Positions 1-64,000 of a stretch of 64,000 nt of DNA are shown here, piece after piece. The stretch spans positions 1,488,001 to 1,552,000 of the forward strand of contig JAOWCC010000569.1 of the NCBI GenBank assembly GCA_030867875.1, given 5' to 3'. The position numbers and the translations under genes were made by a program. This stretch comes from Actinernus sp. WN-2022. Its lineage: Eukaryota; Cnidaria; Anthozoa; Actiniaria; Actinernidae. The first letter of the stretch is position 1, and every line of letters starts with the position of its first letter. Under the pieces are notes generated by a model, which was given only the letters and a program-made list of their open reading frames with translations, searched no databases and was not told where the DNA came from.

Positions 1-194
1 TCACAAGTCACTTCTGCTTTTCTTCCATGGGCCCTTCATTTATGCATGTAGAGGGATAGCATTAACTCTTTCAAAGCCAAATGTTACATTTTTTTTCAAT
101 TTTGAGCTGAGTGTCATCCAAATATTATATACACCCATATCTTTAAATACACACTTCTTACAAAAATAATGTTTTTAATATTAAGCTCTTTAAG

Positions 195-555
195 TTCACA
201 GAAGAGGACTTCATCATGAGAACAAGAGCAGGCCACAGTCACCAAACATTGCTAGTTCGTGAGGATCCTGAAAGTGCCAGTGCATATGGTGTTAAACGGC
301 AGTCCATTCTTAATGGATCAAAGTTCTTCTTGGTTGATGGGCTACCTTCAGATATCATGCATGATCTTCATGAAGGAGTTCTTCCCCATCACACGAAGTT
401 GATACTCAAGAAATGTGTGCGTGAGGAATAGTACCTCACATCGGAGGAACTTAACCAAAGGCTGTTGAATTTTCCTTATGGAACTAGTGACTGTCGCAAT
501 AAACCAACTGCAATTAACAACCTCAATACTGCAGATCATCATTTAAGACAATCAG
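195..555 (+). pseudogene. Transposon-like gene exon remnant
   Basis: An open stretch reads through about 120 codons with one internal TAG at 429-431 and ends at a good splice donor (CAG|GTAAAA at 555). The recognisable part is a GLPSDIMHDLHEGVLPHH block. This resembles a large family of uncharacterised cnidarian genes with a 'GLPxDxMHDxxEGV' signature that I associate with EnSpm/CACTA-like transposases; that family link is from memory and not certain. The internal stop and lack of neighbouring exons indicate a dead fragment. Function cannot be stated beyond transposase-like. Confidence 0.45.
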
Positions 556-1108
556 GTAAAAAAATAAGTTACATGTTTTACCTTCTATTACGGTCTAAAT
601 AAAATATGATGGGATTTATCTAAAGCACTGTACTCATTTTTGTTAATTTCGTGTTTATGAACCTATATGTACAAGTACAGTACGTAAACTACTGTTAATG
701 TCATTAGAGCATTTTTGAAGTTTCAAGGTGTTGATAGAGAAGCAGAAGTCGGGTTCTACATGTACAGTGTATGAACCAAAATGCTATCAGGCTTATAAAT
801 ATGTTTCGTAGCCATAACTATAGACCCTACAAAGTTTATTCAGTGCGTGCGTGCGTGGGTGCGTGCGTGATTGCTTGCTTGTTTGTTTAATTTGCCGTAA
901 TGTCTAATTACTCCAGATGATTAAAACTACAGAGACCTGCAAATCATTACTAATATTACAAGACACTCACTGTAGCTCTATGCATCCCCTCGCAGAACTT
1001 CACTTTCTATTAGAAACTTCTTGTTTATTTATTTATTTATTTAAGGTCCGTACACACGAAGGGACAAGTCCCAGGGACAAGTCCCTTCGTGTGAACTAGG
1101 AAAAATCT
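556..1108. other. Gene-free spacer with a microsatellite and a small palindrome
   Basis: No coding signal was seen. Positions 843-888 hold a GCGTGCGTG-type microsatellite passing into GCTTGCTTG and GTTTGTTT. Positions 1053-1093 hold an imperfect inverted repeat (arms CACACGAAGGGACAAGTCCC, two central mismatches) that resembles a MITE end or foldback. Confidence 0.5.
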
Positions 1109-1210
1109 TTTATACTCTATTCACTGTGAACGAGTATAAAACATTTAATAGCTAAACTGCATTACCACGACAACAACAGATAAGGGGCGGGTATCTCATT
1201 TATTAATGCC
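1109..1210. repeat. Direct repeat A1 of the DIRS-like element
   Basis: This segment, beginning TTATACTCTATTCACTGTGA and ending ATTTATTAATGCC, recurs almost exactly at 1521-1622 (a G/A or T/C change is visible near the end). The pair is spaced by about 310 bp and lies just downstream of the recombinase gene, as in Ngaro-type split direct repeats. Confidence 0.75.
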
Positions 1211-1520
1211 TGGTCGGAGATACATAAATAAATCATATAAGTGATTACATATAATCGGTGTCTGTGTACATATAAGGCTAGTGAAGCCGTTACATTATCA
1301 TCATTATATATTCTTAGTAATAATTACAAAGGTATATAAATATATACATGTGCTGAATTGAAATTAACTTTACAAGTAATCTAGGCAGAGTAGAGAAGCC
1401 TTCGAATGACGCCTAATTAGAATTCAGATCCTTAAGTAGTGCTTACACACTCCTGGGAATACATACCAACACTACGCTGATTACGGTACTCTGTTCATTC
1501 CGTAACGCTATAAAATATAT

Positions 1521-1622
1521 TTATACTCTATTCACTGTGAACGAGTATAAAACATTTAATAGCTAAACTGCATTACCACGACAACAACAGATAAGGGGCG
1601 GGCATCTCATTTATTAATGCCC
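1521..1622. repeat. Direct repeat A2 of the DIRS-like element
   Basis: Second copy of the 1109-1210 repeat. It ends about 35 bp from the stop codon of the recombinase (minus strand). Confidence 0.75.
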
Positions 1623-1655
1623 CCCTTCAAGAATAAAGAAAGGACTAGTTACGAA

Positions 1656-2480
1656 TTATGATTGCAAACTGCGCGACACTGAAAGCAGTGATTGTAATTC
1701 ATCTTTCACGTAGTCGTCCTTGGCGCGATCTGTTTTCCACCTACCATGACGCTTAAATAACCGATCGTTTATGCCAGCATTAGCATATGCAGCAGTAGCG
1801 CCGCCACTTCTAAGACTATGAAGACCAAAATTGTTTTTGGGATAGCCTAAAACAGAAAGGGCTTCTAAGACTATTTCTCTGGTTCTAGTGTAACTTATGC
1901 CTGTATTACGTAATCGATACGTTTGATCTGACTTAGAATAGTGCAAACTGCGAAACAATAGCATAGTGCAAGAGGTGTCTATACCAGACGCCTGGATATA
2001 TCTATACAAAATACTAACGGACAAGAGATAGAAGAGGTTTTGGCAAAAAAAAACTTGGAACCCTCCCTATAAATATCACACTTACTTTTAACAATGTATA
2101 TTTCGACGTAGTAATCAGAATCTGATTGGCAGAATTTGATGTCACAAGAGCGTAAACTAGAAAGCTCGTCAAAACGCAGAAATCCATAAAAAGCCGTAAC
2201 AAAAAGCGCAGCTAAACGGAGGTCAGACAAATTGGCGTTTGTACCTGCATACTTCTTACATATTGCCGTTATCATATCAGGAGTAATAGGTTCTTTTTTA
2301 TTAACTGGCTTAGCTAACGTACGCTTAGCCGACTCAAGGACGTTCCTAACTAGCGTCGAGTTACAAGGGCTGTTTAAACCGTATAAATTATGTGCCCACT
2401 GGATACCATAAAATGTAGACTCTAATTTTGAATAAGGACTACCACACTGAATTAAATGTTCTAAATAGAGTGCAATGTAA
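1656..2480 (-). pseudogene. DIRS-type tyrosine recombinase, frameshifted
   Basis: The N-terminal half (2275 back to about 2010) contains the arm-like block RLAALFVTAFYGFLRFDEL with the first catalytic Arg region. The C-terminal half (1656-2024) contains FGLHSLRSGGATAAYANAG, the HxxR box, followed by a GRW...Y segment with the candidate nucleophile Tyr. The two halves lie in different frames and overlap at 1979-2024, so one frameshift separates them. Coding continues upstream of 2275 without an evident start. In DIRS elements this enzyme integrates the circular cDNA. The frameshift makes this copy inactive. Confidence 0.75.
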
Positions 2481-2698
2481 AGTGGTTTGAATGGAAATGC
2501 CTGGATTTAATCATACTTGCTAGCCCAACTCTTGAATCCATTGACGGCTCTCGAATATCTGTCAGCTGTACCGGGTGCTTTTGCTTCTATAACTCGGAAG
2601 GGAAGAGCAGTTGCTAATCTGTGCAGTTCTGGATCTATCAAGCCACTATTAATTGAAGAGAGAGCACATGCACCCTGTAAAGACAAAAAAGGAAAAAT

Positions 2699-2720
2699 AC
2701 CCCCCCCCCCCCCCCCCCCC
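2699..2720. repeat. Poly(C) tract
   Basis: About 20 consecutive C residues after an A-rich stretch. It lies inside the remnant retroelement and explains an artificial proline run in one forward frame. Confidence 0.9.
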
Positions 2721-2830
2721 CTAATTAGCCAACATTTAGGCTAGATGCCATCGTGGCTCTTTTATAGTCCCATTCATGCTATGACTAATATGTTCGTAGG
2801 AGATTTTAGTATAGTATTTATCCAGTGGCC

Positions 2831-3610
2831 TTAACACACTCTAGTGCGATTGCCCGTGTATACCTTGTTGTTAAAGGCCCAGTGACCATGGTATTTATAG
2901 GACCAGTGACCATGGTATTTATAGGACCAGTGTCCATTTCGTATTATTACCATACTCAAAAACATCTTTTCCACATACAGGAAATCGGCGACAAAAGAAC
3001 GAAACGAGCCATCATAATTTATAAGGAATGGCCCAAAAATTGAAGATGGCCAGCATGGAGTTACTAATATAGCACGGCATTGGCATGCGTAAACATGTTT
3101 AATGACTCTGGGGATTAAATAAACTGGAGGGACAAGCCAGCAAAATTCACCAAACCAGCTAAAGGCAAGGGAATCTACTCCAAGTGATCTAGGGTTGTAA
3201 AATTTAGAATAAAATCTAGGAACTCTGCAATTGTCTGAACTAGCAAAACAGTCCAATGTACATAAACCCCAGCGGAACGAGAGTACTTGGAAATAAATCG
3301 CTTTAACTCTCCAATCATCTAGGTCGACCACTTTACTAAGATAATCGGCTTTTTCATTAAGCGTGCGCGGAATCCACTCGACTTTATCAAATCGATATTA
3401 TTTTCTTGGGCACAAAAGAAAATATTAACAGCTAAACGGGTGCAAATGCGCCTTCATACTGCCTGAATCGATAATGATGCTAACTGCTTGATTGTCCGTG
3501 TACCATTTTACTATATTACCAGAAAGTAAATGCTTAAAACTATTTAAAGCATAGTAAACACATCCTTGTATAGGATGTGTATATCTGTTTTGTTTACAAG
3601 CTCCCAAAAT
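2831..3610 (-). pseudogene. DIRS-like RNase H and downstream domain, fragmented
   Basis: The 3425-3607 part contains IVKWYTDNQAVSIIIDSGS, a typical RNase H core of DIRS polyproteins. The 2831-3331 part contains DLDDWRVKAIYFQ, FASSDNCRVPRFYSKFYNP and VPRVIKHVYACQCRAILV, which match the conserved region after RNase H in Ngaro/DIRS ORFs. Frame changes and stops lie between them (3332-3424), and the reverse transcriptase part is absent. A 25-bp tandem repeat has grown in its 3' end. Confidence 0.7.
2876..2935. repeat. Short tandem repeat, about 25-bp unit
   Basis: The unit contains CCAGTGACCATGGTATTTAT and is present about 2.4 times in a row, with the last copy diverged. Confidence 0.8.
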
Positions 3611-3650
3611 TGATTCACTTTCTTTGGGTGCTGAAAAAATCTTAAGTTCT

Positions 3651-4054
3651 GTTTTTTTTATTGTTGTATTACATACGTAATATTGTAGAAATCAGCTGAT
3701 GATGACAGAACAGCAGCCAGATACACCTCAGTCAACAAAGATAAGGTTAGTGCATTTTGATTGTACCTTTGATAACCCAAATTCACGAACCAATTTGCAT
3801 TAGTTTTGGATACTGTTATGGTGAGATGGTCTGTTTCCTCTATGTCATGTCGTTCTCTTTTTCTTCAGAGACGTTGCTGTTAATGTGTTTGTTTAGGTCG
3901 AGTTCGTATCTATTAACTTATTGATAAAAATGCATTGATACATATGCATTTGAGTGTTTGGGCATAAAGCAAAGGGAAATTGGTGCACGTTTTGCGTACT
4001 ATGGATTTTTATTTGAACCCCCTTCCTACAGTCCTAAATACATGTAAATAAGTA
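3651..4054. other. Spacer without recognisable genes
   Basis: AT-rich sequence with short poly(T) runs. I see no coding signal, RNA gene or clear repeat in it. Confidence 0.4.
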
Positions 4055-4438
4055 CAGTGAAACCTCCCGTAAGTGGACACCCTCAGGACCTTGAACAAGT
4101 GTTTACTTATAGGAGATTGAGACAGCAAATGGAGACAGTTACAGTCACAAGACCTGGTCAGTAGATGTGAAAATAACGTTAAGAAATAGCGTTTGGCAAG
4201 TTTTAATTACGTGCTGGATAAGGTTAGAATATTTGCTGATTTTAAATAACACAAACACTAATAAATGTACATGTCGTTTTAGTGTTTGTTTATGGGGACC
4301 TCAAAATAGGTATTTGCGTCCACTTTAGGGAGGTTGTGAAGATACTAATTTGATTGGAGAATGGCTGGGACTTCTGTTGGTGTCCGCTTAGAAGAGGTGT
4401 CTGCTTACGGGAGGTGTCCGCTAGTGGAGATTCCACTG
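4055..4438. repeat. MITE-like inverted-repeat element
   Basis: The left end CAGTGAAACCTCCCGTAAGT and the reverse complement of the right end (CAGTGGAATCTCCACTAGCG) share a CAGTG(G)AA.CTCC start. Inside, GTGTCCGCTTA and GTGTCCGCTAG motifs recur. A similar CAGTGGAACC end occurs near 25014. It looks like a non-autonomous DNA transposon. The superfamily is not determined. Confidence 0.6.
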
Positions 4439-4469
4439 GATTTACAAAATTTGTTTTCTTGTTCTCCAG

Positions 4470-5090
4470 GTGACTCGTGTGTACAGGTCTCAGCTGGTAC
4501 AGAAATTGACATAAATGTCATTGAAGTCACTGAGAAGGTTCACCAGAGGGATATCCCATGCTTTCCTGTGTTAACAATTGATTTCAAGGAAGTGAACTTT
4601 GTTTACAGTGGCATCATTCACACTGGACTTGTCCAAAAGGACAAACAATTCTCTGTTGGCAATGCAGTGTGCACATCACACTGCTACATCGAACTCGATG
4701 TGTGAAAGAGTATTGTGTTCTCTGGGAATTAGAGAGTATTTCAGACATTGCACTAGAGGCAGACATCCAAACTGATTGGGCCGTGCTTGAGGATGCATAC
4801 ACATATTTGTATGAACATAACACGCTAGTGTTTGTGAGACTAGAGGCAGATAGACAAAATGTGCATGACAGCAATACCATTGCAGTCTATTTGATGTCAC
4901 ACAACTCTTATGAATTAGTTGGTTATATTGCAAGGGAATTGACGTGCTATGTGCTCCTTGCCTGAATGAACAAAAGTTTAGTGCATTGGTCAGACGCATT
5001 CGATTTTGCACCACAGGATTTTATCTATCAATGACATTAACGAAGAAGGACATTGCCATGATCAATTTGGTAGGCCCAGCAGATGTGTGA
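4470..5090 (+). pseudogene. HIRAN-like gene remnant
   Basis: Coding begins after an acceptor (TTCTCCAG at 4469) and runs in at least three frames to a TGA at 5088-5090. The block FVRLEADRQNVHDSNTIAVY followed by ELVGYIARELT resembles the HIRAN fold (L.RE.DN..D.NAI.V....VGYIPR), a DNA-end-binding domain found in helicase-like and stand-alone proteins. Frame changes near 4690 and 4960 break it. This could be a fragment of an uncharacterised cnidarian gene rather than a true HLTF-type protein. It directly abuts the MITE at 4055-4438. Confidence 0.45.
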
Positions 5091-5886
5091 GGTAAAAAAT
5101 GTATTTAACAAGACATAAATGGCAGACTTTGTGATGTCACAAACATTATTTATTATTGCAAGTACAAAAATATTCGCGGCTTCCAAGATTGGCTACACAA
5201 GCAACCACCACCTCTCGACTCGAACCACAAATACCCTTTAATGGCCTGAAAGAAAAAAACGCTTCTTGAATTTGCTTCTGGGACCTTCAAAATTACTGTA
5301 TACTTGCAAATTCCCATGTGATCTTCATATAAACTGACAACCCTAGCACACATGTGGGAATAAAAGTATATGTGCAAAAGTGACTAACAAACTGTGTGCA
5401 GGAAAAGGAAAATATTGCACATCCTTTCAATTAAGCATTAAGCTAAGGGAGGGAAAATCATATTTTGGTCTGAAATTGGGTCAGGGTTTTGAAATCTGTG
5501 TGCCACACCCCAACCAGGGGGTACCAGTACCCACCATGAAAAAAGATTCCCTTCGTTCAACAGCCTTGACCTGCCCTTATAATGCATTTAAACAGAATCA
5601 GGAGAACAAGTTGGGTGACTGAACTCAAGCAATGGGTGGGAATAGAGTGTAGCAGTCTTTATGAAAAGAAAAAAAATTAAGGCAATGAATTGATGAGTTT
5701 TATACATGGTAATGGTTCAGGTGAGGTCAAACTTTTACCATTTCAAACAAGCCTAGAACATATCGTATTCTCCGTAAGCCAAAAATTTCTTTGCATAAGT
5801 ACTCAAAACTTTCAATGATTCATATGTATAAAAAATGCAAAAGGGGTTAGGGGTACTTTAAGCTTTTCCTTCAATTTTCTCCGGGA
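5091..5886. other. Spacer without recognisable genes
   Basis: Low-complexity AT-rich DNA. I see no convincing coding exon. Confidence 0.4.
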
Positions 5887-6232
5887 GGGGGACTCCCATA
5901 TAAATGGGGTAGGGATGCTCGTCGGACATTTTCGATTTGACCCCCAAGAGGTTCTAAAATGGGCGTGGCTCAAGCTTGTTTTGACTCCTAAAATGTACCG
6001 ATAAAATCATGCCAACATTTTAAACTTTCGATGCCTTTTATTGCTATTAGTTGATGTTGTATCATCAAGCACATTCTCTAGCATTCGGTGACACCTGACC
6101 CCTAAAAGGTACCGCTTTACATAGAAATGTCTGTGTTTCATCGTGGATACCCTAAGTGGTACCAAACTCCTGATTTTGACCCCTAAAAGGTACGACGAGC
6201 ATCCATGTACCCCTCACATAATGAGTCCCCCC
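5887..6232. repeat. MITE-like element with GGGGGACTC ends
   Basis: The left end GGGGGACTCCCATATAAATG and the reverse complement of the right end (GGGGGGACTCATTATGTGAG) form terminal inverted repeats, followed on both sides by GGATGCTCGTCG. The inside has several GACCCCTAAAAGGTAC-like units. No coding capacity was seen. Confidence 0.65.
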
Positions 6233-7360
6233 GGCAATTTTCCCAGCTACAATAAATTACATCACCAACATATACATGTCATTGAAACGATGCCATGCAG
6301 ATCTGAAATAGCATATATATTGATTAAGGTGGTGCAACCTAAAAAAAAAGATTATTCTAAATAAAATAAATAAACCATTATTTTATGTTATAGTAGCTAT
6401 AGGCTGATTATTGCCGCTTACAGCTGTGGACCTGCTTTTTTACTCCTCTCGCATTACTCACTACATTAACTGTTTTGGACATAATTATACAGAACTCGAG
6501 TCACATAAGAGCAGTGAGAGAGTTTTACTACTGCATGTGACAATTCTCTGTTTTTCCTTTTGATAAAATACAACTTGTATAGTTCACATGCATGATGAGT
6601 TTGTTTGTGTCGCTGTTGACTCATTACCGATTGCCATGGTAAACATGTAATTTGCGCAGTTGAACCCCTGCTAAAAGTTTATAATAAATAAATGAGATTT
6701 GTAAGTGGCGCATACATGAGATGGCTAGTTCTACTCTAGATCAAATTCTAATATCAAAGTTTTTTGCAGTTTCTTATATTTTTTTTCAAAAACTATATTT
6801 GGGTATCAACCACCAACATGGTAACTGAACACACGGAGTTCTAACTTAAAACTACAGTCCTGTCGACGGCCTGTATGTCTTCTCGAGAAAATATATATAT
6901 ATAGGTTAGAACTCCATGTGAACTGACTTTGAATAATGTTACTTAAAAAAAAATACAGTTGCATGTAAATAGCTGACAAGCAGCGACAAAAATAATGGCT
7001 ATCGTATCTTGCCAAAAAAATGGTATGTACACCAAACACATGATGCTTATTGTGTAAACAAGGCATTTAGACACGAATTAGAATACAAAAAGAACATGTA
7101 TCTATTTATTCATTATTAAAGAGCACATATAGGCCAATCAAGGCACATCATTACATTTATAATCAATATTCAAGTTTGACTGCTTTTTTTTTGCTTTTGG
7201 AGTTGACAGTTTTGTTTGTACCGATGTGGCTGAATGAATGATTCGGTTAACATTTCCGTTCAGACAATTAAAATCCCTGCTCAAATATTCACCTTAAATC
7301 CATGACTATGTAAGCGTTTCACTTGATCCTTCATGAGGGCAACAAGGAGTAACTTCAATG
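6233..7360. other. AT-rich spacer
   Basis: Contains an (AT)n run around 6888-6903 and poly(A)/poly(T) runs. No gene recognised. Confidence 0.4.
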
Positions 7361-7361
7361 C

Positions 7362-7598
7362 CTAATGCATTTTTCTTCCAAAAGCCCGAACATGGCCGCG
7401 AGTTGGTTTGAAGGCGCCGCCAGTTGAAAATATCAGTGACCTTCCTGAGCCTGTTGGAAGGCTCACGAACACATCTTTCCCACAAATAAAGTTACATAAA
7501 ACACTAAGCTGTTCACATTTGAGAGATGGGATTCCAAATTTGAGAGAAATTTCCTCTGCGACGGACTTTACACTTCGAAATCTCATTTCAGTCGCCAT
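7362..7598 (-). pseudogene. RecQ-like helicase N-terminal stub
   Basis: A 78-codon minus-strand frame starts with ATG and reads IPSLKCEQLSVLCNFICGKD followed by VFVSLPTGSGRSLIF. This corresponds to the RecQ motif 0 region and helicase motif I (Walker A, here with GRS instead of GKS). Similarity stops right after motif I. It matches in layout the first exon of the RecQ-like gene at 14888, including a start in an AAGATGGC context. It is probably a truncated relic or an internally deleted derivative of that family. Confidence 0.6.
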
Positions 7599-7609
7599 CT
7601 TGTTTTGAC

Positions 7610-9300
7610 TTCGTTATGCATAAATAGCTAATTACCAAAAATTTGGAAGTGACGTCACGGACACGGTTTTGGGCTCTGGGTCGCAGACCCTACATGGGGA
7701 GAAACGGAAACGATGAAATCGCCGTTCTCCCTCGAGTAGGGGATGCTGTACTCAGGCTAGTAAGTATTCTATCCTTAAAAAAACGAAATGTTACTAAAAG
7801 AAGTTATTGGAACATTTTTTCAAAGGATTATAAAACTGCTGAGTTCATGTGGTGCCAAATGAAAGAATAAACAAATTAAGCAAGCCATCGAGTCATTTCT
7901 ATAGCGAAAAGAGTAGTTATTGTTTTACTATAATTCTAATAGGGAGATAGGTTTAGAAAAACAAAATCGTCGTGCCCGCACTCATTCATTGTATATTGGG
8001 TGGGAAATTGCTAACCGTTCAATCAGACTTTCGCTAGCTGCCAAGCTGGAGAGATGGTTCAAACCGCTAGATCAGATTTTTGTTGGAATGGCGGACTAAT
8101 TATTATTTGGAAACAGTGACTCTGTGTAAAGTGTCATTGGACATCATTAAGTCGCTGTTTGACTAAAAGGCGGTTTGTTATCGCTGGAGATTTACATAGA
8201 GTCGCATCTTCAGGTGAAGCAAACTGTGAATATTTTGGAGCTAAAAAGGCCATTTCGGTAAGTTTCGGTAAGTTTCGTGGTCTGAGCTTTCCAAAGCTAG
8301 TCGTGTCAGGCCTGGTTTGCGCTTCGCCTGGGGTCTTCTAAAATATTCTTAAGTCGAAACCGTATAGAGTTTCCCTGTCAACATTTTTGCTGTGTACCCA
8401 ACAGGTCTCGGGTCAACAGTTCTCGGGTCTAATCCATGTCATGGGCGAATTTGTTTTTCAAATCTTTTTTACCATGATCGGCAAGTGGATTCTTAAACTA
8501 TTATCACAAATACCATACATGTAGTTCTTCGAAGCACTTATGTCATGGTCCAGTGGAGAGTTTATACCATTACTTCTCCTCAATGAACTGATAAAGGACA
8601 CAGATAACAGGTCCTGAACTTCTCAACTGATGCAAATCACAAAACTAACTCTAGATTTCGTGCTAGCGAAAATTCCAAAGGTCCTTCCAGATCAATTGAG
8701 TTTTGACATGACACGACGTTAACAGCGTGATTTCCCATTGTCTTTCTCAATCACGTGTTACGTGTGTTCATTACCATGGCACTATTCCTTTAACTGAAAG
8801 CTTGTAGTTTTCAAGTTGTGTGCCACTAATTATTTCAACTAGAAATAGAAGGTGCCGATGACTTTATGTCGCCAATATTATAATAACAAATCAGTGAGTC
8901 GATTTTGCATTTGCCAAAATATTTCGACTTTATTATTAAAGTGTTCCTTGGCGCAACCCATTATTATAAGGGATGTATATTGGGATAGTGGAAAAGACCT
9001 AGGGTCTGGTCATTTTCCAGTCACTAGGCTAGTACCTGAAAATATGTAGATACTTTATAGTTTATACAGAATCATGATAAACCTTTCTTTTATATTCCAG
9101 TGAATATTAAAACTTGCAAGAAAAACAGTCACAAGACACGAATGTATGATAAGAAGCAAGCTGTGACAAACTTATTTCAAAACTTACGAGGCACCTGGAG
9201 GCTTCTCACTCAAGCGAAGAAGAAGTAGAAAGGAAGCAAAGGACGGAGGAAGGCAATAGAAAAAATCAGACTCCTTGGCAACTACAATCACAACTGCACT
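7610..9300. other. Spacer, no gene supported
   Basis: Short frames only. A small 11-bp duplication (TTTCGGTAAGT, twice) lies near 8253-8275. Nothing else is recognisable. Confidence 0.35.
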
Positions 9301-9846
9301 ATGCTGGCAACAGGGAAGGGAAGTCTGCTTGTTATGAGGACACCTGGCAAAGGAGAGATATGCAGCCCAGACGATTACCTTCCCTGTCCTCACTGTTTTG
9401 GCTTTTGTAAGAAGGTGGACCTGTCGAGACACGTTAAGAGCTGTGAAGTCAAGGATAAAGCTAAAGAGAAGCGCAGTAGGATCCAGGCGCACAGCAGGCT
9501 GTTGTTCTTGCCAGTACAGTGCCCACATGCCACCGAATTGCTTCAAAAGCAAGTGTTGTCATCCATGAAAAGCGATGATGTATCGTTTTGTGCGAGGCAT
9601 GACAACCTCATCTTAAGGTTTGGCTCAGTAGTGTTGGGTAAGGTTGGGAAGAAAAATGCCAATTATGTTTCCCAAAGAAAGCGCCAGCTTGCGAGGCTTC
9701 TTATCTGTTTACAGAAAAGAACACCAGGCAGCCTGAAAGACTTCATCTGTTATACATCCAAGTATGATCTGATCCTTCAAGCAGTGAAAGAGTACGGTGG
9801 CCCACAAAGGCAATTACAAATATATTTCCAGTACAGGCCAAAATGA
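9301..9846 (+). pseudogene. C2H2 zinc-finger domain gene fragment of a transposon-associated family
   Basis: A 181-codon frame carries LPCPHCFGFCKKVDLSRHV followed by a second Cys (CxxC...HxxxC finger) at about residues 28-50. A block FCARHDNLILRFGSVVLGKV then RQLARLLICLQKR follows. This layout belongs to a multi-copy family of uncharacterised animal proteins that look transposon-derived; I cannot name it with certainty. The frame ends in the short tandem repeat at 9815-10050, which probably replaced or disrupted its continuation. The direction is the same as the integrase-like gene downstream, but the two need not be one gene. Confidence 0.45.
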
Positions 9847-10050
9847 AATGAGTACCAACATATTTTTAGTACAGAACAAAAAACAGAGAAATTCTGCACA
9901 GAAATATATTCGAGTGCGGAAATATATTCCAGTAGGGAGAGAAATATATTATCCAGTGCAGAAATATTTCCAGTACAGAAATATTTCCAGTACAGAAATA
10001 TATCCAGTAGAGTAATATATCCAGTAGAAAAATATATCCAGTACAGAAAT
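9815..10050. repeat. Degenerate tandem repeat, AATATATCCAGTACAG-type units
   Basis: About 15 imperfect units containing (A)TATxTCCAGTA(C/G)AGAAA follow each other. They create artificial open frames on both strands. The array sits between the zinc-finger fragment and the integrase-like gene. Confidence 0.85.
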
Positions 10051-10104
10051 AGGTAGATTTCCCATAATCTTTTGCGCTTCAGTACTACATGTGCTCCAAA
10101 CAAA

Positions 10105-11152
10105 ATGGCGGGTGTTTCGGAGTGTTTTGACGAAAGTTTTATTTCACAAGAGGATTCGAGTACAAGAGCATTGTCAATTTCCTGTCCAAGCTGCATAGCA
10201 TCAATATTTCTGAACGCACTTTAAATAACCGTTTGAGAGAGTACGGCCTCCGAAGATGATCACCTTCCTTCGACATTGATCAGGTGCGCCAAGGAATACA
10301 AGTGGAAGTTGCTGGTCCAGGTTGCATGGGAGGATATCGTTCAGTATGGCACGATCTAAGAATGGAAGGTTATCAAGTTCCAAGAAGGGTTGTTGAACAG
10401 CTTATGCGAGAAGTGGACCCCGAAGGCTGTAAAATGAGACGAACAAAACGCTTACGCAGGACATATAGAGTGCCAGGTCCCAGTTATTGTTGGCACACCG
10501 ACGGATACGATAAGTTGAAGCCGTATGGCTTTCCCATTCATGGCTGCATCGATGGGTGGAGTAGGAAACTCATGTATCTTCGAGTAACAAGGTCCAACAA
10601 CCAACCCGAGATACCAGCTTCCTTTTTTCTTCAATGTGTAGAAGAATATGGCTGCCCAGTGAAATTGCGAAGTGATTGCGGCACCGAGAAAGGTATAATG
10701 GCTGCAATGCAGTGTGAATTCAGAGACGATGTGAATGCTCATTTGTCTGGCACTTCGCCAGCCAATCAGAGAATCGAGGGGTGGTGGTCTCGTTTTAGAA
10801 GAAACAGGTCTACATGGTGGATAAATTACTTTAAAGATTTCACTGAAAGGAGGCACTTCAATCCAGATAATGAACTTGAAAAGGAATGCCTCTGGTTTTG
10901 CTTTTCTGGGGTCATCCAGGCCGACCTCGCCCTTGTGAAAGAACAATGGAACGTATAAGGCAACGTGTAAGGGATTCAAGACACGACACAGTTCCTGGTA
11001 TACCTGAAGAGTTGTATCACCTTCCTGAGTGTCATGGTGGAGTTGATGGATTGAGTCTTGTTATCTCATCCCAGCATATTCAATATGTAAGGGAAAATCT
11101 TTTGCACATGGAGGATGAGGTAAATATCAGGAATATTTCAACCACATTTTGA
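10105..11152 (+). pseudogene. DDE integrase-core (rve) transposase-like gene
   Basis: The 5' part encodes a helix-turn-helix-like block (ISERTLNNRLREYGLRR, about 10205-10256) broken by an in-frame TGA at 10257-10259. The core follows: GGYRSVWHDL, then WHTDGYDKLKPYGFPIHGCI with the first Asp, LRSDCGTEKG with the second Asp, and NQRIEGWWSRFRRN with the catalytic Glu. The end (RHDTVPGIPEELYHLPE) continues in another frame to a TGA at 11150-11152. This family of IS3/rve-related genes is widespread in fish and invertebrates. All three catalytic acidic residues are visible, but one stop and one frameshift make this copy a pseudogene. Confidence 0.7.
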
Positions 11153-13369
11153 GTAGCAGTGATCTACAGCTCCCAAAAAGTTGAGAAGATGCAGAAAAAA
11201 AATGTATTTTACATTGATGGAAGTAGCAAAGGGATAGTGATTTTACGAAACCATGAAAAAGTCAGTATTTTGTAGACAAATGGACATACAAAGGGTTAAG
11301 GTGATAGTAATCTATTTCATAGATTTAGCAAAATCACTCCAACATCCAAGCATTTCAAGTGTCATACAGAATTTTTATAGGAATAAAATAGAGCATATGA
11401 TGTAATAAGCCTGAAGTCCAAACATCTTTATTAATTACACCTGTGACCAGATGACCACCATTACACTGTATACACCTAAATCGAAACATAGTGCCCCAAT
11501 GGCGAACTCGTGGATGCAAAGTGTATTTTAGTGTGTTCTCAAATGTAAACATGTCGGAATATTCAACATTTCAGCTATTTTTGCTGTGATAACCTCAGTG
11601 TAGCCTGTAAATTAAACCATGTGACAGATAATGTCATCATTACATCATCGCCACTAAGTGATTTATGGTGACCCAGTACCATGCCTGCCAAAGTTTGAGC
11701 CACCTGACATTAGAAGTGAAGGAGATACGGGTATGTTCTTAAAATCACGTGATTTGTTAACACCTTACAAAGTGAGTGAGTGAGTGAGTGACATGATTTC
11801 CCCCATACCAATAACTCGTGGATATTGCATAGCAAGATCCACAAGTTAAAAAGGCAGAAAATGTCATTGCAGGCTAAAATAGGAACAATATTTTCTAACC
11901 AGTTTTCAGTCTTACTAAAACAGTGTGAAATCCATACCCTTAGGGTCCCCCTTTCACAGGTGAAAATAGATAAAGGGGACTTCATACTTGAAATTTTGAT
12001 ATCAATAGTAAACCCTTTCAAATGAGGAATGAATGCCTTTTCTGTTTGTCAATAACTTCTTGCTTTTCGAAATAATGCAATGAATTAGTACATTTATGAT
12101 GTCTTTGGTTGTGAACAGCAGGAGACCAACCAATAAAATTAAACTATGTCAACAGTAGTTAAAACTATGTACATGTGGACTATTTTAGTAAGACATTGGG
12201 AGACGCAGTGGTGGAATGGAGCTTGCTCCTACAGCCCACTTCAGTGCAGCTTCCAAACCAGCTGTATCCAAAGAATTGATGGAGGTAGATTGGAGCGATC
12301 AAATATCTTCACACACCCTGGCTTTACTTGGAAAACGGCAACAGAACCAGGTTGAGTTGTTGCCTCTCACACAATATCTTGCCAAAGTGCCATGTCACTT
12401 TTGCTAAACAACGAGGGAGCAACACTAAGTTGTTTGGGGTGATCTGTCTCGGGTGACGCTGACAAGGCTAATCATCTTTAACAAACGGCGGTCAGATGAG
12501 GCGTCCCGACTTACCATAGAGGACTTCGAAGGGAGACCCAACTGGGAGGACTGCAGCAGCATTGCAATAAAATAAACCTTGAGCCCGCTTGAAAGACAGC
12601 TATGCAATAGGTATGTTTGTTATTAAAACACTCTGGAAAAAAATGACAATTTATAAGTAATTGATATACTGAGGTGGTTAACGTTTCTACAAATATTATT
12701 TACTGGATTGAGGGAGGTTAAATAAGGTTTACATGAAGAAACAGTTTTGTATGAGGTGAGACGCTAAATCAATGTTGGTTTGCATTTTGAGTAAAGTCTT
12801 GATTTATTTCATAAACATAGTAAGGTAGCAAAGAGTATTCTAACTAAGTGTAGTCAGCCACATTTCACATAGGATCACTGTAGACCTGTCATATCAAAGG
12901 TACTGAGTATGTAAAGATAAAGATATGACATACTTTGTGAAAATGTGGTTCCCTGGGGGCGGGGAGGACTAGAACCTCGGTCTCCCACATTCACTGTCTG
13001 CAGACTTAAGATACCAGTTAAAATAATAAGTCAAAGTCCGCAGGAACATTTACAGACAAATGTATAGAAAACGGAAAATACGATTGCACACTTTGCATCA
13101 CAGCTACATCCTCAAATTTTGATCAGTTAATCTTTTACCTGGTATCTTAAGTTTTCAGACAGTGAATATTTCAGAAGTTCAATTTTACGGAATTATTTCT
13201 TAGATCCCAATAAAACACGTTATTTCAGGCCATGCTTGCACCCCTTTTAAAATGTCAGAATTAACCGTGAACTGGTCTGAGTAGTAAAACTAGCATAGAA
13301 TGGTTTTATCATATACATACTGAGACATACTCACTGAAAAGCCATGCTGTAAATGTTAGTACGGAAATG
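11153..13369. other. Long spacer with minor repeats
   Basis: Holds a GAGT microsatellite (about 11771-11790) and a pair of inverted repeats (12992-13017 and 13140-13165, CACTGTCTGnnnACTTAAGA-type) that look like a MITE. Short open frames near 12146-12607 give no family signal. No gene supported. Confidence 0.4.
12992..13165. repeat. Inverted-repeat pair, MITE-like
   Basis: CACTGTCTGCAGACTTAAGA near 12992 is matched on the opposite strand by CACTGTCTGAAAACTTAAGA ending near 13165. The spacer is about 120 bp, non-coding. Confidence 0.55.
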
Positions 13370-13445
13370 GGTTCTAGCCAATCAGAGGCCGCGAACGACA
13401 TTTTTTATGTGTGACGAAAATCGTTCGTCCAATCAGAATTCGCGA
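13370..13445 (+). promoter_or_regulatory. CCAAT-box pair upstream of tyrosine recombinase
   Basis: AGCCAATCAGAG (near 13377) and GTCCAATCAGAA (near 13428) match the NF-Y consensus and lie about 190-240 bp upstream of the recombinase ATG. Inverted CCAAT boxes also precede the RecQ-like gene (near 14791 and 14831). This is inferred promoter content. Confidence 0.4.
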
Positions 13446-13617
13446 ACGATATTTCTTCACTGCCGGGGGTTTCCCGCTGTCTGAGCTGTGTCTCAGCGGC
13501 GGCGGCGCCTGGCTTTATTCATTCATTCATTCAACAAGATTTGTTTGGAGGGAAGTTGTTGTTTGTTTGACCAAAGATAAGTTTTTCTCTACCAAAAGTG
13601 ACCTAAAATTCTGAAAA

Positions 13618-14809
13618 ATGGAAGAGAATCGATTCGCCAACTTCGATATTTCCGTGGAGGATTACGTGAATAGCCTTAAAAACAGAAACACGAAGGAAAA
13701 ACGGAGCGAGACGTCAGATTACTTAAAAAGTTTTTGACATCTCAAAACGAAGAACGAGAACTCCACGAAATAACCCCGCAAGAGAATACGAACCAACAAG
13801 CCTAAGAAGTTTGATAGCGAGCTTCGAGAGACACCTAAAGCGAAAAAGTTATCCTGCGAGTATTATCACAGATAGAGAATTTGAGCTCACTCGAAAATCT
13901 TTGCAGTCAAAGCAAAAAGAATTTAAAAAATCAGGCAAAGGGAACAAAGATAAAGCCGCAGTACCGTTAACCGACAGTGAACTTGATATTCTCTACGACA
14001 AAAATGTCCTGGGTGTTTCATCAGCTGAGTCAATATTGAACACACTGTGGCTGAACAATACCGTCCATTTCGAATTACGTAGTTGTCAAGAACACAGAGA
14101 AATGTGCTGGGGAGATGTAAAACTTTGCCAGGATTCAAAAGGAGAAGAATACCTAGAATATAATGAAAGGTAAACCAAAACAAGGACAGGGGCAGACACA
14201 TCTAATGTCCGTAAAGTGACTCCGAAAATGTTCTCGACGGAAACAGAGCGTGATCCAGCGGCTGTATACAAAATCTATCGTCAAAAGCGACCAGAACATA
14301 TGCTCGATGCCGATGCACCGCTTTATCTGGGGATTAATCACACCAGGAATTCCCAACAGGAAATGTCAAACAAGAACTGGTTCAAGTCAACCCCGATGGG
14401 AGTCAATAAACTGAATTCTCTTATGAAGACAATGGCGGCGAAAGCTGATCTTTCCAACGAGCGGCTTACAAATCACAGTGCTCGCAAATGCATGATGCAA
14501 CAACTCAACGATAATGACATCCCCCCGATGCATATTATGCCGTTAACTGGCCATAAAAACTTACAAAGTGTTAATAACTACAGTACTGTTAATCTAGAGC
14601 AACAACGTAACATGTCACAAATTCTGAGTTGCACCGAATCAAAAACACTGCAAAAACGCACTTTCAGTCATGGCGCGAGCTCACCAAGCATAGCCTGCAT
14701 CACATCCGGACTTTTCTCTGGTATAGTCCGTCTGCGAAGCAGCGACACAAACCGTGTTCTGGACCATGCGATGTGGAAACTAGATTCTGATTGGCTAGCA
14801 CTGATTTGA
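13618..14809 (+). pseudogene. Crypton-type tyrosine recombinase (DUF3504-like), broken
   Basis: Starts at an ATG with an N-terminal block MEENRFANFDISVEDYVNSL, followed by a SAM-like DNA-binding region (LRSLIASFERHLKR). The catalytic C-terminal half (14216-14809) contains LTNHSARKCMMQQL (HxxR box), PLTGHKNLQSVNNYS (GH box and nucleophile Tyr), and the tail SGLFSG common in this family. A frameshift near 13700-13790 and an in-frame TAA at 14171-14173 interrupt it. Crypton-type enzymes cut and join DNA by a Tyr-DNA intermediate. Domesticated relatives include vertebrate ZMYM/QRICH-type genes. It lies head-to-tail, 78 bp before the RecQ-like gene. Confidence 0.75.
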
Positions 14810-14845
14810 ATTCTAACACCGTTTCTAATTGGTCAGAAGCCCGTA
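14785..14845 (+). promoter_or_regulatory. Inverted CCAAT boxes before the RecQ-like gene
   Basis: TTCTGATTGGCTAG and CTAATTGGTCAG are reverse CCAAT boxes located 45-100 bp upstream of the RecQ-like ATG. The first overlaps the 3' end of the recombinase frame. This fits a promoter but is only inferred. Confidence 0.4.
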
Positions 14846-14887
14846 CCAGTCCCATGTGATATATCAGTCTGATCTTCTTGAAAAAAA

Positions 14888-16984
14888 ATGGCGGCTTTTA
14901 GCGAAGACTTGTGGAAGGAAGCGTTTTCAAATGTAGAATCTCAGTTCGAGATGGAGAGTCTTTTACCAGAACAAGAAGAAGCGATAAAAGGATTCTTCGA
15001 GAAAGGAAATGTCTTTGTAAACCTGCCTACAGAGTATGGGAAGTCACTAATTTTTCAGTGTCTTCCCATAGTCTCGGATGTACTACATCGCAAAACACGA
15101 GGTTCCAGTATTATTGTGGTTATTTCTCCACTTCGATCCCTAATGGATGAACAGGTTAGATCTTTGAACAACATTCGAGTTCCTGCCATTTCAATTGGTG
15201 ATGAAGAAGATTCTGAAATCATACAGCAAGTTCTTAATGGGAATTATATCATAGTGTTTGGCTCTCCCGAATGCTTTTTGTCTACGACGACATGGAGAGG
15301 CATTTTCAGTGCTCCATGCTTCAGGGAGATGTATGTTGGTTGGTGTCGTGATGGATGAGGCTCATTGCATTGTTCAATGGTATGTAGTTTATGTATATTT
15401 ATACATTTTTTTAGTTTGCTGTTCATTAGCCTACGTTTCATCCGAACAAAGCCTTGGTTCATTGAAAACAAATTACTATATTTTGCACTACCATGTACAT
15501 GTATCATTTTTACATGTTTATGGGGTTTATTATTTATACTGGCTGCTTACTATTGAAAGGTTGGCTATAATTCTCAATACTGATTGATTGTTTGTGTCTT
15601 TAACAGGGGGTTGGCAGGTACAAAGAAGGTGCCATTTAGGAAGTGGTATGGCTGCTTGGGGGAACTGAATTCCTTAATCCCTAAAGATGCCAAATTAATG
15701 GTCCTTACTGCAACTGCTACTAAGGCAACAAAGGAGCAGATAATGGAGACCCTCAATTTGTCATCCAATGACATGCTTATGATACAGCAAACTCCTGACA
15801 GGCCAAACCTATTTTATTCTACACAATACATCGATAAAAATGAGCCACTAGAGAGGGTGTTTGGAAATCTTATTAATGAAGTTGAGGCTATGGGCTCAGA
15901 TACACCAAGAACATTGATATACTGTCAGACAAGGAAGCAGTGCTCAGTTCTGTATCGAATGTTTGAGGTGTTTTCGGGGGCTAAAATGTACGACGGTGAA
16001 TCAATTCAACCACAGAAAAGGTTATTGGAAATGTTCCATGCAGGCACCCCTAAAACAGTTAAGGAGCACATATGTGAAAACATGACAAAGGATGATGGAC
16101 ACCTGCGTGTACTAATCCCCAAAGTTGCCTTTGGAATGGGAGTAAATTGCAGAAAGGTAAGAAGGGTTGTTCATTTTGGCCCTTCAAAGACAGTAGAACT
16201 GTATATTCAAGAATGTGGTCGTGCTGGACGAGATGGTCTTCAAAGCTCTTGTATTATGCTGTACAATGGATTGCTGTCAGCTTACTGTGATAGGGACATG
16301 AAGACATACCTCCAACAAGAAGGATGCTCTCGCAGGTGGCTAATGAGTCATTTTGACTGCAAAGTGACACATTCTTTTTCACTACACAAATGTTATGGTT
16401 GTTGTGCAATGCAATGCAAATGTAACGCAGCTGATTGCAGGGTGCTTTGGAGTCCCAGTCTGGACGTGAACAGCAGCAGTAAGCTACCAGATCTGAAACT
16501 GAGCACTAGCAGTTCTAATCATAACAAGGTCAGGTTAACAAGAGTTGTTAATCAACAAGACAAAAAGAAACTAAGATCCGAGCTTCATCACTACCAGCAA
16601 GATATGCTGAAGCAAATACAAGTTGATACAATGGTGACCTGTCCCAATGTGTTGATGGAATTCAATTCATTTCACATCAACCAGGTACTTGAACACTGTA
16701 ATGACTTATTTACTGTTCTAGATGTTTTAGATTTTGTCGAAATATGGAGAATGCAATATGCTTTAGGTATTCTTAAAGTTTTAAATAATATCTTTGGTGA
16801 TGTAGATGCTGATGCACTACAAAGCTCTGATGTATTTATGGAAATGTCTCATTATTTCGATTGGAGCCAAGTCAGAGATGATTCTACACTTGTTAATATG
16901 CTAAACAGCCGAGATTTAGAAGATCTAAGTTCATTTAACACTGACATTACAGACAATTCTACTATTTCAGAATTATCAGTATAG
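14888..16984 (+). pseudogene. RecQ-family DNA helicase-like gene (two exons)
   Basis: Exon 1 (14888-15379) holds motif I as LPTEYGKSL (family norm PTGxGKS; Gly to Glu here), motif Ia SPLRSLMDEQ and the DEAH box MDEAHCIVQW. An intron at 15380-15606 has canonical GT...AG ends and keeps phase. Exon 2 holds motif III LTATATK, motif IV LIYCQTRKQC, motif V FGMGVN, motif VI QECGRAGRDG and a Cys-rich RecQ zinc region (CYGCCAMQCKC). The about 190 C-terminal residues are family-specific and unknown. A 4-bp duplication (ATGTATGT at 15329-15336) shifts the frame just before the DEAH box. RecQ enzymes unwind DNA 3' to 5'. This multi-copy cnidarian lineage is probably transposon-associated. The frameshift and motif I change suggest recent inactivation. 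Confidence 0.8.
15380..15606 (+). other. Spliceosomal intron in the RecQ-like gene
   Basis: The donor is CAATG|GTATGT and the acceptor TTTAACAG|GGG. Joining them keeps the reading frame within a Trp codon and links the DEAH-box exon to the motif III exon, as expected from the family. Confidence 0.8.
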
Positions 16985-17625
16985 AAGTTATTATTATTTA
17001 CTATTATTGAGGCTTTATGCAAACACATGAAAGCATCAATATTATTGTATGACAAAAATTGAATTTGGCTTTTCATGCATTCTCGTTAAAAATATATACA
17101 ATATACTAGCTGTGCAACATGTTTGTATAACAACACCTCTATTCCAGACTTTTAGACTTTCCATGTACTTAATCTACACTTGTACTGTATACAAGTGTAG
17201 CTGTTGTCTTCAAAACTAGTATTAGCCACCTTGGTAACAAGTGGGGACTGGGCACAAATTTTAGGAATTAATTAAGAAAACATTGAAACTTGATACAGCC
17301 CTTTAGGTGTATTCCTAAAATTCATCAGACTCGTCCCAGTCCATCACTTGTTGCTAAAGTGACTAATATACAGTGTTCTGCAAATCATTTTGTAGCACAA
17401 ATAATGACATACCTTGTGAACTATGTACGTGTACCAGGAAATAATGAACATATACATGTAGGTACATGTACAACTAATAATTAACCTCTATTCACAACAT
17501 TTTTTACTATGATGTTGTTTGATTTTTTTCAACTCTATTATGCATTGTATATATTTACAAATTGTCTATATAAGAAGCACAAGTGGCGGTGTCAATAAAG
17601 TGTCCAAACAATGGCACTTAATTAG
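16985..17625. other. Spacer between convergent genes
   Basis: AT-rich intergenic DNA between the RecQ-like gene (+) and the DUF6589-like gene (-). It contains a small inverted repeat ACACTTGTA...TACAAGTGT near 17175-17200. No gene. Confidence 0.4.
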
Positions 17626-18782
17626 TTATCGTGCTCTCCTGTTTAGAATCATGTACTTTTTGTGGTTGTTGATCCAGGTAAACATGTTGCGCATGTTGAA
17701 ACCATATAACATGCTTGGTTTTACTCTTGTGTAGTATCTGTATCTTCTTCCTGGAGTGTATGTGAATGCCTTATTTGTGACCAGTTCCTTCACAATCTTG
17801 CCTACGTCACCCTTTGTTGACTTCTTTACATGCTTTCCAGATCTTTTATATATTGATAGGTTATGGTCATAATTAAGCATAAGTTCACTTGTTACTCCAA
17901 GAGAGTGGCAAATCCTGTTAAGTGATTTTGTTGATGAAGCAGGTCCAAACTTCTTTATGGCTTCCTTTACTGTCTTGTTGTAGAATTCCAACTGAAGATC
18001 AAGTGGAATGTTTCCACCCCTTCCTGGTTTGTTTTGTACATATCTCTTCCAAATGGGTCGATGAGCTGACTTGGGACTTAACAATGCAAAAGCTTGAAAC
18101 ATCAAATATAAACTCTCCAATGAATACTTTGTGCAAGTTCCTCCTTGATGTTTAAGGTACATAAGAAAACATTTCCAGCACCGAAACAGCCGTCCGCCAT
18201 CTCCCTCTGATATAGCATCAAAGAAATTAAGTAGAAGCATACCATAATCTAAGAGTGATCTCTGATATGAGAGCATGTCATCTCCATCTTCCTCATCTGA
18301 CTTGGAATCTTTAAGGATATTCACAGTAGTCTCATTTGAAATCACAGGAGGGTTGTGCTGTGACTCGTGCTCCCTCGAAATCTGCACTTGTACCTTTCAC
18401 CTGCTATCACTTCACTCTGTTCCTGTTCGAGTTGTTTTGCTAATTCTTCCATGCTTGTATTCCTTTCCTTGTCAACCACAAATGTATCAACAACAATGGA
18501 GGCTATCTTATTTAGATAATCTTTCTTATCCTTATTAGATGACTCTGGTTTTGGAAGCTCAAATTTAGTTGGCTTTTGATCATCCACTGAACCCATGCCA
18601 AGGATATTCAATGCTGCTGCAATTATTCTTGATTCAACTTCAGTGATGAAAAATCTTCGGCATGCATTGGCTGCTGCAGTAACATCACCTTTAACATTCC
18701 TCCTATTGATGAGGTTGCGGTCACTGTACAGTGTACATATGTCAGCAGCGGATGAGATATTATACAAGTTAGAAAAAGCCAC
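17626..18782 (-). pseudogene. DUF6589-like protein gene, frameshifted
   Basis: The upstream part (18342-18782) begins after an acceptor (TTTTTAG) and contains NLINRRNVKGDVTAAANACR. The downstream part (17626-18387) contains LDYGMLLLNFFDAISEGDG, NIPLDLQLEFYNK and YKRSGKHVKK, which match my memory of the DUF6589 group of cnidarian proteins. The two parts overlap in different frames (18342-18387), so one frameshift is present. The family has many copies per genome and unknown biochemical role; relation to mobile elements is suspected. It is convergent with the RecQ-like gene. Confidence 0.6.
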
Positions 18783-20710
18783 CTAAAAACAATAAATGTA
18801 TAGTAATCATTAAATTGAAGCCATTTCAATGCTAATGCTGATAACAAATTGAATAGAACTTGATTTATAGTAATGTTATCATAAATTGAAGCATTTTCAA
18901 TGCTGATAACAAATGGTTATAAACATGTATTAACCAACAATGATACATCCTCACAGATGTAGTCCCAGGAGCATAGAGGTTTAACAGGTATCTCTATTTA
19001 CAGATCGTATATATCATGATAGAGTTACTCAAACGTTTTATTTTCAATTAATTTATTATTATTATTATTTACGCCTACGGGTGCACTTAATATGGAGCCT
19101 CGCTCTGTTGTGCTAACGCTCACCTTGTTATTGTTATATATATATACAGCGAAGTGCAAAAACTTTGACCCCCCGCTCCTCAACTATATCAATATATCGG
19201 GTGCATTATGGGTAGGAGTAAGTTCATTAAAATGCAACTACAGCCAAATATCCGCGCGCGTTTGCAAATCATCACAGCGAAGAATTGTGTAGTTGATTTA
19301 AATTTTAAGAATTTATCTAGAATACAACAGTTTTACTCGGAACAGGCAGGAAAGTTTAAAGTAAAGTAAATGCACTCTCTATTTTCTGTTTGGACAAATA
19401 TTTTTCCTGATTTTATATTATAAATTAATGTTTACGTTAGCAGAACGTAACGCGGACGGAACTATAATGCCGAATTTTGATCTGCTAAGCAATAATTCAA
19501 CGCTATTTTTTAAACTGTTTCGCGGAAAATTGAAGAGATTAAAAAAGCTTAAAGGTTTACACAATTTCATAAAACATTTAATTATTTTGATTAAAGACCC
19601 AGGGTCGACCATCACGCATAGCGCGCCCCACACTTCCGAGCCGCCATTTTGTGAGAGTCGAAAAGTCCAATATTTAGAGCGAAGTGAGAAATCCGTTTCC
19701 ATCGCCTGTTTTCCTTCCTCTAACTTCCGAATAACGTTCATTTTTACTTTCTTTATTTATAACTTAACATTTTGACAGCTATTTTTACCAAAAATATTCT
19801 TTAGATCAGTATTATTTTGAGTGAACCGTCTCGCGGTCTGGTGCGAGATTCAGCCAAGAATGGGAAGACCTGGCAATGCTCGATGCATAAGACTTAGGTC
19901 GTCTGTATTTTAACTCTGGAACATAAGGAAGGACAATCTTGGCAACTAGCGTATTCGCAGAGTATCTGTTACATCTTCAAGCTCCTCAAAGAAGAATTAT
20001 TCAATCCAAACCAGGGTCCAAGCCCAAGGACAAGGTGAGAAATGACTTGGAGTCAATTTTTTTCCGTAAAATAATCCATATCCATAGACATACATGTAGT
20101 TGGGTGAAATAAGCTTACCTTGAATTATTTACAGTGAGAAGGTCCTTTTTGCTCGTTTTTTATTTCAGGCATAGACAAAGAGCAATGTACACCGAAAAGA
20201 ATGGCATTTGAGCAAATAAAAATGTGTTATGAATTTGATAACCTACCAATAATATTAAAGTACAATATTTTTATTGGACAACATAATATGCTATATTGAA
20301 TTCAAGGGAAGCCAATTTGCTACCACAACCTGCAATTGCAGTTATATGACAATTGTATAAGCATCCCATTTCTACTGTAAACTTTCCAGGCTTATACTTA
20401 TTCTTTCCCCTTGTAAACTAGTTTCCTCAACATTCCATGCCCCCTCTATTAATGCTTTGTACTGCAAAACTTTGTCTAAAACTAAACTTTATATTTCATG
20501 GCTACAGGTACCCCTATTTCATGAAAATTATCCTTGCTGCTGTTGATCACAACATTATGATGATATCCCAATAACCCTCTGAATATCCTGTTTTTCTTCC
20601 AGTGCTCTGTAATTCAAATAAGCTTCGATTGAAAATGATAATTGTTGTAAGACAATACTACAAATTATGCTTTAATGTTCAACCTTCTACCGTTACATTG
20701 TATTTCGTTT
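18783..20710. other. Spacer without supported genes
   Basis: AT-rich DNA with a (TTA)n run near 19050 and an (AT)n run near 19135. Two short overlapping frames at 19418-19775 show no family signal. Nothing convincing. Confidence 0.35.
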
Positions 20711-20713
20711 CAG

Positions 20714-20838
20714 CGAGGAAGAGATGTGCTGACCAGGAGATGCTAACAACAGTAGAAAATATCATTGACTCCAGTGCTGATATATTCCATCAGCAGGTGA
20801 AAGTGCTAGAGCTGATGTTGAACCCAAATAGACGATGA
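20714..20838 (+). other. Possible orphan exon
   Basis: After an acceptor-like TTTCGTTTCAG at 20704-20714, a frame reads about 41 codons to a TGA at 20836-20838 (contains MLTTVENIIDSSADIF). I do not recognise a family. It may be a decayed host or transposon exon just before the LINE. Confidence 0.25.
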
Positions 20839-21157
20839 ACACGAGATGACCATTCAGGGTGGCACTTGTCTGGTTGGAGATAGCAGAGCTTCTGCTTTGT
20901 CATTTGCGGAAGGTTGATATAGTTGTGTTGAAGGAAACCAGCAGGCGATACTTGCTGCATTGGAGAGCCTTTTCAGAAATCACAAGTGTGAGCCAGCTGG
21001 AGGATCCTGTTGCCCTGCATAGCAGAATGAGTGTCGCTGTCTCTATTGACAAGCTACTGGAACTGGTTGGGACACAATGCACTAAAGAAGTTGAGGGGCA
21101 TATATGTAGGGGATCTAACTCACACTTAGCCAAGCACACTGGATGTTATGCGCCACC

Positions 21158-22519
21158 ATGGCGGCACTCTTAAGATTAGCGCTCTGTACGTTCCTAGTTA
21201 TTTCATCCCTTTGGAATGGTCTACAACCGAAAGAACGAGATTTCTTACTTTCTAAGGACTCAATCTACTACCAAGTGCTTTTTCTGCGAGATTTTACTTC
21301 GTCTTCGGACGATTTTACGCCAATATATATGAATTACCGAATAGAGCTCAAGCGTGTCAAAGCTCATTCAAACTCAAGGTTGAGCTTTTCCGTGTGTAAG
21401 ATGACCAAACATGGACTTCTGTTACTGGCTCTTCCTAACAAACCCTTTACTATGGACTTATCCATTTACATGGATATCGAGGTCAACCCAGGACCAGACT
21501 TTGCTGATAATCTGACTCAACATTCAAGGGAATGCTTCATGAATTTAAATTCACGCACCACTGACAGCTTAATTACATATTCAAGATGTGAACTGTTCGG
21601 GCTGAAGTCAAAATACGACGTGTCAGATGAGTGTTATATAGCCCTGAAGTATCTGGGGATAATGAGAACTCGTGGTACTCGAGCTGGAGTGAAAGTTAGA
21701 TCAAGGGTCCACATAATTTATACTGTTAACACACGAAGAGCCGATTTAACCCCGTCACCTCGAGGAAACAACACTGCCATCTTAAGCAACATGATTTGCA
21801 TTAAAACCATAACAAATCAAAAGAGACCCGACCCGTATGCTAAACTAAAGCTTAAAATTCAATCAATGAAGAACAGAAACCATATTATCAAAGCCAGGCA
21901 ATTAGTTAAGGAGAATGACGTTCACGTTTTCACCGTCTCTGAAACATGGTTCAATTCCACCGTCAAGAACACAGAGGTCGAGCTAGAAGGCTATAGGCTG
22001 TTTAGACTTGATCGTCTTCATAAAGCTGGAGGAGGTATATGTGCCTACGTGAAATGCAATATCAAAGGTACAATCCTTAAACATCTGACACAAATTTCTG
22101 AATCGGGACTTCATCAACTTTGGCTCCAATTTCAGAATAAGAAGGCCAAATCGTTTATTATATGTGTAACTTACAGACCGCCCGACTGCCCTCTCAGCTG
22201 CTTGTGCGACAATTTCATGCCTAATTATACCAGCGCATTAAGTCTTGGAAAACCGATTGTAACACTGGGCGATCTAAACTGTGATCTCCTCAAAAGGGGC
22301 CAAGAACATGCAGCAATAGAAGATATCTGCACTAACATGAATTTATCCCAAGTCATTACCGAACCAACAAGGATCACAGATCGATCCGCAACACTTATTG
22401 ATCTGATCCTAGTTTCAGATCAAGACCTAGTCACCGAGTCTGGCGTTGTTGATGTTGGAATTAGTGACCACTCGCTTGTTTATTGTACATTAAATCTGAA
22501 AATTCCTAAGGTAGCGTAA
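21158..22519 (+). CDS. LINE ORF with signal-like N-terminus, 2A motif and AP endonuclease
   Basis: The preferred start is the ATG at 21158 in an optimal GCCACCATGG context. The first 20 residues (AALLRLALCTFLVISS) look like a signal peptide. A 2A-like motif ending in NPGP follows near residue 110. The endonuclease region contains VSETWF, YRPPDC, LGDLNCDLL, TLIDLIL and ISDHSLVY, the expected APE-type motifs with catalytic Glu, Asp/Asn and Asp-His. The frame ends early at a TAA, and the linker to the reverse transcriptase continues in another frame, so a frameshift separates the domains. Confidence 0.75.
   Translation: MAALLRLALCTFLVISSLWNGLQPKERDFLLSKDSIYYQVLFLRDFTSSSDDFTPIYMNYRIELKRVKAHSNSRLSFSVCKMTKHGLLLLALPNKPFTMDLSIYMDIEVNPGPDFADNLTQHSRECFMNLNSRTTDSLITYSRCELFGLKSKYDVSDECYIALKYLGIMRTRGTRAGVKVRSRVHIIYTVNTRRADLTPSPRGNNTAILSNMICIKTITNQKRPDPYAKLKLKIQSMKNRNHIIKARQLVKENDVHVFTVSETWFNSTVKNTEVELEGYRLFRLDRLHKAGGGICAYVKCNIKGTILKHLTQISESGLHQLWLQFQNKKAKSFIICVTYRPPDCPLSCLCDNFMPNYTSALSLGKPIVTLGDLNCDLLKRGQEHAAIEDICTNMNLSQVITEPTRITDRSATLIDLILVSDQDLVTESGVVDVGISDHSLVYCTLNLKIPKVA
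21473..21496 (+). other. 2A-like ribosome-skipping motif (DIEVNPGP)
   Basis: The eight codons match the D-x-E-x-NPG-P consensus at which ribosomes skip the Gly-Pro bond. 2A-like sequences are known from non-LTR retrotransposons of several invertebrates. Here the motif would release a peptide of about 112 residues bearing a signal-like start from the endonuclease/reverse transcriptase. Confidence 0.75.
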
Positions 22520-24118
22520 CCACAAGATCTTACAAGAACTATGATCCTAATTTCTTCTCCCTAGCAGTCCTCCTGGTACCCTTTGAGTGGATTTATCGCA
22601 CCGTAGATGTAAACACAAAACTATCCACGTTTAATCATCTGTTCTCAGATGTCCTAGATCGCTTTGCGCCCGTAAAAACGGTGAAAATTCAAAATCGCTC
22701 AGTCCCATTTATCAATGACGAAATAAAGGAATTTATGAGAGAGAGAGATGCCCTAAAGAAACGCTTCAGGCTCACACGCGACACTGCAGATTGGTTATTG
22801 TATAAAACTGCACGAAACAACGCTAAAGATATGTTAAGGCAAGCATAAACTAATCATGTACAGGAAGAGATCAACAGACATAAAGGTAACACTGGCTCTA
22901 TTTGGAAAACGATCCGGAAATGTCTTCCTTCGAAACTCGTAACAAGACCCCCTTATAGTAAAGACACAGATCTAGTAGCTGGCGAATTTAATGAGTTTTT
23001 CACCTCAGTGGGACAGAATGCAGCAGAGGCCGCGAGTGAACTGTTGGCAAAGTTAGGTTCTGTCAATCCCAGCATTCCAGTCCACCCTCCTACTAACTCT
23101 GCTGTCCGGCCCTTTAGTTTCCATCCTGTATCAACCCATGAGATCCGTAAACTTATCTCGTCAATGCCTTCTAATAAGGCCTCAGGGCCTGATAAAATTT
23201 CTATGAGGGTTGTTAAGGACTGTCTTCATCACATACCACCTGTCATAACCGATGTTATTAACAGTTCTTTGCTGAATTCTACCTATCCGGTTAACTGGAA
23301 ACACGCAGAGGTTATCCCCCTTCTGAAAGAAGGTGATCATGAAGTAGCCCCCAATAATCTCCCCTTGTCCCTGTTGCCTACCATATCTAAGGTATGCGAA
23401 AAAGTAGCCCTTAAGCAGTTTACCGCCTATTTACTTCAACACAAGCTCCTAAATCGTCACCAAAGCGGCAATCGCTTGTATCATTCTACAGAGACCTTAA
23501 ACATTCTTACTACGGATGCATTTCTAAACGCAATGGATCAGAAGAAAGTGTCCATTCTTGTTCTGCTCGATCTCTCAAAGGCATTCGATAGTTTAAACCA
23601 TCCGATTTTATTGCGCAAGCTTGAGGGTGTTGGAGCATCCCCCTCCGCACTCCCCCTCCGCAGTTGGTTTAACAGCTACCTGACTGGAAGGTCTCAAGCC
23701 ATGCGTATTGGGTCGAGTATATCTAGCCTACTGCCTATAATGCATGGCGTTCCTCAAGGGGCAATACTATCACCTCTGTTGTTCACCATTTACTTAAACG
23801 ACTTACCTTCTGTGACCCATCACTGCTCTCTAGAATCATATGTAGATGACTCTAAATTGTTCTTGTCATTCGCGAGAAACGATATGAATGACAGTATCAA
23901 AGCACTGGAAGAAGATCTGCAAAGAGTGGCCCACTGGTGCTGTAGCAATAGTCTATTAATTAATCCCGATAAGACTAAGGTGCTTCACATTGGAACTCGT
24001 CAGATGCTAAACCTAGTGCCCCAAGATGTAGCTTGTATTAATCTTTTAGGAAAACAACTCACCCCTGTTTCATCAGCGAAAGATCTAGGTGTAATTATTG
24101 ACTCCAACTTAACTTACG
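22520..24118 (+). pseudogene. LINE reverse transcriptase domain
   Basis: After a frameshift near 22520 and an in-frame TAA at 22846-22848, a long open frame (23008 on) contains NKASGPDKISMRVV (RT domain 1), VLLDLSKAFDSLNH (first catalytic Asp), GVPQGAILSPLLFTIYLND, and SYVDDSKLF, the YxDD box with the catalytic aspartates. It is cut at about 24118 by the inserted element, whose sequence supplies an artificial C-terminus to the open frame up to 24177. Confidence 0.85.
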
Positions 24119-24140
24119 TTATAAAATACCCCACAGAAAA
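24119..24140 (+). repeat. Left TIR of the 6.5-kb element
   Basis: 22 bp, matched by 30597-30618 in inverted orientation with 21 of 22 positions identical. It is followed inside by a CTGATTGG box and a GTGTTTCTATAACTC palindrome shared with the MITE at 30619-30831. Confidence 0.65.
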
Positions 24141-24899
24141 TGTGCGCTCTGATTGGTTGAAAGCCGTGTTTCTATAACTCTATAGAAACACGACAAATGT
24201 TACGACACTTGGAGTCAACCGGAAGCTCTGGACAAAATTATATACTTGTCACAAAATGTTAAAGTGCCTATAACCCCAAATTTGAAGTATTTTAATAAAT
24301 TCTTTACATCCTTCTTATCAATAATTCGAAGAAAAAAAAGGAAAAAAGTAAGAGTTCGACCTTATTTCTGGGGTCAAACATTGTAAAACAACCCGATTCG
24401 GGCACCCTGTCTGGAAGTAGCCTGGGAACGAAACCGGAAAGCAACGTCATAGTAGTGAGAGAAAGCGAACAACCAACAACAAAGACAGTAAAACAGAGCG
24501 AACCGAGCGAATAACTCGATTTGAAATGCCAAACAGATGTGTATTTGGGGGCTGTAGGAATGAGCCAGACTCAAAAAAGGATAGCTCTAACACAAGGTCC
24601 CGTTTTTAAGCGATGATCGGCCAGAAGCAAAGAAGAGAAGATGCCAGTGGTTGAGGTTCGTGCGAACAAAGCGAGCGAAGTGGGAACCGACGAAGAATTC
24701 CAGCGTTTGTTTGGTTCACTCCAAGCCGGAAGACTTTATAAGATTTTCTTTAGTCCTTGACTCTACGCCAAGACTGAAGTCGGCTGAATATGAAATTGTT
24801 CCTATTCCATCAGTCCATGCCATCGAAACCGATAAGCCATTCTCCGATTTTGGTAAGTGCTTTTGTATTTAGTTTGCATGGCAATACAGATTTATACAG

Positions 24900-25004
24900 T
24901 AGCCTCCTAGTCCTATAGCAGCCGTTATGTAGCGCTTCCGTTCACTCCATTCCCCGGAATGGAGTGAAATGGAAGCGCTACAAAACGGCTACTATAGGAG
25001 GCTA
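24900..25004. repeat. Near-perfect 105-bp palindrome
   Basis: Arms AGCCTCCTAGTCCTATAGCA... and its inverted partner meet at TTCCCCGGAA near 24955. It is a foldback/MITE within the first intron of the THAP gene. A short CAGTGGAACC...GGTTCCACG inverted repeat follows at about 25013-25083. Confidence 0.85.
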
Positions 25005-25779
25005 GCAATACAGTGGAACCTGCATGTATAAAGAAGTTCCTAGGGAAAGGAAGAAAACTTCATTATGACCGGGTTCCACGTACTGAACATTGTTTTCACC
25101 ACAAGTGTATTAAACTAAGAGAGTGCATGTTATATTGTTATTTAGTATGAGGGAAATAACCGTGAATAAATCAGACAACTTTCTTTAGATGACACCTGCA
25201 CCTATGGACAGGACACCATGCTTAACAAGCAGCCAAGGGCAGAAGCAACCCAGAAGAGACAACAAAGGATGACTGTTATAGATGTTCCCCCTTCAGCTCC
25301 AGGTAATTCAAATTGTTTTGTATAAAATATTTTTTTGCACAAAAGAAACTATTCAAATTCTGAAAATATTCAAACAAAATCGTGTCTGTGCTAATCACAC
25401 CTTCTGTGTTTGTCCTCCAATAACACCTAGCTCTTGCTCAAGCAGTGCATATACACCTACATGTATCAAACTGTTGGACATGTCATATAAAGGTATACTG
25501 CTTGTTTAGTCTTTCGAGACTAAACAAAATATTAAAATACCAGCTGGAAACGTATAATATTACACTGTAAGTTTGTATTTAAAACGAAACCAGTGCTTTA
25601 TTTACCATAAACCAATATATATATACCCATAACTAACTTAATAATAATTGTTATTTTTGTATTTTAGTGCCAGAAGTTCCAGTTCCACTTGCTGTAAGGC
25701 CAGAAATTCCAGTTCCACCTGCTGTAAGGCCCACAAAAACCAAGGCAAAACCCCATTGCTCAGTGTGCAAGAAACCTAT

Positions 25780-25911
25780 TAAATTAAAAATAATTAAATT
25801 GTTAATCTCTAAATTATATATTGTTTCTTTTTTTGAATTTATTTGTGGAACTCTGTAAACTAGCTTGTAGCTAAGTATGTCCTCCTCGTTAAATAAAGTA
25901 TTGTATTGTGT
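25780..25911. mobile_element. 132-bp insertion with 8-bp target duplication
   Basis: AAACCTAT occurs at 25772-25779 and again at 25912-25919. The DNA between them is AT-rich and ends AATAAAGTATTGTATTGTGT, like the 3' tail of a truncated LINE or SINE. It splits the zinc-motif exon of the THAP gene in mid-codon, and removing it restores continuity. Confidence 0.75.
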
Positions 25912-25986
25912 AAACCTATGAAAGAGTATAAAGGTGTTGTTGATTGTCCAAAGAACAACCCTCGTCCCCTTATAAGTACAGAGTGA

Positions 25987-27313
25987 ACCAGAAATATCTA
26001 CCAGCTATCTCAGTGATTTGATATTTTATCAATGGACAATCTAGGTAGCAATATATTATACTGTCAACTTCCATAGGCTAATCACTCCTGTGACCAGCTC
26101 AGTGAAATCGATTGCCCTATTTCATTGGCATGACATCAAAACAAATAGATGAAAGCCGCCATTCTTATTATATTGGGAAAATTAGCCAATTTGAAGGAAG
26201 GCAATCTATGGCAGAACAGCTTTATTTTGTATGTCTGTTGTTAAAGACGAGTGTTTTGACCCCCTAAGATGGCAGCTGTGTCTATCATGTGACACCATAA
26301 TTAAATAGGGCAATTGAATTTGAGGCTTAAAGGGGCTATGTCACGGTACTATGCATGTATGGAGTCAGTATTCGATTGGTGGGTTAAAACAGTTCAATGC
26401 TGGATTGAAAGTATGTTCATTATTTTACTTGAATAATGTATATTTACACAGTTTATTAGTCATTTTTGAATATTTGCTTTGATTTTTACCATCCCACACG
26501 TGCGCGAGGTTCGTCAGTTCATATGAGAATCTCTGATAATGAGTGTGTCCAGCCCGGACATCTAATGTAATGGTCTCTCACCATGACACAGTTCCTTTAA
26601 GGTTAGGCCAGAGCATTGAAAACATGTCCATCTTGTAAAAGGGGTTAGTCAGATTTTACTGTTTTCCAATTTACTACTCAAACATTTAAATTTTAATATT
26701 ATAATCCTATTTTCAAAATTTGTGTAAAATTATAGAAAGGAACACAGGGTGCAATGCAAGTGCTTTCCAATAGCCCAGGGCTAGTAGTTTCGCTTGTCAG
26801 GGTAGTGATTCCTGTTCACAGGTTGCCTGAATGGGCAAGTAACATTTTGCTTCTTTTTGTACGACTCAGGTAATTTAATTTGCAATTTAAAAGCTTCCTA
26901 ATTCGGACCAGCTCCCTAGAGCTTTAGGCTACTAAACCCGGCAAGCACACTGCTTTTTTTCATTTGTCGTGCCCTGGAACATAACATTTGCATGTATACA
27001 GTACAAATAAAATGTATACATAATAGTGATGCAATAAACCATTGAAAATAATACTGGTAGTTATGAATGGCAATATGGACATACATGTAGGTTAATAGCC
27101 CACATTCGATATATGCTTCACTTCTCACACACAAAGGTTCTGGGGCATAATTAAATTCATTATTGTTATTTCATTAATCACTGCACATTATTCACCAGAG
27201 CCTTGTACATGTATTGAATCATTTGTATGTGACCAGTGAGGCCTATATCAAAAGTGGCCAATGGCACTGAAAGTTTGACTGTTCATTGTTGTCCTCCTTA
27301 AAGTTTATATAAG
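25987..27313. other. Spacer between the THAP and P2X7-like remnants
   Basis: Holds the MITE at 26111-26314 and otherwise AT-rich DNA with no supported gene. Confidence 0.4.
26111..26314. repeat. 204-bp MITE-like element
   Basis: ATTGCCCTATTTCATT at the left end is matched by AATTAAATAGGGCAAT at the right end (inverted). Sub-terminal ATGACATC and GTGTCACATG also correspond. No coding capacity. Confidence 0.7.
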
Positions 27314-28752
27314 TTATGAAGTACTTTCATCTTCATCTTCTTCAAATCCAGTGAAGGTTTCTTTCCCAGCATTGAATTTTGTCCTGATTGTGTCATATGC
27401 ACATGCTAGTAGAGGAATTATATTGTTGCCCAGATAACCGTAGACTAACTGGATGTACTCTCTGTATGAGACAACTCGTAGAAATCTGTAAATAAAGAAG
27501 TTTATATGTTAGTACCAATTGTTTGATACAGTTGAAGCCCTTTGTGAAACTGCCCTTGTAGGTGACCAGCTCCCCTCAGAGACCACTCTTGTGCTCTGTA
27601 GTAACCAGCCACTCTCATAAGTGACCACCGCGCGTACCACCACCTTTGGAATTTTTCTTTGTTTTTAAACTCTTGTAAGTAACCACTCCAGAGACATGAT
27701 CCCAGACTGTGCAATGAGTCAACTAAATATAAATATGCACTAGCATTTTGCAACAATAGTCTTATTATATCTGACATTCATGCTGTTACAGTAGAGTAGT
27801 ACAGTATTGTATACTGTGATATCAGTCGCACTATATATGTATCCCCATGGGTGTGGTGTGTGCAAGCTCTCATAAGCGAGCAACTACTCCTGATTCCAGT
27901 TCTGACTTGTTATGAGCACCTTTTCCTGATTCCCAGTGTGGTTGCTTACGAGAGCTACTATTTTTAATTAGCATGCACGATAGATCAAAATACTCTGATA
28001 AACCTTCCACTTTCCTGGTCAGACTAAACACAGAACTGTGTTCATTGATTTCAATTCATACCTTGGTCATTATTGAGCATTATTAATGTCTGGTATAAAT
28101 CTTTCCTTACATATTAGTATGCAGTGTTGGATCTAGGACGTGCCATTGTGGGATGTTTCCCGCTAAAACATATATAGTTGGTGCATGTTTCTCAATTGAG
28201 AGGGCCAATATGGTGCACACTGAATTTCTACGAACTGTAAAATATTATCAAAAAAGTAAATTCCGAAAAGGGTAAATATAAGAGGAATTACGATATTAGG
28301 ATACGATAGGCAACTAGTTCCTGTAAAAACGATATTAGGAAACTGTTTATCGTATCTTCGGAGTTCATTTATAGCGATTCTTACAAGTAAATAAAGATTA
28401 ATGGCTTATATGATTGTTTCGATTGCAAGGATCACTGGATTCTTTTGGCATCCTGCAATGTTTTTTTGGGAGACCACGGCCACGGGAAGCCCATGAAGGG
28501 CTATGATAACTTATTTTAATTTTGGACAGTTTAACTCACCAGCTTTTCCTTGCTTCGAGGCCTTCCACTGAACCGATTCTGGAGGTCTCCGTCTGTACTC
28601 TTATAACCCATTCTTCATCGGCGAGTGGCTTATCCGCGCCATCCGCTCTCTTCGCCAGCAGATTCTTCTGCTTCAAGCTCATAGTTGATAAAATTTAGCT
28701 CGGAATTGTCCGATGAACAACTGTCTTCAGATTCGGAGCCTGACGAAGACAT
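27314..28752 (-). pseudogene. P2X7-like (C-terminal domain type) gene remnant
   Basis: The first exon starts MSSSGSESEDSCSSDNSELN, a Ser/Glu-rich start typical of the numerous cnidarian 'P2X purinoceptor 7-like' genes that lack channel segments. After a frame change it reads KPLADEEWVIR and ends at a GGTGAGT donor near 28540. The last exon (about 27314-27487) follows an ATTTACAG acceptor and reads VVSYREYIQLVYGYLGNN..IIPLLACAYDTIR, ending in an acidic tail and a TAA. These proteins are related to the zinc-binding P2X7 tail and are often found with transposon genes. The middle exons with the Cys-rich core were not found. Confidence 0.55.
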
Positions 28753-29038
28753 TTTGTCAAAAAGTCCAGCAGAAAATTACAGAACTTACGACGCAAATAA
28801 GAAAGAACGAACCAAAAGTATATGAGAGAAGCCTTTATCACGTGACATGGCTCCCTACTATGACGTAACTAGTCCCAAACCACACCAAGTCGCTAAGATG
28901 ACGGTAAAAGTTCACGGCTCTCATCTTTGAAAAGCCGTAAAAAAAAGAGAAAAGCTTTAAAACCATTAATTTTTTCGGGAAGTTGCATAGAATACTTCTA
29001 AGTTTGATCTGAAATCGTAATTTTTTGGGGGTTACAGG

Positions 29039-30348
29039 CACTTTAAATACTAAACTGAAAGGCGATGAAGGGCCACCTGAAAAACGACAACGTTTTGCTA
29101 GTTTAGAAACAAGCGAGTTGAATGTGTTATTGGACTCAGCACAATCGCAAAGTACGAAGTACAACACGGCCTACGCTGTTTCTGTTTACAAAGGGGAGTT
29201 TTTCGTAATTTGTGCGAACTGCAACTTTTCATCGTCAAAAAAGTATGTTTTATATGAGTAAGTTAGATTGAAAACTACTGTTTAGTAGCTTGAAGAGTAC
29301 TTTTCTTTCAGAATGGGCCCAGCAGAAACAAATTGAGAAGGAACTCCATGAGCAAACGGAGGAGGAGCTGGACAAGAACATGAGAGTGTTTTACCCCGAA
29401 GTTAGAAATAAAGATGGCGAAGATTACGGAAAGTCAACACTGTTATGCTTGCGAAGTGGCATTGAACGCCATCTTAATTTCCCCCCTCATAACAAAGGAA
29501 TAAAGTTTTCAAAAAATCCTGCCTTCAAAAATTCTAACATGATGCTAGACGCAAAAATTAGAAATCTAAAACAACAAGGAAAGCAGAGCGTGGAGCACAA
29601 ACCTAACATCAACATCCAAGACTTACATAAGTTGAAAGTCCATCCAACACTGTCCCCTTCCACTCCTCTTGGTCTACTGAGGAATGTATGGTTCCATACG
29701 ACTCTGTACTGGTGCCATCCGGGTGGAATTGGTGATATGGAAAGTTTCGAAAAGGAAGGTAGAATGTACAAAACCACAGATGATCCAAGTAATGGCTTCA
29801 ATGCTCTACAGCTGTACATTGCGAAGATTAACCCTAAATGTCCAGCTTTCTTCCAGTTCCCGAAGCGAAAATGGTCTCCCGATGACTCTGTTTGGTACGA
29901 AAACCGCCCGCTTGGCGTAAACAAACTCGGGATCATGATGAAAGAGATCAGTGAATCTGCCGAGCTTTCCAAAAAGTACACAAATCATTGTGTAAGGGCT
30001 ACCGCAATTACCCTCTGGTCAAATGCCGGTCTTGCCAATCGCCATATCATGGCTATATCTGGCCATCGCAACGAACAGTCGTTGCAGAGCTACAACACTC
30101 GTCCTTCGACTGCACAGCTCATGCACAGTAGCGATGTATTATCCAGAGCGCTCACAACTTCAAGTCCTGGCCTAGCGCTTCAGATACCTCAAAACATTCC
30201 ACAACAGGCCCAGATATTATCGCAAACTCCTTCTATGAGAAAGCCAGCTTCACGAATATGTTTTCTGGTTGTTCGATTGGCACCGTCCAAGTCTATGTCA
30301 ACCCACGCCGTGAAGTCAATGAGGCAGTCACTGACTGTTGATCATTAA
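29039..30348 (+). pseudogene. Crypton-type tyrosine recombinase, second copy
   Basis: The upstream exon (about 29039-29189) has PPEKRQRFASLETSELNVLL. The downstream exon starts after TTTCTTTCAG at about 29312 and holds a DNA-binding block (KSTLLCLRSGIERHL), the region HPTLSPSTPLGLLRNVWFHT, then YTNHCVRATAITLWSNAG (HxxR) and ISGHRNEQSLQSYN (GH and Tyr). The expected donor at the exon 1 end reads GGGAGT instead of GTGAGT, and the last about 40 residues, including an FSGCSIGTVQVYVN-like tail, are out of frame. The family is the same as 13618-14809 but the two copies are clearly diverged. Confidence 0.75.
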
Positions 30349-30596
30349 TTGCTGTCAATCCAGCTTTAGCATTAGTCCATATGCAATTCCTTTTTCATCA
30401 TCTTAACTTCTGTGTTATTTTTGGCCCAAATTCACATGTTTCTCTTGCCCAGAGAACTGTTTTCACAATCGGATTGTGAATGTGACTGAACCTTGCATGA
30501 ACCATGTGATCAGTTGATGACGTTTTGATTGCGTGGTTAGGAGAATTTACATTTTCGTGATACTAATAAATGCGCGATTTTCCATTGTTGTACTTA

Positions 30597-30618
30597 TTTT
30601 CTGTGGGTTATTTTATAA
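30597..30618 (-). repeat. Right TIR of the 6.5-kb element
   Basis: Inverted match of 24119-24140 with one difference. It is directly followed by the MITE at 30619-30831. Confidence 0.65.
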
Positions 30619-30831
30619 AGGAAATAGAAAACATTTCCCCCGTGTTTCTATAGAGTTATAGAAACACTTGTGGAAGTTTGGAAAAAACTCGAAATAGCTG
30701 TGGAAACACTCGCCCTTCGGGCTCGTGTTCCCACTGCCATTTTTCGTTCTCCCAAACTCCCACTCGTGTTTCTATAACTCTATAGAAACACGGGAAATGT
30801 TTTCTATTTCTTCAATACGCATATCTCTCAC
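30619..30831. repeat. Foldback MITE, 213 bp
   Basis: The ends GGAAATAGAAAACATTTCCC and, inverted, AAGAAATAGAAAACATTTCC are followed inward by GTGTTTCTATAGAGTTATAG, itself nearly palindromic. The same palindrome lies near 24166 in the left end of the 6.5-kb element, so the two may be related. Confidence 0.75.
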
Positions 30832-31371
30832 GTAGTATCTTCTTGTATGTCAAGCCTCTGTCAAATCAACAGGGTTAAACACCTGTTTAGCCCAGTTTCT
30901 TTGAAAACCATAATAAATGGTTTAGTACTAAGCAAAATGTTCTATTGTTCGTCCGTGTGGGCAAACACCTCTGACCAAAAAAATAAGAAATTACAGCTCG
31001 TTCAAAATTTCGCCGCCAGAGTCATCTTAGGTATACAGAAGTATGACCATATTTCTTCAGGCTTATGCCAACTGCAATGGCTACCTGTTAGAGATAATTT
31101 AGTTTATAGGGACACTTTAATGACATTCAAGTGTATAAACGGAGTTGCCCCAGAATATCTAGCAAGTAAGTTCTGTAAACGGTCTGCTATCCATAATCGT
31201 AACATCAGGTCCCGTAACGACCTAAACATCCCTAAACTTCGCACATCAAGTGGACAAAGATCTTTCGCTTATAGGGGTGTTAAGATCTGGAACTCATTGG
31301 AAGCAGACCTTAAAAAGGAACCTAATTTTGCTAAATTTAAGAAACAACTAAAGTTAGCGCTTTTAGAGTAG
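30832..31371 (+). pseudogene. LINE ORF C-terminal domain
   Basis: Contains LSKMFYCSSVWANTS, QKNKKLQLVQNFAARVI and LCQLQWLPVRDNLVYRD, the standard region after the reverse transcriptase in CR1/L2 and jockey-type LINEs, then VKIWNSLEADLKKE near the end. It is separated from the YVDD-bearing part (22520-24118) by 6.7 kb of inserted DNA. Confidence 0.85.
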
Positions 31372-31540
31372 TGTTATGTACCATATTACTTAATGCACTT
31401 CTACTTCAATAGTTTTAACTCACCTGATTATAGTTAGTACTTGTATTTTACTATTTCATTATTTTGTTACTGTTAACGTTGTTACATTGTAAATAGTTGT
31501 TGAAAAGCCCCTATGGGAACTTCTATTAAATATATGTACT
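30832..31540 (+). mobile_element. CR1/L2-like LINE, 3' part
   Basis: The C-terminal end of the LINE frame resumes after the insertion. The coding part ends at 31371 and the 3' UTR ends near 31540 with GAAAAGCCCCTATGGGAACT and an ATTAAATATATGT tail, as is typical for CR1/L2-type elements. Confidence 0.75.
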
Positions 31541-31544
31541 GGAA

Positions 31545-32250
31545 GCCGGGTGGATATTGAATGGAAGTGCAACCGGAGCCACTACACTAAATGGGAATCA
31601 TCTGAAGTTCTGACTACAAACCGCTACTCCAAGGTTTATCTGAATGATTCAATGTTGGCAATTGGAATTCTTATATCGGGTAACAATTATGCTATGTTTC
31701 AACTCCACTGCCATACATTGAATCTAACCATCATCAGTAAGATCAATTTTCAAAGATTTCAGACAAACTATGCTGTACCTGTTGTAAAGGATGTGTGGAA
31801 AAAGAAAGCTAGCAGCAGTTTGCATTCTTAAGGCTTATTATGTCATCTGCCTTCGTGGTGATGGAGGAATGAATCTCCTGGACAGGGTGCTCGTTACTGT
31901 GTGCATATACACTTATGGAGCATGTGACAAAAGTAGTGGCGGACATCGAGGTACTAGACAAGCGGGAAACGGGAGGAAATTCAACAGCCATGGAATAGGA
32001 AAGCCAAAGACGATGTTTAGAGCGCTTGGCATCTAAGCTGAATCTATTCAGAGTTGTGCACATATGCTTCATCGACAATCTTCAAATTTGTCAAAGATAT
32101 GAAAGGTGAAAACCGATGTTCTTACAATACCGGTCAATTTATGACATGAATTATGATTTGAAGGGGTAAGAAATTAGCCACACTCCTGTGAAGATTCAGA
32201 AATTCACCCACGGAGAGGACGGTAAAAAGTTGTCATAAACGATATGACTA
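31545..32250 (+). pseudogene. Kolobok-like transposase fragment (tentative)
   Basis: The first frame reads MLAIGILISGNNYAMFQ and FQTNYAVPVVKDVWKKK. Downstream, other frames show VICLRGDGG, YTLMEHVTKVVADIEVLDKR and ETGGNSTAME. This pattern (a GDG..D site followed by YT.M....V.D.E....E and N.ME) resembles DDE transposases that I associate with Kolobok-like elements. Several frameshifts and a stop are present. Identification rests on memory of the motif only. Confidence 0.4.
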
Positions 32251-32543
32251 AGGTCACGCAGCCGCTGCCCACTGAAATATGGGTTTCAGTTTCAGTCTCC
32301 AAGTATGGTTTACCCGCAACGTACAGTTAAAGAAATACAGGAGTCTTCAAGCGAGTGGGACTAGTGTTACTTTCTCTGGCAAAGTCCTCTACCTAACCGA
32401 TCCTTATGGGGGTTGTTACCGCCAAAATAATAATTTGCAATGTGAGTGGGGACATACTATTTCATTGCTGCATTTTAGATTTCGCTTTTGTCTTTCAGGT
32501 TTGTGCGAACTCAATTAGTACAAATGAAGTGCGAATTCAACCA
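32251..32543. other. Spacer before the CUE/HECT-like gene
   Basis: No gene seen. A tandem repeat follows at 32544-32639. Confidence 0.35.
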
Positions 32544-32639
32544 AATTCATAACCTCGTATTTCGTAGAATTCATAACCTCGTATTTCGTAGAATTTAGAA
32601 CTTCGTATTACGTACAGTTTAGAACTTCGTATTTCGTAG
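32544..32639. repeat. Four 24-bp tandem repeats
   Basis: The unit AATTCATAACCTCGTATTTC followed by GTAG occurs four times; the last two copies carry TTTAGAACTTCG. The array ends about 80 bp before the first exon of the CUE/HECT-like gene and so may lie in its promoter. Confidence 0.85.
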
Positions 32640-32721
32640 CCCAACGCTGCAGGACTATAGGAGCGGTCACTCGGCCTAATTTATTTCGCGCCAAAACGTA
32701 ATTTATGAGTATACGCCCAAA

Positions 32722-33394
32722 ATGTCAACCGAGAAAGAAGTTGGTTCTTTTTCTGACTTTAAGAAGGCCGTAGATTTATTAAGAGAGGCCACAACTCTTT
32801 TATCTGGGGAGGCTCCGGCTACCTCTGCAACTGCGGCACAGCAGACTGCGAACGAAGTGAATCAAAGTTGTGTTTTACAGAACTTCAGAACGCTCTTCTC
32901 AGCGTACAATTCACCCAGTCCTCGTGGTCAACTCCTTCAAGTGTCTCACACGGGCCCTAGATGCACTCCCACAAATTGTCCTCCTCCTAAGAGGAACCGA
33001 CTGAATGCAGGTGGGCGCTACCGAGTTCGTGAAACATGGACACATGATTTCCTTTGCCTGGCGGAAAAGGATCCATGTTCCATGCCAACCAAAGCCGAGA
33101 AACTAACCTTGCTTGCGGCAGGTTTGGGCCGCCTAAAAATAACTGATGCTATCGCTTTCAAGGCAACTACTGAGAACTCATACCCTAAAAATGAAAGCTG
33201 GTGGAGGGTTTGACCTCCTTAGTAGTGGCGCAAGATCAGGAGAGCTGCTTTTAATCAAACCTCCAGCATCTATTGCCTACAGTGTCCCATTTCTAAGGGA
33301 TATGGCGGGCTTGGGCCAGGCTCCCGTTTACGTCAGGCCGCTCCAACAAAACCTGGATACATCGGAGTTGGAGTCAGAATCCAAACTGTCTGTA
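32722..33394 (+). pseudogene. First exon of a CUE/HECT-like host gene, frameshifted
   Basis: Begins with ATG and reads an N-terminal Ser/Ala-rich part, then YRVRETWTHDFLCLAEKD, LTLLAAGLGRLKIT and, after a frameshift near 33180, GGFDLLSSGARSGELLLIKP, YSVPFLRDMAGLGQAPVYVR and a GTAAGT donor at 33393. I associate this arrangement with a large cnidarian family whose later exons encode a Cys/His motif, a CUE-like segment and a HECT-type ubiquitin ligase domain. Exons of exactly that kind lie on the same strand beyond the Polinton (51110-52209). The Polinton would then sit in an intron of this gene. The frameshift suggests that it was already non-functional, or an error. Confidence 0.55.
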
Positions 33395-33522
33395 AGTTAA
33401 GTAATGTCCTTTTGACTGGCGTAATAATATTTTATTAATGTAGATATTGAACCGTCTCCCAGATCGATCTAGTCCTAGATAAACTCGTCTAGTTCAGTGG
33501 TTGATCGTTTTTAAAGTAGAAT

Positions 33523-33910
33523 CACAGACAGCCCAATCTCGTGATTTGTGTATTTATACGCTTACAGATATCGCTTGAATAGTTCATATTATAAATACTT
33601 ACAAAACATGTATGTTAGGGAAATACATTCACGACTCAATTCACCCTTCAATGTTTCAGTTGTGGTTATTCATACCTCTGAGCTCTTTTCTGAGCTCCTC
33701 TTTTATAGCGAGGGAAGGAGGAAACGACAGCGGAAGCGACCCTAGAAGGGCTCAGAGGTATGAATAACCACAACTGAAACATTGTAGGGTGAACTGAGTC
33801 GTGCATTTATTTCCTTAACATACATGTTTTGGAAGGATTTATAATATGGACTATTCAAGCGATATTTGTAAGCGTATAAATACACAAATCGCGAGATTGG
33901 GCTGCCTGTG
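33523..33910. repeat. 388-bp foldback (MITE) in the host intron
   Basis: CACAGACAGCCCAATCTCGT at the left pairs with CGAGATTGGGCTGCCTGTG at the right. Arms of about 150 bp match with few changes and meet around a GC-richer centre at about 33695-33740. It could fold into one long hairpin. Confidence 0.85.
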
Positions 33911-34385
33911 GAAAAAATTGTGCTGGTTCATTTTTTTACCATTGTCGTCGAAATTCATTACTTTGGAGTAAGATATCCATCATCTTATTGATATATTTAT
34001 ATTATTTGATTACTCATTTGAAATGTACATAGCCAGTGGTGTATAAGGGGGTCTGCCCCCCCCCCCCACCAACCTCGATCCATGTGGCAGAATAATACAC
34101 CTTATAACAGGAAGACAGTCGAAAAAATAATACAGAGACTAAGAGATATAGAGTTCCAAACGTGGTTAAGTAACCTACATAACAATTCACATAAAGACCC
34201 CCAACAAAAGAACAAACTGAGGACATATCGAAATTTCTAAATGAATTATCAATTTGTCAAGATTATCTAAGCCAGGTCACCAATATCAATCACAGGATAG
34301 CCCTTACTAAATTAAGAATAAGGGAGTGTTCATTATTTATGGTTTGCGGGGTCGGCATTTCATCTGCTTCTTTTGTTAAAACTTT

Positions 34386-35161
34386 GATGACCCCCCCCTC
34401 CCCCCCCCTCCCCCCCCCCCAATGAGTGTAATTAAAACTTAGATGACATCCTATGAAATTTCTCAAAACTTTATTGACCCCCCCCCCAAAAAAAAAAGAT
34501 GGATGTGCTTTAAGATAGAAAGCAAAATGCATATACACTTAATCTATTAAATTTACTATTAATGTTTCTAGATTTATGGTATTTTCCATGATACAGTATA
34601 TATACATGTATTCTTCTGGAAATATCTACCTCACCCTCCTTCCCAGACGGGTACTTCAAATCGTACTGTTAATTTGTGCATCATATTGCATTGTTTCGTA
34701 GTCTCAAAATAAAGACAAAAATGAAAAAGTTAAGGATAGGGTGTGAAATGATAAACTGTAACACTGCCTGATAAACCTCTACTAGGTTTGGAATGACAAG
34801 CCTAATACACAGACAGTACTTGTACCTTGTCTTGGATGTGGCCATTCAGTTCCAATGGTGCAGTTGAGGGATGACCCCCCCCCCCCCTCTCCCCCCCCCC
34901 CCCCAATGAGTGTAATTAAAACTTAGATGACATGCTATGAAATTTCTCAAAACTTTATTGACCCCCCCCCCAAAAAAAAAAAAAGATGGATGTGCTTTAA
35001 GATAGAAAGCAAAATGCATATACACGTAATCTATTAAATTTACTATTAATGTTTCTAGATTTATGGTATTTTCCATGATACAGTATATATACATGTATTC
35101 TTCTGGAAATATCTACCTCACCCTCCTTCCCAGACGGGTACTTCAAATCGTACTGTTAATT
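34386..35161. repeat. 484-bp tandem duplication of host DNA
   Basis: Copy 1 is 34386-34869 and runs from GATGACCCC to GTTGAGGG. Copy 2 starts at 34870, is interrupted by the Polinton at 35161, and continues on the other side at 50962-51172. Copy 1 contains the uninterrupted target (GTACTGTTAATTTGTGCATC, near 34661) and a truncated duplicate of the Cys/His-motif exon. Poly(C) tracts (34391-34420, 34875-34904) start each copy. Confidence 0.9.
35156..35161 (+). repeat. Target-site duplication, left (TTAATT)
   Basis: TTAATT flanks the left TIR and recurs at 50962-50967. The intact site in the duplicated copy at about 34668-34675 reads GTTAATTT, which confirms the duplication. If the element is taken to end in CT rather than C, the duplication is 5 bp. 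Confidence 0.9.
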
Positions 35162-35357
35162 AGTAGTATACAAAGTAGGGGGACTGGTGCAGTTCCAACA
35201 AATTTCAACGAACAAATGCAACGAAAAAGCAACAAAGAGCAGCAAACGATTGGGACACGTACAACAAATTTCAACGAACCGATGCAACAAAAAACAACAT
35301 ATGACACAAGAAAAAACAACATATAATAAGACCCTCATTTTTTCGTTGTATTTTTTA
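35162..35357 (+). repeat. Left terminal inverted repeat of the Polinton
   Basis: Starts AGTAGTATACAAAGTAGGGG and is essentially identical to the reverse complement of 50767-50962 until AGTGCG/ACATTT diverge. It contains two copies of ACAAATTTCAACGAAC followed by (A/G)ATGCAACRAAAAA, about 60 bp apart. Confidence 0.95.
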
Positions 35358-35800
35358 CATTTCAACATCCTATTAGAGAAACGTGTTTATAAGGTATTAT
35401 TTACTACTATAGTTCATTTATCGTATTTATGCATTACATTAAAGGATCGTAGTTATAGGTATTATATCATGGCTAAGCGTATATTAACATTTGTTCTAAC
35501 ACTTGGTATATAGTGAATTTATTGTATTCTAACACCCTATTAGAGGAGTGTTGCTATTAGGTATTATAACATATATTGTCATAATCATTATTTACTATTA
35601 TAGTCCATCCATCATATTTCTACACCATATTAGATCAAGGTATTACATTTCAAAACCCTATTAGAGGAGTGTGATTACTAGGTATCATAACATATATTAT
35701 CATAATCGTTATTTACTACTCATACTTCTATACCATATTAGATCAAGGTATTACATTTCACAGCCCTATTAGAGGAGTGTGGCTACAAGTTTATTATATC
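35358..35800 (+). repeat. Degenerate 110-170 bp direct repeats leading to pol
   Basis: The motif CCTATTAGAGGAGTG occurs at 35536, 35657 and 35765, with a variant CCTATTAGAGAAACG at 35369. The first three of these copies are followed by a (T)AGGTATTAT or AGGTATCAT box, and the last continues directly to the pol start. Each unit also carries (A/T)TTTACTA and CATATTAGATCAAGGTATTA. The same CYATTAGAG...AGGTATT pair precedes the TFIIS-like gene at the other end, so this looks like a repeated promoter region. Confidence 0.75.
35469..35513 (+). pseudogene. Duplicated 5' end of the polymerase gene
   Basis: ATTATATCATGGCTAAGCGT, followed by a 14-codon frame (MAKRILTFVLTLGI), is a diverged copy of the pol start (TTATATCATACCATGGCTGA; MAEHILTF). 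It sits at the end of the first repeat unit and stops at a TAG. It shows that the unit duplicated includes the start of pol. Confidence 0.6.
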
Positions 35801-35805
35801 ATACC

Positions 35806-38800
35806 ATGGCTGAACATATACTAACGTTCAGACGAACACCCAGGACCATTAAGGGTTATTTACGAGGATGGAAGATGGACGTTCCCGACGGCAATCCTCT
35901 AGGGGCAGACCCAGCTGCTTTCCTTACCCGCATGCGAAAGCAGACTACCGAAAAGATCGATGAAGAGCTACGAGACCTCCATAACCTTAAGGTTCAGCTA
36001 GCTTTGAACATCACGCTCCGGCTTGACAAACCTGAGGGTCCAGTATACGAGATAGTCACCTTTCGTAGTTTGCAAGCCGTTTTGACCAACGATGCTGGAA
36101 TCCGTGGAGTAATAGTAGAAGCACATGCTCAGATCTATAACTACATTGAGAAGTGGATCAGTCGAGTATCAAACTGGGTCGTAGATAAAGTCAACATTCT
36201 ATGGTTGAACATTGCCCGATACCAGCCACTACGCGGAAATTCACACTTACCACTACCCAAAGAAATTGCAAATAAGAAAGCTGTGATCAATGTAATGAAC
36301 TATGACAACCGTTGCTTTCGTTGGTCAATGCGCGCTTGGAAGTGTAAGATCAAACAAAATCCCGAAAGGACATCAAAGTATCAAGAGGATGATGGGTTTA
36401 ACTTCGATAAGGTAGATGACTCGTCAACACCAATCTCGCAAATTCCCCGCTTCGAGAAGCAGAACGAAATCTCCATCAATGTTTTTGGTTGGGACAATAA
36501 GGAAAAGTGTATGATCGTACACCACATCTCGAAGGAGACCTTCTTAGAGCGCGCTAACCTACTGCTAATAGAGTGCTCAAAGAGTGGTCGGCAACACTAC
36601 TGTTGGATCAAGGACTTCAACCGCCTACTATTCGATCAGACAAAATATAAATGTAGGAAGCACTTCTGCGAACGATGTCTACATGGATATACTACCGAAG
36701 CTCTTCTTGCGAAGCACATCCCAGAGTGCAATAGTGTTGATGACAGAGCCATTCGAATTGAAATGCCTACCGAGGAAAACAACAAACTATCATTTCAGAA
36801 CGTACACAAGCAGCTCAAAGTTCCCTATGTCATCTATGCAGACCTTGAGGCTTTAACCACTAAGATCGAAGGACACGCTAAAGATCCTACGAAAAGCAAT
36901 ACACTTAAAACGGAAGAACATATTCCCTGTGGATTTTGTTACATCGTCGTACGTTCTGACGGCCACAGCGAACCGCCAGCCTTCTATAGAGGTCCTGATA
37001 CGATCGAGCGCTTTCTACGATGTGTACAAGATGAAGAAAGAAAGATCAAAGACATAGTAGCCAAACCACTATGTATGTCGTGGGAAAACAAGAGGTATTT
37101 CGATCGAGCGAGGATTTGCCATATTTGTCAGAAGCCTTTATTTGGTAAAGATAGAGTACGAGATCATTGTCACATCACTGGGGAGTTTCGAGGCGCAGCA
37201 CATAAGGTATGTAATCTCAAATTACGTATCTCACCTATCATCCCAGTTGTATTCCACAATCTACGTGGATACGATTCTCACCTACTGATGCAATCTATTT
37301 CCAAGACAGAGGGCGATATCTCTTGCATTCCAAATAATATGGAGAAATACATTTCATTCTCACTTGGCAACCTACGGTTCATCGATAGCATACAATTTCT
37401 ACCATCCTCTCTTGACAAGTTGGTAGCAAGTTCTACCCCAGACACCTTTCGACAAACTTCAAAGCATACACCAGACCCAGAGAAAAACAAGTTGCTACTA
37501 CGCAAAGGCGTTTATCCATATGAGTACATGGACTCTTCGGATAGATTCACTGAGACTTCTCTTCCGCCGAAAGAATCATTCTATAGCAAGCTAAGCCTAG
37601 AGGATATATCCGATGAAGATTATGAACATGCATTAGAAGTTTGGAACGTATTTGATTGTAAGACATTAGGTGACTACCACGACCTTTACCTCCAAACTGA
37701 CGTACTTCTTCTAGCAGATGTATTTGAGACCTTTCGTGCAACATGTATGCAAAACTACGGATTAGATCCAGCTCACTACTATACGAGTCCTGGTCTATCG
37801 TGGGATGCGTTGTTAAAGAAGACCGGAGCGGAGCTTGAACTATTAACCGACTACGACATGCATCTATTCATTGAGAAAGGTTTACGTGGCGGTATATCCA
37901 TGGTGTCTCAACGCAAGGCCAAGGCAAACAATCCAAACGTGCCCGATTTCGACCCCGATAAGCCAAATAGCTATATACTCTATCTTGATGCCAACAACCT
38001 ATATGGATGGGCGATGAGTCAGCCACTACCAACGGGGGGCTTTGAATGGTGTACACCAACAGAAGAGCAAATCACCATTCTTGCAACCGATTCCGATGTA
38101 GGTTACATCCTCGAAGTTGACCTTGAATACCCTCGAGAACTTCACGATATGCATAACAGCTATCCGTTAGCTCCTGAAAGAATGCAAGTGAATAAAGCTT
38201 GGTTCTCAGAGTATCAGACAAATCTATTTGAGGAGCTATACGAAGGAAATGGATCCTTGAAAGTGGAAAAGCTTGTACCTAACTTGTATAACAAAGAACG
38301 ATACGTGCTCCACTACCGCAATCTACAACTATATCTATCTCTTGGCATGCGTTTGAAAAAGATCCATAGAGCACTACGATTCGATCAATCACCATGGATG
38401 GAGCCATACATACGAATGAATACGGAACTACGAAAACAAGCGAAGAGCCCATTCGAGCAGGAACTCTACAAATTAATGAACAATAGTGTGTTTGGTAAGA
38501 CAATGGAGAATCTACGAAAGCGTGTAGACATCAAACTAATTCGCTCCTCAGAAGGAATCAGACTACAACGTCTCTTGAATAAACCTAGTTATGCTCGCTC
38601 TACGATCTTTGACGATGATCTAGCCGCCGTACACAATTACAAAAGTAAGTTATATCTGAACCGCCCAGTATATGTTGGAATGTCAATTCTAGATCTCTCA
38701 AAACATCTGATGTATGACTTCTACTACAACGAGCTCAATCGGCAATACGGACAACGTTGTAATCTACTCTACACAGATACCGACAGTCTTTTACTACACA

Positions 38801-39384
38801 TCGAAACTGAAGACATCTATGCAGACATGAAAGCCAATAAACGTTTCTACGATACAAGCAACTACAACGAAGACCATCCATCATACGACGCATCCAACAA
38901 GAAAGTACTTGGCAAAATGAAAGATGAATGTAGAGGTATTCCCATCGTCGAATACGTTGGACTACGATCAAAGCTCTACTCGATCTTGAAAGTAGATGGT
39001 GGGGAGATTCGGAAAGCTAAAGGTACGAAGAAGGCAGTTGTGAAACATCGTATTCGACATGAACAATACAAGGAGTGCTTACTAGACAAGAAAGTGTTCC
39101 GCCATGGTATGGATATGCTTCGAAGTGAAGGTCATAGAATGTATGGCATGCATATGAATAAAGTATCTCTATCACCATTCGATAGTAAACGATGGATTCC
39201 AGCAAATGGAATAGATACACTAGCCTACGGTCATGTGGGCATCTTTCCAGAGGATGAAGACTTAAACGTTTTTATTAGCAATATACTATCAAACGTAGTA
39301 GATACACTATCATACAATAGTAAAAACGTCATTCCATATGATGAATACTTAGACGACTTTATTCGTGACTTGCTTCTACCTTAG
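35806..39384 (+). CDS. polB: Protein-primed family B DNA polymerase (pPolB)
   Basis: 1192 residues from the ATG at 35806 in a good ACCATGG context; an upstream GTG frame extension is ignored. Order: N-terminal Polinton-type region, zinc finger CRKHFCERC at about residue 280-310, ExoI YADLEAL (about 344-349), a Cys/His endonuclease VII-like module CHICQ...HCHITG (about 440-475), ExoII HNLRGYDSHLL (about 484), ExoIII YLQTDVLLLADV (about 628), Pol A YLDANNLYGWAM (about 725), Pol B KLMNNSVFGKTMEN (about 888) and Pol C YTDTDSL (about 988). All exonuclease and polymerase signature residues are intact. It would replicate the element from its TIR ends by protein priming. It meets the integrase gene tail to tail with a 9-bp overlap. 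Confidence 0.96.
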   Translation: MAEHILTFRRTPRTIKGYLRGWKMDVPDGNPLGADPAAFLTRMRKQTTEKIDEELRDLHNLKVQLALNITLRLDKPEGPVYEIVTFRSLQAVLTNDAGIRGVIVEAHAQIYNYIEKWISRVSNWVVDKVNILWLNIARYQPLRGNSHLPLPKEIANKKAVINVMNYDNRCFRWSMRAWKCKIKQNPERTSKYQEDDGFNFDKVDDSSTPISQIPRFEKQNEISINVFGWDNKEKCMIVHHISKETFLERANLLLIECSKSGRQHYCWIKDFNRLLFDQTKYKCRKHFCERCLHGYTTEALLAKHIPECNSVDDRAIRIEMPTEENNKLSFQNVHKQLKVPYVIYADLEALTTKIEGHAKDPTKSNTLKTEEHIPCGFCYIVVRSDGHSEPPAFYRGPDTIERFLRCVQDEERKIKDIVAKPLCMSWENKRYFDRARICHICQKPLFGKDRVRDHCHITGEFRGAAHKVCNLKLRISPIIPVVFHNLRGYDSHLLMQSISKTEGDISCIPNNMEKYISFSLGNLRFIDSIQFLPSSLDKLVASSTPDTFRQTSKHTPDPEKNKLLLRKGVYPYEYMDSSDRFTETSLPPKESFYSKLSLEDISDEDYEHALEVWNVFDCKTLGDYHDLYLQTDVLLLADVFETFRATCMQNYGLDPAHYYTSPGLSWDALLKKTGAELELLTDYDMHLFIEKGLRGGISMVSQRKAKANNPNVPDFDPDKPNSYILYLDANNLYGWAMSQPLPTGGFEWCTPTEEQITILATDSDVGYILEVDLEYPRELHDMHNSYPLAPERMQVNKAWFSEYQTNLFEELYEGNGSLKVEKLVPNLYNKERYVLHYRNLQLYLSLGMRLKKIHRALRFDQSPWMEPYIRMNTELRKQAKSPFEQELYKLMNNSVFGKTMENLRKRVDIKLIRSSEGIRLQRLLNKPSYARSTIFDDDLAAVHNYKSKLYLNRPVYVGMSILDLSKHLMYDFYYNELNRQYGQRCNLLYTDTDSLLLHIETEDIYADMKANKRFYDTSNYNEDHPSYDASNKKVLGKMKDECRGIPIVEYVGLRSKLYSILKVDGGEIRKAKGTKKAVVKHRIRHEQYKECLLDKKVFRHGMDMLRSEGHRMYGMHMNKVSLSPFDSKRWIPANGIDTLAYGHVGIFPEDEDLNVFISNILSNVVDTLSYNSKNVIPYDEYLDDFIRDLLLP

Positions 39385-40398
39385 AATACCTTTTGGTGGT
39401 AGTTCTGTATCTGGTGGTATCACTTGTATCTCTTCACGAACGAACCCTCGCTTTGGTGCATCTTTTCCTAAATAGTATAGAACAGGTTGATTTGATGATA
39501 CCACACTTCGAGAAATATGATATGTCTGTAAACTCCATACAGGATCAGTCGCTCGTTTAGTTCCACCTTCCAATTCTCCAGATGCATAGAGATATCGAAC
39601 TAAAACGTCAAATGGTAGTCGCTTTTCATCCAATCCAATAGTTCGAGAATATGTAGGAGTCTTTATGTTTACTTGTTGTGTCTCTATAGAATTTGAAGGC
39701 TCTTTACCAGTAAGTCGAGTAACTTCATTGTTCATAGCCTTGATAACATCAGGAAGCCTCAATACCCATTCTCTACTACGTGCATTCGATCCTTCAGATG
39801 TAAGTACCATCTCTTTTGCATATTGATATCCAAACAATCTTTCAGCTAGTGTTCTATTCGCTCGTTCGACGAAGCCCTGCGCTCTATGATTACCAGCCTC
39901 ACCTCGTTGAACTTTCGTACCATGTAGTTCTAGAGTTTCAGACATACGTCCCATGAATTCTCTACCAGGGTCTACTTGCAACGTCTTTGGCCATTCGAGT
40001 GGACTACGTTTATAGATTCGTTCGAATGCCGCAGCAACTTCGCCGCTATCTTTAGATGCTAAAGGTTCGGCTTCTTTGTATCGAGAAGCTACATCGATTA
40101 CTACCAATGCGTACTTGTATAGCTTCCGTCCACGTCCAGGACGATCGTGTGGTAAGAATATCAAATCAGCTTGGTGGACTTCATTTGGTTTCGATACAGT
40201 CCAATGCGGACGTGGAATGTGTTTTGGTGGTGGTAGATATATTTGCCACATAGATTGCTTTTCCAACCAACTCCTAGCTACGTCTTCTGATGCTTTCGCT
40301 GCTACCGATAGCTTGCCAATTGCAGCGTGACCTTTCCAATAGCCCATAGGCCCATAGAAGATATTCGCAAGTTTAGAATCCATCATACATCTATACAT
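39376..40398 (-). CDS. int: Polinton DDE integrase
   Basis: 340 residues from the ATG at 40398 (ATG at 40386 or 40383 also possible). The retroviral-like catalytic triad is D78 (HQADLIFL), D143 (QVDPGREF) and E178 (GFVERANRTL), giving the spacing D-64-D-34-E. An N-terminal helical region precedes it and a small SH3-like end follows (VWSLQTYHIS...VLYYL). It inserts the linear element DNA and makes the 5-6 bp target duplication seen here. The gene is intact, converges on pol, and overlaps it by 9 bp. Confidence 0.95.
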   Translation of the reverse strand: MYRCMMDSKLANIFYGPMGYWKGHAAIGKLSVAAKASEDVARSWLEKQSMWQIYLPPPKHIPRPHWTVSKPNEVHQADLIFLPHDRPGRGRKLYKYALVVIDVASRYKEAEPLASKDSGEVAAAFERIYKRSPLEWPKTLQVDPGREFMGRMSETLELHGTKVQRGEAGNHRAQGFVERANRTLAERLFGYQYAKEMVLTSEGSNARSREWVLRLPDVIKAMNNEVTRLTGKEPSNSIETQQVNIKTPTYSRTIGLDEKRLPFDVLVRYLYASGELEGGTKRATDPVWSLQTYHISRSVVSSNQPVLYYLGKDAPKRGFVREEIQVIPPDTELPPKGILR

Positions 40399-40417
40399 TC
40401 TAACCTTCAACAGATGG

Positions 40418-40508
40418 AAAAAAAAAAAAAAAGAAAAAAAAAGAATAAGAACCAGGCCTCATTCCTTTCTTTTTTCCTTTTTTTTTCTTTTTTTTTTTCG
40501 TATTTTTT
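40418..40508. other. A-tract/T-tract hairpin region 1
   Basis: A run of A residues (about 14, then 9) is followed after about 35 bp by T-rich runs (about 40 bases, almost pure T/C) ending TTTCGTATTTTT. The two arms can pair. The same plan occurs at 49431-49506. It lies upstream of integrase and may be a transcription-end or replication-related structure. Confidence 0.6.
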
Positions 40509-40652
40509 TAGTAGTGACTTAAGTAGTAACTTAGTAGTAACTTAGTAGTAGCTTAGTAGTAGCTTAGTAGTAACTTAGTAGTAGCTTAGTAGTAACCTAG
40601 TAGTAACCTAGTAGTAGCCTAGTAGTAACCTAGTAGTAACCTAGTAGTAGTG
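40507..40652. repeat. 11-bp tandem repeat (GTARCYTAGTA), about 13 copies
   Basis: Units such as GTAACTTAGTA, GTAGCTTAGTA and GTAACCTAGTA follow one another without spacers and end at the 3' end of the next gene. The 11-bp period is close to one helical turn. Confidence 0.9.
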
Positions 40653-40659
40653 GCAATGG

Positions 40660-41085
40660 CTATAACCATCTACTAATAGCGTATCCAGCGTCTAGCATTC
40701 CACCACCGACGTAGAGCAACTCACCAGTCTTCTGATTGTTTGAGGGTCGGTAGTAGTCAGATAAGCGGGGTTCTTTCATTCCTTTGAGCCGTTTAAGCAC
40801 CTTACGTAACTTATCGGATTGTACGAAGGCTTCGTTGGTATCTCTTTGAACGTCGTATGCATCGCGTTCAAGACCTTCCTGATTTTGTGCAAAGTCGTAT
40901 AGTCTTTGACGTTCGGTTCTATACGCTGTCATTTCAGATTCTTGTTTTTCAATGGCTCTATCGTGTCTCTCTCGTTCTGTATCTATATCACCCTTTCCAA
41001 TCATTCTAGCTAGTATACCACCACCAGTAAATGCCGTTGCATTCAAAACGGCGCCAAAAACTGTCATAGCAATTGCTGCCGCCAT
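40660..41085 (-). CDS. Polinton membrane/structural protein, 141 aa
   Basis: Hydrophobic start (AIAMTVFGAVLNATAFTGGG), then a charged, probably coiled-coil middle (DTERERHDRAIEKQESEM), and a C-terminal motif FSDYYRPS-like (RLSDYYRPSNNQ) with a final hydrophobic helix (LLYVGGGMLDAGYAI). I recognise this arrangement from other cnidarian Mavericks, without known function. Its ATG overlaps the stop of the preceding gene by one base (TAATG), so the two are probably co-transcribed. Confidence 0.75.
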   Translation of the reverse strand: MAAAIAMTVFGAVLNATAFTGGGILARMIGKGDIDTERERHDRAIEKQESEMTAYRTERQRLYDFAQNQEGLERDAYDVQRDTNEAFVQSDKLRKVLKRLKGMKEPRLSDYYRPSNNQKTGELLYVGGGMLDAGYAISRWL

Positions 41086-41294
41086 TATGGTATGATCTTT
41101 TGTTTCTCAAGATATTGTTTCGCGTACAAGCTACCAACTATCACGGCAGTCCACTTTGCGTAATTTACTAGGGAAGAAGAAGGATCGCTAAGCATAGATT
41201 CCTTGGTAGTCTTTTTTACGATCCACCCAATACCAGCAGCGAGTCCTACAATTATAGATGCATCGGTTGCCGTCTTCATCAATTCTTTATCCAT
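41085..41294 (-). CDS. Small two-helix membrane protein, 69 aa
   Basis: Two hydrophobic segments (ASIIVGLAAGIGWIV at about 13-27 and WTAVIVGSLYA at about 48-58) separated by a loop, ending YLEKQKIIP. Small proteins with this plan recur in cnidarian Mavericks directly before the 141-aa gene. Upstream lies a TATAC/TATGTTAAG stretch like other genes of the element. Role unknown, perhaps virion membrane or holin-like. Confidence 0.7.
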   Translation of the reverse strand: MDKELMKTATDASIIVGLAAGIGWIVKKTTKESMLSDPSSSLVNYAKWTAVIVGSLYAKQYLEKQKIIP

Positions 41295-41332
41295 CTTAAC
41301 ATATGTATAGTATAGTCTCTAGTCTTTAAGTG

Positions 41333-41676
41333 TTACTCCATGTCTGGTACCGTTGGCTTTGTCGGAGCTGCAGGTCGTGTCGTGCTAATGGCGGCACCAT
41401 CTACATACTTTTTGTATGCATAGTACGTGCCAACCAACGTAGCGCCTGTACCGATGACTGTGAGGATAGCCAGGTTTTCGAACCGACCTTTCTCTACATC
41501 AGTTTCTTTGGACGGTTCATTTTCACGTTCTATCTCCATCCTTTGAGCTTCTTTTGCACGGGCAGTGACCTTCTCCCAAGCTAATTTCCTGCTGCAACAC
41601 GCTTTGGATCTTTTCCTTTCTTAGTTGGTACAGTCGTCGGTGGATTCGCAGTTATCTGATCCGTCTGTTCCTCCAT
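41333..41676 (-). pseudogene. Small membrane protein gene B, one frameshift
   Basis: The start MEEQTDQITANPPTTV at 41676 leads into a basic block (KKGKDPKRVAAG) typical of a small Maverick protein. A one-base indel near 41585 then shifts the frame. The remainder continues from about 41580 (KEAQRMEIEREN, then ATG at 41539) to the stop at 41333, with a transmembrane segment NLAILTVIGTGATLVGTYYA. Its 5' end overlaps the 3' end of the chimeric gene 41621-42109 in another frame. The ATG at 41539 could still give a 68-residue product. Confidence 0.65.
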
Positions 41677-42109
41677 CTTGATTTGATATAGTAGTTACTT
41701 GCGAAGGTTCAATAGGAGTACTAGGAACGACTATGTGATTAGCTACATGGAACGAAGCACTAGCTAGAGCCACTAATCGAACTGCTTTAAGTGTTAATAG
41801 ACCAGCCGCAGTATATATCTCATTGCGGACTAGTCGGTCTTCTAGTAGATCCTTAACCAGTGCTTGTTGGTCATCTAGTGGAACTACGTATGCAACTGCG
41901 CGAGTAGCTAGACGTAGTGCACCATTTACTAAGCATCCTGTTATTTGATAGCATGCGCCAGACAATACAACGCCCATACCAATAGCTGCTATAGTAGATA
42001 CGTTCGTAGGCCAACTTTCATCTACGTTGATTTCTTTAGGTAATTCACTTTCACATGTAATCTCTCTCTTTTGAGTCTCCGCAGTTATCTGATCCGTCTG
42101 TTCCTCCAT
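41621..42109 (-). CDS. Chimeric membrane protein made by internal duplication, 162 aa
   Basis: Residues 1-50 (MEEQTDQITAETQKREI, ELPKEINVDES, TIAAIGMGVVLSGACY) resemble gene B at 41333-41676. Residues from about 55 on (ALRLATRAVAYV, LDDQQALVKDLLEDRL, LKAVRLVALASASFHVANHI, EPSQVTTISNQDGGTDGSDN) resemble the C-terminal half of the gene at 42051-42635. It is thus a fusion of the start of one neighbour with the end of the other, made by tandem duplication plus deletion. The frame is open and three hydrophobic helices are visible. Function unknown. Confidence 0.75.
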   Translation of the reverse strand: MEEQTDQITAETQKREITCESELPKEINVDESWPTNVSTIAAIGMGVVLSGACYQITGCLVNGALRLATRAVAYVVPLDDQQALVKDLLEDRLVRNEIYTAAGLLTLKAVRLVALASASFHVANHIVVPSTPIEPSQVTTISNQDGGTDGSDNCESTDDCTN

Positions 42110-42635
42110 CTTGATTCGATATAGTAGTTACTTGCGAATGTTCAATAGGTGTACCAGGAATGACTATGTGATCAGCTATATTGAACAAGACACTAGCTAG
42201 AGCTACAAATCGGCCGTGTTTAAGTGCTAATCGACCAGCCGCCATAGATATCTGATGGCGGGCTAATTGGTTTTCTTGTAGATCCTTAAACAGTGCTTGT
42301 TGGTCGTCTAGTGTAGCTACGCATGAGAGTGCAGCTACGTATGAGACTGCGCGAGTAGCTTGACGTAGTACACCATCTACTAAGTGTACCGTTATTTGAT
42401 TTGCTACTACGGCCTGGTATCTACTATATAAGCGTTTTACGTCCTTCTCAGATAGTTTAGTTATATCTGTTAGGGAGAAATTCTGTCCTAGACATTCTTT
42501 CGTTTTACCCAATACAGCTAAGGTCTTAAGTACTTCCCGATATTCTTCTATATCCTCCAATTCGGTTGAAAAGTCCAATTTGGGTGGTGGACCTGTTAAA
42601 TCCTCACCTTCCAGTTCTTTGACGTATTCATCCAT
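42051..42635 (-). CDS. Polinton protein of unknown function, 194 aa
   Basis: An acidic N-terminus (MDEYVKELEGEDLTG, ELEDIEEYREVL) is followed by a helical half with LRQATRAVSYVAAL, DDQQALFKDLQENQL and HGRFVALASVLFNIADHIVI. The C-terminal half is duplicated in 41621-42109. Its 3' end encodes the start codon of the chimeric gene in another frame (58-bp overlap), and its 5' end overlaps the ATPase gene by 8 bp. I do not recognise a characterised family. Confidence 0.7.
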   Translation of the reverse strand: MDEYVKELEGEDLTGPPPKLDFSTELEDIEEYREVLKTLAVLGKTKECLGQNFSLTDITKLSEKDVKRLYSRYQAVVANQITVHLVDGVLRQATRAVSYVAALSCVATLDDQQALFKDLQENQLARHQISMAAGRLALKHGRFVALASVLFNIADHIVIPGTPIEHSQVTTISNQDGGTDGSDNCGDSKERDYM

Positions 42636-43251
42636 GATAATATGTTATAGGTGCGGGTATCTCTAACACTACTGCAAAAGGATGTCGCAAACAGAAACAT
42701 ATGCGAGCAAACTTATGAGATCGAAGTATCATTCGTAATTTATTACATTCTTGTGAGCCTCCGTAATCATCGAATATCCTCTTTCCATCTATAACCGATG
42801 CCGTATGAAACGCTACTACGATAGCTACGTTCTCACGAAAAGGTTTACATATACTCGTTAATTGTTGGGATAGTACCCAAATAGATAGTCCTATATGTCG
42901 AGCAGAGAATGCTAAATCTACTAGTTTGTCAGTTCGTTTCTTAACGTCCTTCGATGCGGCGCAATCATCGAGAATCAATAGAGTATTGGTACCCGACCAA
43001 AAGGTCGCGCAAATACTTAACGTAGCATCGATGGCATCCTGCGGTGGTGATATGACGAAGAAACGAGGATCTCGATTTGCGAATCCGCGATAGGTCTTGT
43101 TGTGGGCATACGTAGGACAAATCAGTACTATGTAATCGAACTTACCACGAAATGGTCCACGAAGTTGTTCTATGAGAAATGCAGTCTTTCCACAATTCGT
43201 TGGACCTACTATGAGTGAGTTGAATGGGATGTGTTCTACCAAGGAATCCAT
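42628..43251 (-). CDS. A32-like genome-packaging ATPase
   Basis: 207 residues of the FtsK/HerA-type packaging ATPase family of Polintons, virophages and large DNA viruses. Walker A is GPTNCGKT (16-23), Walker B LLILDDCA (91-98), with sensor-like WVLSQQLTSI (about 137-146). It would drive DNA into preformed capsids. The start codon overlaps the stop of the major capsid gene by one base (TGATG). A TATAGTATAAC box lies just upstream within the capsid gene end. Intact. Confidence 0.93.
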   Translation of the reverse strand: MDSLVEHIPFNSLIVGPTNCGKTAFLIEQLRGPFRGKFDYIVLICPTYAHNKTYRGFANRDPRFFVISPPQDAIDATLSICATFWSGTNTLLILDDCAASKDVKKRTDKLVDLAFSARHIGLSIWVLSQQLTSICKPFRENVAIVVAFHTASVIDGKRIFDDYGGSQECNKLRMILRSHKFARICFCLRHPFAVVLEIPAPITYYHG

Positions 43252-44489
43252 CAGTATGTTATACTATACAGAGATCTGTTCAATATCATGAGCTGAGCAT
43301 CTGCGAGAACGTAGATGTGCATGTTCACGTTTCCACTTCCTCCTGCAGTTCTATGTATGCGAATGTCTATATCTTTTCCACCGCCAGTTTGTGCCAAGCC
43401 ATCACCATGAACGGTGGAATCTTTTGCTGTGCGACAATCGACTAGGATAGCGAATCTACTTTCGTAAAACTTCTTTGGAGTCATGGAAGTATCGGATGTA
43501 CCAAACCACCCTTTCGCAGCCTCCCAGAAATCTGGGGGGAGCATACCGCTTGGAAAGAATCTGTTGGGAATTCCGTTGACATCTACTTCTACCTTCAAAA
43601 TATCGGAATTCGAAAACGCTTCGCTATCTCGCGTACCAGCAGTGTGTGGATTTACAAATAGTAGAAGTAGTCCAGTGAATGATCGTCGTGGAACGTTAAC
43701 GTTCTGAGATATCAAAGCATCGGAAGCTTTAGCGATCTTTACTGTCTTGAAGCGAATGGCGTGGTCGTATAGGAATGCAGTACCACCTATTTCGTATTTG
43801 TGAAGTACACTACTAGCCAGCGTTTCATCCTTGATTGCTTCGTATTCTAGTTGGATGTTGGTAAGTTTGTACGTACCTATTTTCGTAGCATCCGATCCAA
43901 CTACGACATCAATGGCATGCGCTAGAGTCAACTCAAACGAAACAGTATCTTCTAGAGCATGTGTATATAGAACTCCCTGTTGCGTCATAATGTCGACATC
44001 TAACGGAATCCTATATTTGGAACCATACGCAGCTAGGAGCGCGTTTTCTCCAGCATCCGAAGTACCTGCATCGCCCGCTTTCGATCGTAGCTTATTCGTG
44101 TTCTCTGATTGGATACCTTGTTGCACTCTCGATTCTCTCTCCTTCGTAGATAGGTATACATCGGAATACGTTTGTAGGAGGTCTGACCTGGCGAGGTCTT
44201 CTACTATTTCAACTCCCATCTTACAGACTCTATGTATGACCAAACATCGTCCAACGTTCGAAACGACTCTGTTATTCACATGTCCACCAGATAATACGAG
44301 GTCGCCCAATAGCGCTAAGCTACCAGGTACTAGTACTATGCCTTCTCCTAGCGTTGGAACATCTACGTATAGAGTCTCACCTGGATTGGCAGATGATGGA
44401 GTGAAAGTTTTCCTATACAAGGTTCGTTGAGCTTTGAGTGCATGAGGCTCTCTTTGCGCCTTCTTAGGAATCAACTTTGACGATATCAT
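43251..44489 (-). CDS. Major capsid protein (double jelly-roll, hexon-like)
   Basis: 412 residues from the ATG at 44489. An upstream ATG at 44525 lies inside the shared divergent promoter and is less likely, because the neighbour on the other strand starts symmetrically. Family blocks: QQGIQSENTNKLRSKAGDAG, AAYGSKYRIPLDVDIM, DTVSFELTLAHAIDVVVG, YKLTNIQLEYE and RRSFTGLLLLFVNPHT, as in Polinton/adintovirus hexon-like proteins. The position directly before the packaging ATPase and the size (about 400-600 usual) fit. It forms the trimeric capsomers of the virion. The frame is intact. Confidence 0.85.
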   Translation of the reverse strand: MISSKLIPKKAQREPHALKAQRTLYRKTFTPSSANPGETLYVDVPTLGEGIVLVPGSLALLGDLVLSGGHVNNRVVSNVGRCLVIHRVCKMGVEIVEDLARSDLLQTYSDVYLSTKERESRVQQGIQSENTNKLRSKAGDAGTSDAGENALLAAYGSKYRIPLDVDIMTQQGVLYTHALEDTVSFELTLAHAIDVVVGSDATKIGTYKLTNIQLEYEAIKDETLASSVLHKYEIGGTAFLYDHAIRFKTVKIAKASDALISQNVNVPRRSFTGLLLLFVNPHTAGTRDSEAFSNSDILKVEVDVNGIPNRFFPSGMLPPDFWEAAKGWFGTSDTSMTPKKFYESRFAILVDCRTAKDSTVHGDGLAQTGGGKDIDIRIHRTAGGSGNVNMHIYVLADAQLMILNRSLYSITY

Positions 44490-44523
44490 GTTGAATATAT
44501 CTATACATATAGTTATGTTTAAC
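44490..44523. promoter_or_regulatory. Palindromic divergent promoter 1
   Basis: The 34 bp between two divergent start codons read GTTGAATATATCTATACATA, then TAGTTATGTTTAAC, an imperfect inverted repeat with GTTGAA/TTTAAC at the ends and TATA-like sequence in the centre. The same design lies at 47039-47081. Confidence 0.6.
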
Positions 44524-45548
44524 ATGGAAGGTGATGCTGTAGAGGAAATACCTGGTGGATCTGAAAGAGGAAAAGATTACGATGATGACGATGCTATCGA
44601 TGCGGAGGAGTGGAATGCGACATTTTCAGAAAAGCCAGGAGAAAGGGTCACAATGAAAACCCTACACGACTACGGGAAGGAAGGCGCTAAACCAAAGAAT
44701 CAGGAAACCTCGTTTTCTATGGGCGATTACATCGACGAACTCATCGACCCGAAAGACTCGGACGAAAGAATCCTGGAAAATCCTAAATTCGGTGCTAGAG
44801 GTGTGATCTTCAAACAAGGATTATCAGACAAGGCAAAACAGGAGATGTTCGAGATCGTCTGGGAACAATATCCAGATGTAGGAATTCGAGGCATTCTCGA
44901 GATGGCAACCATGTCTGATGGTAGAGTCGCTATCCGCGAGTATGGAAGAAGGGTGAGTTATATACGAGGATTGGGAAAGGTCTCAAAAGAGTTTTAGGGC
45001 CTACGTTAGAAAAAGCACTAGAAGAAGTCGTAGTAGCTAAAGACCAATTGAGTGAGAGGATCGAACTAAATGAGGAAATACTCAAAGACCCTACGTCTAC
45101 CGAAACTCAGAAAGAAAACGCTACTAATAAAATAGAGACCGATCAGGAGAAACAAGCAGTCCTAGGCCAAATAGAAGAAGCCATGACAGAACGTATACCA
45201 CTTAGGGATCGTATAAGGACCATCTTCAAGAAGTATGGAGTCAGCATAATTAGCGTGGTAGCTGCGGTAAGTACTGTGATCGGCGTAATAGTTTCCAATC
45301 TGACAAAGACAGTTTCCACGAAAGTACCAGGATTGGGAGACGCTGCCAAAGCAGTCGCTAAAACAACTGCCAAGACCTTGAAAGCAATGGGTAAGAAGTT
45401 AGAGGAGATTCTACCTAAGATGATTGGGCCAATTGCGAGTTTCGTATTCAGTATGGCTGCCGACGTTGTTGGAGTCTTAGCGAACAACGTTTGGTTGTTA
45501 ATCGTAGCAGCAGTGGTCTTCGTAGTGGAGCAATACAAACGACGTTAA
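44524..45548 (+). pseudogene. Large hydrophobic virion-type protein, split by one frameshift
   Basis: Part 1 (44524-44997, 157 residues) is acidic at the start (MEGDAVEEI, DYDDDDAIDAEEWN) and ends with a domain around GIRGILEMATMSDGRVAIRE. Part 2 continues in another frame from about 44970 to 45548, with a coiled region and then IPLRDRIRTIFKKYGVSIIS, two Ala/Thr/Lys-rich helices and a final hydrophobic pair (FVFSMAADVVGVLA, LLIVAAVVFVVEQ). The IRTIFKKYG...LLI layout recurs in cnidarian Mavericks as one protein. A single-base shift near 44960-44990, or less likely programmed frameshifting, separates the parts. Function unknown; a virion membrane role is inferred. Confidence 0.65.
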
Positions 45549-47038
45549 CGAAACAACGTCCATGCGATTCCAGCTGCGGCAATAGATGTCACTGCGAGAT
45601 TAATCTCATGTTTTGGGATAGACTTTGGTATAGGAACTCGTTTCTTGTGCGTCTCGAGAGGCGGCACCAATTTCTTATCTGGAGGTCCTTCCATGGGAGG
45701 CGGACGTCCTTTGACTTCTGCATTGATGTCGTTAGTGCCTAGCGTCATATCTTTCGTGGCTTTCGGGGTTGGATTCCTATAGCCATCTTTCTTACCAAGA
45801 TAGTACACTAGATTGCTTGGCAATAATCGTACGCCTATAGCTATCGCTAGATCGAGCCTCTTATGCGTCGTCATTATAGCGGTAAGATAGTTCTTGTAGC
45901 TCACCACTAAATCGTTTTCGAGAATAGCGCCTTCGACTAAGCTCTTGAACTTTTCTTTTACGTTGAAGCTATCTACGATGGATTCGTTAAGATCGTTTTG
46001 AGCGCCTAGAATACAGTATCCAAAAGCCTCAACAGATCGATTCAATCTACCTAACCCAGCATTCGTCAAACCTCTACCGCTTGGTGGCGTAAACCAATTA
46101 TATTGCTTCCCTTCGTGTTCGTCGTTCCGAATGAAGGATACTAGATCGCCCTTGTCCACCCTGCCTCCCTCGTCTGCAAATAAGTTATTGTGGTTGGGCC
46201 ACGTATCTGCTTCTTTGTCGTAGCCTCGGATTACGTGGACGTTTTTGTAGCCATCATCATACAAAAGGAATACGTCTCCTAATCCGTGATTCCTACCTCC
46301 GTGCCATCGGAAGTCTGGTGTTCGAGATATGCCAAATTCGACGCACAATCTCTCGAGAGCTGACTTGCTGTAGAGGTTATCGAGTTGTTTGAAAGCACTG
46401 TCACCAGGTAGAGGGCAACCAAGTTCATGTAGGATCCTTCGTATCGTGAAATAAACATGGAATCGTAGGAACCCTTGGACAACTGGTGGATACGTTTTGA
46501 AAGTGGGGTCAAACAACGACACACCGCATCCGGAAGTCGCGCACCACGTTGCGAAATTAAGTTGTTGAGGCCAGTACTTGAAATCCGGACCTGATAACCA
46601 CGCATGGGACTCCTTCGCTGTCACATGCTTTACGACGGTCTCCTTGAATACGTTAGGAACGCCAGCTTTGAACTTCTTCGTTGGGGTGACGTATATCCAT
46701 AGATTAGTGAGATCAATATCTCGTGCCGGTCCAGTAGAAGGAACTGCTGTAATAAGATATTTCGCACTCTTATCTAGGGTCAACGTAGATGGGAAGCCAT
46801 CAACCATTCCTTGCAATGCGTCATCGATGCGTTTTTGAGTGGCTGCAGGTAGCTTGGAGACATCATCACCATAGACCACATAGCCAGAATCCCCATCTCG
46901 AAACCAAATACTCGTCGAATATTTGCCTGGACCGTTCACTTCAGTAGAGACATAGAACTCGTGAAGATCCGCATGTGGGTATTTCTTTTTGAACTTCACC
47001 AACAGATTGGCATTCAATGTTGCGACCACATCTGCCAT
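45545..47038 (-). CDS. Conserved Polinton protein of unknown function, 497 aa
   Basis: Starts at the ATG at 47038 (MADVVATLNANLLVKFKKKY); an in-frame extension runs into the divergent promoter and is disregarded. The N-terminal 120 residues look like a separate small fold. The central block (YWPQQLNFATWCATSGCGVS, FLRFHVYFTIRRILHELGCP, LCVEFGISRTPDFRW) recurs in Mavericks of aquatic animals. The C-terminus is Pro/Lys-rich and ends in a membrane helix (EINLAVTSIAAAGIAWTLF). Possibly a virion-surface or entry-related protein, but no function is known to me. It overlaps the preceding convergent gene by 4 bp. Intact. Confidence 0.75.
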   Translation of the reverse strand: MADVVATLNANLLVKFKKKYPHADLHEFYVSTEVNGPGKYSTSIWFRDGDSGYVVYGDDVSKLPAATQKRIDDALQGMVDGFPSTLTLDKSAKYLITAVPSTGPARDIDLTNLWIYVTPTKKFKAGVPNVFKETVVKHVTAKESHAWLSGPDFKYWPQQLNFATWCATSGCGVSLFDPTFKTYPPVVQGFLRFHVYFTIRRILHELGCPLPGDSAFKQLDNLYSKSALERLCVEFGISRTPDFRWHGGRNHGLGDVFLLYDDGYKNVHVIRGYDKEADTWPNHNNLFADEGGRVDKGDLVSFIRNDEHEGKQYNWFTPPSGRGLTNAGLGRLNRSVEAFGYCILGAQNDLNESIVDSFNVKEKFKSLVEGAILENDLVVSYKNYLTAIMTTHKRLDLAIAIGVRLLPSNLVYYLGKKDGYRNPTPKATKDMTLGTNDINAEVKGRPPPMEGPPDKKLVPPLETHKKRVPIPKSIPKHEINLAVTSIAAAGIAWTLFR

Positions 47039-47081
47039 GTTGAAGCTATACGTATATATAGTTATACCTTCAACATATAAG
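47039..47081. promoter_or_regulatory. Palindromic divergent promoter 2
   Basis: TTGAAGCTATACGTATATAT, then AGTTATACCTTCAAC, is an inverted repeat (TGTTGAAG...CTTCAACA) around a TATATA core and separates the starts of the 497-aa gene (-) and the minor capsid gene (+). It shares its plan with 44490-44523. Confidence 0.65.
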
Positions 47082-47741
47082 ATGGTTCTCTTATATATCA
47101 CCACAACGTCGGCTGACCATACTGTCTACTTCGACGACCCTATTGTTATACAGAACGTTTCACTACTCGAGGTCACTTTCGAGAACAGTTGGTGGAACCT
47201 AGCAGAGAATGCTACCTTCTGGTGGTCTACCGAAGGTATAGGGTTCCCGTACGACGTTCCTAAGGGAAACCACACTATGGCGAGCCTTCGACAATTCTTT
47301 GCGCCTGCAGTTGGTGCTGACATCGTAAAAATCGAGAAACCCCACCATAGGAGGTCTTGGAACCTAGAAGTCAAGCAATCGATTCTACTTAGTGGAAATC
47401 TCTGCAAACTGATGGGTATTGATAAGGATGGGATCGCTACGCGACTAAAAGTAGGCATACACGAAGTGTCCATTCAAGATGAAATCGACATAGCGTATAT
47501 CTACTGCGACGTGGTGGATTGCAGATTTTCGATTCGAGATGGAAAGCAATCTAAAGTCCTAAGTAGAATACATATCCGAGGCGATAGATTTGTGAAAACG
47601 ACGTATGCCTCACTACAACCTATAGTTGTCAAAGCTCTAGGTACGGCACGAAACAGCCTTCGCCTGACGATTCGTGACGAGAAAGGCAATACCATAAACT
47701 TCCATGGTCAACCTATACGCTACGTATTAAAGATTGAGTAA
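47082..47741 (+). CDS. Minor capsid protein (penton-like, single jelly-roll)
   Basis: 219 residues from the ATG at 47082, right after the palindromic promoter. Family features of Polinton penton proteins: an N-terminal strand region (TVYFDDPIVIQNVSLLEVTF), NATFWWSTEG, a VPKGNHTMASLRQFF turn, SGNLCKLMGIDKDG, and AYIYCDVVDCR near the middle, followed by RIHIRGDRFVKT and a final strand. It would close the five-fold vertices of the capsid. Intact, divergent from the 497-aa gene. Confidence 0.75.
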   Translation: MVLLYITTTSADHTVYFDDPIVIQNVSLLEVTFENSWWNLAENATFWWSTEGIGFPYDVPKGNHTMASLRQFFAPAVGADIVKIEKPHHRRSWNLEVKQSILLSGNLCKLMGIDKDGIATRLKVGIHEVSIQDEIDIAYIYCDVVDCRFSIRDGKQSKVLSRIHIRGDRFVKTTYASLQPIVVKALGTARNSLRLTIRDEKGNTINFHGQPIRYVLKIE

Positions 47742-47765
47742 ATCATACATATATAGCATATACAT

Positions 47766-48392
47766 ATGATGGACGGCGATTCAATTCAACCCCTTTTTCC
47801 ATCAGCACCAAATATCTATCCACCGCTTGCTAGTGGCACTGGAAAGAATTTTCGACTACAAACAATCCGAGATACGCTTTCGGATATCGAAACTCAAGAA
47901 AAACACTATGAAGGCGTGCGTAAGAAATATGCGCGTTCTCAAGGAATAGTTCATGGTATCGCAGTGGTAACAGGAGGTCTATCTGTGATTTTATCTGGAT
48001 CTGGATTGGGAGTAGCCTTAACTGGTTTTGGAATAGTGATTGGTTTACCACTTGGTGTTATTGGTGGCTTGTGCGGGTTAATTTCAGCATCTACGACCGT
48101 TGGAGCTAAAAAATTAGGAATAAAAGTATCTAAGCATGAGAAAACCACTATGTTAGCAAAAGCTAAAATTAATACGATTCGTGATCTAGTATCGAAAGCC
48201 TTGCGTGATGAAAATATATCCGACTCTGAATACGGTCTAATCCTCGCTGAAGCAGATAAGTACGAGATTATGAGGTCTGAAATTCGTCATAAGACTTTGG
48301 GTGGTGAAAAAAACGTGGAACAGATTCGAATGGAACTCAAACAAGAAGTGCAAAAGGAAATGCGAGAAAAACTTGGCAGTCTAGTGGGATAA
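47766..48392 (+). CDS. Polinton membrane protein with Gly-rich double helix, 208 aa
   Basis: A soluble N-terminus (residues 1-35) precedes a coiled region (TLSDIETQEKHYEGVRKKYA), two hydrophobic Gly-rich segments (IVHGIAVVTGGLSVILSGSG and LTGFGIVIGLPLGVIGGLCG), then a helical C-terminus (KLGIKVSKHEKTTMLAKAKI, DENISDSEYGLILAEADKY). I know the 'KHE...LAxxKLNTI..........DxxISDEEF..IL.E..KY' pattern from cnidarian Mavericks. It may act in membranes, but nothing is established. The bases from about 47869 on are the start of the 4.9-kb tandem unit, so truncated copies occur at 52765, 57661 and 62560. Confidence 0.7.
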   Translation: MMDGDSIQPLFPSAPNIYPPLASGTGKNFRLQTIRDTLSDIETQEKHYEGVRKKYARSQGIVHGIAVVTGGLSVILSGSGLGVALTGFGIVIGLPLGVIGGLCGLISASTTVGAKKLGIKVSKHEKTTMLAKAKINTIRDLVSKALRDENISDSEYGLILAEADKYEIMRSEIRHKTLGGEKNVEQIRMELKQEVQKEMREKLGSLVG

Positions 48393-48427
48393 GAATCGAA
48401 TGTGGCTCTTATTTTCACTTTACGAAA

Positions 48428-49381
48428 TCAAACCCTATCACTAGTTAGACCGTGTTTTTTATAGATGGGCTCAAAGTAGGAATGGTAAGCAATCAACTCC
48501 TTGACAAAACGTATGATCGAACCCTTATGTATACCACACCGTTTAACAACGTTAATAAGAGACATACAAGATCCCGAACGACGTAGTACCTCGTAACTTG
48601 CTCCAACGACTTTAGTTCGAAGTATAGAGCTGGTACCTATATTGTTTTCTATTGCCGTATGAACAATCTCATAGACTATTTGTTGGACATTCTTAGGTAC
48701 TCCTTGGGGGTCGAGTTTAACAAAAGTCGTTGTAATGTGAGGAGCTATTCGATCGGTATTTAAATCTATATCGATCTTATCGTCATCATGTAGAGAACGT
48801 ATAAAGACATTTCCACGACATATGCTCTTATTGTTTAGTTGCATAAAACGAGCGACCTCTGCTGTAGATCTAACTAACCCACATTGTATACATGCTTGAT
48901 AAAGTATAGCAGCTAAAATAGTTCGTTTCGCATAGCAACGTTTGATACAAACTTTCTGTACTTGAATGAATGTATCGGCTACGATTACTAATACATTTGT
49001 GGGAAACGAGAGGGCGTAATTTTGTTTATAAGTAGTGTTGTATGCCTGTAGTTCTCGCATAATCGTTTGTAGTTGTAATTCTTTGTTATCGCTTTGCTTT
49101 GGGATTGTGCGGTCTAGATCATGTTGATGCTGAAAGCTATCCGGCCCTACTATGTGTAACCTAGTAGTAAGATTGGTAGTTGTTTCTTCACATGATTCGA
49201 CCTCGGAAACAAGACCACAAGTGGGACATATGAATTCCATTCCTTGTAGTTCCATCGGACATAAACATTCGGAACATGATTCACCGGTGCTAATATGCGA
49301 CAATGGTTCAATATGCGACAATGGTTTCATATGTAGGCTTGCACAAATTTCTGGACCAAGTAATCTAATAATGTCATCCAT
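48428..49381 (-). CDS. TFIIB-like transcription factor, copy 1
   Basis: 317 residues from the ATG at 49381; an upstream extension through the A-tract is unlikely. A zinc ribbon with C36-x2-C39 and C52-x2-C55 (CSECLCPM...FICPTCGLVSEVE) is followed by two cyclin-like repeats: KRTILAAILYQACIQCGLVR with a recognition-type helix to about residue 190, and SILRTKVVGASYEVLRRSGS ... CGIHKGSIIRFVKEL near the end. This is the architecture of TFIIB, which bridges TBP and RNA polymerase II. Viral TFIIB homologues occur in asfar- and other large DNA viruses. Since no RNA polymerase gene is present, it would act with the host enzyme. Copies 2-4 lie in the tandem array. Confidence 0.75.
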   Translation of the reverse strand: MDDIIRLLGPEICASLHMKPLSHIEPLSHISTGESCSECLCPMELQGMEFICPTCGLVSEVESCEETTTNLTTRLHIVGPDSFQHQHDLDRTIPKQSDNKELQLQTIMRELQAYNTTYKQNYALSFPTNVLVIVADTFIQVQKVCIKRCYAKRTILAAILYQACIQCGLVRSTAEVARFMQLNNKSICRGNVFIRSLHDDDKIDIDLNTDRIAPHITTTFVKLDPQGVPKNVQQIVYEIVHTAIENNIGTSSILRTKVVGASYEVLRRSGSCMSLINVVKRCGIHKGSIIRFVKELIAYHSYFEPIYKKHGLTSDRV

Positions 49382-49430
49382 ACTAGTTGTATACCATATG
49401 CCTGTCAATTGTCTAATTGCTCGTTTGTTT

Positions 49431-49506
49431 AAAAAAAAAAAAAAAAAAAAATTAAGAGAGGTCGCATAACAATTTCTCTTCATTCTTTTTTTTTTTTTTT
49501 TTTTTT
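49431..49506. other. A-tract/T-tract hairpin region 2
   Basis: About 22 A residues, a 34-bp spacer with TTAAGAGAGGTCGCATAACA, then about 22 T residues ending TTTCGTGTCG. The tracts can pair into a long A-T hairpin. It sits between the TFIIB-like gene start and the zinc-gene stop, and its tract lengths vary between array copies. Confidence 0.7.
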
Positions 49507-49519
49507 CGTGTCGTGATTT

Positions 49520-49939
49520 CTACTTATCCTCCGATTCTACCGCATTTAGATCTTTCTCGCCGATGGAGAGGTCATCCAATGCATTATCGAGATCGTTAAT
49601 GTCCACCACATTTTGATCTTTTTCCGATTCCACTACATTTAGATATTTTTCCGATTTTACTACATTTGAACATGTGATATTCGCCGACTCGTTAGCTCGT
49701 TTCTTATCAAGGTTCTTCTTATTGCGAATGGTACGGCGTTGATGTGCACCACATTTTGCACAAAGTTCATGAATAGTACGACAGCCTCGACCACACGTCA
49801 AACATGGAACGAATATGGCACATCCTATTCCTATCTGGAAGTTATGTTGAGAGCAATACTCTGACGTCTTTGAACACTTCCTTATACATTTCGTGGTCTT
49901 TCCTCGCATCAACCAATCACAAGTTCTTGTCTCAATCAT
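49520..49939 (-). CDS. Cys/His-rich zinc-binding protein, copy 1, 139 aa
   Basis: The N-terminal motif CDWLMRGKTTKCIRKCSK followed by EYCSQHN matches the 'C...RGK...C......YCxxH' mini-finger often seen in large DNA viruses. A second cluster, CLTCGRGCRTIHELCAKCG, follows. The C-terminal half is acidic, with three VESEKD(x)NVV repeats. Located between TFIIB-like and TFIIS-like genes in the same direction, it is probably part of one transcription-related cassette. Upstream there is a TATAACATATATAGG box. Function unknown. Confidence 0.7.
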   Translation of the reverse strand: MIETRTCDWLMRGKTTKCIRKCSKTSEYCSQHNFQIGIGCAIFVPCLTCGRGCRTIHELCAKCGAHQRRTIRNKKNLDKKRANESANITCSNVVKSEKYLNVVESEKDQNVVDINDLDNALDDLSIGEKDLNAVESEDK

Positions 49940-50170
49940 CGTGCAATATACCTATATATGTTATATGTCTAATTGGTATCTTAGTTGTGACGTCTACGTT
50001 GAGGTTCTTCAATCACGCGCGGTTGTCTAATCTGTATGGTATTAATACGTACTAAGATAACAGCATACGTTAATATCGTGAAGTAAAGAATATATATTAA
50101 TACCATTGGTGGATGTACCGTATACTAATCACTCCTCTAATAGGTGCTCAAGTTGTCCATTTTTCAGATC
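49940..50170. other. Intergenic region with a copy of the CCTATTAGAGGAGTG motif
   Basis: On the minus strand CCTATTAGAGGAGTGATTAG occurs at about 50127-50146, about 190 bp upstream of the zinc-protein gene. The rest is AT-rich. No gene. Confidence 0.5.
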
Positions 50171-50704
50171 TTACCTACCAATAAAGTTCGTACCACATTG
50201 TCTACAAGTACAAAATATCGTTGTTGGTTCATCGAGAGCTCGAGTTTGTACTTCTCGATAAACGCAATTGCGTTCGTGACAAGTAGGACATTTATAGAGC
50301 TGAGATGTCTTTTCATTAACCTTCTGTTGGCTTCGTAAAGCAATTTCAGTACGTTCGTTTCTAGAAGCTTTTGGACACAATTGTGCTGACCTAAGATATC
50401 CCATTTCGTTAGGTGTCCATATTCCCTTTGCTAGTTGATCAAGAGCGAATGTACCATGCGTGCGACAAACGCTGGAACTAGGATCTAAATTACTAAGTAC
50501 GGTTCCACATCGTGAAGAATAAATATTTATGAACGAATCGGATGTCCAACTGCGGACGACTGCTTCCGTTTGAAGGGCTTCGATTACTCGATTATAGCAC
50601 GATCGCTCTAATAATGTTGCGAAAGTCCCGGGGTTGGAAAAACGAGAATCGCTAGAGAAAATACGATAGAATATCGCACGATATAATAAACGGGGTTCGG
50701 CCAT
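50171..50704 (-). CDS. TFIIS-like transcription elongation factor, copy 1
   Basis: 177 residues. The C-terminus is a TFIIS-type zinc ribbon: YKCPTCHERNCVYREVQTRA, LDEPTTIFCTCRQCG, with four Cys in CxxC pairs and the Asp-Glu (DE) pair that in TFIIS enters the polymerase active centre to stimulate RNA cleavage. The N-terminal 130 residues look like a reduced central domain (SYNRVIEAL-like helices, DQLAKGIWTPNEMG). Length is between cellular TFIIS (about 300) and viral forms (about 180). Directly upstream lies CCCATTAGAGAAAGG...TTAGGTATT, the motif also present before pol. Second and third copies are identical or nearly so. Confidence 0.85.
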   Translation of the reverse strand: MAEPRLLYRAIFYRIFSSDSRFSNPGTFATLLERSCYNRVIEALQTEAVVRSWTSDSFINIYSSRCGTVLSNLDPSSSVCRTHGTFALDQLAKGIWTPNEMGYLRSAQLCPKASRNERTEIALRSQQKVNEKTSQLYKCPTCHERNCVYREVQTRALDEPTTIFCTCRQCGTNFIGR

Positions 50705-50766
50705 AGTGCAGTACCTAATAGTAACCTTTCTCTAATGGGGTGAAAAAAAAATGCAACAACGCGCAC
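50705..50766 (-). promoter_or_regulatory. Promoter-like motif of the TFIIS-like gene
   Basis: On the minus strand CCCCATTAGAGAAAGGTTAC, then TATTAGGTATTGCACT, ends at the ATG. It corresponds to the CCTATTAGAGGAGTG...AGGTAT motif in front of pol. Confidence 0.6.
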
Positions 50767-50962
50767 TAAAAAATACAACGAAAAAATGAGGGTCTTATTA
50801 TATGTTGTTTTTTCTTGTGTCATATGTTGTTTTTTGTTGCATCGGTTCGTTGAAATTTGTTGTACGTGTCCCAATCGTTTGCTGCTCTTTGTTGCTTTTT
50901 CGTTGCATTTGTTCGTTGAAATTTGTTGGAACTGCACCAGTCCCCCTACTTTGTATACTACT
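50767..50962 (-). repeat. Right terminal inverted repeat of the Polinton
   Basis: Inverted copy of 35162-35357, ending CTTTGTATACTACT. It is followed by the TAATT/TTAATT duplication and the host intron. Repeated with the array at 55663-55858 and 60562-60757. Confidence 0.95.
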
Positions 50963-50967
50963 TAATT
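50962..50967 (+). repeat. Target-site duplication, right (TTAATT)
   Basis: Second copy of the left TTAATT. The following host sequence TTGTGCATCATATTGCATTG is the same as that after the empty site at about 34672. Confidence 0.9.
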
Positions 50968-51109
50968 TGTGCATCATATTGCATTGTTTCGTAGTCTCAA
51001 AATAAAGACAAAAATGAAAAAGTTAAGGATAGGGTGTGAAATGATAAACTGTAACACTGCCTGATAAACCTCTACTAGGTTTGGAATGACAAGCCTAATA
51101 CACAGACAG

Positions 51110-52209
51110 TACTTGTACCTTGTCTTGGATGTGGCCATTCAGTTCCAATGGTGCAGTTGAGGGAACATCACTCTGAAAGGTACCGCAAAAAGGTTGGTAG
51201 CACAGTCTGCCTTATCCTTGGAAATGCTTTGAACACAGCTATACATATATACATGCACGTTCAATGCCATATTTACCATGTTGTTTATTCAACTTACAAA
51301 GTATAACAGATACATGTCCTTTTAACACTGCAAGGAAATATGTTCATTGACTTATCCAAACATGTATAATTTATTTCAGCATTTCATCCAATGATGATAA
51401 TGCTATATTACCAGAACAACAATGTGAATACCCAGGTCCATCTTCAGTTGTAACAGGTAAACACCTCTGTGTAATGAAACATATATGTACATTGAAAACA
51501 TATGTACAATTTATATATCTCAAGTTGCATTGTTCAAGAAGATATGGAAAAAACCTCATAAGAACTTCCCTGTTTGAAATGCATAGGTAGCAGTGACCTG
51601 ACTGCACTCAAGGACATATTCCCAAACAAATCTGCCATTGAACTGGAAAATGCCCTGAAAAATGCTGAATCCGTAGAGCTTACATTTCAAGGAGAAGGTC
51701 TAGCTTTTAGAAGAGAGATTTGAAGCAGGCTTTAACAAGGCCTCTGTTTCCATTGAAGCCAAGGAGAAACTGCTTCAAACCTTAGCATATCACTATATAA
51801 TTAATGTTGCCATGAAGAAATTGCCCAGTTTAAATAGGGACTTTCACTTGGTGGAGTACTTAATGTGCTTCAGAAATTTACAGAAGAGAGTTTTGTAGAA
51901 TTAACCAGTAACAAGGTATCAGCTATTACCCCTGAAGTTCTTAATTCTTTTCGAGGCTCGCCTTTCTAGTGAAGGTTCTAATTAACAAAAGAGGTGCAGA
52001 GGAAGACATTTTATATAACTGGTCAAACTTTCTCAATAATGTCCACAATGGTAAAGTTACTCAAAACCACAATTTCCTTAGAAGATGACACTTTTGAGGA
52101 GATTGAAACATGCTTAACACTGAACGATGTTTTGATGTTTACTACAGGATCCTACTACATGACAGTCATGGGATTTCGGTTAAAACCAATTATTGAAAAA
52201 AATACATAA
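51110..52209 (+). pseudogene. 3' exons of the CUE/HECT-like host gene, copy 1
   Basis: Exons recognised: LVPCLGCGHSVPMVQLREHH (Cys/His motif, from 51110), a short exon after TTTCAG at about 51380 (ISSNDDNAILPEQQCEYPGP), a CUE-like exon after ATAG at about 51588 (LTALKDIFPNKSAIELENAL), and a HECT-like C-terminal region with FTEESFVELTSNKVSA and LTNDVLMFTTGSY-like TLNDVLMFTTGSYYMTVMGF. The HECT part has stops and frame changes and lacks the catalytic Cys segment, so it is decayed. HECT enzymes attach ubiquitin. The exons continue the gene begun at 32722. Confidence 0.5.
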
Positions 52210-52750
52210 GGCCTCGTTCAAGACGGATCAAAGCGTAACGCAACTGAACTAAGCAAACATATCTGGCACTTGAGAGACAATAACTTAGATTATGCAATTA
52301 AATGGAATATTTTATGCCGTGCTGCTCACTACTCAAACATAACGAAGCGATGTAATTTATGTATAACAGAGAGGTTCTTTATTTTACGCAAACCAGAAAA
52401 CGCAACTTTGAACAAACGGAACGAACTGATCAGCAAATGTAGACACAAAGATAAATTTCTACTGAGAAACGTGAAGTGAATTTGCTATTGTTTTATATGA
52501 CACAATTAAGCCCCCATTGAAATCGAAGGAAGTAATATGATATTTTTGATGCTGTAAATATTCTCTGTAGTCGACCTTTGGTCATGCACTGAAGAGTGCA
52601 GGTTCGTCCTGTACGAAACAGAACTGTATGCATTACACCAGAGTCAAAAGTGTATTCGCTCTACCGAATAGACGCGTTCAGCTCTCTAGAGGATTCAGTG
52701 CTTTATTTTCTTCTATAAATGTATGCATTTCCTCTATGCAGAACAACAAA
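52210..52750 (+). mobile_element. Penelope-like element 3' end, copy 1
   Basis: The frame 52270-52479 reads LDYAIKWNILCRAAHYSNIT, KRCNLCITERFFI and NKRNELISKCRHKDKFLL, the end of the GIY-YIG endonuclease of Penelope-like retroelements (CNLC...RNEL...CRH). The following non-coding tail contains GACCTTTGGTCATGCACTGA. Only the end of the element remains. Its last bases are joined to the Polinton unit at 52764/52765. Confidence 0.65.
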
Positions 52751-53288
52751 AGAACATCAGTTCCGAGATACGCTTTCGGATATCGAAACTCAAGAAAAAC
52801 ACTATGAAGGCGTGCGTAAGAAATATGCGCGTTCTCAAGGAATAGTTCATGGTATCGCAGTGGTAACAGGAGGTCTATCTGTGATTTTATCTGGATCTGG
52901 ATTGGGAGTAGCCTTAACTGGTTTTGGAATAGTGATTGGTTTACCACTTGGTGTTATTGGTGGCTTGTGCGGGTTAATTTCAGCATCTACGACCGTTGGA
53001 GCTAAAAAATTAGGAATAAAAGTATCTAAGCATGAGAAAACCACTATGTTAGCAAAAGCTAAAATTAATACGATTCGTGATCTAGTATCGAAAGCCTTGC
53101 GTGATGAAAATATATCCGACTCTGAATACGGTCTAATCCTCGCTGAAGCAGATAAGTACGAGATTATGAGGTCTGAAATTCGTCATAAGACTTTGGGTGG
53201 TGAAAAAAACGTGGAACAGATTCGAATGGAACTCAAACAAGAAGTGCAAAAGGAAATGCGAGAAAAACTTGGCAGTCTAGTGGGATAA
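52719..53288 (+). pseudogene. Truncated Gly-rich membrane gene with new 5' end, copy 2
   Basis: From 52765 on the sequence equals 47869-48392. The original start and first about 34 residues are missing. A frame beginning at 52719 within the Penelope tail (MYAFPLCRTTKEHQF) reads into it and could give a 189-residue protein with a foreign N-terminus. No evidence that it is expressed. Confidence 0.7.
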
Positions 53289-53323
53289 GAATCGAATGTG
53301 GCTCTTATTTTCACTTTACGAAA

Positions 53324-54277
53324 TCAAACCCTATCACTAGTTAGACCGTGTTTTTTATAGATGGGCTCAAAGTAGGAATGGTAAGCAATCAACTCCTTGA
53401 CAAAACGTATGATCGAACCCTTATGTATACCACACCGTTTAACAACGTTAATAAGAGACATACAAGATCCCGAACGACGTAGTACCTCGTAACTTGCTCC
53501 AACGACTTTAGTTCGAAGTATAGAGCTGGTACCTATATTGTTTTCTATTGCCGTATGAACAATCTCATAGACTATTTGTTGGACATTCTTAGGTACTCCT
53601 TGGGGGTCGAGTTTAACAAAAGTCGTTGTAATGTGAGGAGCTATTCGATCGGTATTTAAATCTATATCGATCTTATCGTCATCATGTAGAGAACGTATAA
53701 AGACATTTCCACGACATATGCTCTTATTGTTTAGTTGCATAAAACGAGCGACCTCTGCTGTAGATCTAACTAACCCACATTGTATACATGCTTGATAAAG
53801 TATAGCAGCTAAAATAGTTCGTTTCGCATAGCAACGTTTGATACAAACTTTCTGTACTTGAATGAATGTATCGGCTACGATTACTAATACATTTGTGGGA
53901 AACGAGAGGGCGTAATTTTGTTTATAAGTAGTGTTGTATGCCTGTAGTTCTCGCATAATCGTTTGTAGTTGTAATTCTTTGTTATCGCTTTGCTTTGGGA
54001 TTGTGCGGTCTAGATCATGTTGATGCTGAAAGCTATCCGGCCCTACTATGTGTAACCTAGTAGTAAGATTGGTAGTTGTTTCTTCACATGATTCGACCTC
54101 GGAAACAAGACCACAAGTGGGACATATGAATTCCATTCCTTGTAGTTCCATCGGACATAAACATTCGGAACATGATTCACCGGTGCTAATATGCGACAAT
54201 GGTTCAATATGCGACAATGGTTTGATATGTAGGCTTGCACAAATTTCTGGACCAAGTAATCTAATAATGTCATCCAT
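53324..54277 (-). CDS. TFIIB-like transcription factor, copy 2
   Basis: 317 residues, same frame as copy 1 with Ile for Met at residue 18 and Ala as in copy 1 in the first cyclin repeat. Zinc ribbon and cyclin repeats intact. Confidence 0.75.
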   Translation of the reverse strand: MDDIIRLLGPEICASLHIKPLSHIEPLSHISTGESCSECLCPMELQGMEFICPTCGLVSEVESCEETTTNLTTRLHIVGPDSFQHQHDLDRTIPKQSDNKELQLQTIMRELQAYNTTYKQNYALSFPTNVLVIVADTFIQVQKVCIKRCYAKRTILAAILYQACIQCGLVRSTAEVARFMQLNNKSICRGNVFIRSLHDDDKIDIDLNTDRIAPHITTTFVKLDPQGVPKNVQQIVYEIVHTAIENNIGTSSILRTKVVGASYEVLRRSGSCMSLINVVKRCGIHKGSIIRFVKELIAYHSYFEPIYKKHGLTSDRV

Positions 54278-54326
54278 ACTAGTTGTATACCATATGCCTG
54301 TCAATTGTCTAATTGCTCGTTTGTTT

Positions 54327-54404
54327 AAAAAAAAAAAAAAAAAAAAATTAAGAGAGGTCGCATAACAATTTCTCTTCATTCTTTTTTTTTTTTTTTTTTT
54401 TTCG
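54327..54404. other. A-tract/T-tract hairpin, copy 2
   Basis: Same structure as 49431-49506. Confidence 0.7.
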
Positions 54405-54415
54405 TGTCGTGATTT

Positions 54416-54835
54416 CTACTTATCCTCCGATTCTACCGCATTTAGATCTTTCTCGCCGATGGAGAGGTCATCCAATGCATTATCGAGATCGTTAATGTCC
54501 ACCACATTTTGATCTTTTTCCGATTCCACTACATTTAGATATTTTTCCGATTCTACTACATTTGAACATGTGATATTCGCCGACTCGTTAGCTCGTTTCT
54601 TATCAAGGTTCTTCTTATTGCGAATGGTACGGCGTTGATGTGCACCACATTTTGCACAAAGTTCATGAATAGTACGACAGCCTCGACCACACGTCAAACA
54701 TGGAACGAATATGGCACATCCTATTCCTATCTGGAAGTTATGTTGAGAGCAATACTCTGACGTCTTTGAACACTTCCTTATACATTTCGTGGTCTTTCCT
54801 CGCATCAACCAATCACAAGTTCTTGTCTCAATCAT
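54416..54835 (-). CDS. Cys/His-rich zinc-binding protein, copy 2
   Basis: 139 residues; differs from copy 1 by Glu instead of Lys in the first acidic repeat. Both metal clusters are retained. Confidence 0.7.
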   Translation of the reverse strand: MIETRTCDWLMRGKTTKCIRKCSKTSEYCSQHNFQIGIGCAIFVPCLTCGRGCRTIHELCAKCGAHQRRTIRNKKNLDKKRANESANITCSNVVESEKYLNVVESEKDQNVVDINDLDNALDDLSIGEKDLNAVESEDK

Positions 54836-55066
54836 CGTGCAATATACCTATATATGTTATATGTCTAATTGGTATCTTAGTTGTGACGTCTACGTTGAGG
54901 TTCTTCAATCACGCGCGGTTGTCTAATCTGTATGGTATTAATACGTACTAAGATAACAGCATACGTTAATATCGTGAAGTAAAGAATATATATTAATACC
55001 ATTGGTGGATATACCGTATACTAATCACTCCTCTAATAGGTGCTCAAGTTGTCCATTTTTCAGATC

Positions 55067-55600
55067 TTACCTACCAATAAAGTTCGTACCACATTGTCTA
55101 CAAGTACAAAATATCGTTGTTGGTTCATCGAGAGCTCGAGTTTGTACTTCTCGATAAACGCAATTGCGTTCGTGACAAGTAGGACATTTATAGAGCTGAG
55201 ATGTCTTTTCATTAACCTTCTGTTGGCTTCGTAAAGCAATTTCAGTACGTTCGTTTCTAGAAGCTTTTGGACACAATTGTGCTGACCTAAGATATCCCAT
55301 TTCGTTAGGTGTCCATATTCCCTTTGCTAGTTGATCAAGAGCGAATGTACCATGCGTGCGACAAACGCTGGAACTAGGATCTAAATTACTAAGTACGGTT
55401 CCACATCGTGAAGAATAAATATTTATGAACGAATCGGATGTCCAACTGCGGACGACTGCTTCCGTTTGAAGGGCTTCGATTACTCGATTATAGCACGATC
55501 GCTCTAATAATGTTGCGAAAGTCCCGGGGTTGGAAAAACGAGAATCGCTAGAGAAAATACGATAGAATATCGCACGATATAATAAACGGGGTTCGGCCAT
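55067..55600 (-). CDS. TFIIS-like elongation factor, copy 2
   Basis: 177 residues, same protein as copy 1 including the DE-bearing zinc ribbon. The base just upstream of the start differs (GCAATACC for GCAGTACC on the plus strand). Confidence 0.85.
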   Translation of the reverse strand: MAEPRLLYRAIFYRIFSSDSRFSNPGTFATLLERSCYNRVIEALQTEAVVRSWTSDSFINIYSSRCGTVLSNLDPSSSVCRTHGTFALDQLAKGIWTPNEMGYLRSAQLCPKASRNERTEIALRSQQKVNEKTSQLYKCPTCHERNCVYREVQTRALDEPTTIFCTCRQCGTNFIGR

Positions 55601-55662
55601 AGTGCAATACCTAATAGTAACCTTTCTCTAATGGGGTGAAAAAAAAATGCAACAACGCGCAC

Positions 55663-55858
55663 TAAAAAATACAACGAAAAAATGAGGGTCTTATTATATG
55701 TTGTTTTTTCTTGTGTCATATGTTGTTTTTTGTTGCATCGGTTCGTTGAAATTTGTTGTACGTGTCCCAATCGTTTGCTGCTCTTTGTTGCTTTTTCGTT
55801 GCATTTGTTCGTTGAAATTTGTTGGAACTGCACCAGTCCCCCTACTTTGTATACTACT
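55663..55858 (-). repeat. Polinton right TIR, copy 2
   Basis: Duplicate of 50767-50962, followed by the same host intron sequence. There is no matching left TIR nearby. Confidence 0.95.
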
Positions 55859-56005
55859 TAATTTGTGCATCATATTGCATTGTTTCGTAGTCTCAAAATA
55901 AAGACAAAAATGAAAAAGTTAAGGATAGGGTGTGAAATGATAAACTGTAACACTGCCTGATAAACCTCTACTAGGTTTGGAATGACAAGCCTAATACACA
56001 GACAG

Positions 56006-57105
56006 TACTTGTACCTTGTCTTGGATGTGGCCATTCAGTTCCAATGGTGCAGTTGAGGGAACATCACTCTGAAAGGTACCGCAAAAAGGTTGGTAGCACA
56101 GTCTGCCTTATCCTTGGAAATGCTTTGAACACAGCTATACATATATACATGCACGTTCAATGCCATATTTACCATGTTGTTTATTCAACTTACAAAGTAT
56201 AACAGATACATGTCCTTTTAACACTGCAAGGAAATATGTTCATTGACTTATCCAAACATGTATAATTTATTTCAGCATTTCATCCAATGATGATAATGCT
56301 ATATTACCAGAACAACAATGTGAATACCCAGGTCCATCTTCAGTTGTAACAGGTAAACACCTCTGTGTAATGAAACATATATGTACATTGAAAACATATG
56401 TACAATTTATATATCTCAAGTTGCATTGTTCAAGAAGATATGGAAAAAACCTCATAAGAACTTCCCTGTTTGAAATGCATAGGTAGCAGTGACCTGACTG
56501 CACTCAAGGACATATTCCCAAACAAATCTGCCATTGAACTGGAAAATGCCCTGAAAAATGCTGAATCCGTAGAGCTTACATTTCAAGGAGAAGGTCTAGC
56601 TTTTAGAAGAGAGATTTGAAGCAGGCTTTAACAAGGCCTCTGTTTCCATTGAAGCCAAGGAGAAACTGCTTCAAACCTTAGCATACCACTATATAATTAA
56701 TGTTGCCATGAAGAAATTGCCCAGTTTAAATAGGGACTTTCACTTGGTGGAGTACTTAATGTGCTTCAGAAATTTACAGAAGAGAGTTTTGTAGAATTAA
56801 CCAGTAACAAGGTATCAGCTATTACCCCTGAAATTCTTAATTCTTTTCGAGGCTCGCCTTTCTAGTGAAGGTTCTAATTAACAAAAGAGGTGCAGAGGAA
56901 GACATTTTATATAACTGGTCAAACTTTCTCAATAATGTCCACAATGGTAAAGTTACTCAAAACCACAATTTCCTTAGAAGATGACACTTTTGAGGAGATT
57001 GAAACATGCTTAACACTGAACGATGTTTTGATGTTTACTACAGGATCCTACTACATGACAGTCATGGGATTTCGGTTAAAACCAATTATTGAAAAAAATA
57101 CATAA
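56006..57105 (+). pseudogene. CUE/HECT-like 3' exons, copy 2
   Basis: Same exons as 51110-52209 with isolated substitutions (for example CATACCAC for CATATCAC near 56685 and AAATTC for AAGTTC near 56832). Confidence 0.5.
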
Positions 57106-57646
57106 GACCTCGTTCAAGACGGATCAAAGCGTAACGCAACTGAACTAAGCAAACATATCTGGCACTTGAGAGACAATAACTTAGATTATGCAATTAAATG
57201 GAATATTTTATGCCGTGCTGCTCACTACTCAAACATAACGAAGCGATGTAATTTATGTATAACAGAGAGGTTCTTTATTTTACGCAAACCAGAAAACGCA
57301 ACTTTGAACAAACGGAACGAACTGATCAGCAAATGTAGACACAAAGATAAATTTCTACTGAGAAACGTGAAGTGAATTTGCTATTGTTTTATATGACACA
57401 ATTAAGCCCCCATTGAAATCGAAGGAAGTAATATGATATTTTTGATGCTGTAAATATTCTCTGTAGTCGACCTTTGGTCATGCACTGAAGAGTGCAGGTT
57501 CGTCCTGTACGAAACAGAACTGTATGCATTACACCAGAGTCAAAAGTGTATTCGCTCTACCGAATAGACGCGTTCAGCTCTCTAGAGGATTCAGTGCTTT
57601 ATTTTCTTCTATAAATGTATGCATTTCCTCTATGCAGAACAACAAA
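57106..57646 (+). mobile_element. Penelope-like 3' end, copy 2
   Basis: Duplicate of 52210-52750, starting GACCTCG where copy 1 has GGCCTCG. Confidence 0.65.
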
Positions 57647-58184
57647 AGAACATCAGTTCCGAGATACGCTTTCGGATATCGAAACTCAAGAAAAACACTA
57701 TGAAGGCGTGCGTAAGAAATATGCGCGTTCTCAAGGAATAGTTCATGGTATCGCAGTGGTAACAGGAGGTCTATCTGTGATTTTATCTGGATCTGGATTG
57801 GGAGTAGCCTTAACTGGTTTTGGAATAGTGATTGGTTTACCACTTGGTGTTATTGGTGGCTTGTGCGGGTTAATTTCAGCATCTACGACCGTTGGAGCTA
57901 AAAAATTAGGAATAAAAGTATCTAAGCATGAGAAAACCACTATGTTAGCAAAAGCTAAAATTAATACGATTCGTGATCTAGTATCGAAAGCCTTGCGTGA
58001 TGAAAATATATCCGACTCTGAATACGGTCTAATCCTCGCTGAAGCAGATAAGTACGAGATTATGAGGTCTGAAATTCGTCATAAGACTTTGGGTGGTGAA
58101 AAAAACGTGGAACAGATTCGAATGGAACTCAAACAAGAAGTGCAAAAGGAAATGCGAGAAAAACTTGGCAGTCTAGTGGGATAA
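57615..58184 (+). pseudogene. Truncated Gly-rich membrane gene, copy 3
   Basis: Same chimeric frame as 52719-53288 with no visible change in the predicted protein. Confidence 0.7.
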
Positions 58185-58219
58185 GAATCGAATGTGGCTC
58201 TTATTTTCACTTTACGAAA

Positions 58220-59173
58220 TCAAACCCTATCACTAGTTAGACCGTGTTTTTTATAGATGGGCTCAAAGTAGGAATGGTAAGCAATCAACTCCTTGACAAA
58301 ACGTATGATCGAACCCTTATGTATACCACACCGTTTAACAACGTTAATAAGAGACATACAAGATCCCGAACGACGTAGTACCTCGTAACTTGCTCCAACG
58401 ACTTTAGTTCGAAGTATAGAGCTGGTACCTATATTGTTTTCTATTGCCGTATGAACAATCTCATAGACTATTTGTTGGACATTCTTAGGTACTCCTTGGG
58501 GGTCGAGTTTAACAAAAGTCGTTGTAATGTGAGGAGCTATTCGATCGGTATTTAAATCTATATCGATCTTATCGTCATCATGTAGAGAACGTATAAAGAC
58601 ATTTCCACGACATATGCTCTTATTGTTTAGTTGCATAAAACGAGCGACCTCTCCTGTAGATCTAACTAACCCACATTGTATACATGCTTGATAAAGTATA
58701 GCAGCTAAAATAGTTCGTTTCGCATAGCAACGTTTGATACAAACTTTCTGTACTTGAATGAATGTATCGGCTACGATTACTAATACATTTGTGGGAAACG
58801 AGAGGGCGTAATTTTGTTTATAAGTAGTGTTGTATGCCTGTAGTTCTCGCATAATCGTTTGTAGTTGTAATTCTTTGTTATCGCTTTGCTTTGGGATTGT
58901 GCGGTCTAGATCATGTTGATGCTGAAAGCTATCCGGCCCTACTATGTGTAACCTAGTAGTAAGATTGGTAGTTGTTTCTTCACATGATTCGACCTCGGAA
59001 ACAAGACCACAAGTGGGACATATGAATTCCATTCCTTGTAGTTCCATCGGACATAAACATTCGGAACATGATTCACCGGTGCTAATATGCGACAATGGTT
59101 CAATATGCGACAATGGTTTCATATGTAGGCTTGCACAAATTTCTGGACCAAGTAATCTAATAATGTCATCCAT
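58220..59173 (-). CDS. TFIIB-like transcription factor, copy 3
   Basis: 317 residues. Met at residue 18 as in copy 1, but Gly replaces Ala in the first cyclin repeat (RSTGEVARF), a change shared with copy 4. Confidence 0.75.
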   Translation of the reverse strand: MDDIIRLLGPEICASLHMKPLSHIEPLSHISTGESCSECLCPMELQGMEFICPTCGLVSEVESCEETTTNLTTRLHIVGPDSFQHQHDLDRTIPKQSDNKELQLQTIMRELQAYNTTYKQNYALSFPTNVLVIVADTFIQVQKVCIKRCYAKRTILAAILYQACIQCGLVRSTGEVARFMQLNNKSICRGNVFIRSLHDDDKIDIDLNTDRIAPHITTTFVKLDPQGVPKNVQQIVYEIVHTAIENNIGTSSILRTKVVGASYEVLRRSGSCMSLINVVKRCGIHKGSIIRFVKELIAYHSYFEPIYKKHGLTSDRV

Positions 59174-59221
59174 ACTAGTTGTATACCATATGCCTGTCAA
59201 TTGTCTAATTGCTCGTTTGTT

Positions 59222-59301
59222 TAAAAAAAAAAAAAAAAAAAAAAATTAAGAGAGGTCGCATAACAATTTCTCTTCATTCTTTTTTTTTTTTTTTTTTTTT
59301 T
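59222..59301. other. A-tract/T-tract hairpin, copy 3
   Basis: A-tract longer than in copies 1 and 2, which accounts for the 3-bp greater unit length. Confidence 0.7.
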
Positions 59302-59314
59302 CGTGTCGTGATTT

Positions 59315-59734
59315 CTACTTATCCTCCGATTCTACCGCATTTAGATCTTTCTCGCCGATGGAGAGGTCATCCAATGCATTATCGAGATCGTTAATGTCCA
59401 CCACATTTTGATCTTTTTCCGATTCCACTACATTTAGATATTTTTCCGATTCTACTACATTTGAACATGTGATATTCGCCGACTCGTTAGCTCGTTTCTT
59501 ATCAAGGTTCTTCTTATTGCGAATGGTACGGCGTTGATGTGCACCACATTTTGCACAAAGTTCATGAATAGTACGACAGCCTCGACCACACGTCAAACAT
59601 GGAACGAATATGGCACATCCTATTCCTATCTGGAAGTTATGTTGAGAGCAATACTCTGACGTCTTTGAACACTTCCTTATACATTTCGTGGTCTTTCCTC
59701 GCATCAACCAATCACAAGTTCTTGTCTCAATCAT
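59315..59734 (-). CDS. Cys/His-rich zinc-binding protein, copy 3
   Basis: 139 residues, same as copy 2. Confidence 0.7.
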   Translation of the reverse strand: MIETRTCDWLMRGKTTKCIRKCSKTSEYCSQHNFQIGIGCAIFVPCLTCGRGCRTIHELCAKCGAHQRRTIRNKKNLDKKRANESANITCSNVVESEKYLNVVESEKDQNVVDINDLDNALDDLSIGEKDLNAVESEDK

Positions 59735-59965
59735 CGTGCAATATACCTATATATGTTATATGTCTAATTGGTATCTTAGTTGTGACGTCTACGTTGAGGT
59801 TCTTCAATCACGCGCGGTTGTCTAATCTGTATGGTATTAATACGTACTAAGATAACAGCATACGTTAATATCGTGAAGTAAAGAATATATATTAATACCA
59901 TTGGTGGATATACCGTATACTAATCACTCCTCTAATAGGTGCTCAAGTTGTCCATTTTTCAGATC

Positions 59966-60499
59966 TTACCTACCAATAAAGTTCGTACCACATTGTCTAC
60001 AAGTACAAAATATCGTTGTTGGTTCATCGAGAGCTCGAGTTTGTACTTCTCGATAAACGCAATTGCGTTCGTGACAAGTAGGACATTTATAGAGCTGAGA
60101 TGTCTTTTCATTAACCTTCTGTTGGCTTCGTAAAGCAATTTCAGTACGTTCGTTTCTAGAAGCTTTTGGACACAATTGTGCTGACCTAAGATATCCCATT
60201 TCGTTAGGTGTCCATATTCCCTTTGCTAGTTGATCAAGAGCGAATGTACCATGCGTGCGACAAACGCTGGAACTAGGATCTAAATTACTAAGTACGGTTC
60301 CACATCGTGAAGAATAAATATTTATGAACGAATCGGATGTCCAACTGCGGACGACTGCTTCCGTTTGAAGGGCTTCGATTACTCGATTATAGCACGATCG
60401 CTCTAATAATGTTGCGAAAGTCCCGGGGTTGGAAAAACGAGAATCGCTAGAGAAAATACGATAGAATATCGCACGATATAATAAACGGGGTTCGGCCAT
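59966..60499 (-). CDS. TFIIS-like elongation factor, copy 3
   Basis: 177 residues, identical in the predicted protein to copies 1 and 2. Conservation of the frame in all copies is expected for recent duplicates and does not prove selection. Confidence 0.85.
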   Translation of the reverse strand: MAEPRLLYRAIFYRIFSSDSRFSNPGTFATLLERSCYNRVIEALQTEAVVRSWTSDSFINIYSSRCGTVLSNLDPSSSVCRTHGTFALDQLAKGIWTPNEMGYLRSAQLCPKASRNERTEIALRSQQKVNEKTSQLYKCPTCHERNCVYREVQTRALDEPTTIFCTCRQCGTNFIGR

Positions 60500-60561
60500 A
60501 GTGCAATACCTAATAGTAACCTTTCTCTAATGGGGTGAAAAAAAAATGCAACAACGCGCAC

Positions 60562-60757
60562 TAAAAAATACAACGAAAAAATGAGGGTCTTATTATATGT
60601 TGTTTTTTCTTGTGTCATATGTTGTTTTTTGTTGCATCGGTTCGTTGAAATTTGTTGTACGTGTCCCAATCGTTTGCTGCTCTTTGTTGCTTTTTCGTTG
60701 CATTTGTTCGTTGAAATTTGTTGGAACTGCACCAGTCCCCCTACTTTGTATACTACT
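60562..60757 (-). repeat. Polinton right TIR, copy 3
   Basis: Duplicate of 50767-50962. Confidence 0.95.
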
Positions 60758-60904
60758 TAATTTGTGCATCATATTGCATTGTTTCGTAGTCTCAAAATAA
60801 AGACAAAAATGAAAAAGTTAAGGATAGGGTGTGAAATGATAAACTGTAACACTGCCTGATAAACCTCTACTAGGTTTGGAATGACAAGCCTAATACACAG
60901 ACAG

Positions 60905-62004
60905 TACTTGTACCTTGTCTTGGATGTGGCCATTCAGTTCCAATGGTGCAGTTGAGGGAACATCACTCTGAAAGGTACCGCAAAAAGGTTGGTAGCACAG
61001 TCTGCCTTATCCTTGGAAATGCTTTGAACACAGCTATACATATATACATGCACGTTCAATGCCATATTTACCATGTTGTTTATTCAACTTACAAAGTATA
61101 ACAGATACATGTCCTTTTAACACTGCAAGGAAATATGTTCATTGACTTATCCAAACATGTATAATTTATTTCAGCATTTCATCCAATGATGATAATGCTA
61201 TATTACCAGAACAACAATGTGAATACCCAGGTCCATCTTCAGTTGTAACAGGTAAACACCTCTGTGTAATGAAACATATATGTACATTGAAAACATATGT
61301 ACAATTTATATATCTCAAGTTGCATTGTTCAAGAAGATATGGAAAAAACCTCATAAGAACTTCCCTGTTTGAAATGCATAGGTAGCAGTGACCTGACTGC
61401 ACTCAAGGACATATTCCCAAACAAATCTGCCATTGAACTGGAAAATGCCCTGAAAAATGCTGAATCCGTAGAGCTTACATTTCAAGGAGAAGGTCTAGCT
61501 TTTAGAAGAGAGATTTGAAGCAGGCTTTAACAAGGCCTCTGTTTCCATTGAAGCCAAGGAGAAACTGCTTCAAACCTTAGCATATCACTATATAATTAAT
61601 GTTGCCATGAAGAAATTGCCCAGTTTAAATAGGGACTTTCACTTGGTGGAGTACTTAATGTGCTTCAGAAATTTACAGAAGAGAGTTTTGTAGAATTAAC
61701 CAGTAACAAGGTATCAGCTATTACCCCTGAAGTTCTTAATTCTTTTCGAGGCTCGCCTTTCTAGTGAAGGTTCTAATTAACAAAAGAGGTGCAGAGGAAG
61801 ACATTTTATATAACTGGTCAAACTTTCTCAATAATGTCCACAATGGTAAAGTTACTCAAAACCACAATTTCCTTAGAAGATGACACTTTTGAGGAGATTG
61901 AAACATGCTTAACACTGAACGATGTTTTGATGTTTACTACAGGATCCTACTACATGACAGTCATGGGATTTCGGTTAAAACCAATTATTGAAAAAAATAC
62001 ATAA
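60905..62004 (+). pseudogene. CUE/HECT-like 3' exons, copy 3
   Basis: Same exons as copy 1 with very few substitutions. Confidence 0.5.
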
Positions 62005-62545
62005 GACCTCGTTCAAGACGGATCAAAGCGTAACGCAACTGAACTAAGCAAACATATCTGGCACTTGAGAGACAATAACTTAGATTATGCAATTAAATGG
62101 AATATTTTATGCCGTGCTGCTCACTACTCAAACATAACGAAGCGATGTAATTTATGTATAACAGAGAGGTTCTTTATTTTACGCAAACCAGAAAACGCAA
62201 CTTTGAACAAACGGAACGAACTGATCAGCAAATGTAGACACAAAGATAAATTTCTACTGAGAAACGTGAAGTGAATTTGCTATTGTTTTATATGACACAA
62301 TTAAGCCCCCATTGAAATCGAAGGAAGTAATATGATATTTTTGATGCTGTAAATATTCTCTGTAGTCGACCTTTGGTCATGCACTGAAGAGTGCAGGTTC
62401 GTCCTGTACGAAACAGAACTGTATGCATTACACCAGAGTCAAAAGTGTATTCGCTCTACCGAATAGACGCGTTCAGCTCTCTAGAGGATTCAGTGCTTTA
62501 TTTTCTTCTATAAATGTATGCATTTCCTCTATGCAGAACAACAAA
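62005..62545 (+). mobile_element. Penelope-like 3' end, copy 3
   Basis: Duplicate of 52210-52750; starts GACCTCG as in copy 2. Confidence 0.65.
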
Positions 62546-63083
62546 AGAACATCAGTTCCGAGATACGCTTTCGGATATCGAAACTCAAGAAAAACACTAT
62601 GAAGGCGTGCGTAAGAAATATGCGCGTTCTCAAGGAATAGTTCATGGTATCGCAGTGGTAACAGGAGGTCTATCTGTGATTTTATCTGGATCTGGATTGG
62701 GAGTAGCCTTAACTGGTTTTGGAATAGTGATTGGTTTACCACTTGGTGTTATTGGTGGCTTGTGCGGGTTAATTTCAGCATCTACGACCGTTGGAGCTAA
62801 AAAATTAGGAATAAAAGTATCTAAGCATGAGAAAACCACTATGTTAGCAAAAGCTAAAATTAATACGATTCGTGATCTAGTATCGAAAGCCTTGCGTGAT
62901 GAAAATATATCCGACTCTGAATACGGTCTAATCCTCGCTGAAGCAGATAAGTACGAGATTATGAGGTCTGAAATTCGTCATAAGACTTTGGGTGGTGAAA
63001 AAAACGTGGAACAGATTCGAATGGAACTCAAACAAGAAGTGCAAAAGGAAATGCGAGAAAAACTTGGCAGTCTAGTGGGATAA
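62514..63083 (+). pseudogene. Truncated Gly-rich membrane gene, copy 4
   Basis: Third occurrence of the chimeric frame, identical in predicted protein to 52719-53288. Confidence 0.7.
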
Positions 63084-63118
63084 GAATCGAATGTGGCTCT
63101 TATTTTCACTTTACGAAA

Positions 63119-64000
63119 TCAAACCCTATCACTAGTTAGACCGTGTTTTTTATAGATGGGCTCAAAGTAGGAATGGTAAGCAATCAACTCCTTGACAAAA
63201 CGTATGATCGAACCCTTATGTATACCACACCGTTTAACAACGTTAATAAGAGACATACAAGATCCCGAACGACGTAGTACCTCGTAACTTGCTCCAACGA
63301 CTTTAGTTCGAAGTATAGAGCTGGTACCTATATTGTTTTCTATTGCCGTATGAACAATCTCATAGACTATTTGTTGGACATTCTTAGGTACTCCTTGGGG
63401 GTCGAGTTTAACAAAAGTCGTTGTAATGTGAGGAGCTATTCGATCGGTATTTAAATCTATATCGATCTTATCGTCATCATGTAGAGAACGTATAAAGACA
63501 TTTCCACGACATATGCTCTTATTGTTTAGTTGCATAAAACGAGCGACCTCTCCTGTAGATCTAACTAACCCACATTGTATACATGCTTGATAAAGTATAG
63601 CAGCTAAAATAGTTCGTTTCGCATAGCAACGTTTGATACAAACTTTCTGTACTTGAATGAATGTATCGGCTACGATTACTAATACATTTGTGGGAAACGA
63701 GAGGGCGTAATTTTGTTTATAAGTAGTGTTGTATGCCTGTAGTTCTCGCATAATCGTTTGTAGTTGTAATTCTTTGTTATCGCTTTGCTTTGGGATTGTG
63801 CGGTCTAGATCATGTTGATGCTGAAAGCTATCCGGCCCTACTATGTGTAACCTAGTAGTAAGATTGGTAGTTGTTTCTTCACATGATTCGACCTCGGAAA
63901 CAAGACCACAAGTGGGACATATGAATTCCATTCCTTGTAGTTCCATCGGACATAAACATTCGGAACATGATTCACCGGTGCTAATATGCGACAATGGTTC
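63119..64000 (-). CDS. TFIIB-like transcription factor, copy 4 (cut by window end)
   Basis: The frame is open to the window edge; the first about 25 residues lie beyond it. It shares the Gly in the first cyclin repeat with copy 3. The array therefore continues past the window. Confidence 0.75.
   Translation of the reverse strand, partial: EPLSHISTGESCSECLCPMELQGMEFICPTCGLVSEVESCEETTTNLTTRLHIVGPDSFQHQHDLDRTIPKQSDNKELQLQTIMRELQAYNTTYKQNYALSFPTNVLVIVADTFIQVQKVCIKRCYAKRTILAAILYQACIQCGLVRSTGEVARFMQLNNKSICRGNVFIRSLHDDDKIDIDLNTDRIAPHITTTFVKLDPQGVPKNVQQIVYEIVHTAIENNIGTSSILRTKVVGASYEVLRRSGSCMSLINVVKRCGIHKGSIIRFVKELIAYHSYFEPIYKKHGLTSDRV

Follow-up and report, generated by a model that had tools for sequence, protein, structure and literature searches.

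A Polinton of the actiniarian Actinernus with genes for TFIIB-like and TFIIS-like proteins and two classes of upstream boxes

A 15.8-kb Polinton in the 1.39-Gb genome of Actinernus sp. WN-2022 carries genes predicted to encode a TFIIB-like and a TFIIS-like protein, and two classes of promoter-like boxes lie upstream of its genes. Judged from sequence, this suggests that an element with factors and boxes of its own redirects the host transcription machinery. In the evolution of many eukaryotic DNA viruses, Polintons are assigned a place near the root. The element makes Polinton transcription testable through its TFIIB-like protein, its TFIIS-like protein and the two box classes, and it bears on whether large DNA viruses had their transcription factors before or after their RNA polymerase.

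The window is the whole analysed stretch of 64,000 nucleotides, in which the element occupies 35162..50962, between terminal inverted repeats (TIRs). The left TIR (35162..35357, plus strand) and the right TIR (50767..50962, minus strand) are each 196 nt long and 100% complementary to each other, that is, identical as repeats over 196 bp. The target duplication is TAATT, or TTAATT when the final T of the right TIR is included. The empty insertion site is seen in the host copy at 34664, a neighbouring copy of a host repeat of ~484 bp. The gene for a family B DNA polymerase (polB; 35806..39384, plus strand; phrog_1907, E 2.1e-12; phrog_423, E 1.3e-6) includes an endonuclease VII-like stretch (Endonuclease_7, E 4e-4, below the Pfam cut-off). 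On the minus strand are an rve integrase gene (int; 39376..40386; PF00665, E 1.6e-10) and an A32-type packaging ATPase gene (42628..43251; PF04665, E 1.6e-10). The TIRs, target duplication, PolB, integrase and ATPase make the element a Polinton, as the sequence-only reading had called it.

Virion-side genes follow. The minus-strand gene at 43251..44489 is a candidate for the major capsid protein on resemblance, its product having no match in Pfam, NCBIfam or the PDB. The gene at 47082..47741 (plus strand) is presumably a penton or minor capsid candidate; its product has relatives at locus L173 (29% identity) and locus L162 (54%). Between them lies a gene for a 497-aa protein (45545..47038, minus strand) that is found in a second Polinton family too, with 41% identity over the C-terminus to the neighbour ORF of L166 and 52% over aa 16-318. 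A 208-aa virion-side ORF (47766..48392, plus strand) is interrupted by a tandem repeat. Among the 15 element ORFs, Pfam found no TBP, no protease of the adenain-type cysteine class and, as had been claimed, no RNA polymerase subunit; by the measure of own RNA polymerase subunits, the element falls outside the Nucleocytoviricota (NCLDV).

Three minus-strand genes lie at the right end of the element, where the sequence-only reading had placed them. The TFIIB-like gene (48428..49381) encodes 317 aa. The full ORF is 48428-49483 (351 aa), and the ATG at 49381 is the likely start, since the 34 preceding codons cross an A/T homopolymer whose length depends on the unit of a tandem array (see below), and since a copy at C635:22758020 (L157), with a stop in the span of the 351-aa query, keeps an intact 317-aa ORF. 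The product had been described as a zinc ribbon plus two cyclin-like repeats, and both parts were found. The N-terminal ribbon has the pattern CxxC-x12-CxxC at Cys 36, 39, 52 and 55, with weak HMM support (2.0 bits; Zn_Ribbon_TF, E 0.59). Both cyclin-like repeats, within aa 121-299, were aligned by hhalign (P 2.7e-7, without a shuffle control). The protein scores E 1e-5 against the NCBIfam archaeal TFB model and E 0.013, under the curated cut-off, against the Pfam TFIIB repeat. An HMM was built from 100 archaeal TFB ORFs, taken from at least 110 found by a DNA pattern scan after 10 were dropped by a length/ambiguity filter; the protein scored 16.4 bits with it, whereas the top score among 200 shuffled sequences was 2.2. 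A sequence search of the PDB ranked a glycosyltransferase (E 0.014) above TFIIB (E 0.049), neither being significant. An AlphaFold run, which had been proposed as a check, was made on the single sequence without an alignment, and the model was unusable (mean pLDDT 35.0). Since the EW motif of the B-reader is missing from the window type, the protein is named TFIIB-like and not TFIIB. No relative was found in the viral contigs and none among plasmids. As a matter of sequence, the window copy by itself gives weak evidence of homology to TFIIB, which the second Polinton family makes firm.

That family came from a genome search with Pfam PF00382, which gave 150 scored matches among 1,887 candidates. 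Apart from exon-like host matches, 145 of the 150 fall in open frames of 183-376 aa, with many ORFs counted twice, once per repeat. The five loci examined (L166-L170) encode TFIIB-like proteins of a second type, 319-322 aa long, that pass the Pfam TFIIB cut-off with two stretches, keep the EW reader motif and score 81-85 bits with the archaeal TFB HMM. The L166 protein aligns with TFIIB from solved complexes along residues 33-320 of 321 (E 8.7e-18; 5iy6 entry group, which we take to be human TFIIB complexes). Window-type and second-type proteins are related at ~3e-5 by BLASTP over 61 residues. At L167 and the adjoining L173 the second-type gene lies beside virion-side genes 29-52% identical to those of the window; because its TFIIB adjoins relatives of these genes, L166 and L167/L173 are, by sequence comparison, a second family of Polintons within this genome. 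We infer that the remaining open frames among the 145 belong to it as well. PF00382 matches at C635:85.93 Mb probably belong not to the element but to the exons of a TFIIB-superfamily gene of the host, presumably BRF-like.

The TFIIS-like gene (50171..50704) encodes 177 aa, with a clear C-terminal ribbon at aa 138-174 that contains the catalytic pair Asp158-Glu159. The ribbon with its Asp-Glu pair had been read from the letters, and profile searches bear it out (Pfam TFIIS ribbon, E 5.8e-14; NCBIfam TFSII, E 1.6e-14). All 10 aligned copies have Cys 139, 142, 167 and 170 and the Asp-Glu unchanged. The four Cys and the Asp-Glu are shared with cellular TFIIS, from which the protein differs in its length and in its N-terminal part: the alignment with yeast TFIIS chains begins at residue 89, and residues 1-113 searched alone match no TFIIS chain of the PDB. 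The polymerase-anchoring domain II (Pfam TFIIS_M) was not reported for this protein. The copies at L157, L158 and L161 are extended at the N-terminus. AlphaFold without an alignment gave a low-confidence helical model (mean pLDDT 50.9). The viral contigs held no relative of the TFIIS-like, 519-aa or integrase proteins and no match to a PolB motif, and no PolB relative was found among phages. The sole TFIIS-ribbon match in viral contigs (L120) was rejected; it lies among phage-like genes, and its ribbon ends a different protein.

Between these two genes, and partner to the TFIIB-like gene, is a gene for a Cys/His-rich protein of 139 aa (49520..49939). It had been introduced as a 'viral-style' mini-finger. 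The Cys/His-rich ORF is there, whereas 'viral-style' is an assumption, no convincing family match having been obtained (best, Sprouty, E 0.0087, and ribosomal L32, E 0.016).

Relatives of the window genes were sought through the genome. Window-type TFIIB gave 116 scored matches among 3,307 candidates, array copies included; 25 have one stop in the queried stretch, that of L157 falling outside the 317-aa ORF. PolB gave 39 scored matches among 7,305 candidates, all but one stop-free (38). The TFIIS ribbon gave 81 matches among 109 candidates, of which at least the top three are probably host exons. Twenty right ends were sampled from the TFIIB matches, a choice biased toward intact TFIIB. TFIIB is present in 20/20 (ORFs of 317-325 aa) and the finger in 20/20, some partial and one only 60 aa, and TFIIS in 4/20. 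In nine of the 16 right ends without TFIIS (L133, L137, L138, L140, L142, L144, L145, L146 and L148) its slot holds a 228-aa ORF whose start is similar; one more has a shortened form of this ORF (L143) and six have neither gene. The slot ORF of L142, the sole slot copy tested, encodes an F-box and ankyrin protein. TFIIS also occurs without TFIIB in pieces of 3.5-3.8 kb, with the finger at L162 and without it at L158 and L161. TFIIB and finger are thus a stable pair, and TFIIS is an exchangeable neighbour in an accessory slot. A single three-gene cassette, serving initiation and elongation together as the sequence-only reading had it, was dropped, since TFIIS is confined to so few right ends and is often replaced by the 228-aa ORF; the initiation half of that proposal fits the two box classes.

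Pairwise comparison with diverged copies shows signs of purifying selection on the factor genes. For the window TFIIB, dN/dS is 0.31 against L152, 0.37 against L154 and 0.35 against L159, two of these three copies being broken (a stop in L154, a frame break in L159). The range is 0.15-0.35 for TFIIS against six copies and 0.30-0.83 for the finger against four. Constraint on recent TFIIB copies appears weak, because comparison with the closer copy L157 gives a dN/dS of 0.74 and pooled pN/pS among close copies is 0.61 (n=21); the pooled values are 0.43 for the finger (n=16) and 0.34 for TFIIS (n=5).

The first box class is ATTAGA. It precedes polB (35768..35773, plus strand, -38 from the ATG) and, on the minus strand, the TFIIB-like gene (49412..49417, -36), the finger gene (49968..49973, -34, followed by TATAG at -17) and the TFIIS-like gene (50731..50736, -32). 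At -45..-25 it was found in 4/15 element genes, namely polB and the three factor genes only, against 4/585 other element ATGs. Within a 7-bp position window ATTAGA was the sole 6-mer to reach four genes, and 3/1000 sets of 15 randomly drawn ATGs attained the same ATTAGA count. The likeness of the polB and TFIIS boxes may come partly from the closeness of both to the terminal repeats. The second class, TATAG at -20..-8, was found in 7/15 element genes (int, ATPase, the 424-aa, 169-aa, 519-aa and 208-aa genes, and the finger) against 13/585 other element ATGs, several starts of the 15-gene set having been picked by eye with the upstream sequence in view. Two divergent pairs of starts, 34 bp apart at 44490..44523 and 43 bp apart at 47039..47081, have TATAG on both strands. 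Because TATAG is so near the ATG, classical TATA spacing would put the transcription start inside the gene.

Both boxes recur in other copies. In right ends with the finger ATG at the expected place, ATTAGA is kept in 14/17 and TATAG in 15/17. The TFIIB box is ATTAGA in 11/20 right ends and ATTGGA or ATTGAA in the others, and the TFIIS box is ATTAGA in 4/4. In further copies, a set that includes the two similar loci L152 and L153, the finger keeps ATTAGA at -34 and TATAG at -17 in 7/7, the most distant being 56-59% identical in protein, and TFIIB keeps ATTAGA in 5/6. The TFIIS box in further copies (n=8) is ATTAGA in three, CTTAGA in three and neither in two, both long forms. At L142, ATTAGA lies at -43 of the F-box gene. 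Second-family TFIIB genes have no box near -35 (0/5), and TATAG is missing from the divergent late promoter candidate of L162.

The reading that we consider best, at a probability of about 0.58, is that factors made early steer host RNA polymerase II to the promoters of the element. By this scheme, polB and the factor genes, which share the ATTAGA box, would be expressed first. The TFIIB-like protein would then take its place beside host TFIIB, or instead of it, on RNA polymerase II. Perhaps together with the finger protein, it would pick the close-set TATAG promoters, where the polymerase in use would most likely be host RNA polymerase II. The TFIIS-like protein would rescue polymerase that has backtracked. 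More tentatively, and with somewhat less confidence than doubt, the element may be described as a polymerase-less virus with a TFIIB lineage and a promoter code of its own, in which a general factor is swapped on the host polymerase, moving that polymerase onto virus-only promoters that lie too near the ATG for host TFIIB; this description would take in two Polinton families and an exchange of TFIIS for F-box/ankyrin genes in one slot.

The TFIIB-like protein might instead act as a dominant-negative factor or repressor, lowering transcription of the host or of the element by competing with host TFIIB. A protein of the window type, having lost the EW reader motif, could bind without starting transcription; the second family, however, retains the whole TFIIB plan and the factor genes accompany element-specific boxes, and we regard repression as unlikely. 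It is still less probable that the factors work for the RNA polymerase of a large DNA virus that co-infects the host, much as virophages borrow the polymerase of a helper: the position of TATAG near the ATG does recall the spacing of the late motif of African swine fever virus (ASFV), but a large genome carries the element in many integrated copies. That the genes are captured cargo of a mobile element, with no present transcription role, is very improbable, for although TFIIS is absent from 16/20 right ends, TFIIB is absent from L162 and close TFIIB copies are weakly constrained, dN/dS against diverged copies is 0.15-0.37 and the ribbon Cys and Asp-Glu of TFIIS are invariant in 10/10.

The element has partial parallels among known systems. 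Polintons/Mavericks and adintoviruses share with it the TIRs, short target duplication, PolB, rve integrase, A32-type ATPase and a size of 15.8 kb; to these the element adds a TFIIB-like gene, a TFIIS-like gene and upstream boxes of two classes. In the portion of the Polinton and adintovirus literature covered, no TFIIB, TFIIS, or initiation or elongation factor and no such boxes were reported, and nothing was found on how Polintons transcribe their own genes, though an earlier report may exist; the parts consulted of PMC11071308, PMC10120064, PMC4642659, PMC12721341 and PMC12220804 contain nothing on Polinton transcription factors. Elsewhere, TFIIB is described as a giant-virus marker (PMC12638062, PMC13037468), and TFIIS is described from baculo-like and large viruses and mirusviruses (PMC4981718, PMC10132985). 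Thaumarchaeal integrative-conjugative elements carry a TFIIB homologue (PMC6563490); they are likewise mobile, but archaeal and conjugative. ASFV (PMC7163114) resembles the element in having TFIIB and TFIIS homologues and a TATA-like late motif whose distance from the start is too short for a classical complex. In 17/55 late genes of this virus the motif is 4-12 bp away from the start site, a spacing that the authors call incompatible with a classical TATA-TBP-TFIIB-polymerase complex; they propose that the viral TBP and TFIIB use the motif. Unlike the Polinton, ASFV has its own eight-subunit RNA polymerase and a TBP relative (PMC7163114), neither of which Pfam found among the 15 ORFs.

The right end of the element is tandemly repeated at least six times, an array that the sequence-only reading did not mention. 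The first unit (47866..52761, 4896 bp) joins the Polinton's rightmost 3.1 kb to 1.8 kb of flanking host DNA, and further units (52762..64000) run on past the window end. Four units begin within the window, with few single-base and homopolymer differences among them. TFIIB matches recur every 4.9 kb, six in all, and TFIIS matches number five. The array reaches near the contig end at 1,562,651, the contig ending in or near it, and an assembly fault may be its source. At the other side of the Polinton, the left 34 kb of the window contains transposon pieces, with matches to reverse transcriptase, DUF3504/phage-integrase, DUF6589 and integrase-core domains.

The TFIIS slot, the position of the TFIIS-like gene at the right end of the Polinton, is occupied by a 228-aa ORF in nine fetched copies (L142:2319-3002, from the same genome, and eight more), and since the L142 occupant is an F-box and ankyrin protein, the slot content suggests an exchangeable accessory position. 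This position may serve the degradation of host proteins. The TFIIS-like protein carries an N-terminal extension at three loci of this genome (L157, L158 and L161; ~110 aa in the first two). A TFIIS-type ribbon also terminates an otherwise unrelated protein (L120:2510-3316), on a viral contig with phage-like genes.

A second Polinton family in the genome (L166-L170 and L173) differs from the window Polinton in gene arrangement; its TFIIB is near-canonical and retains the EW reader motif.

The transcription-factor end of the window Polinton is amplified in tandem together with host flank, from 47866 to 64000 of the window and on through its contig (G000 C1304) to 1562651. At least six TFIIB copies are present in the window and the rest of the contig, which ends within or close to the array.

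Within the window Polinton, part of the polymerase ORF (35779-39384), around residues 426-481, resembles endonuclease VII, an 11-bp tandem repeat (TTAGTAGTAAC; 12.8 copies, 40508-40649) lies upstream of the integrase, and two neighbouring ORFs share a 253-nt stretch, 85% identical, as a partial internal duplication (41621-42635).
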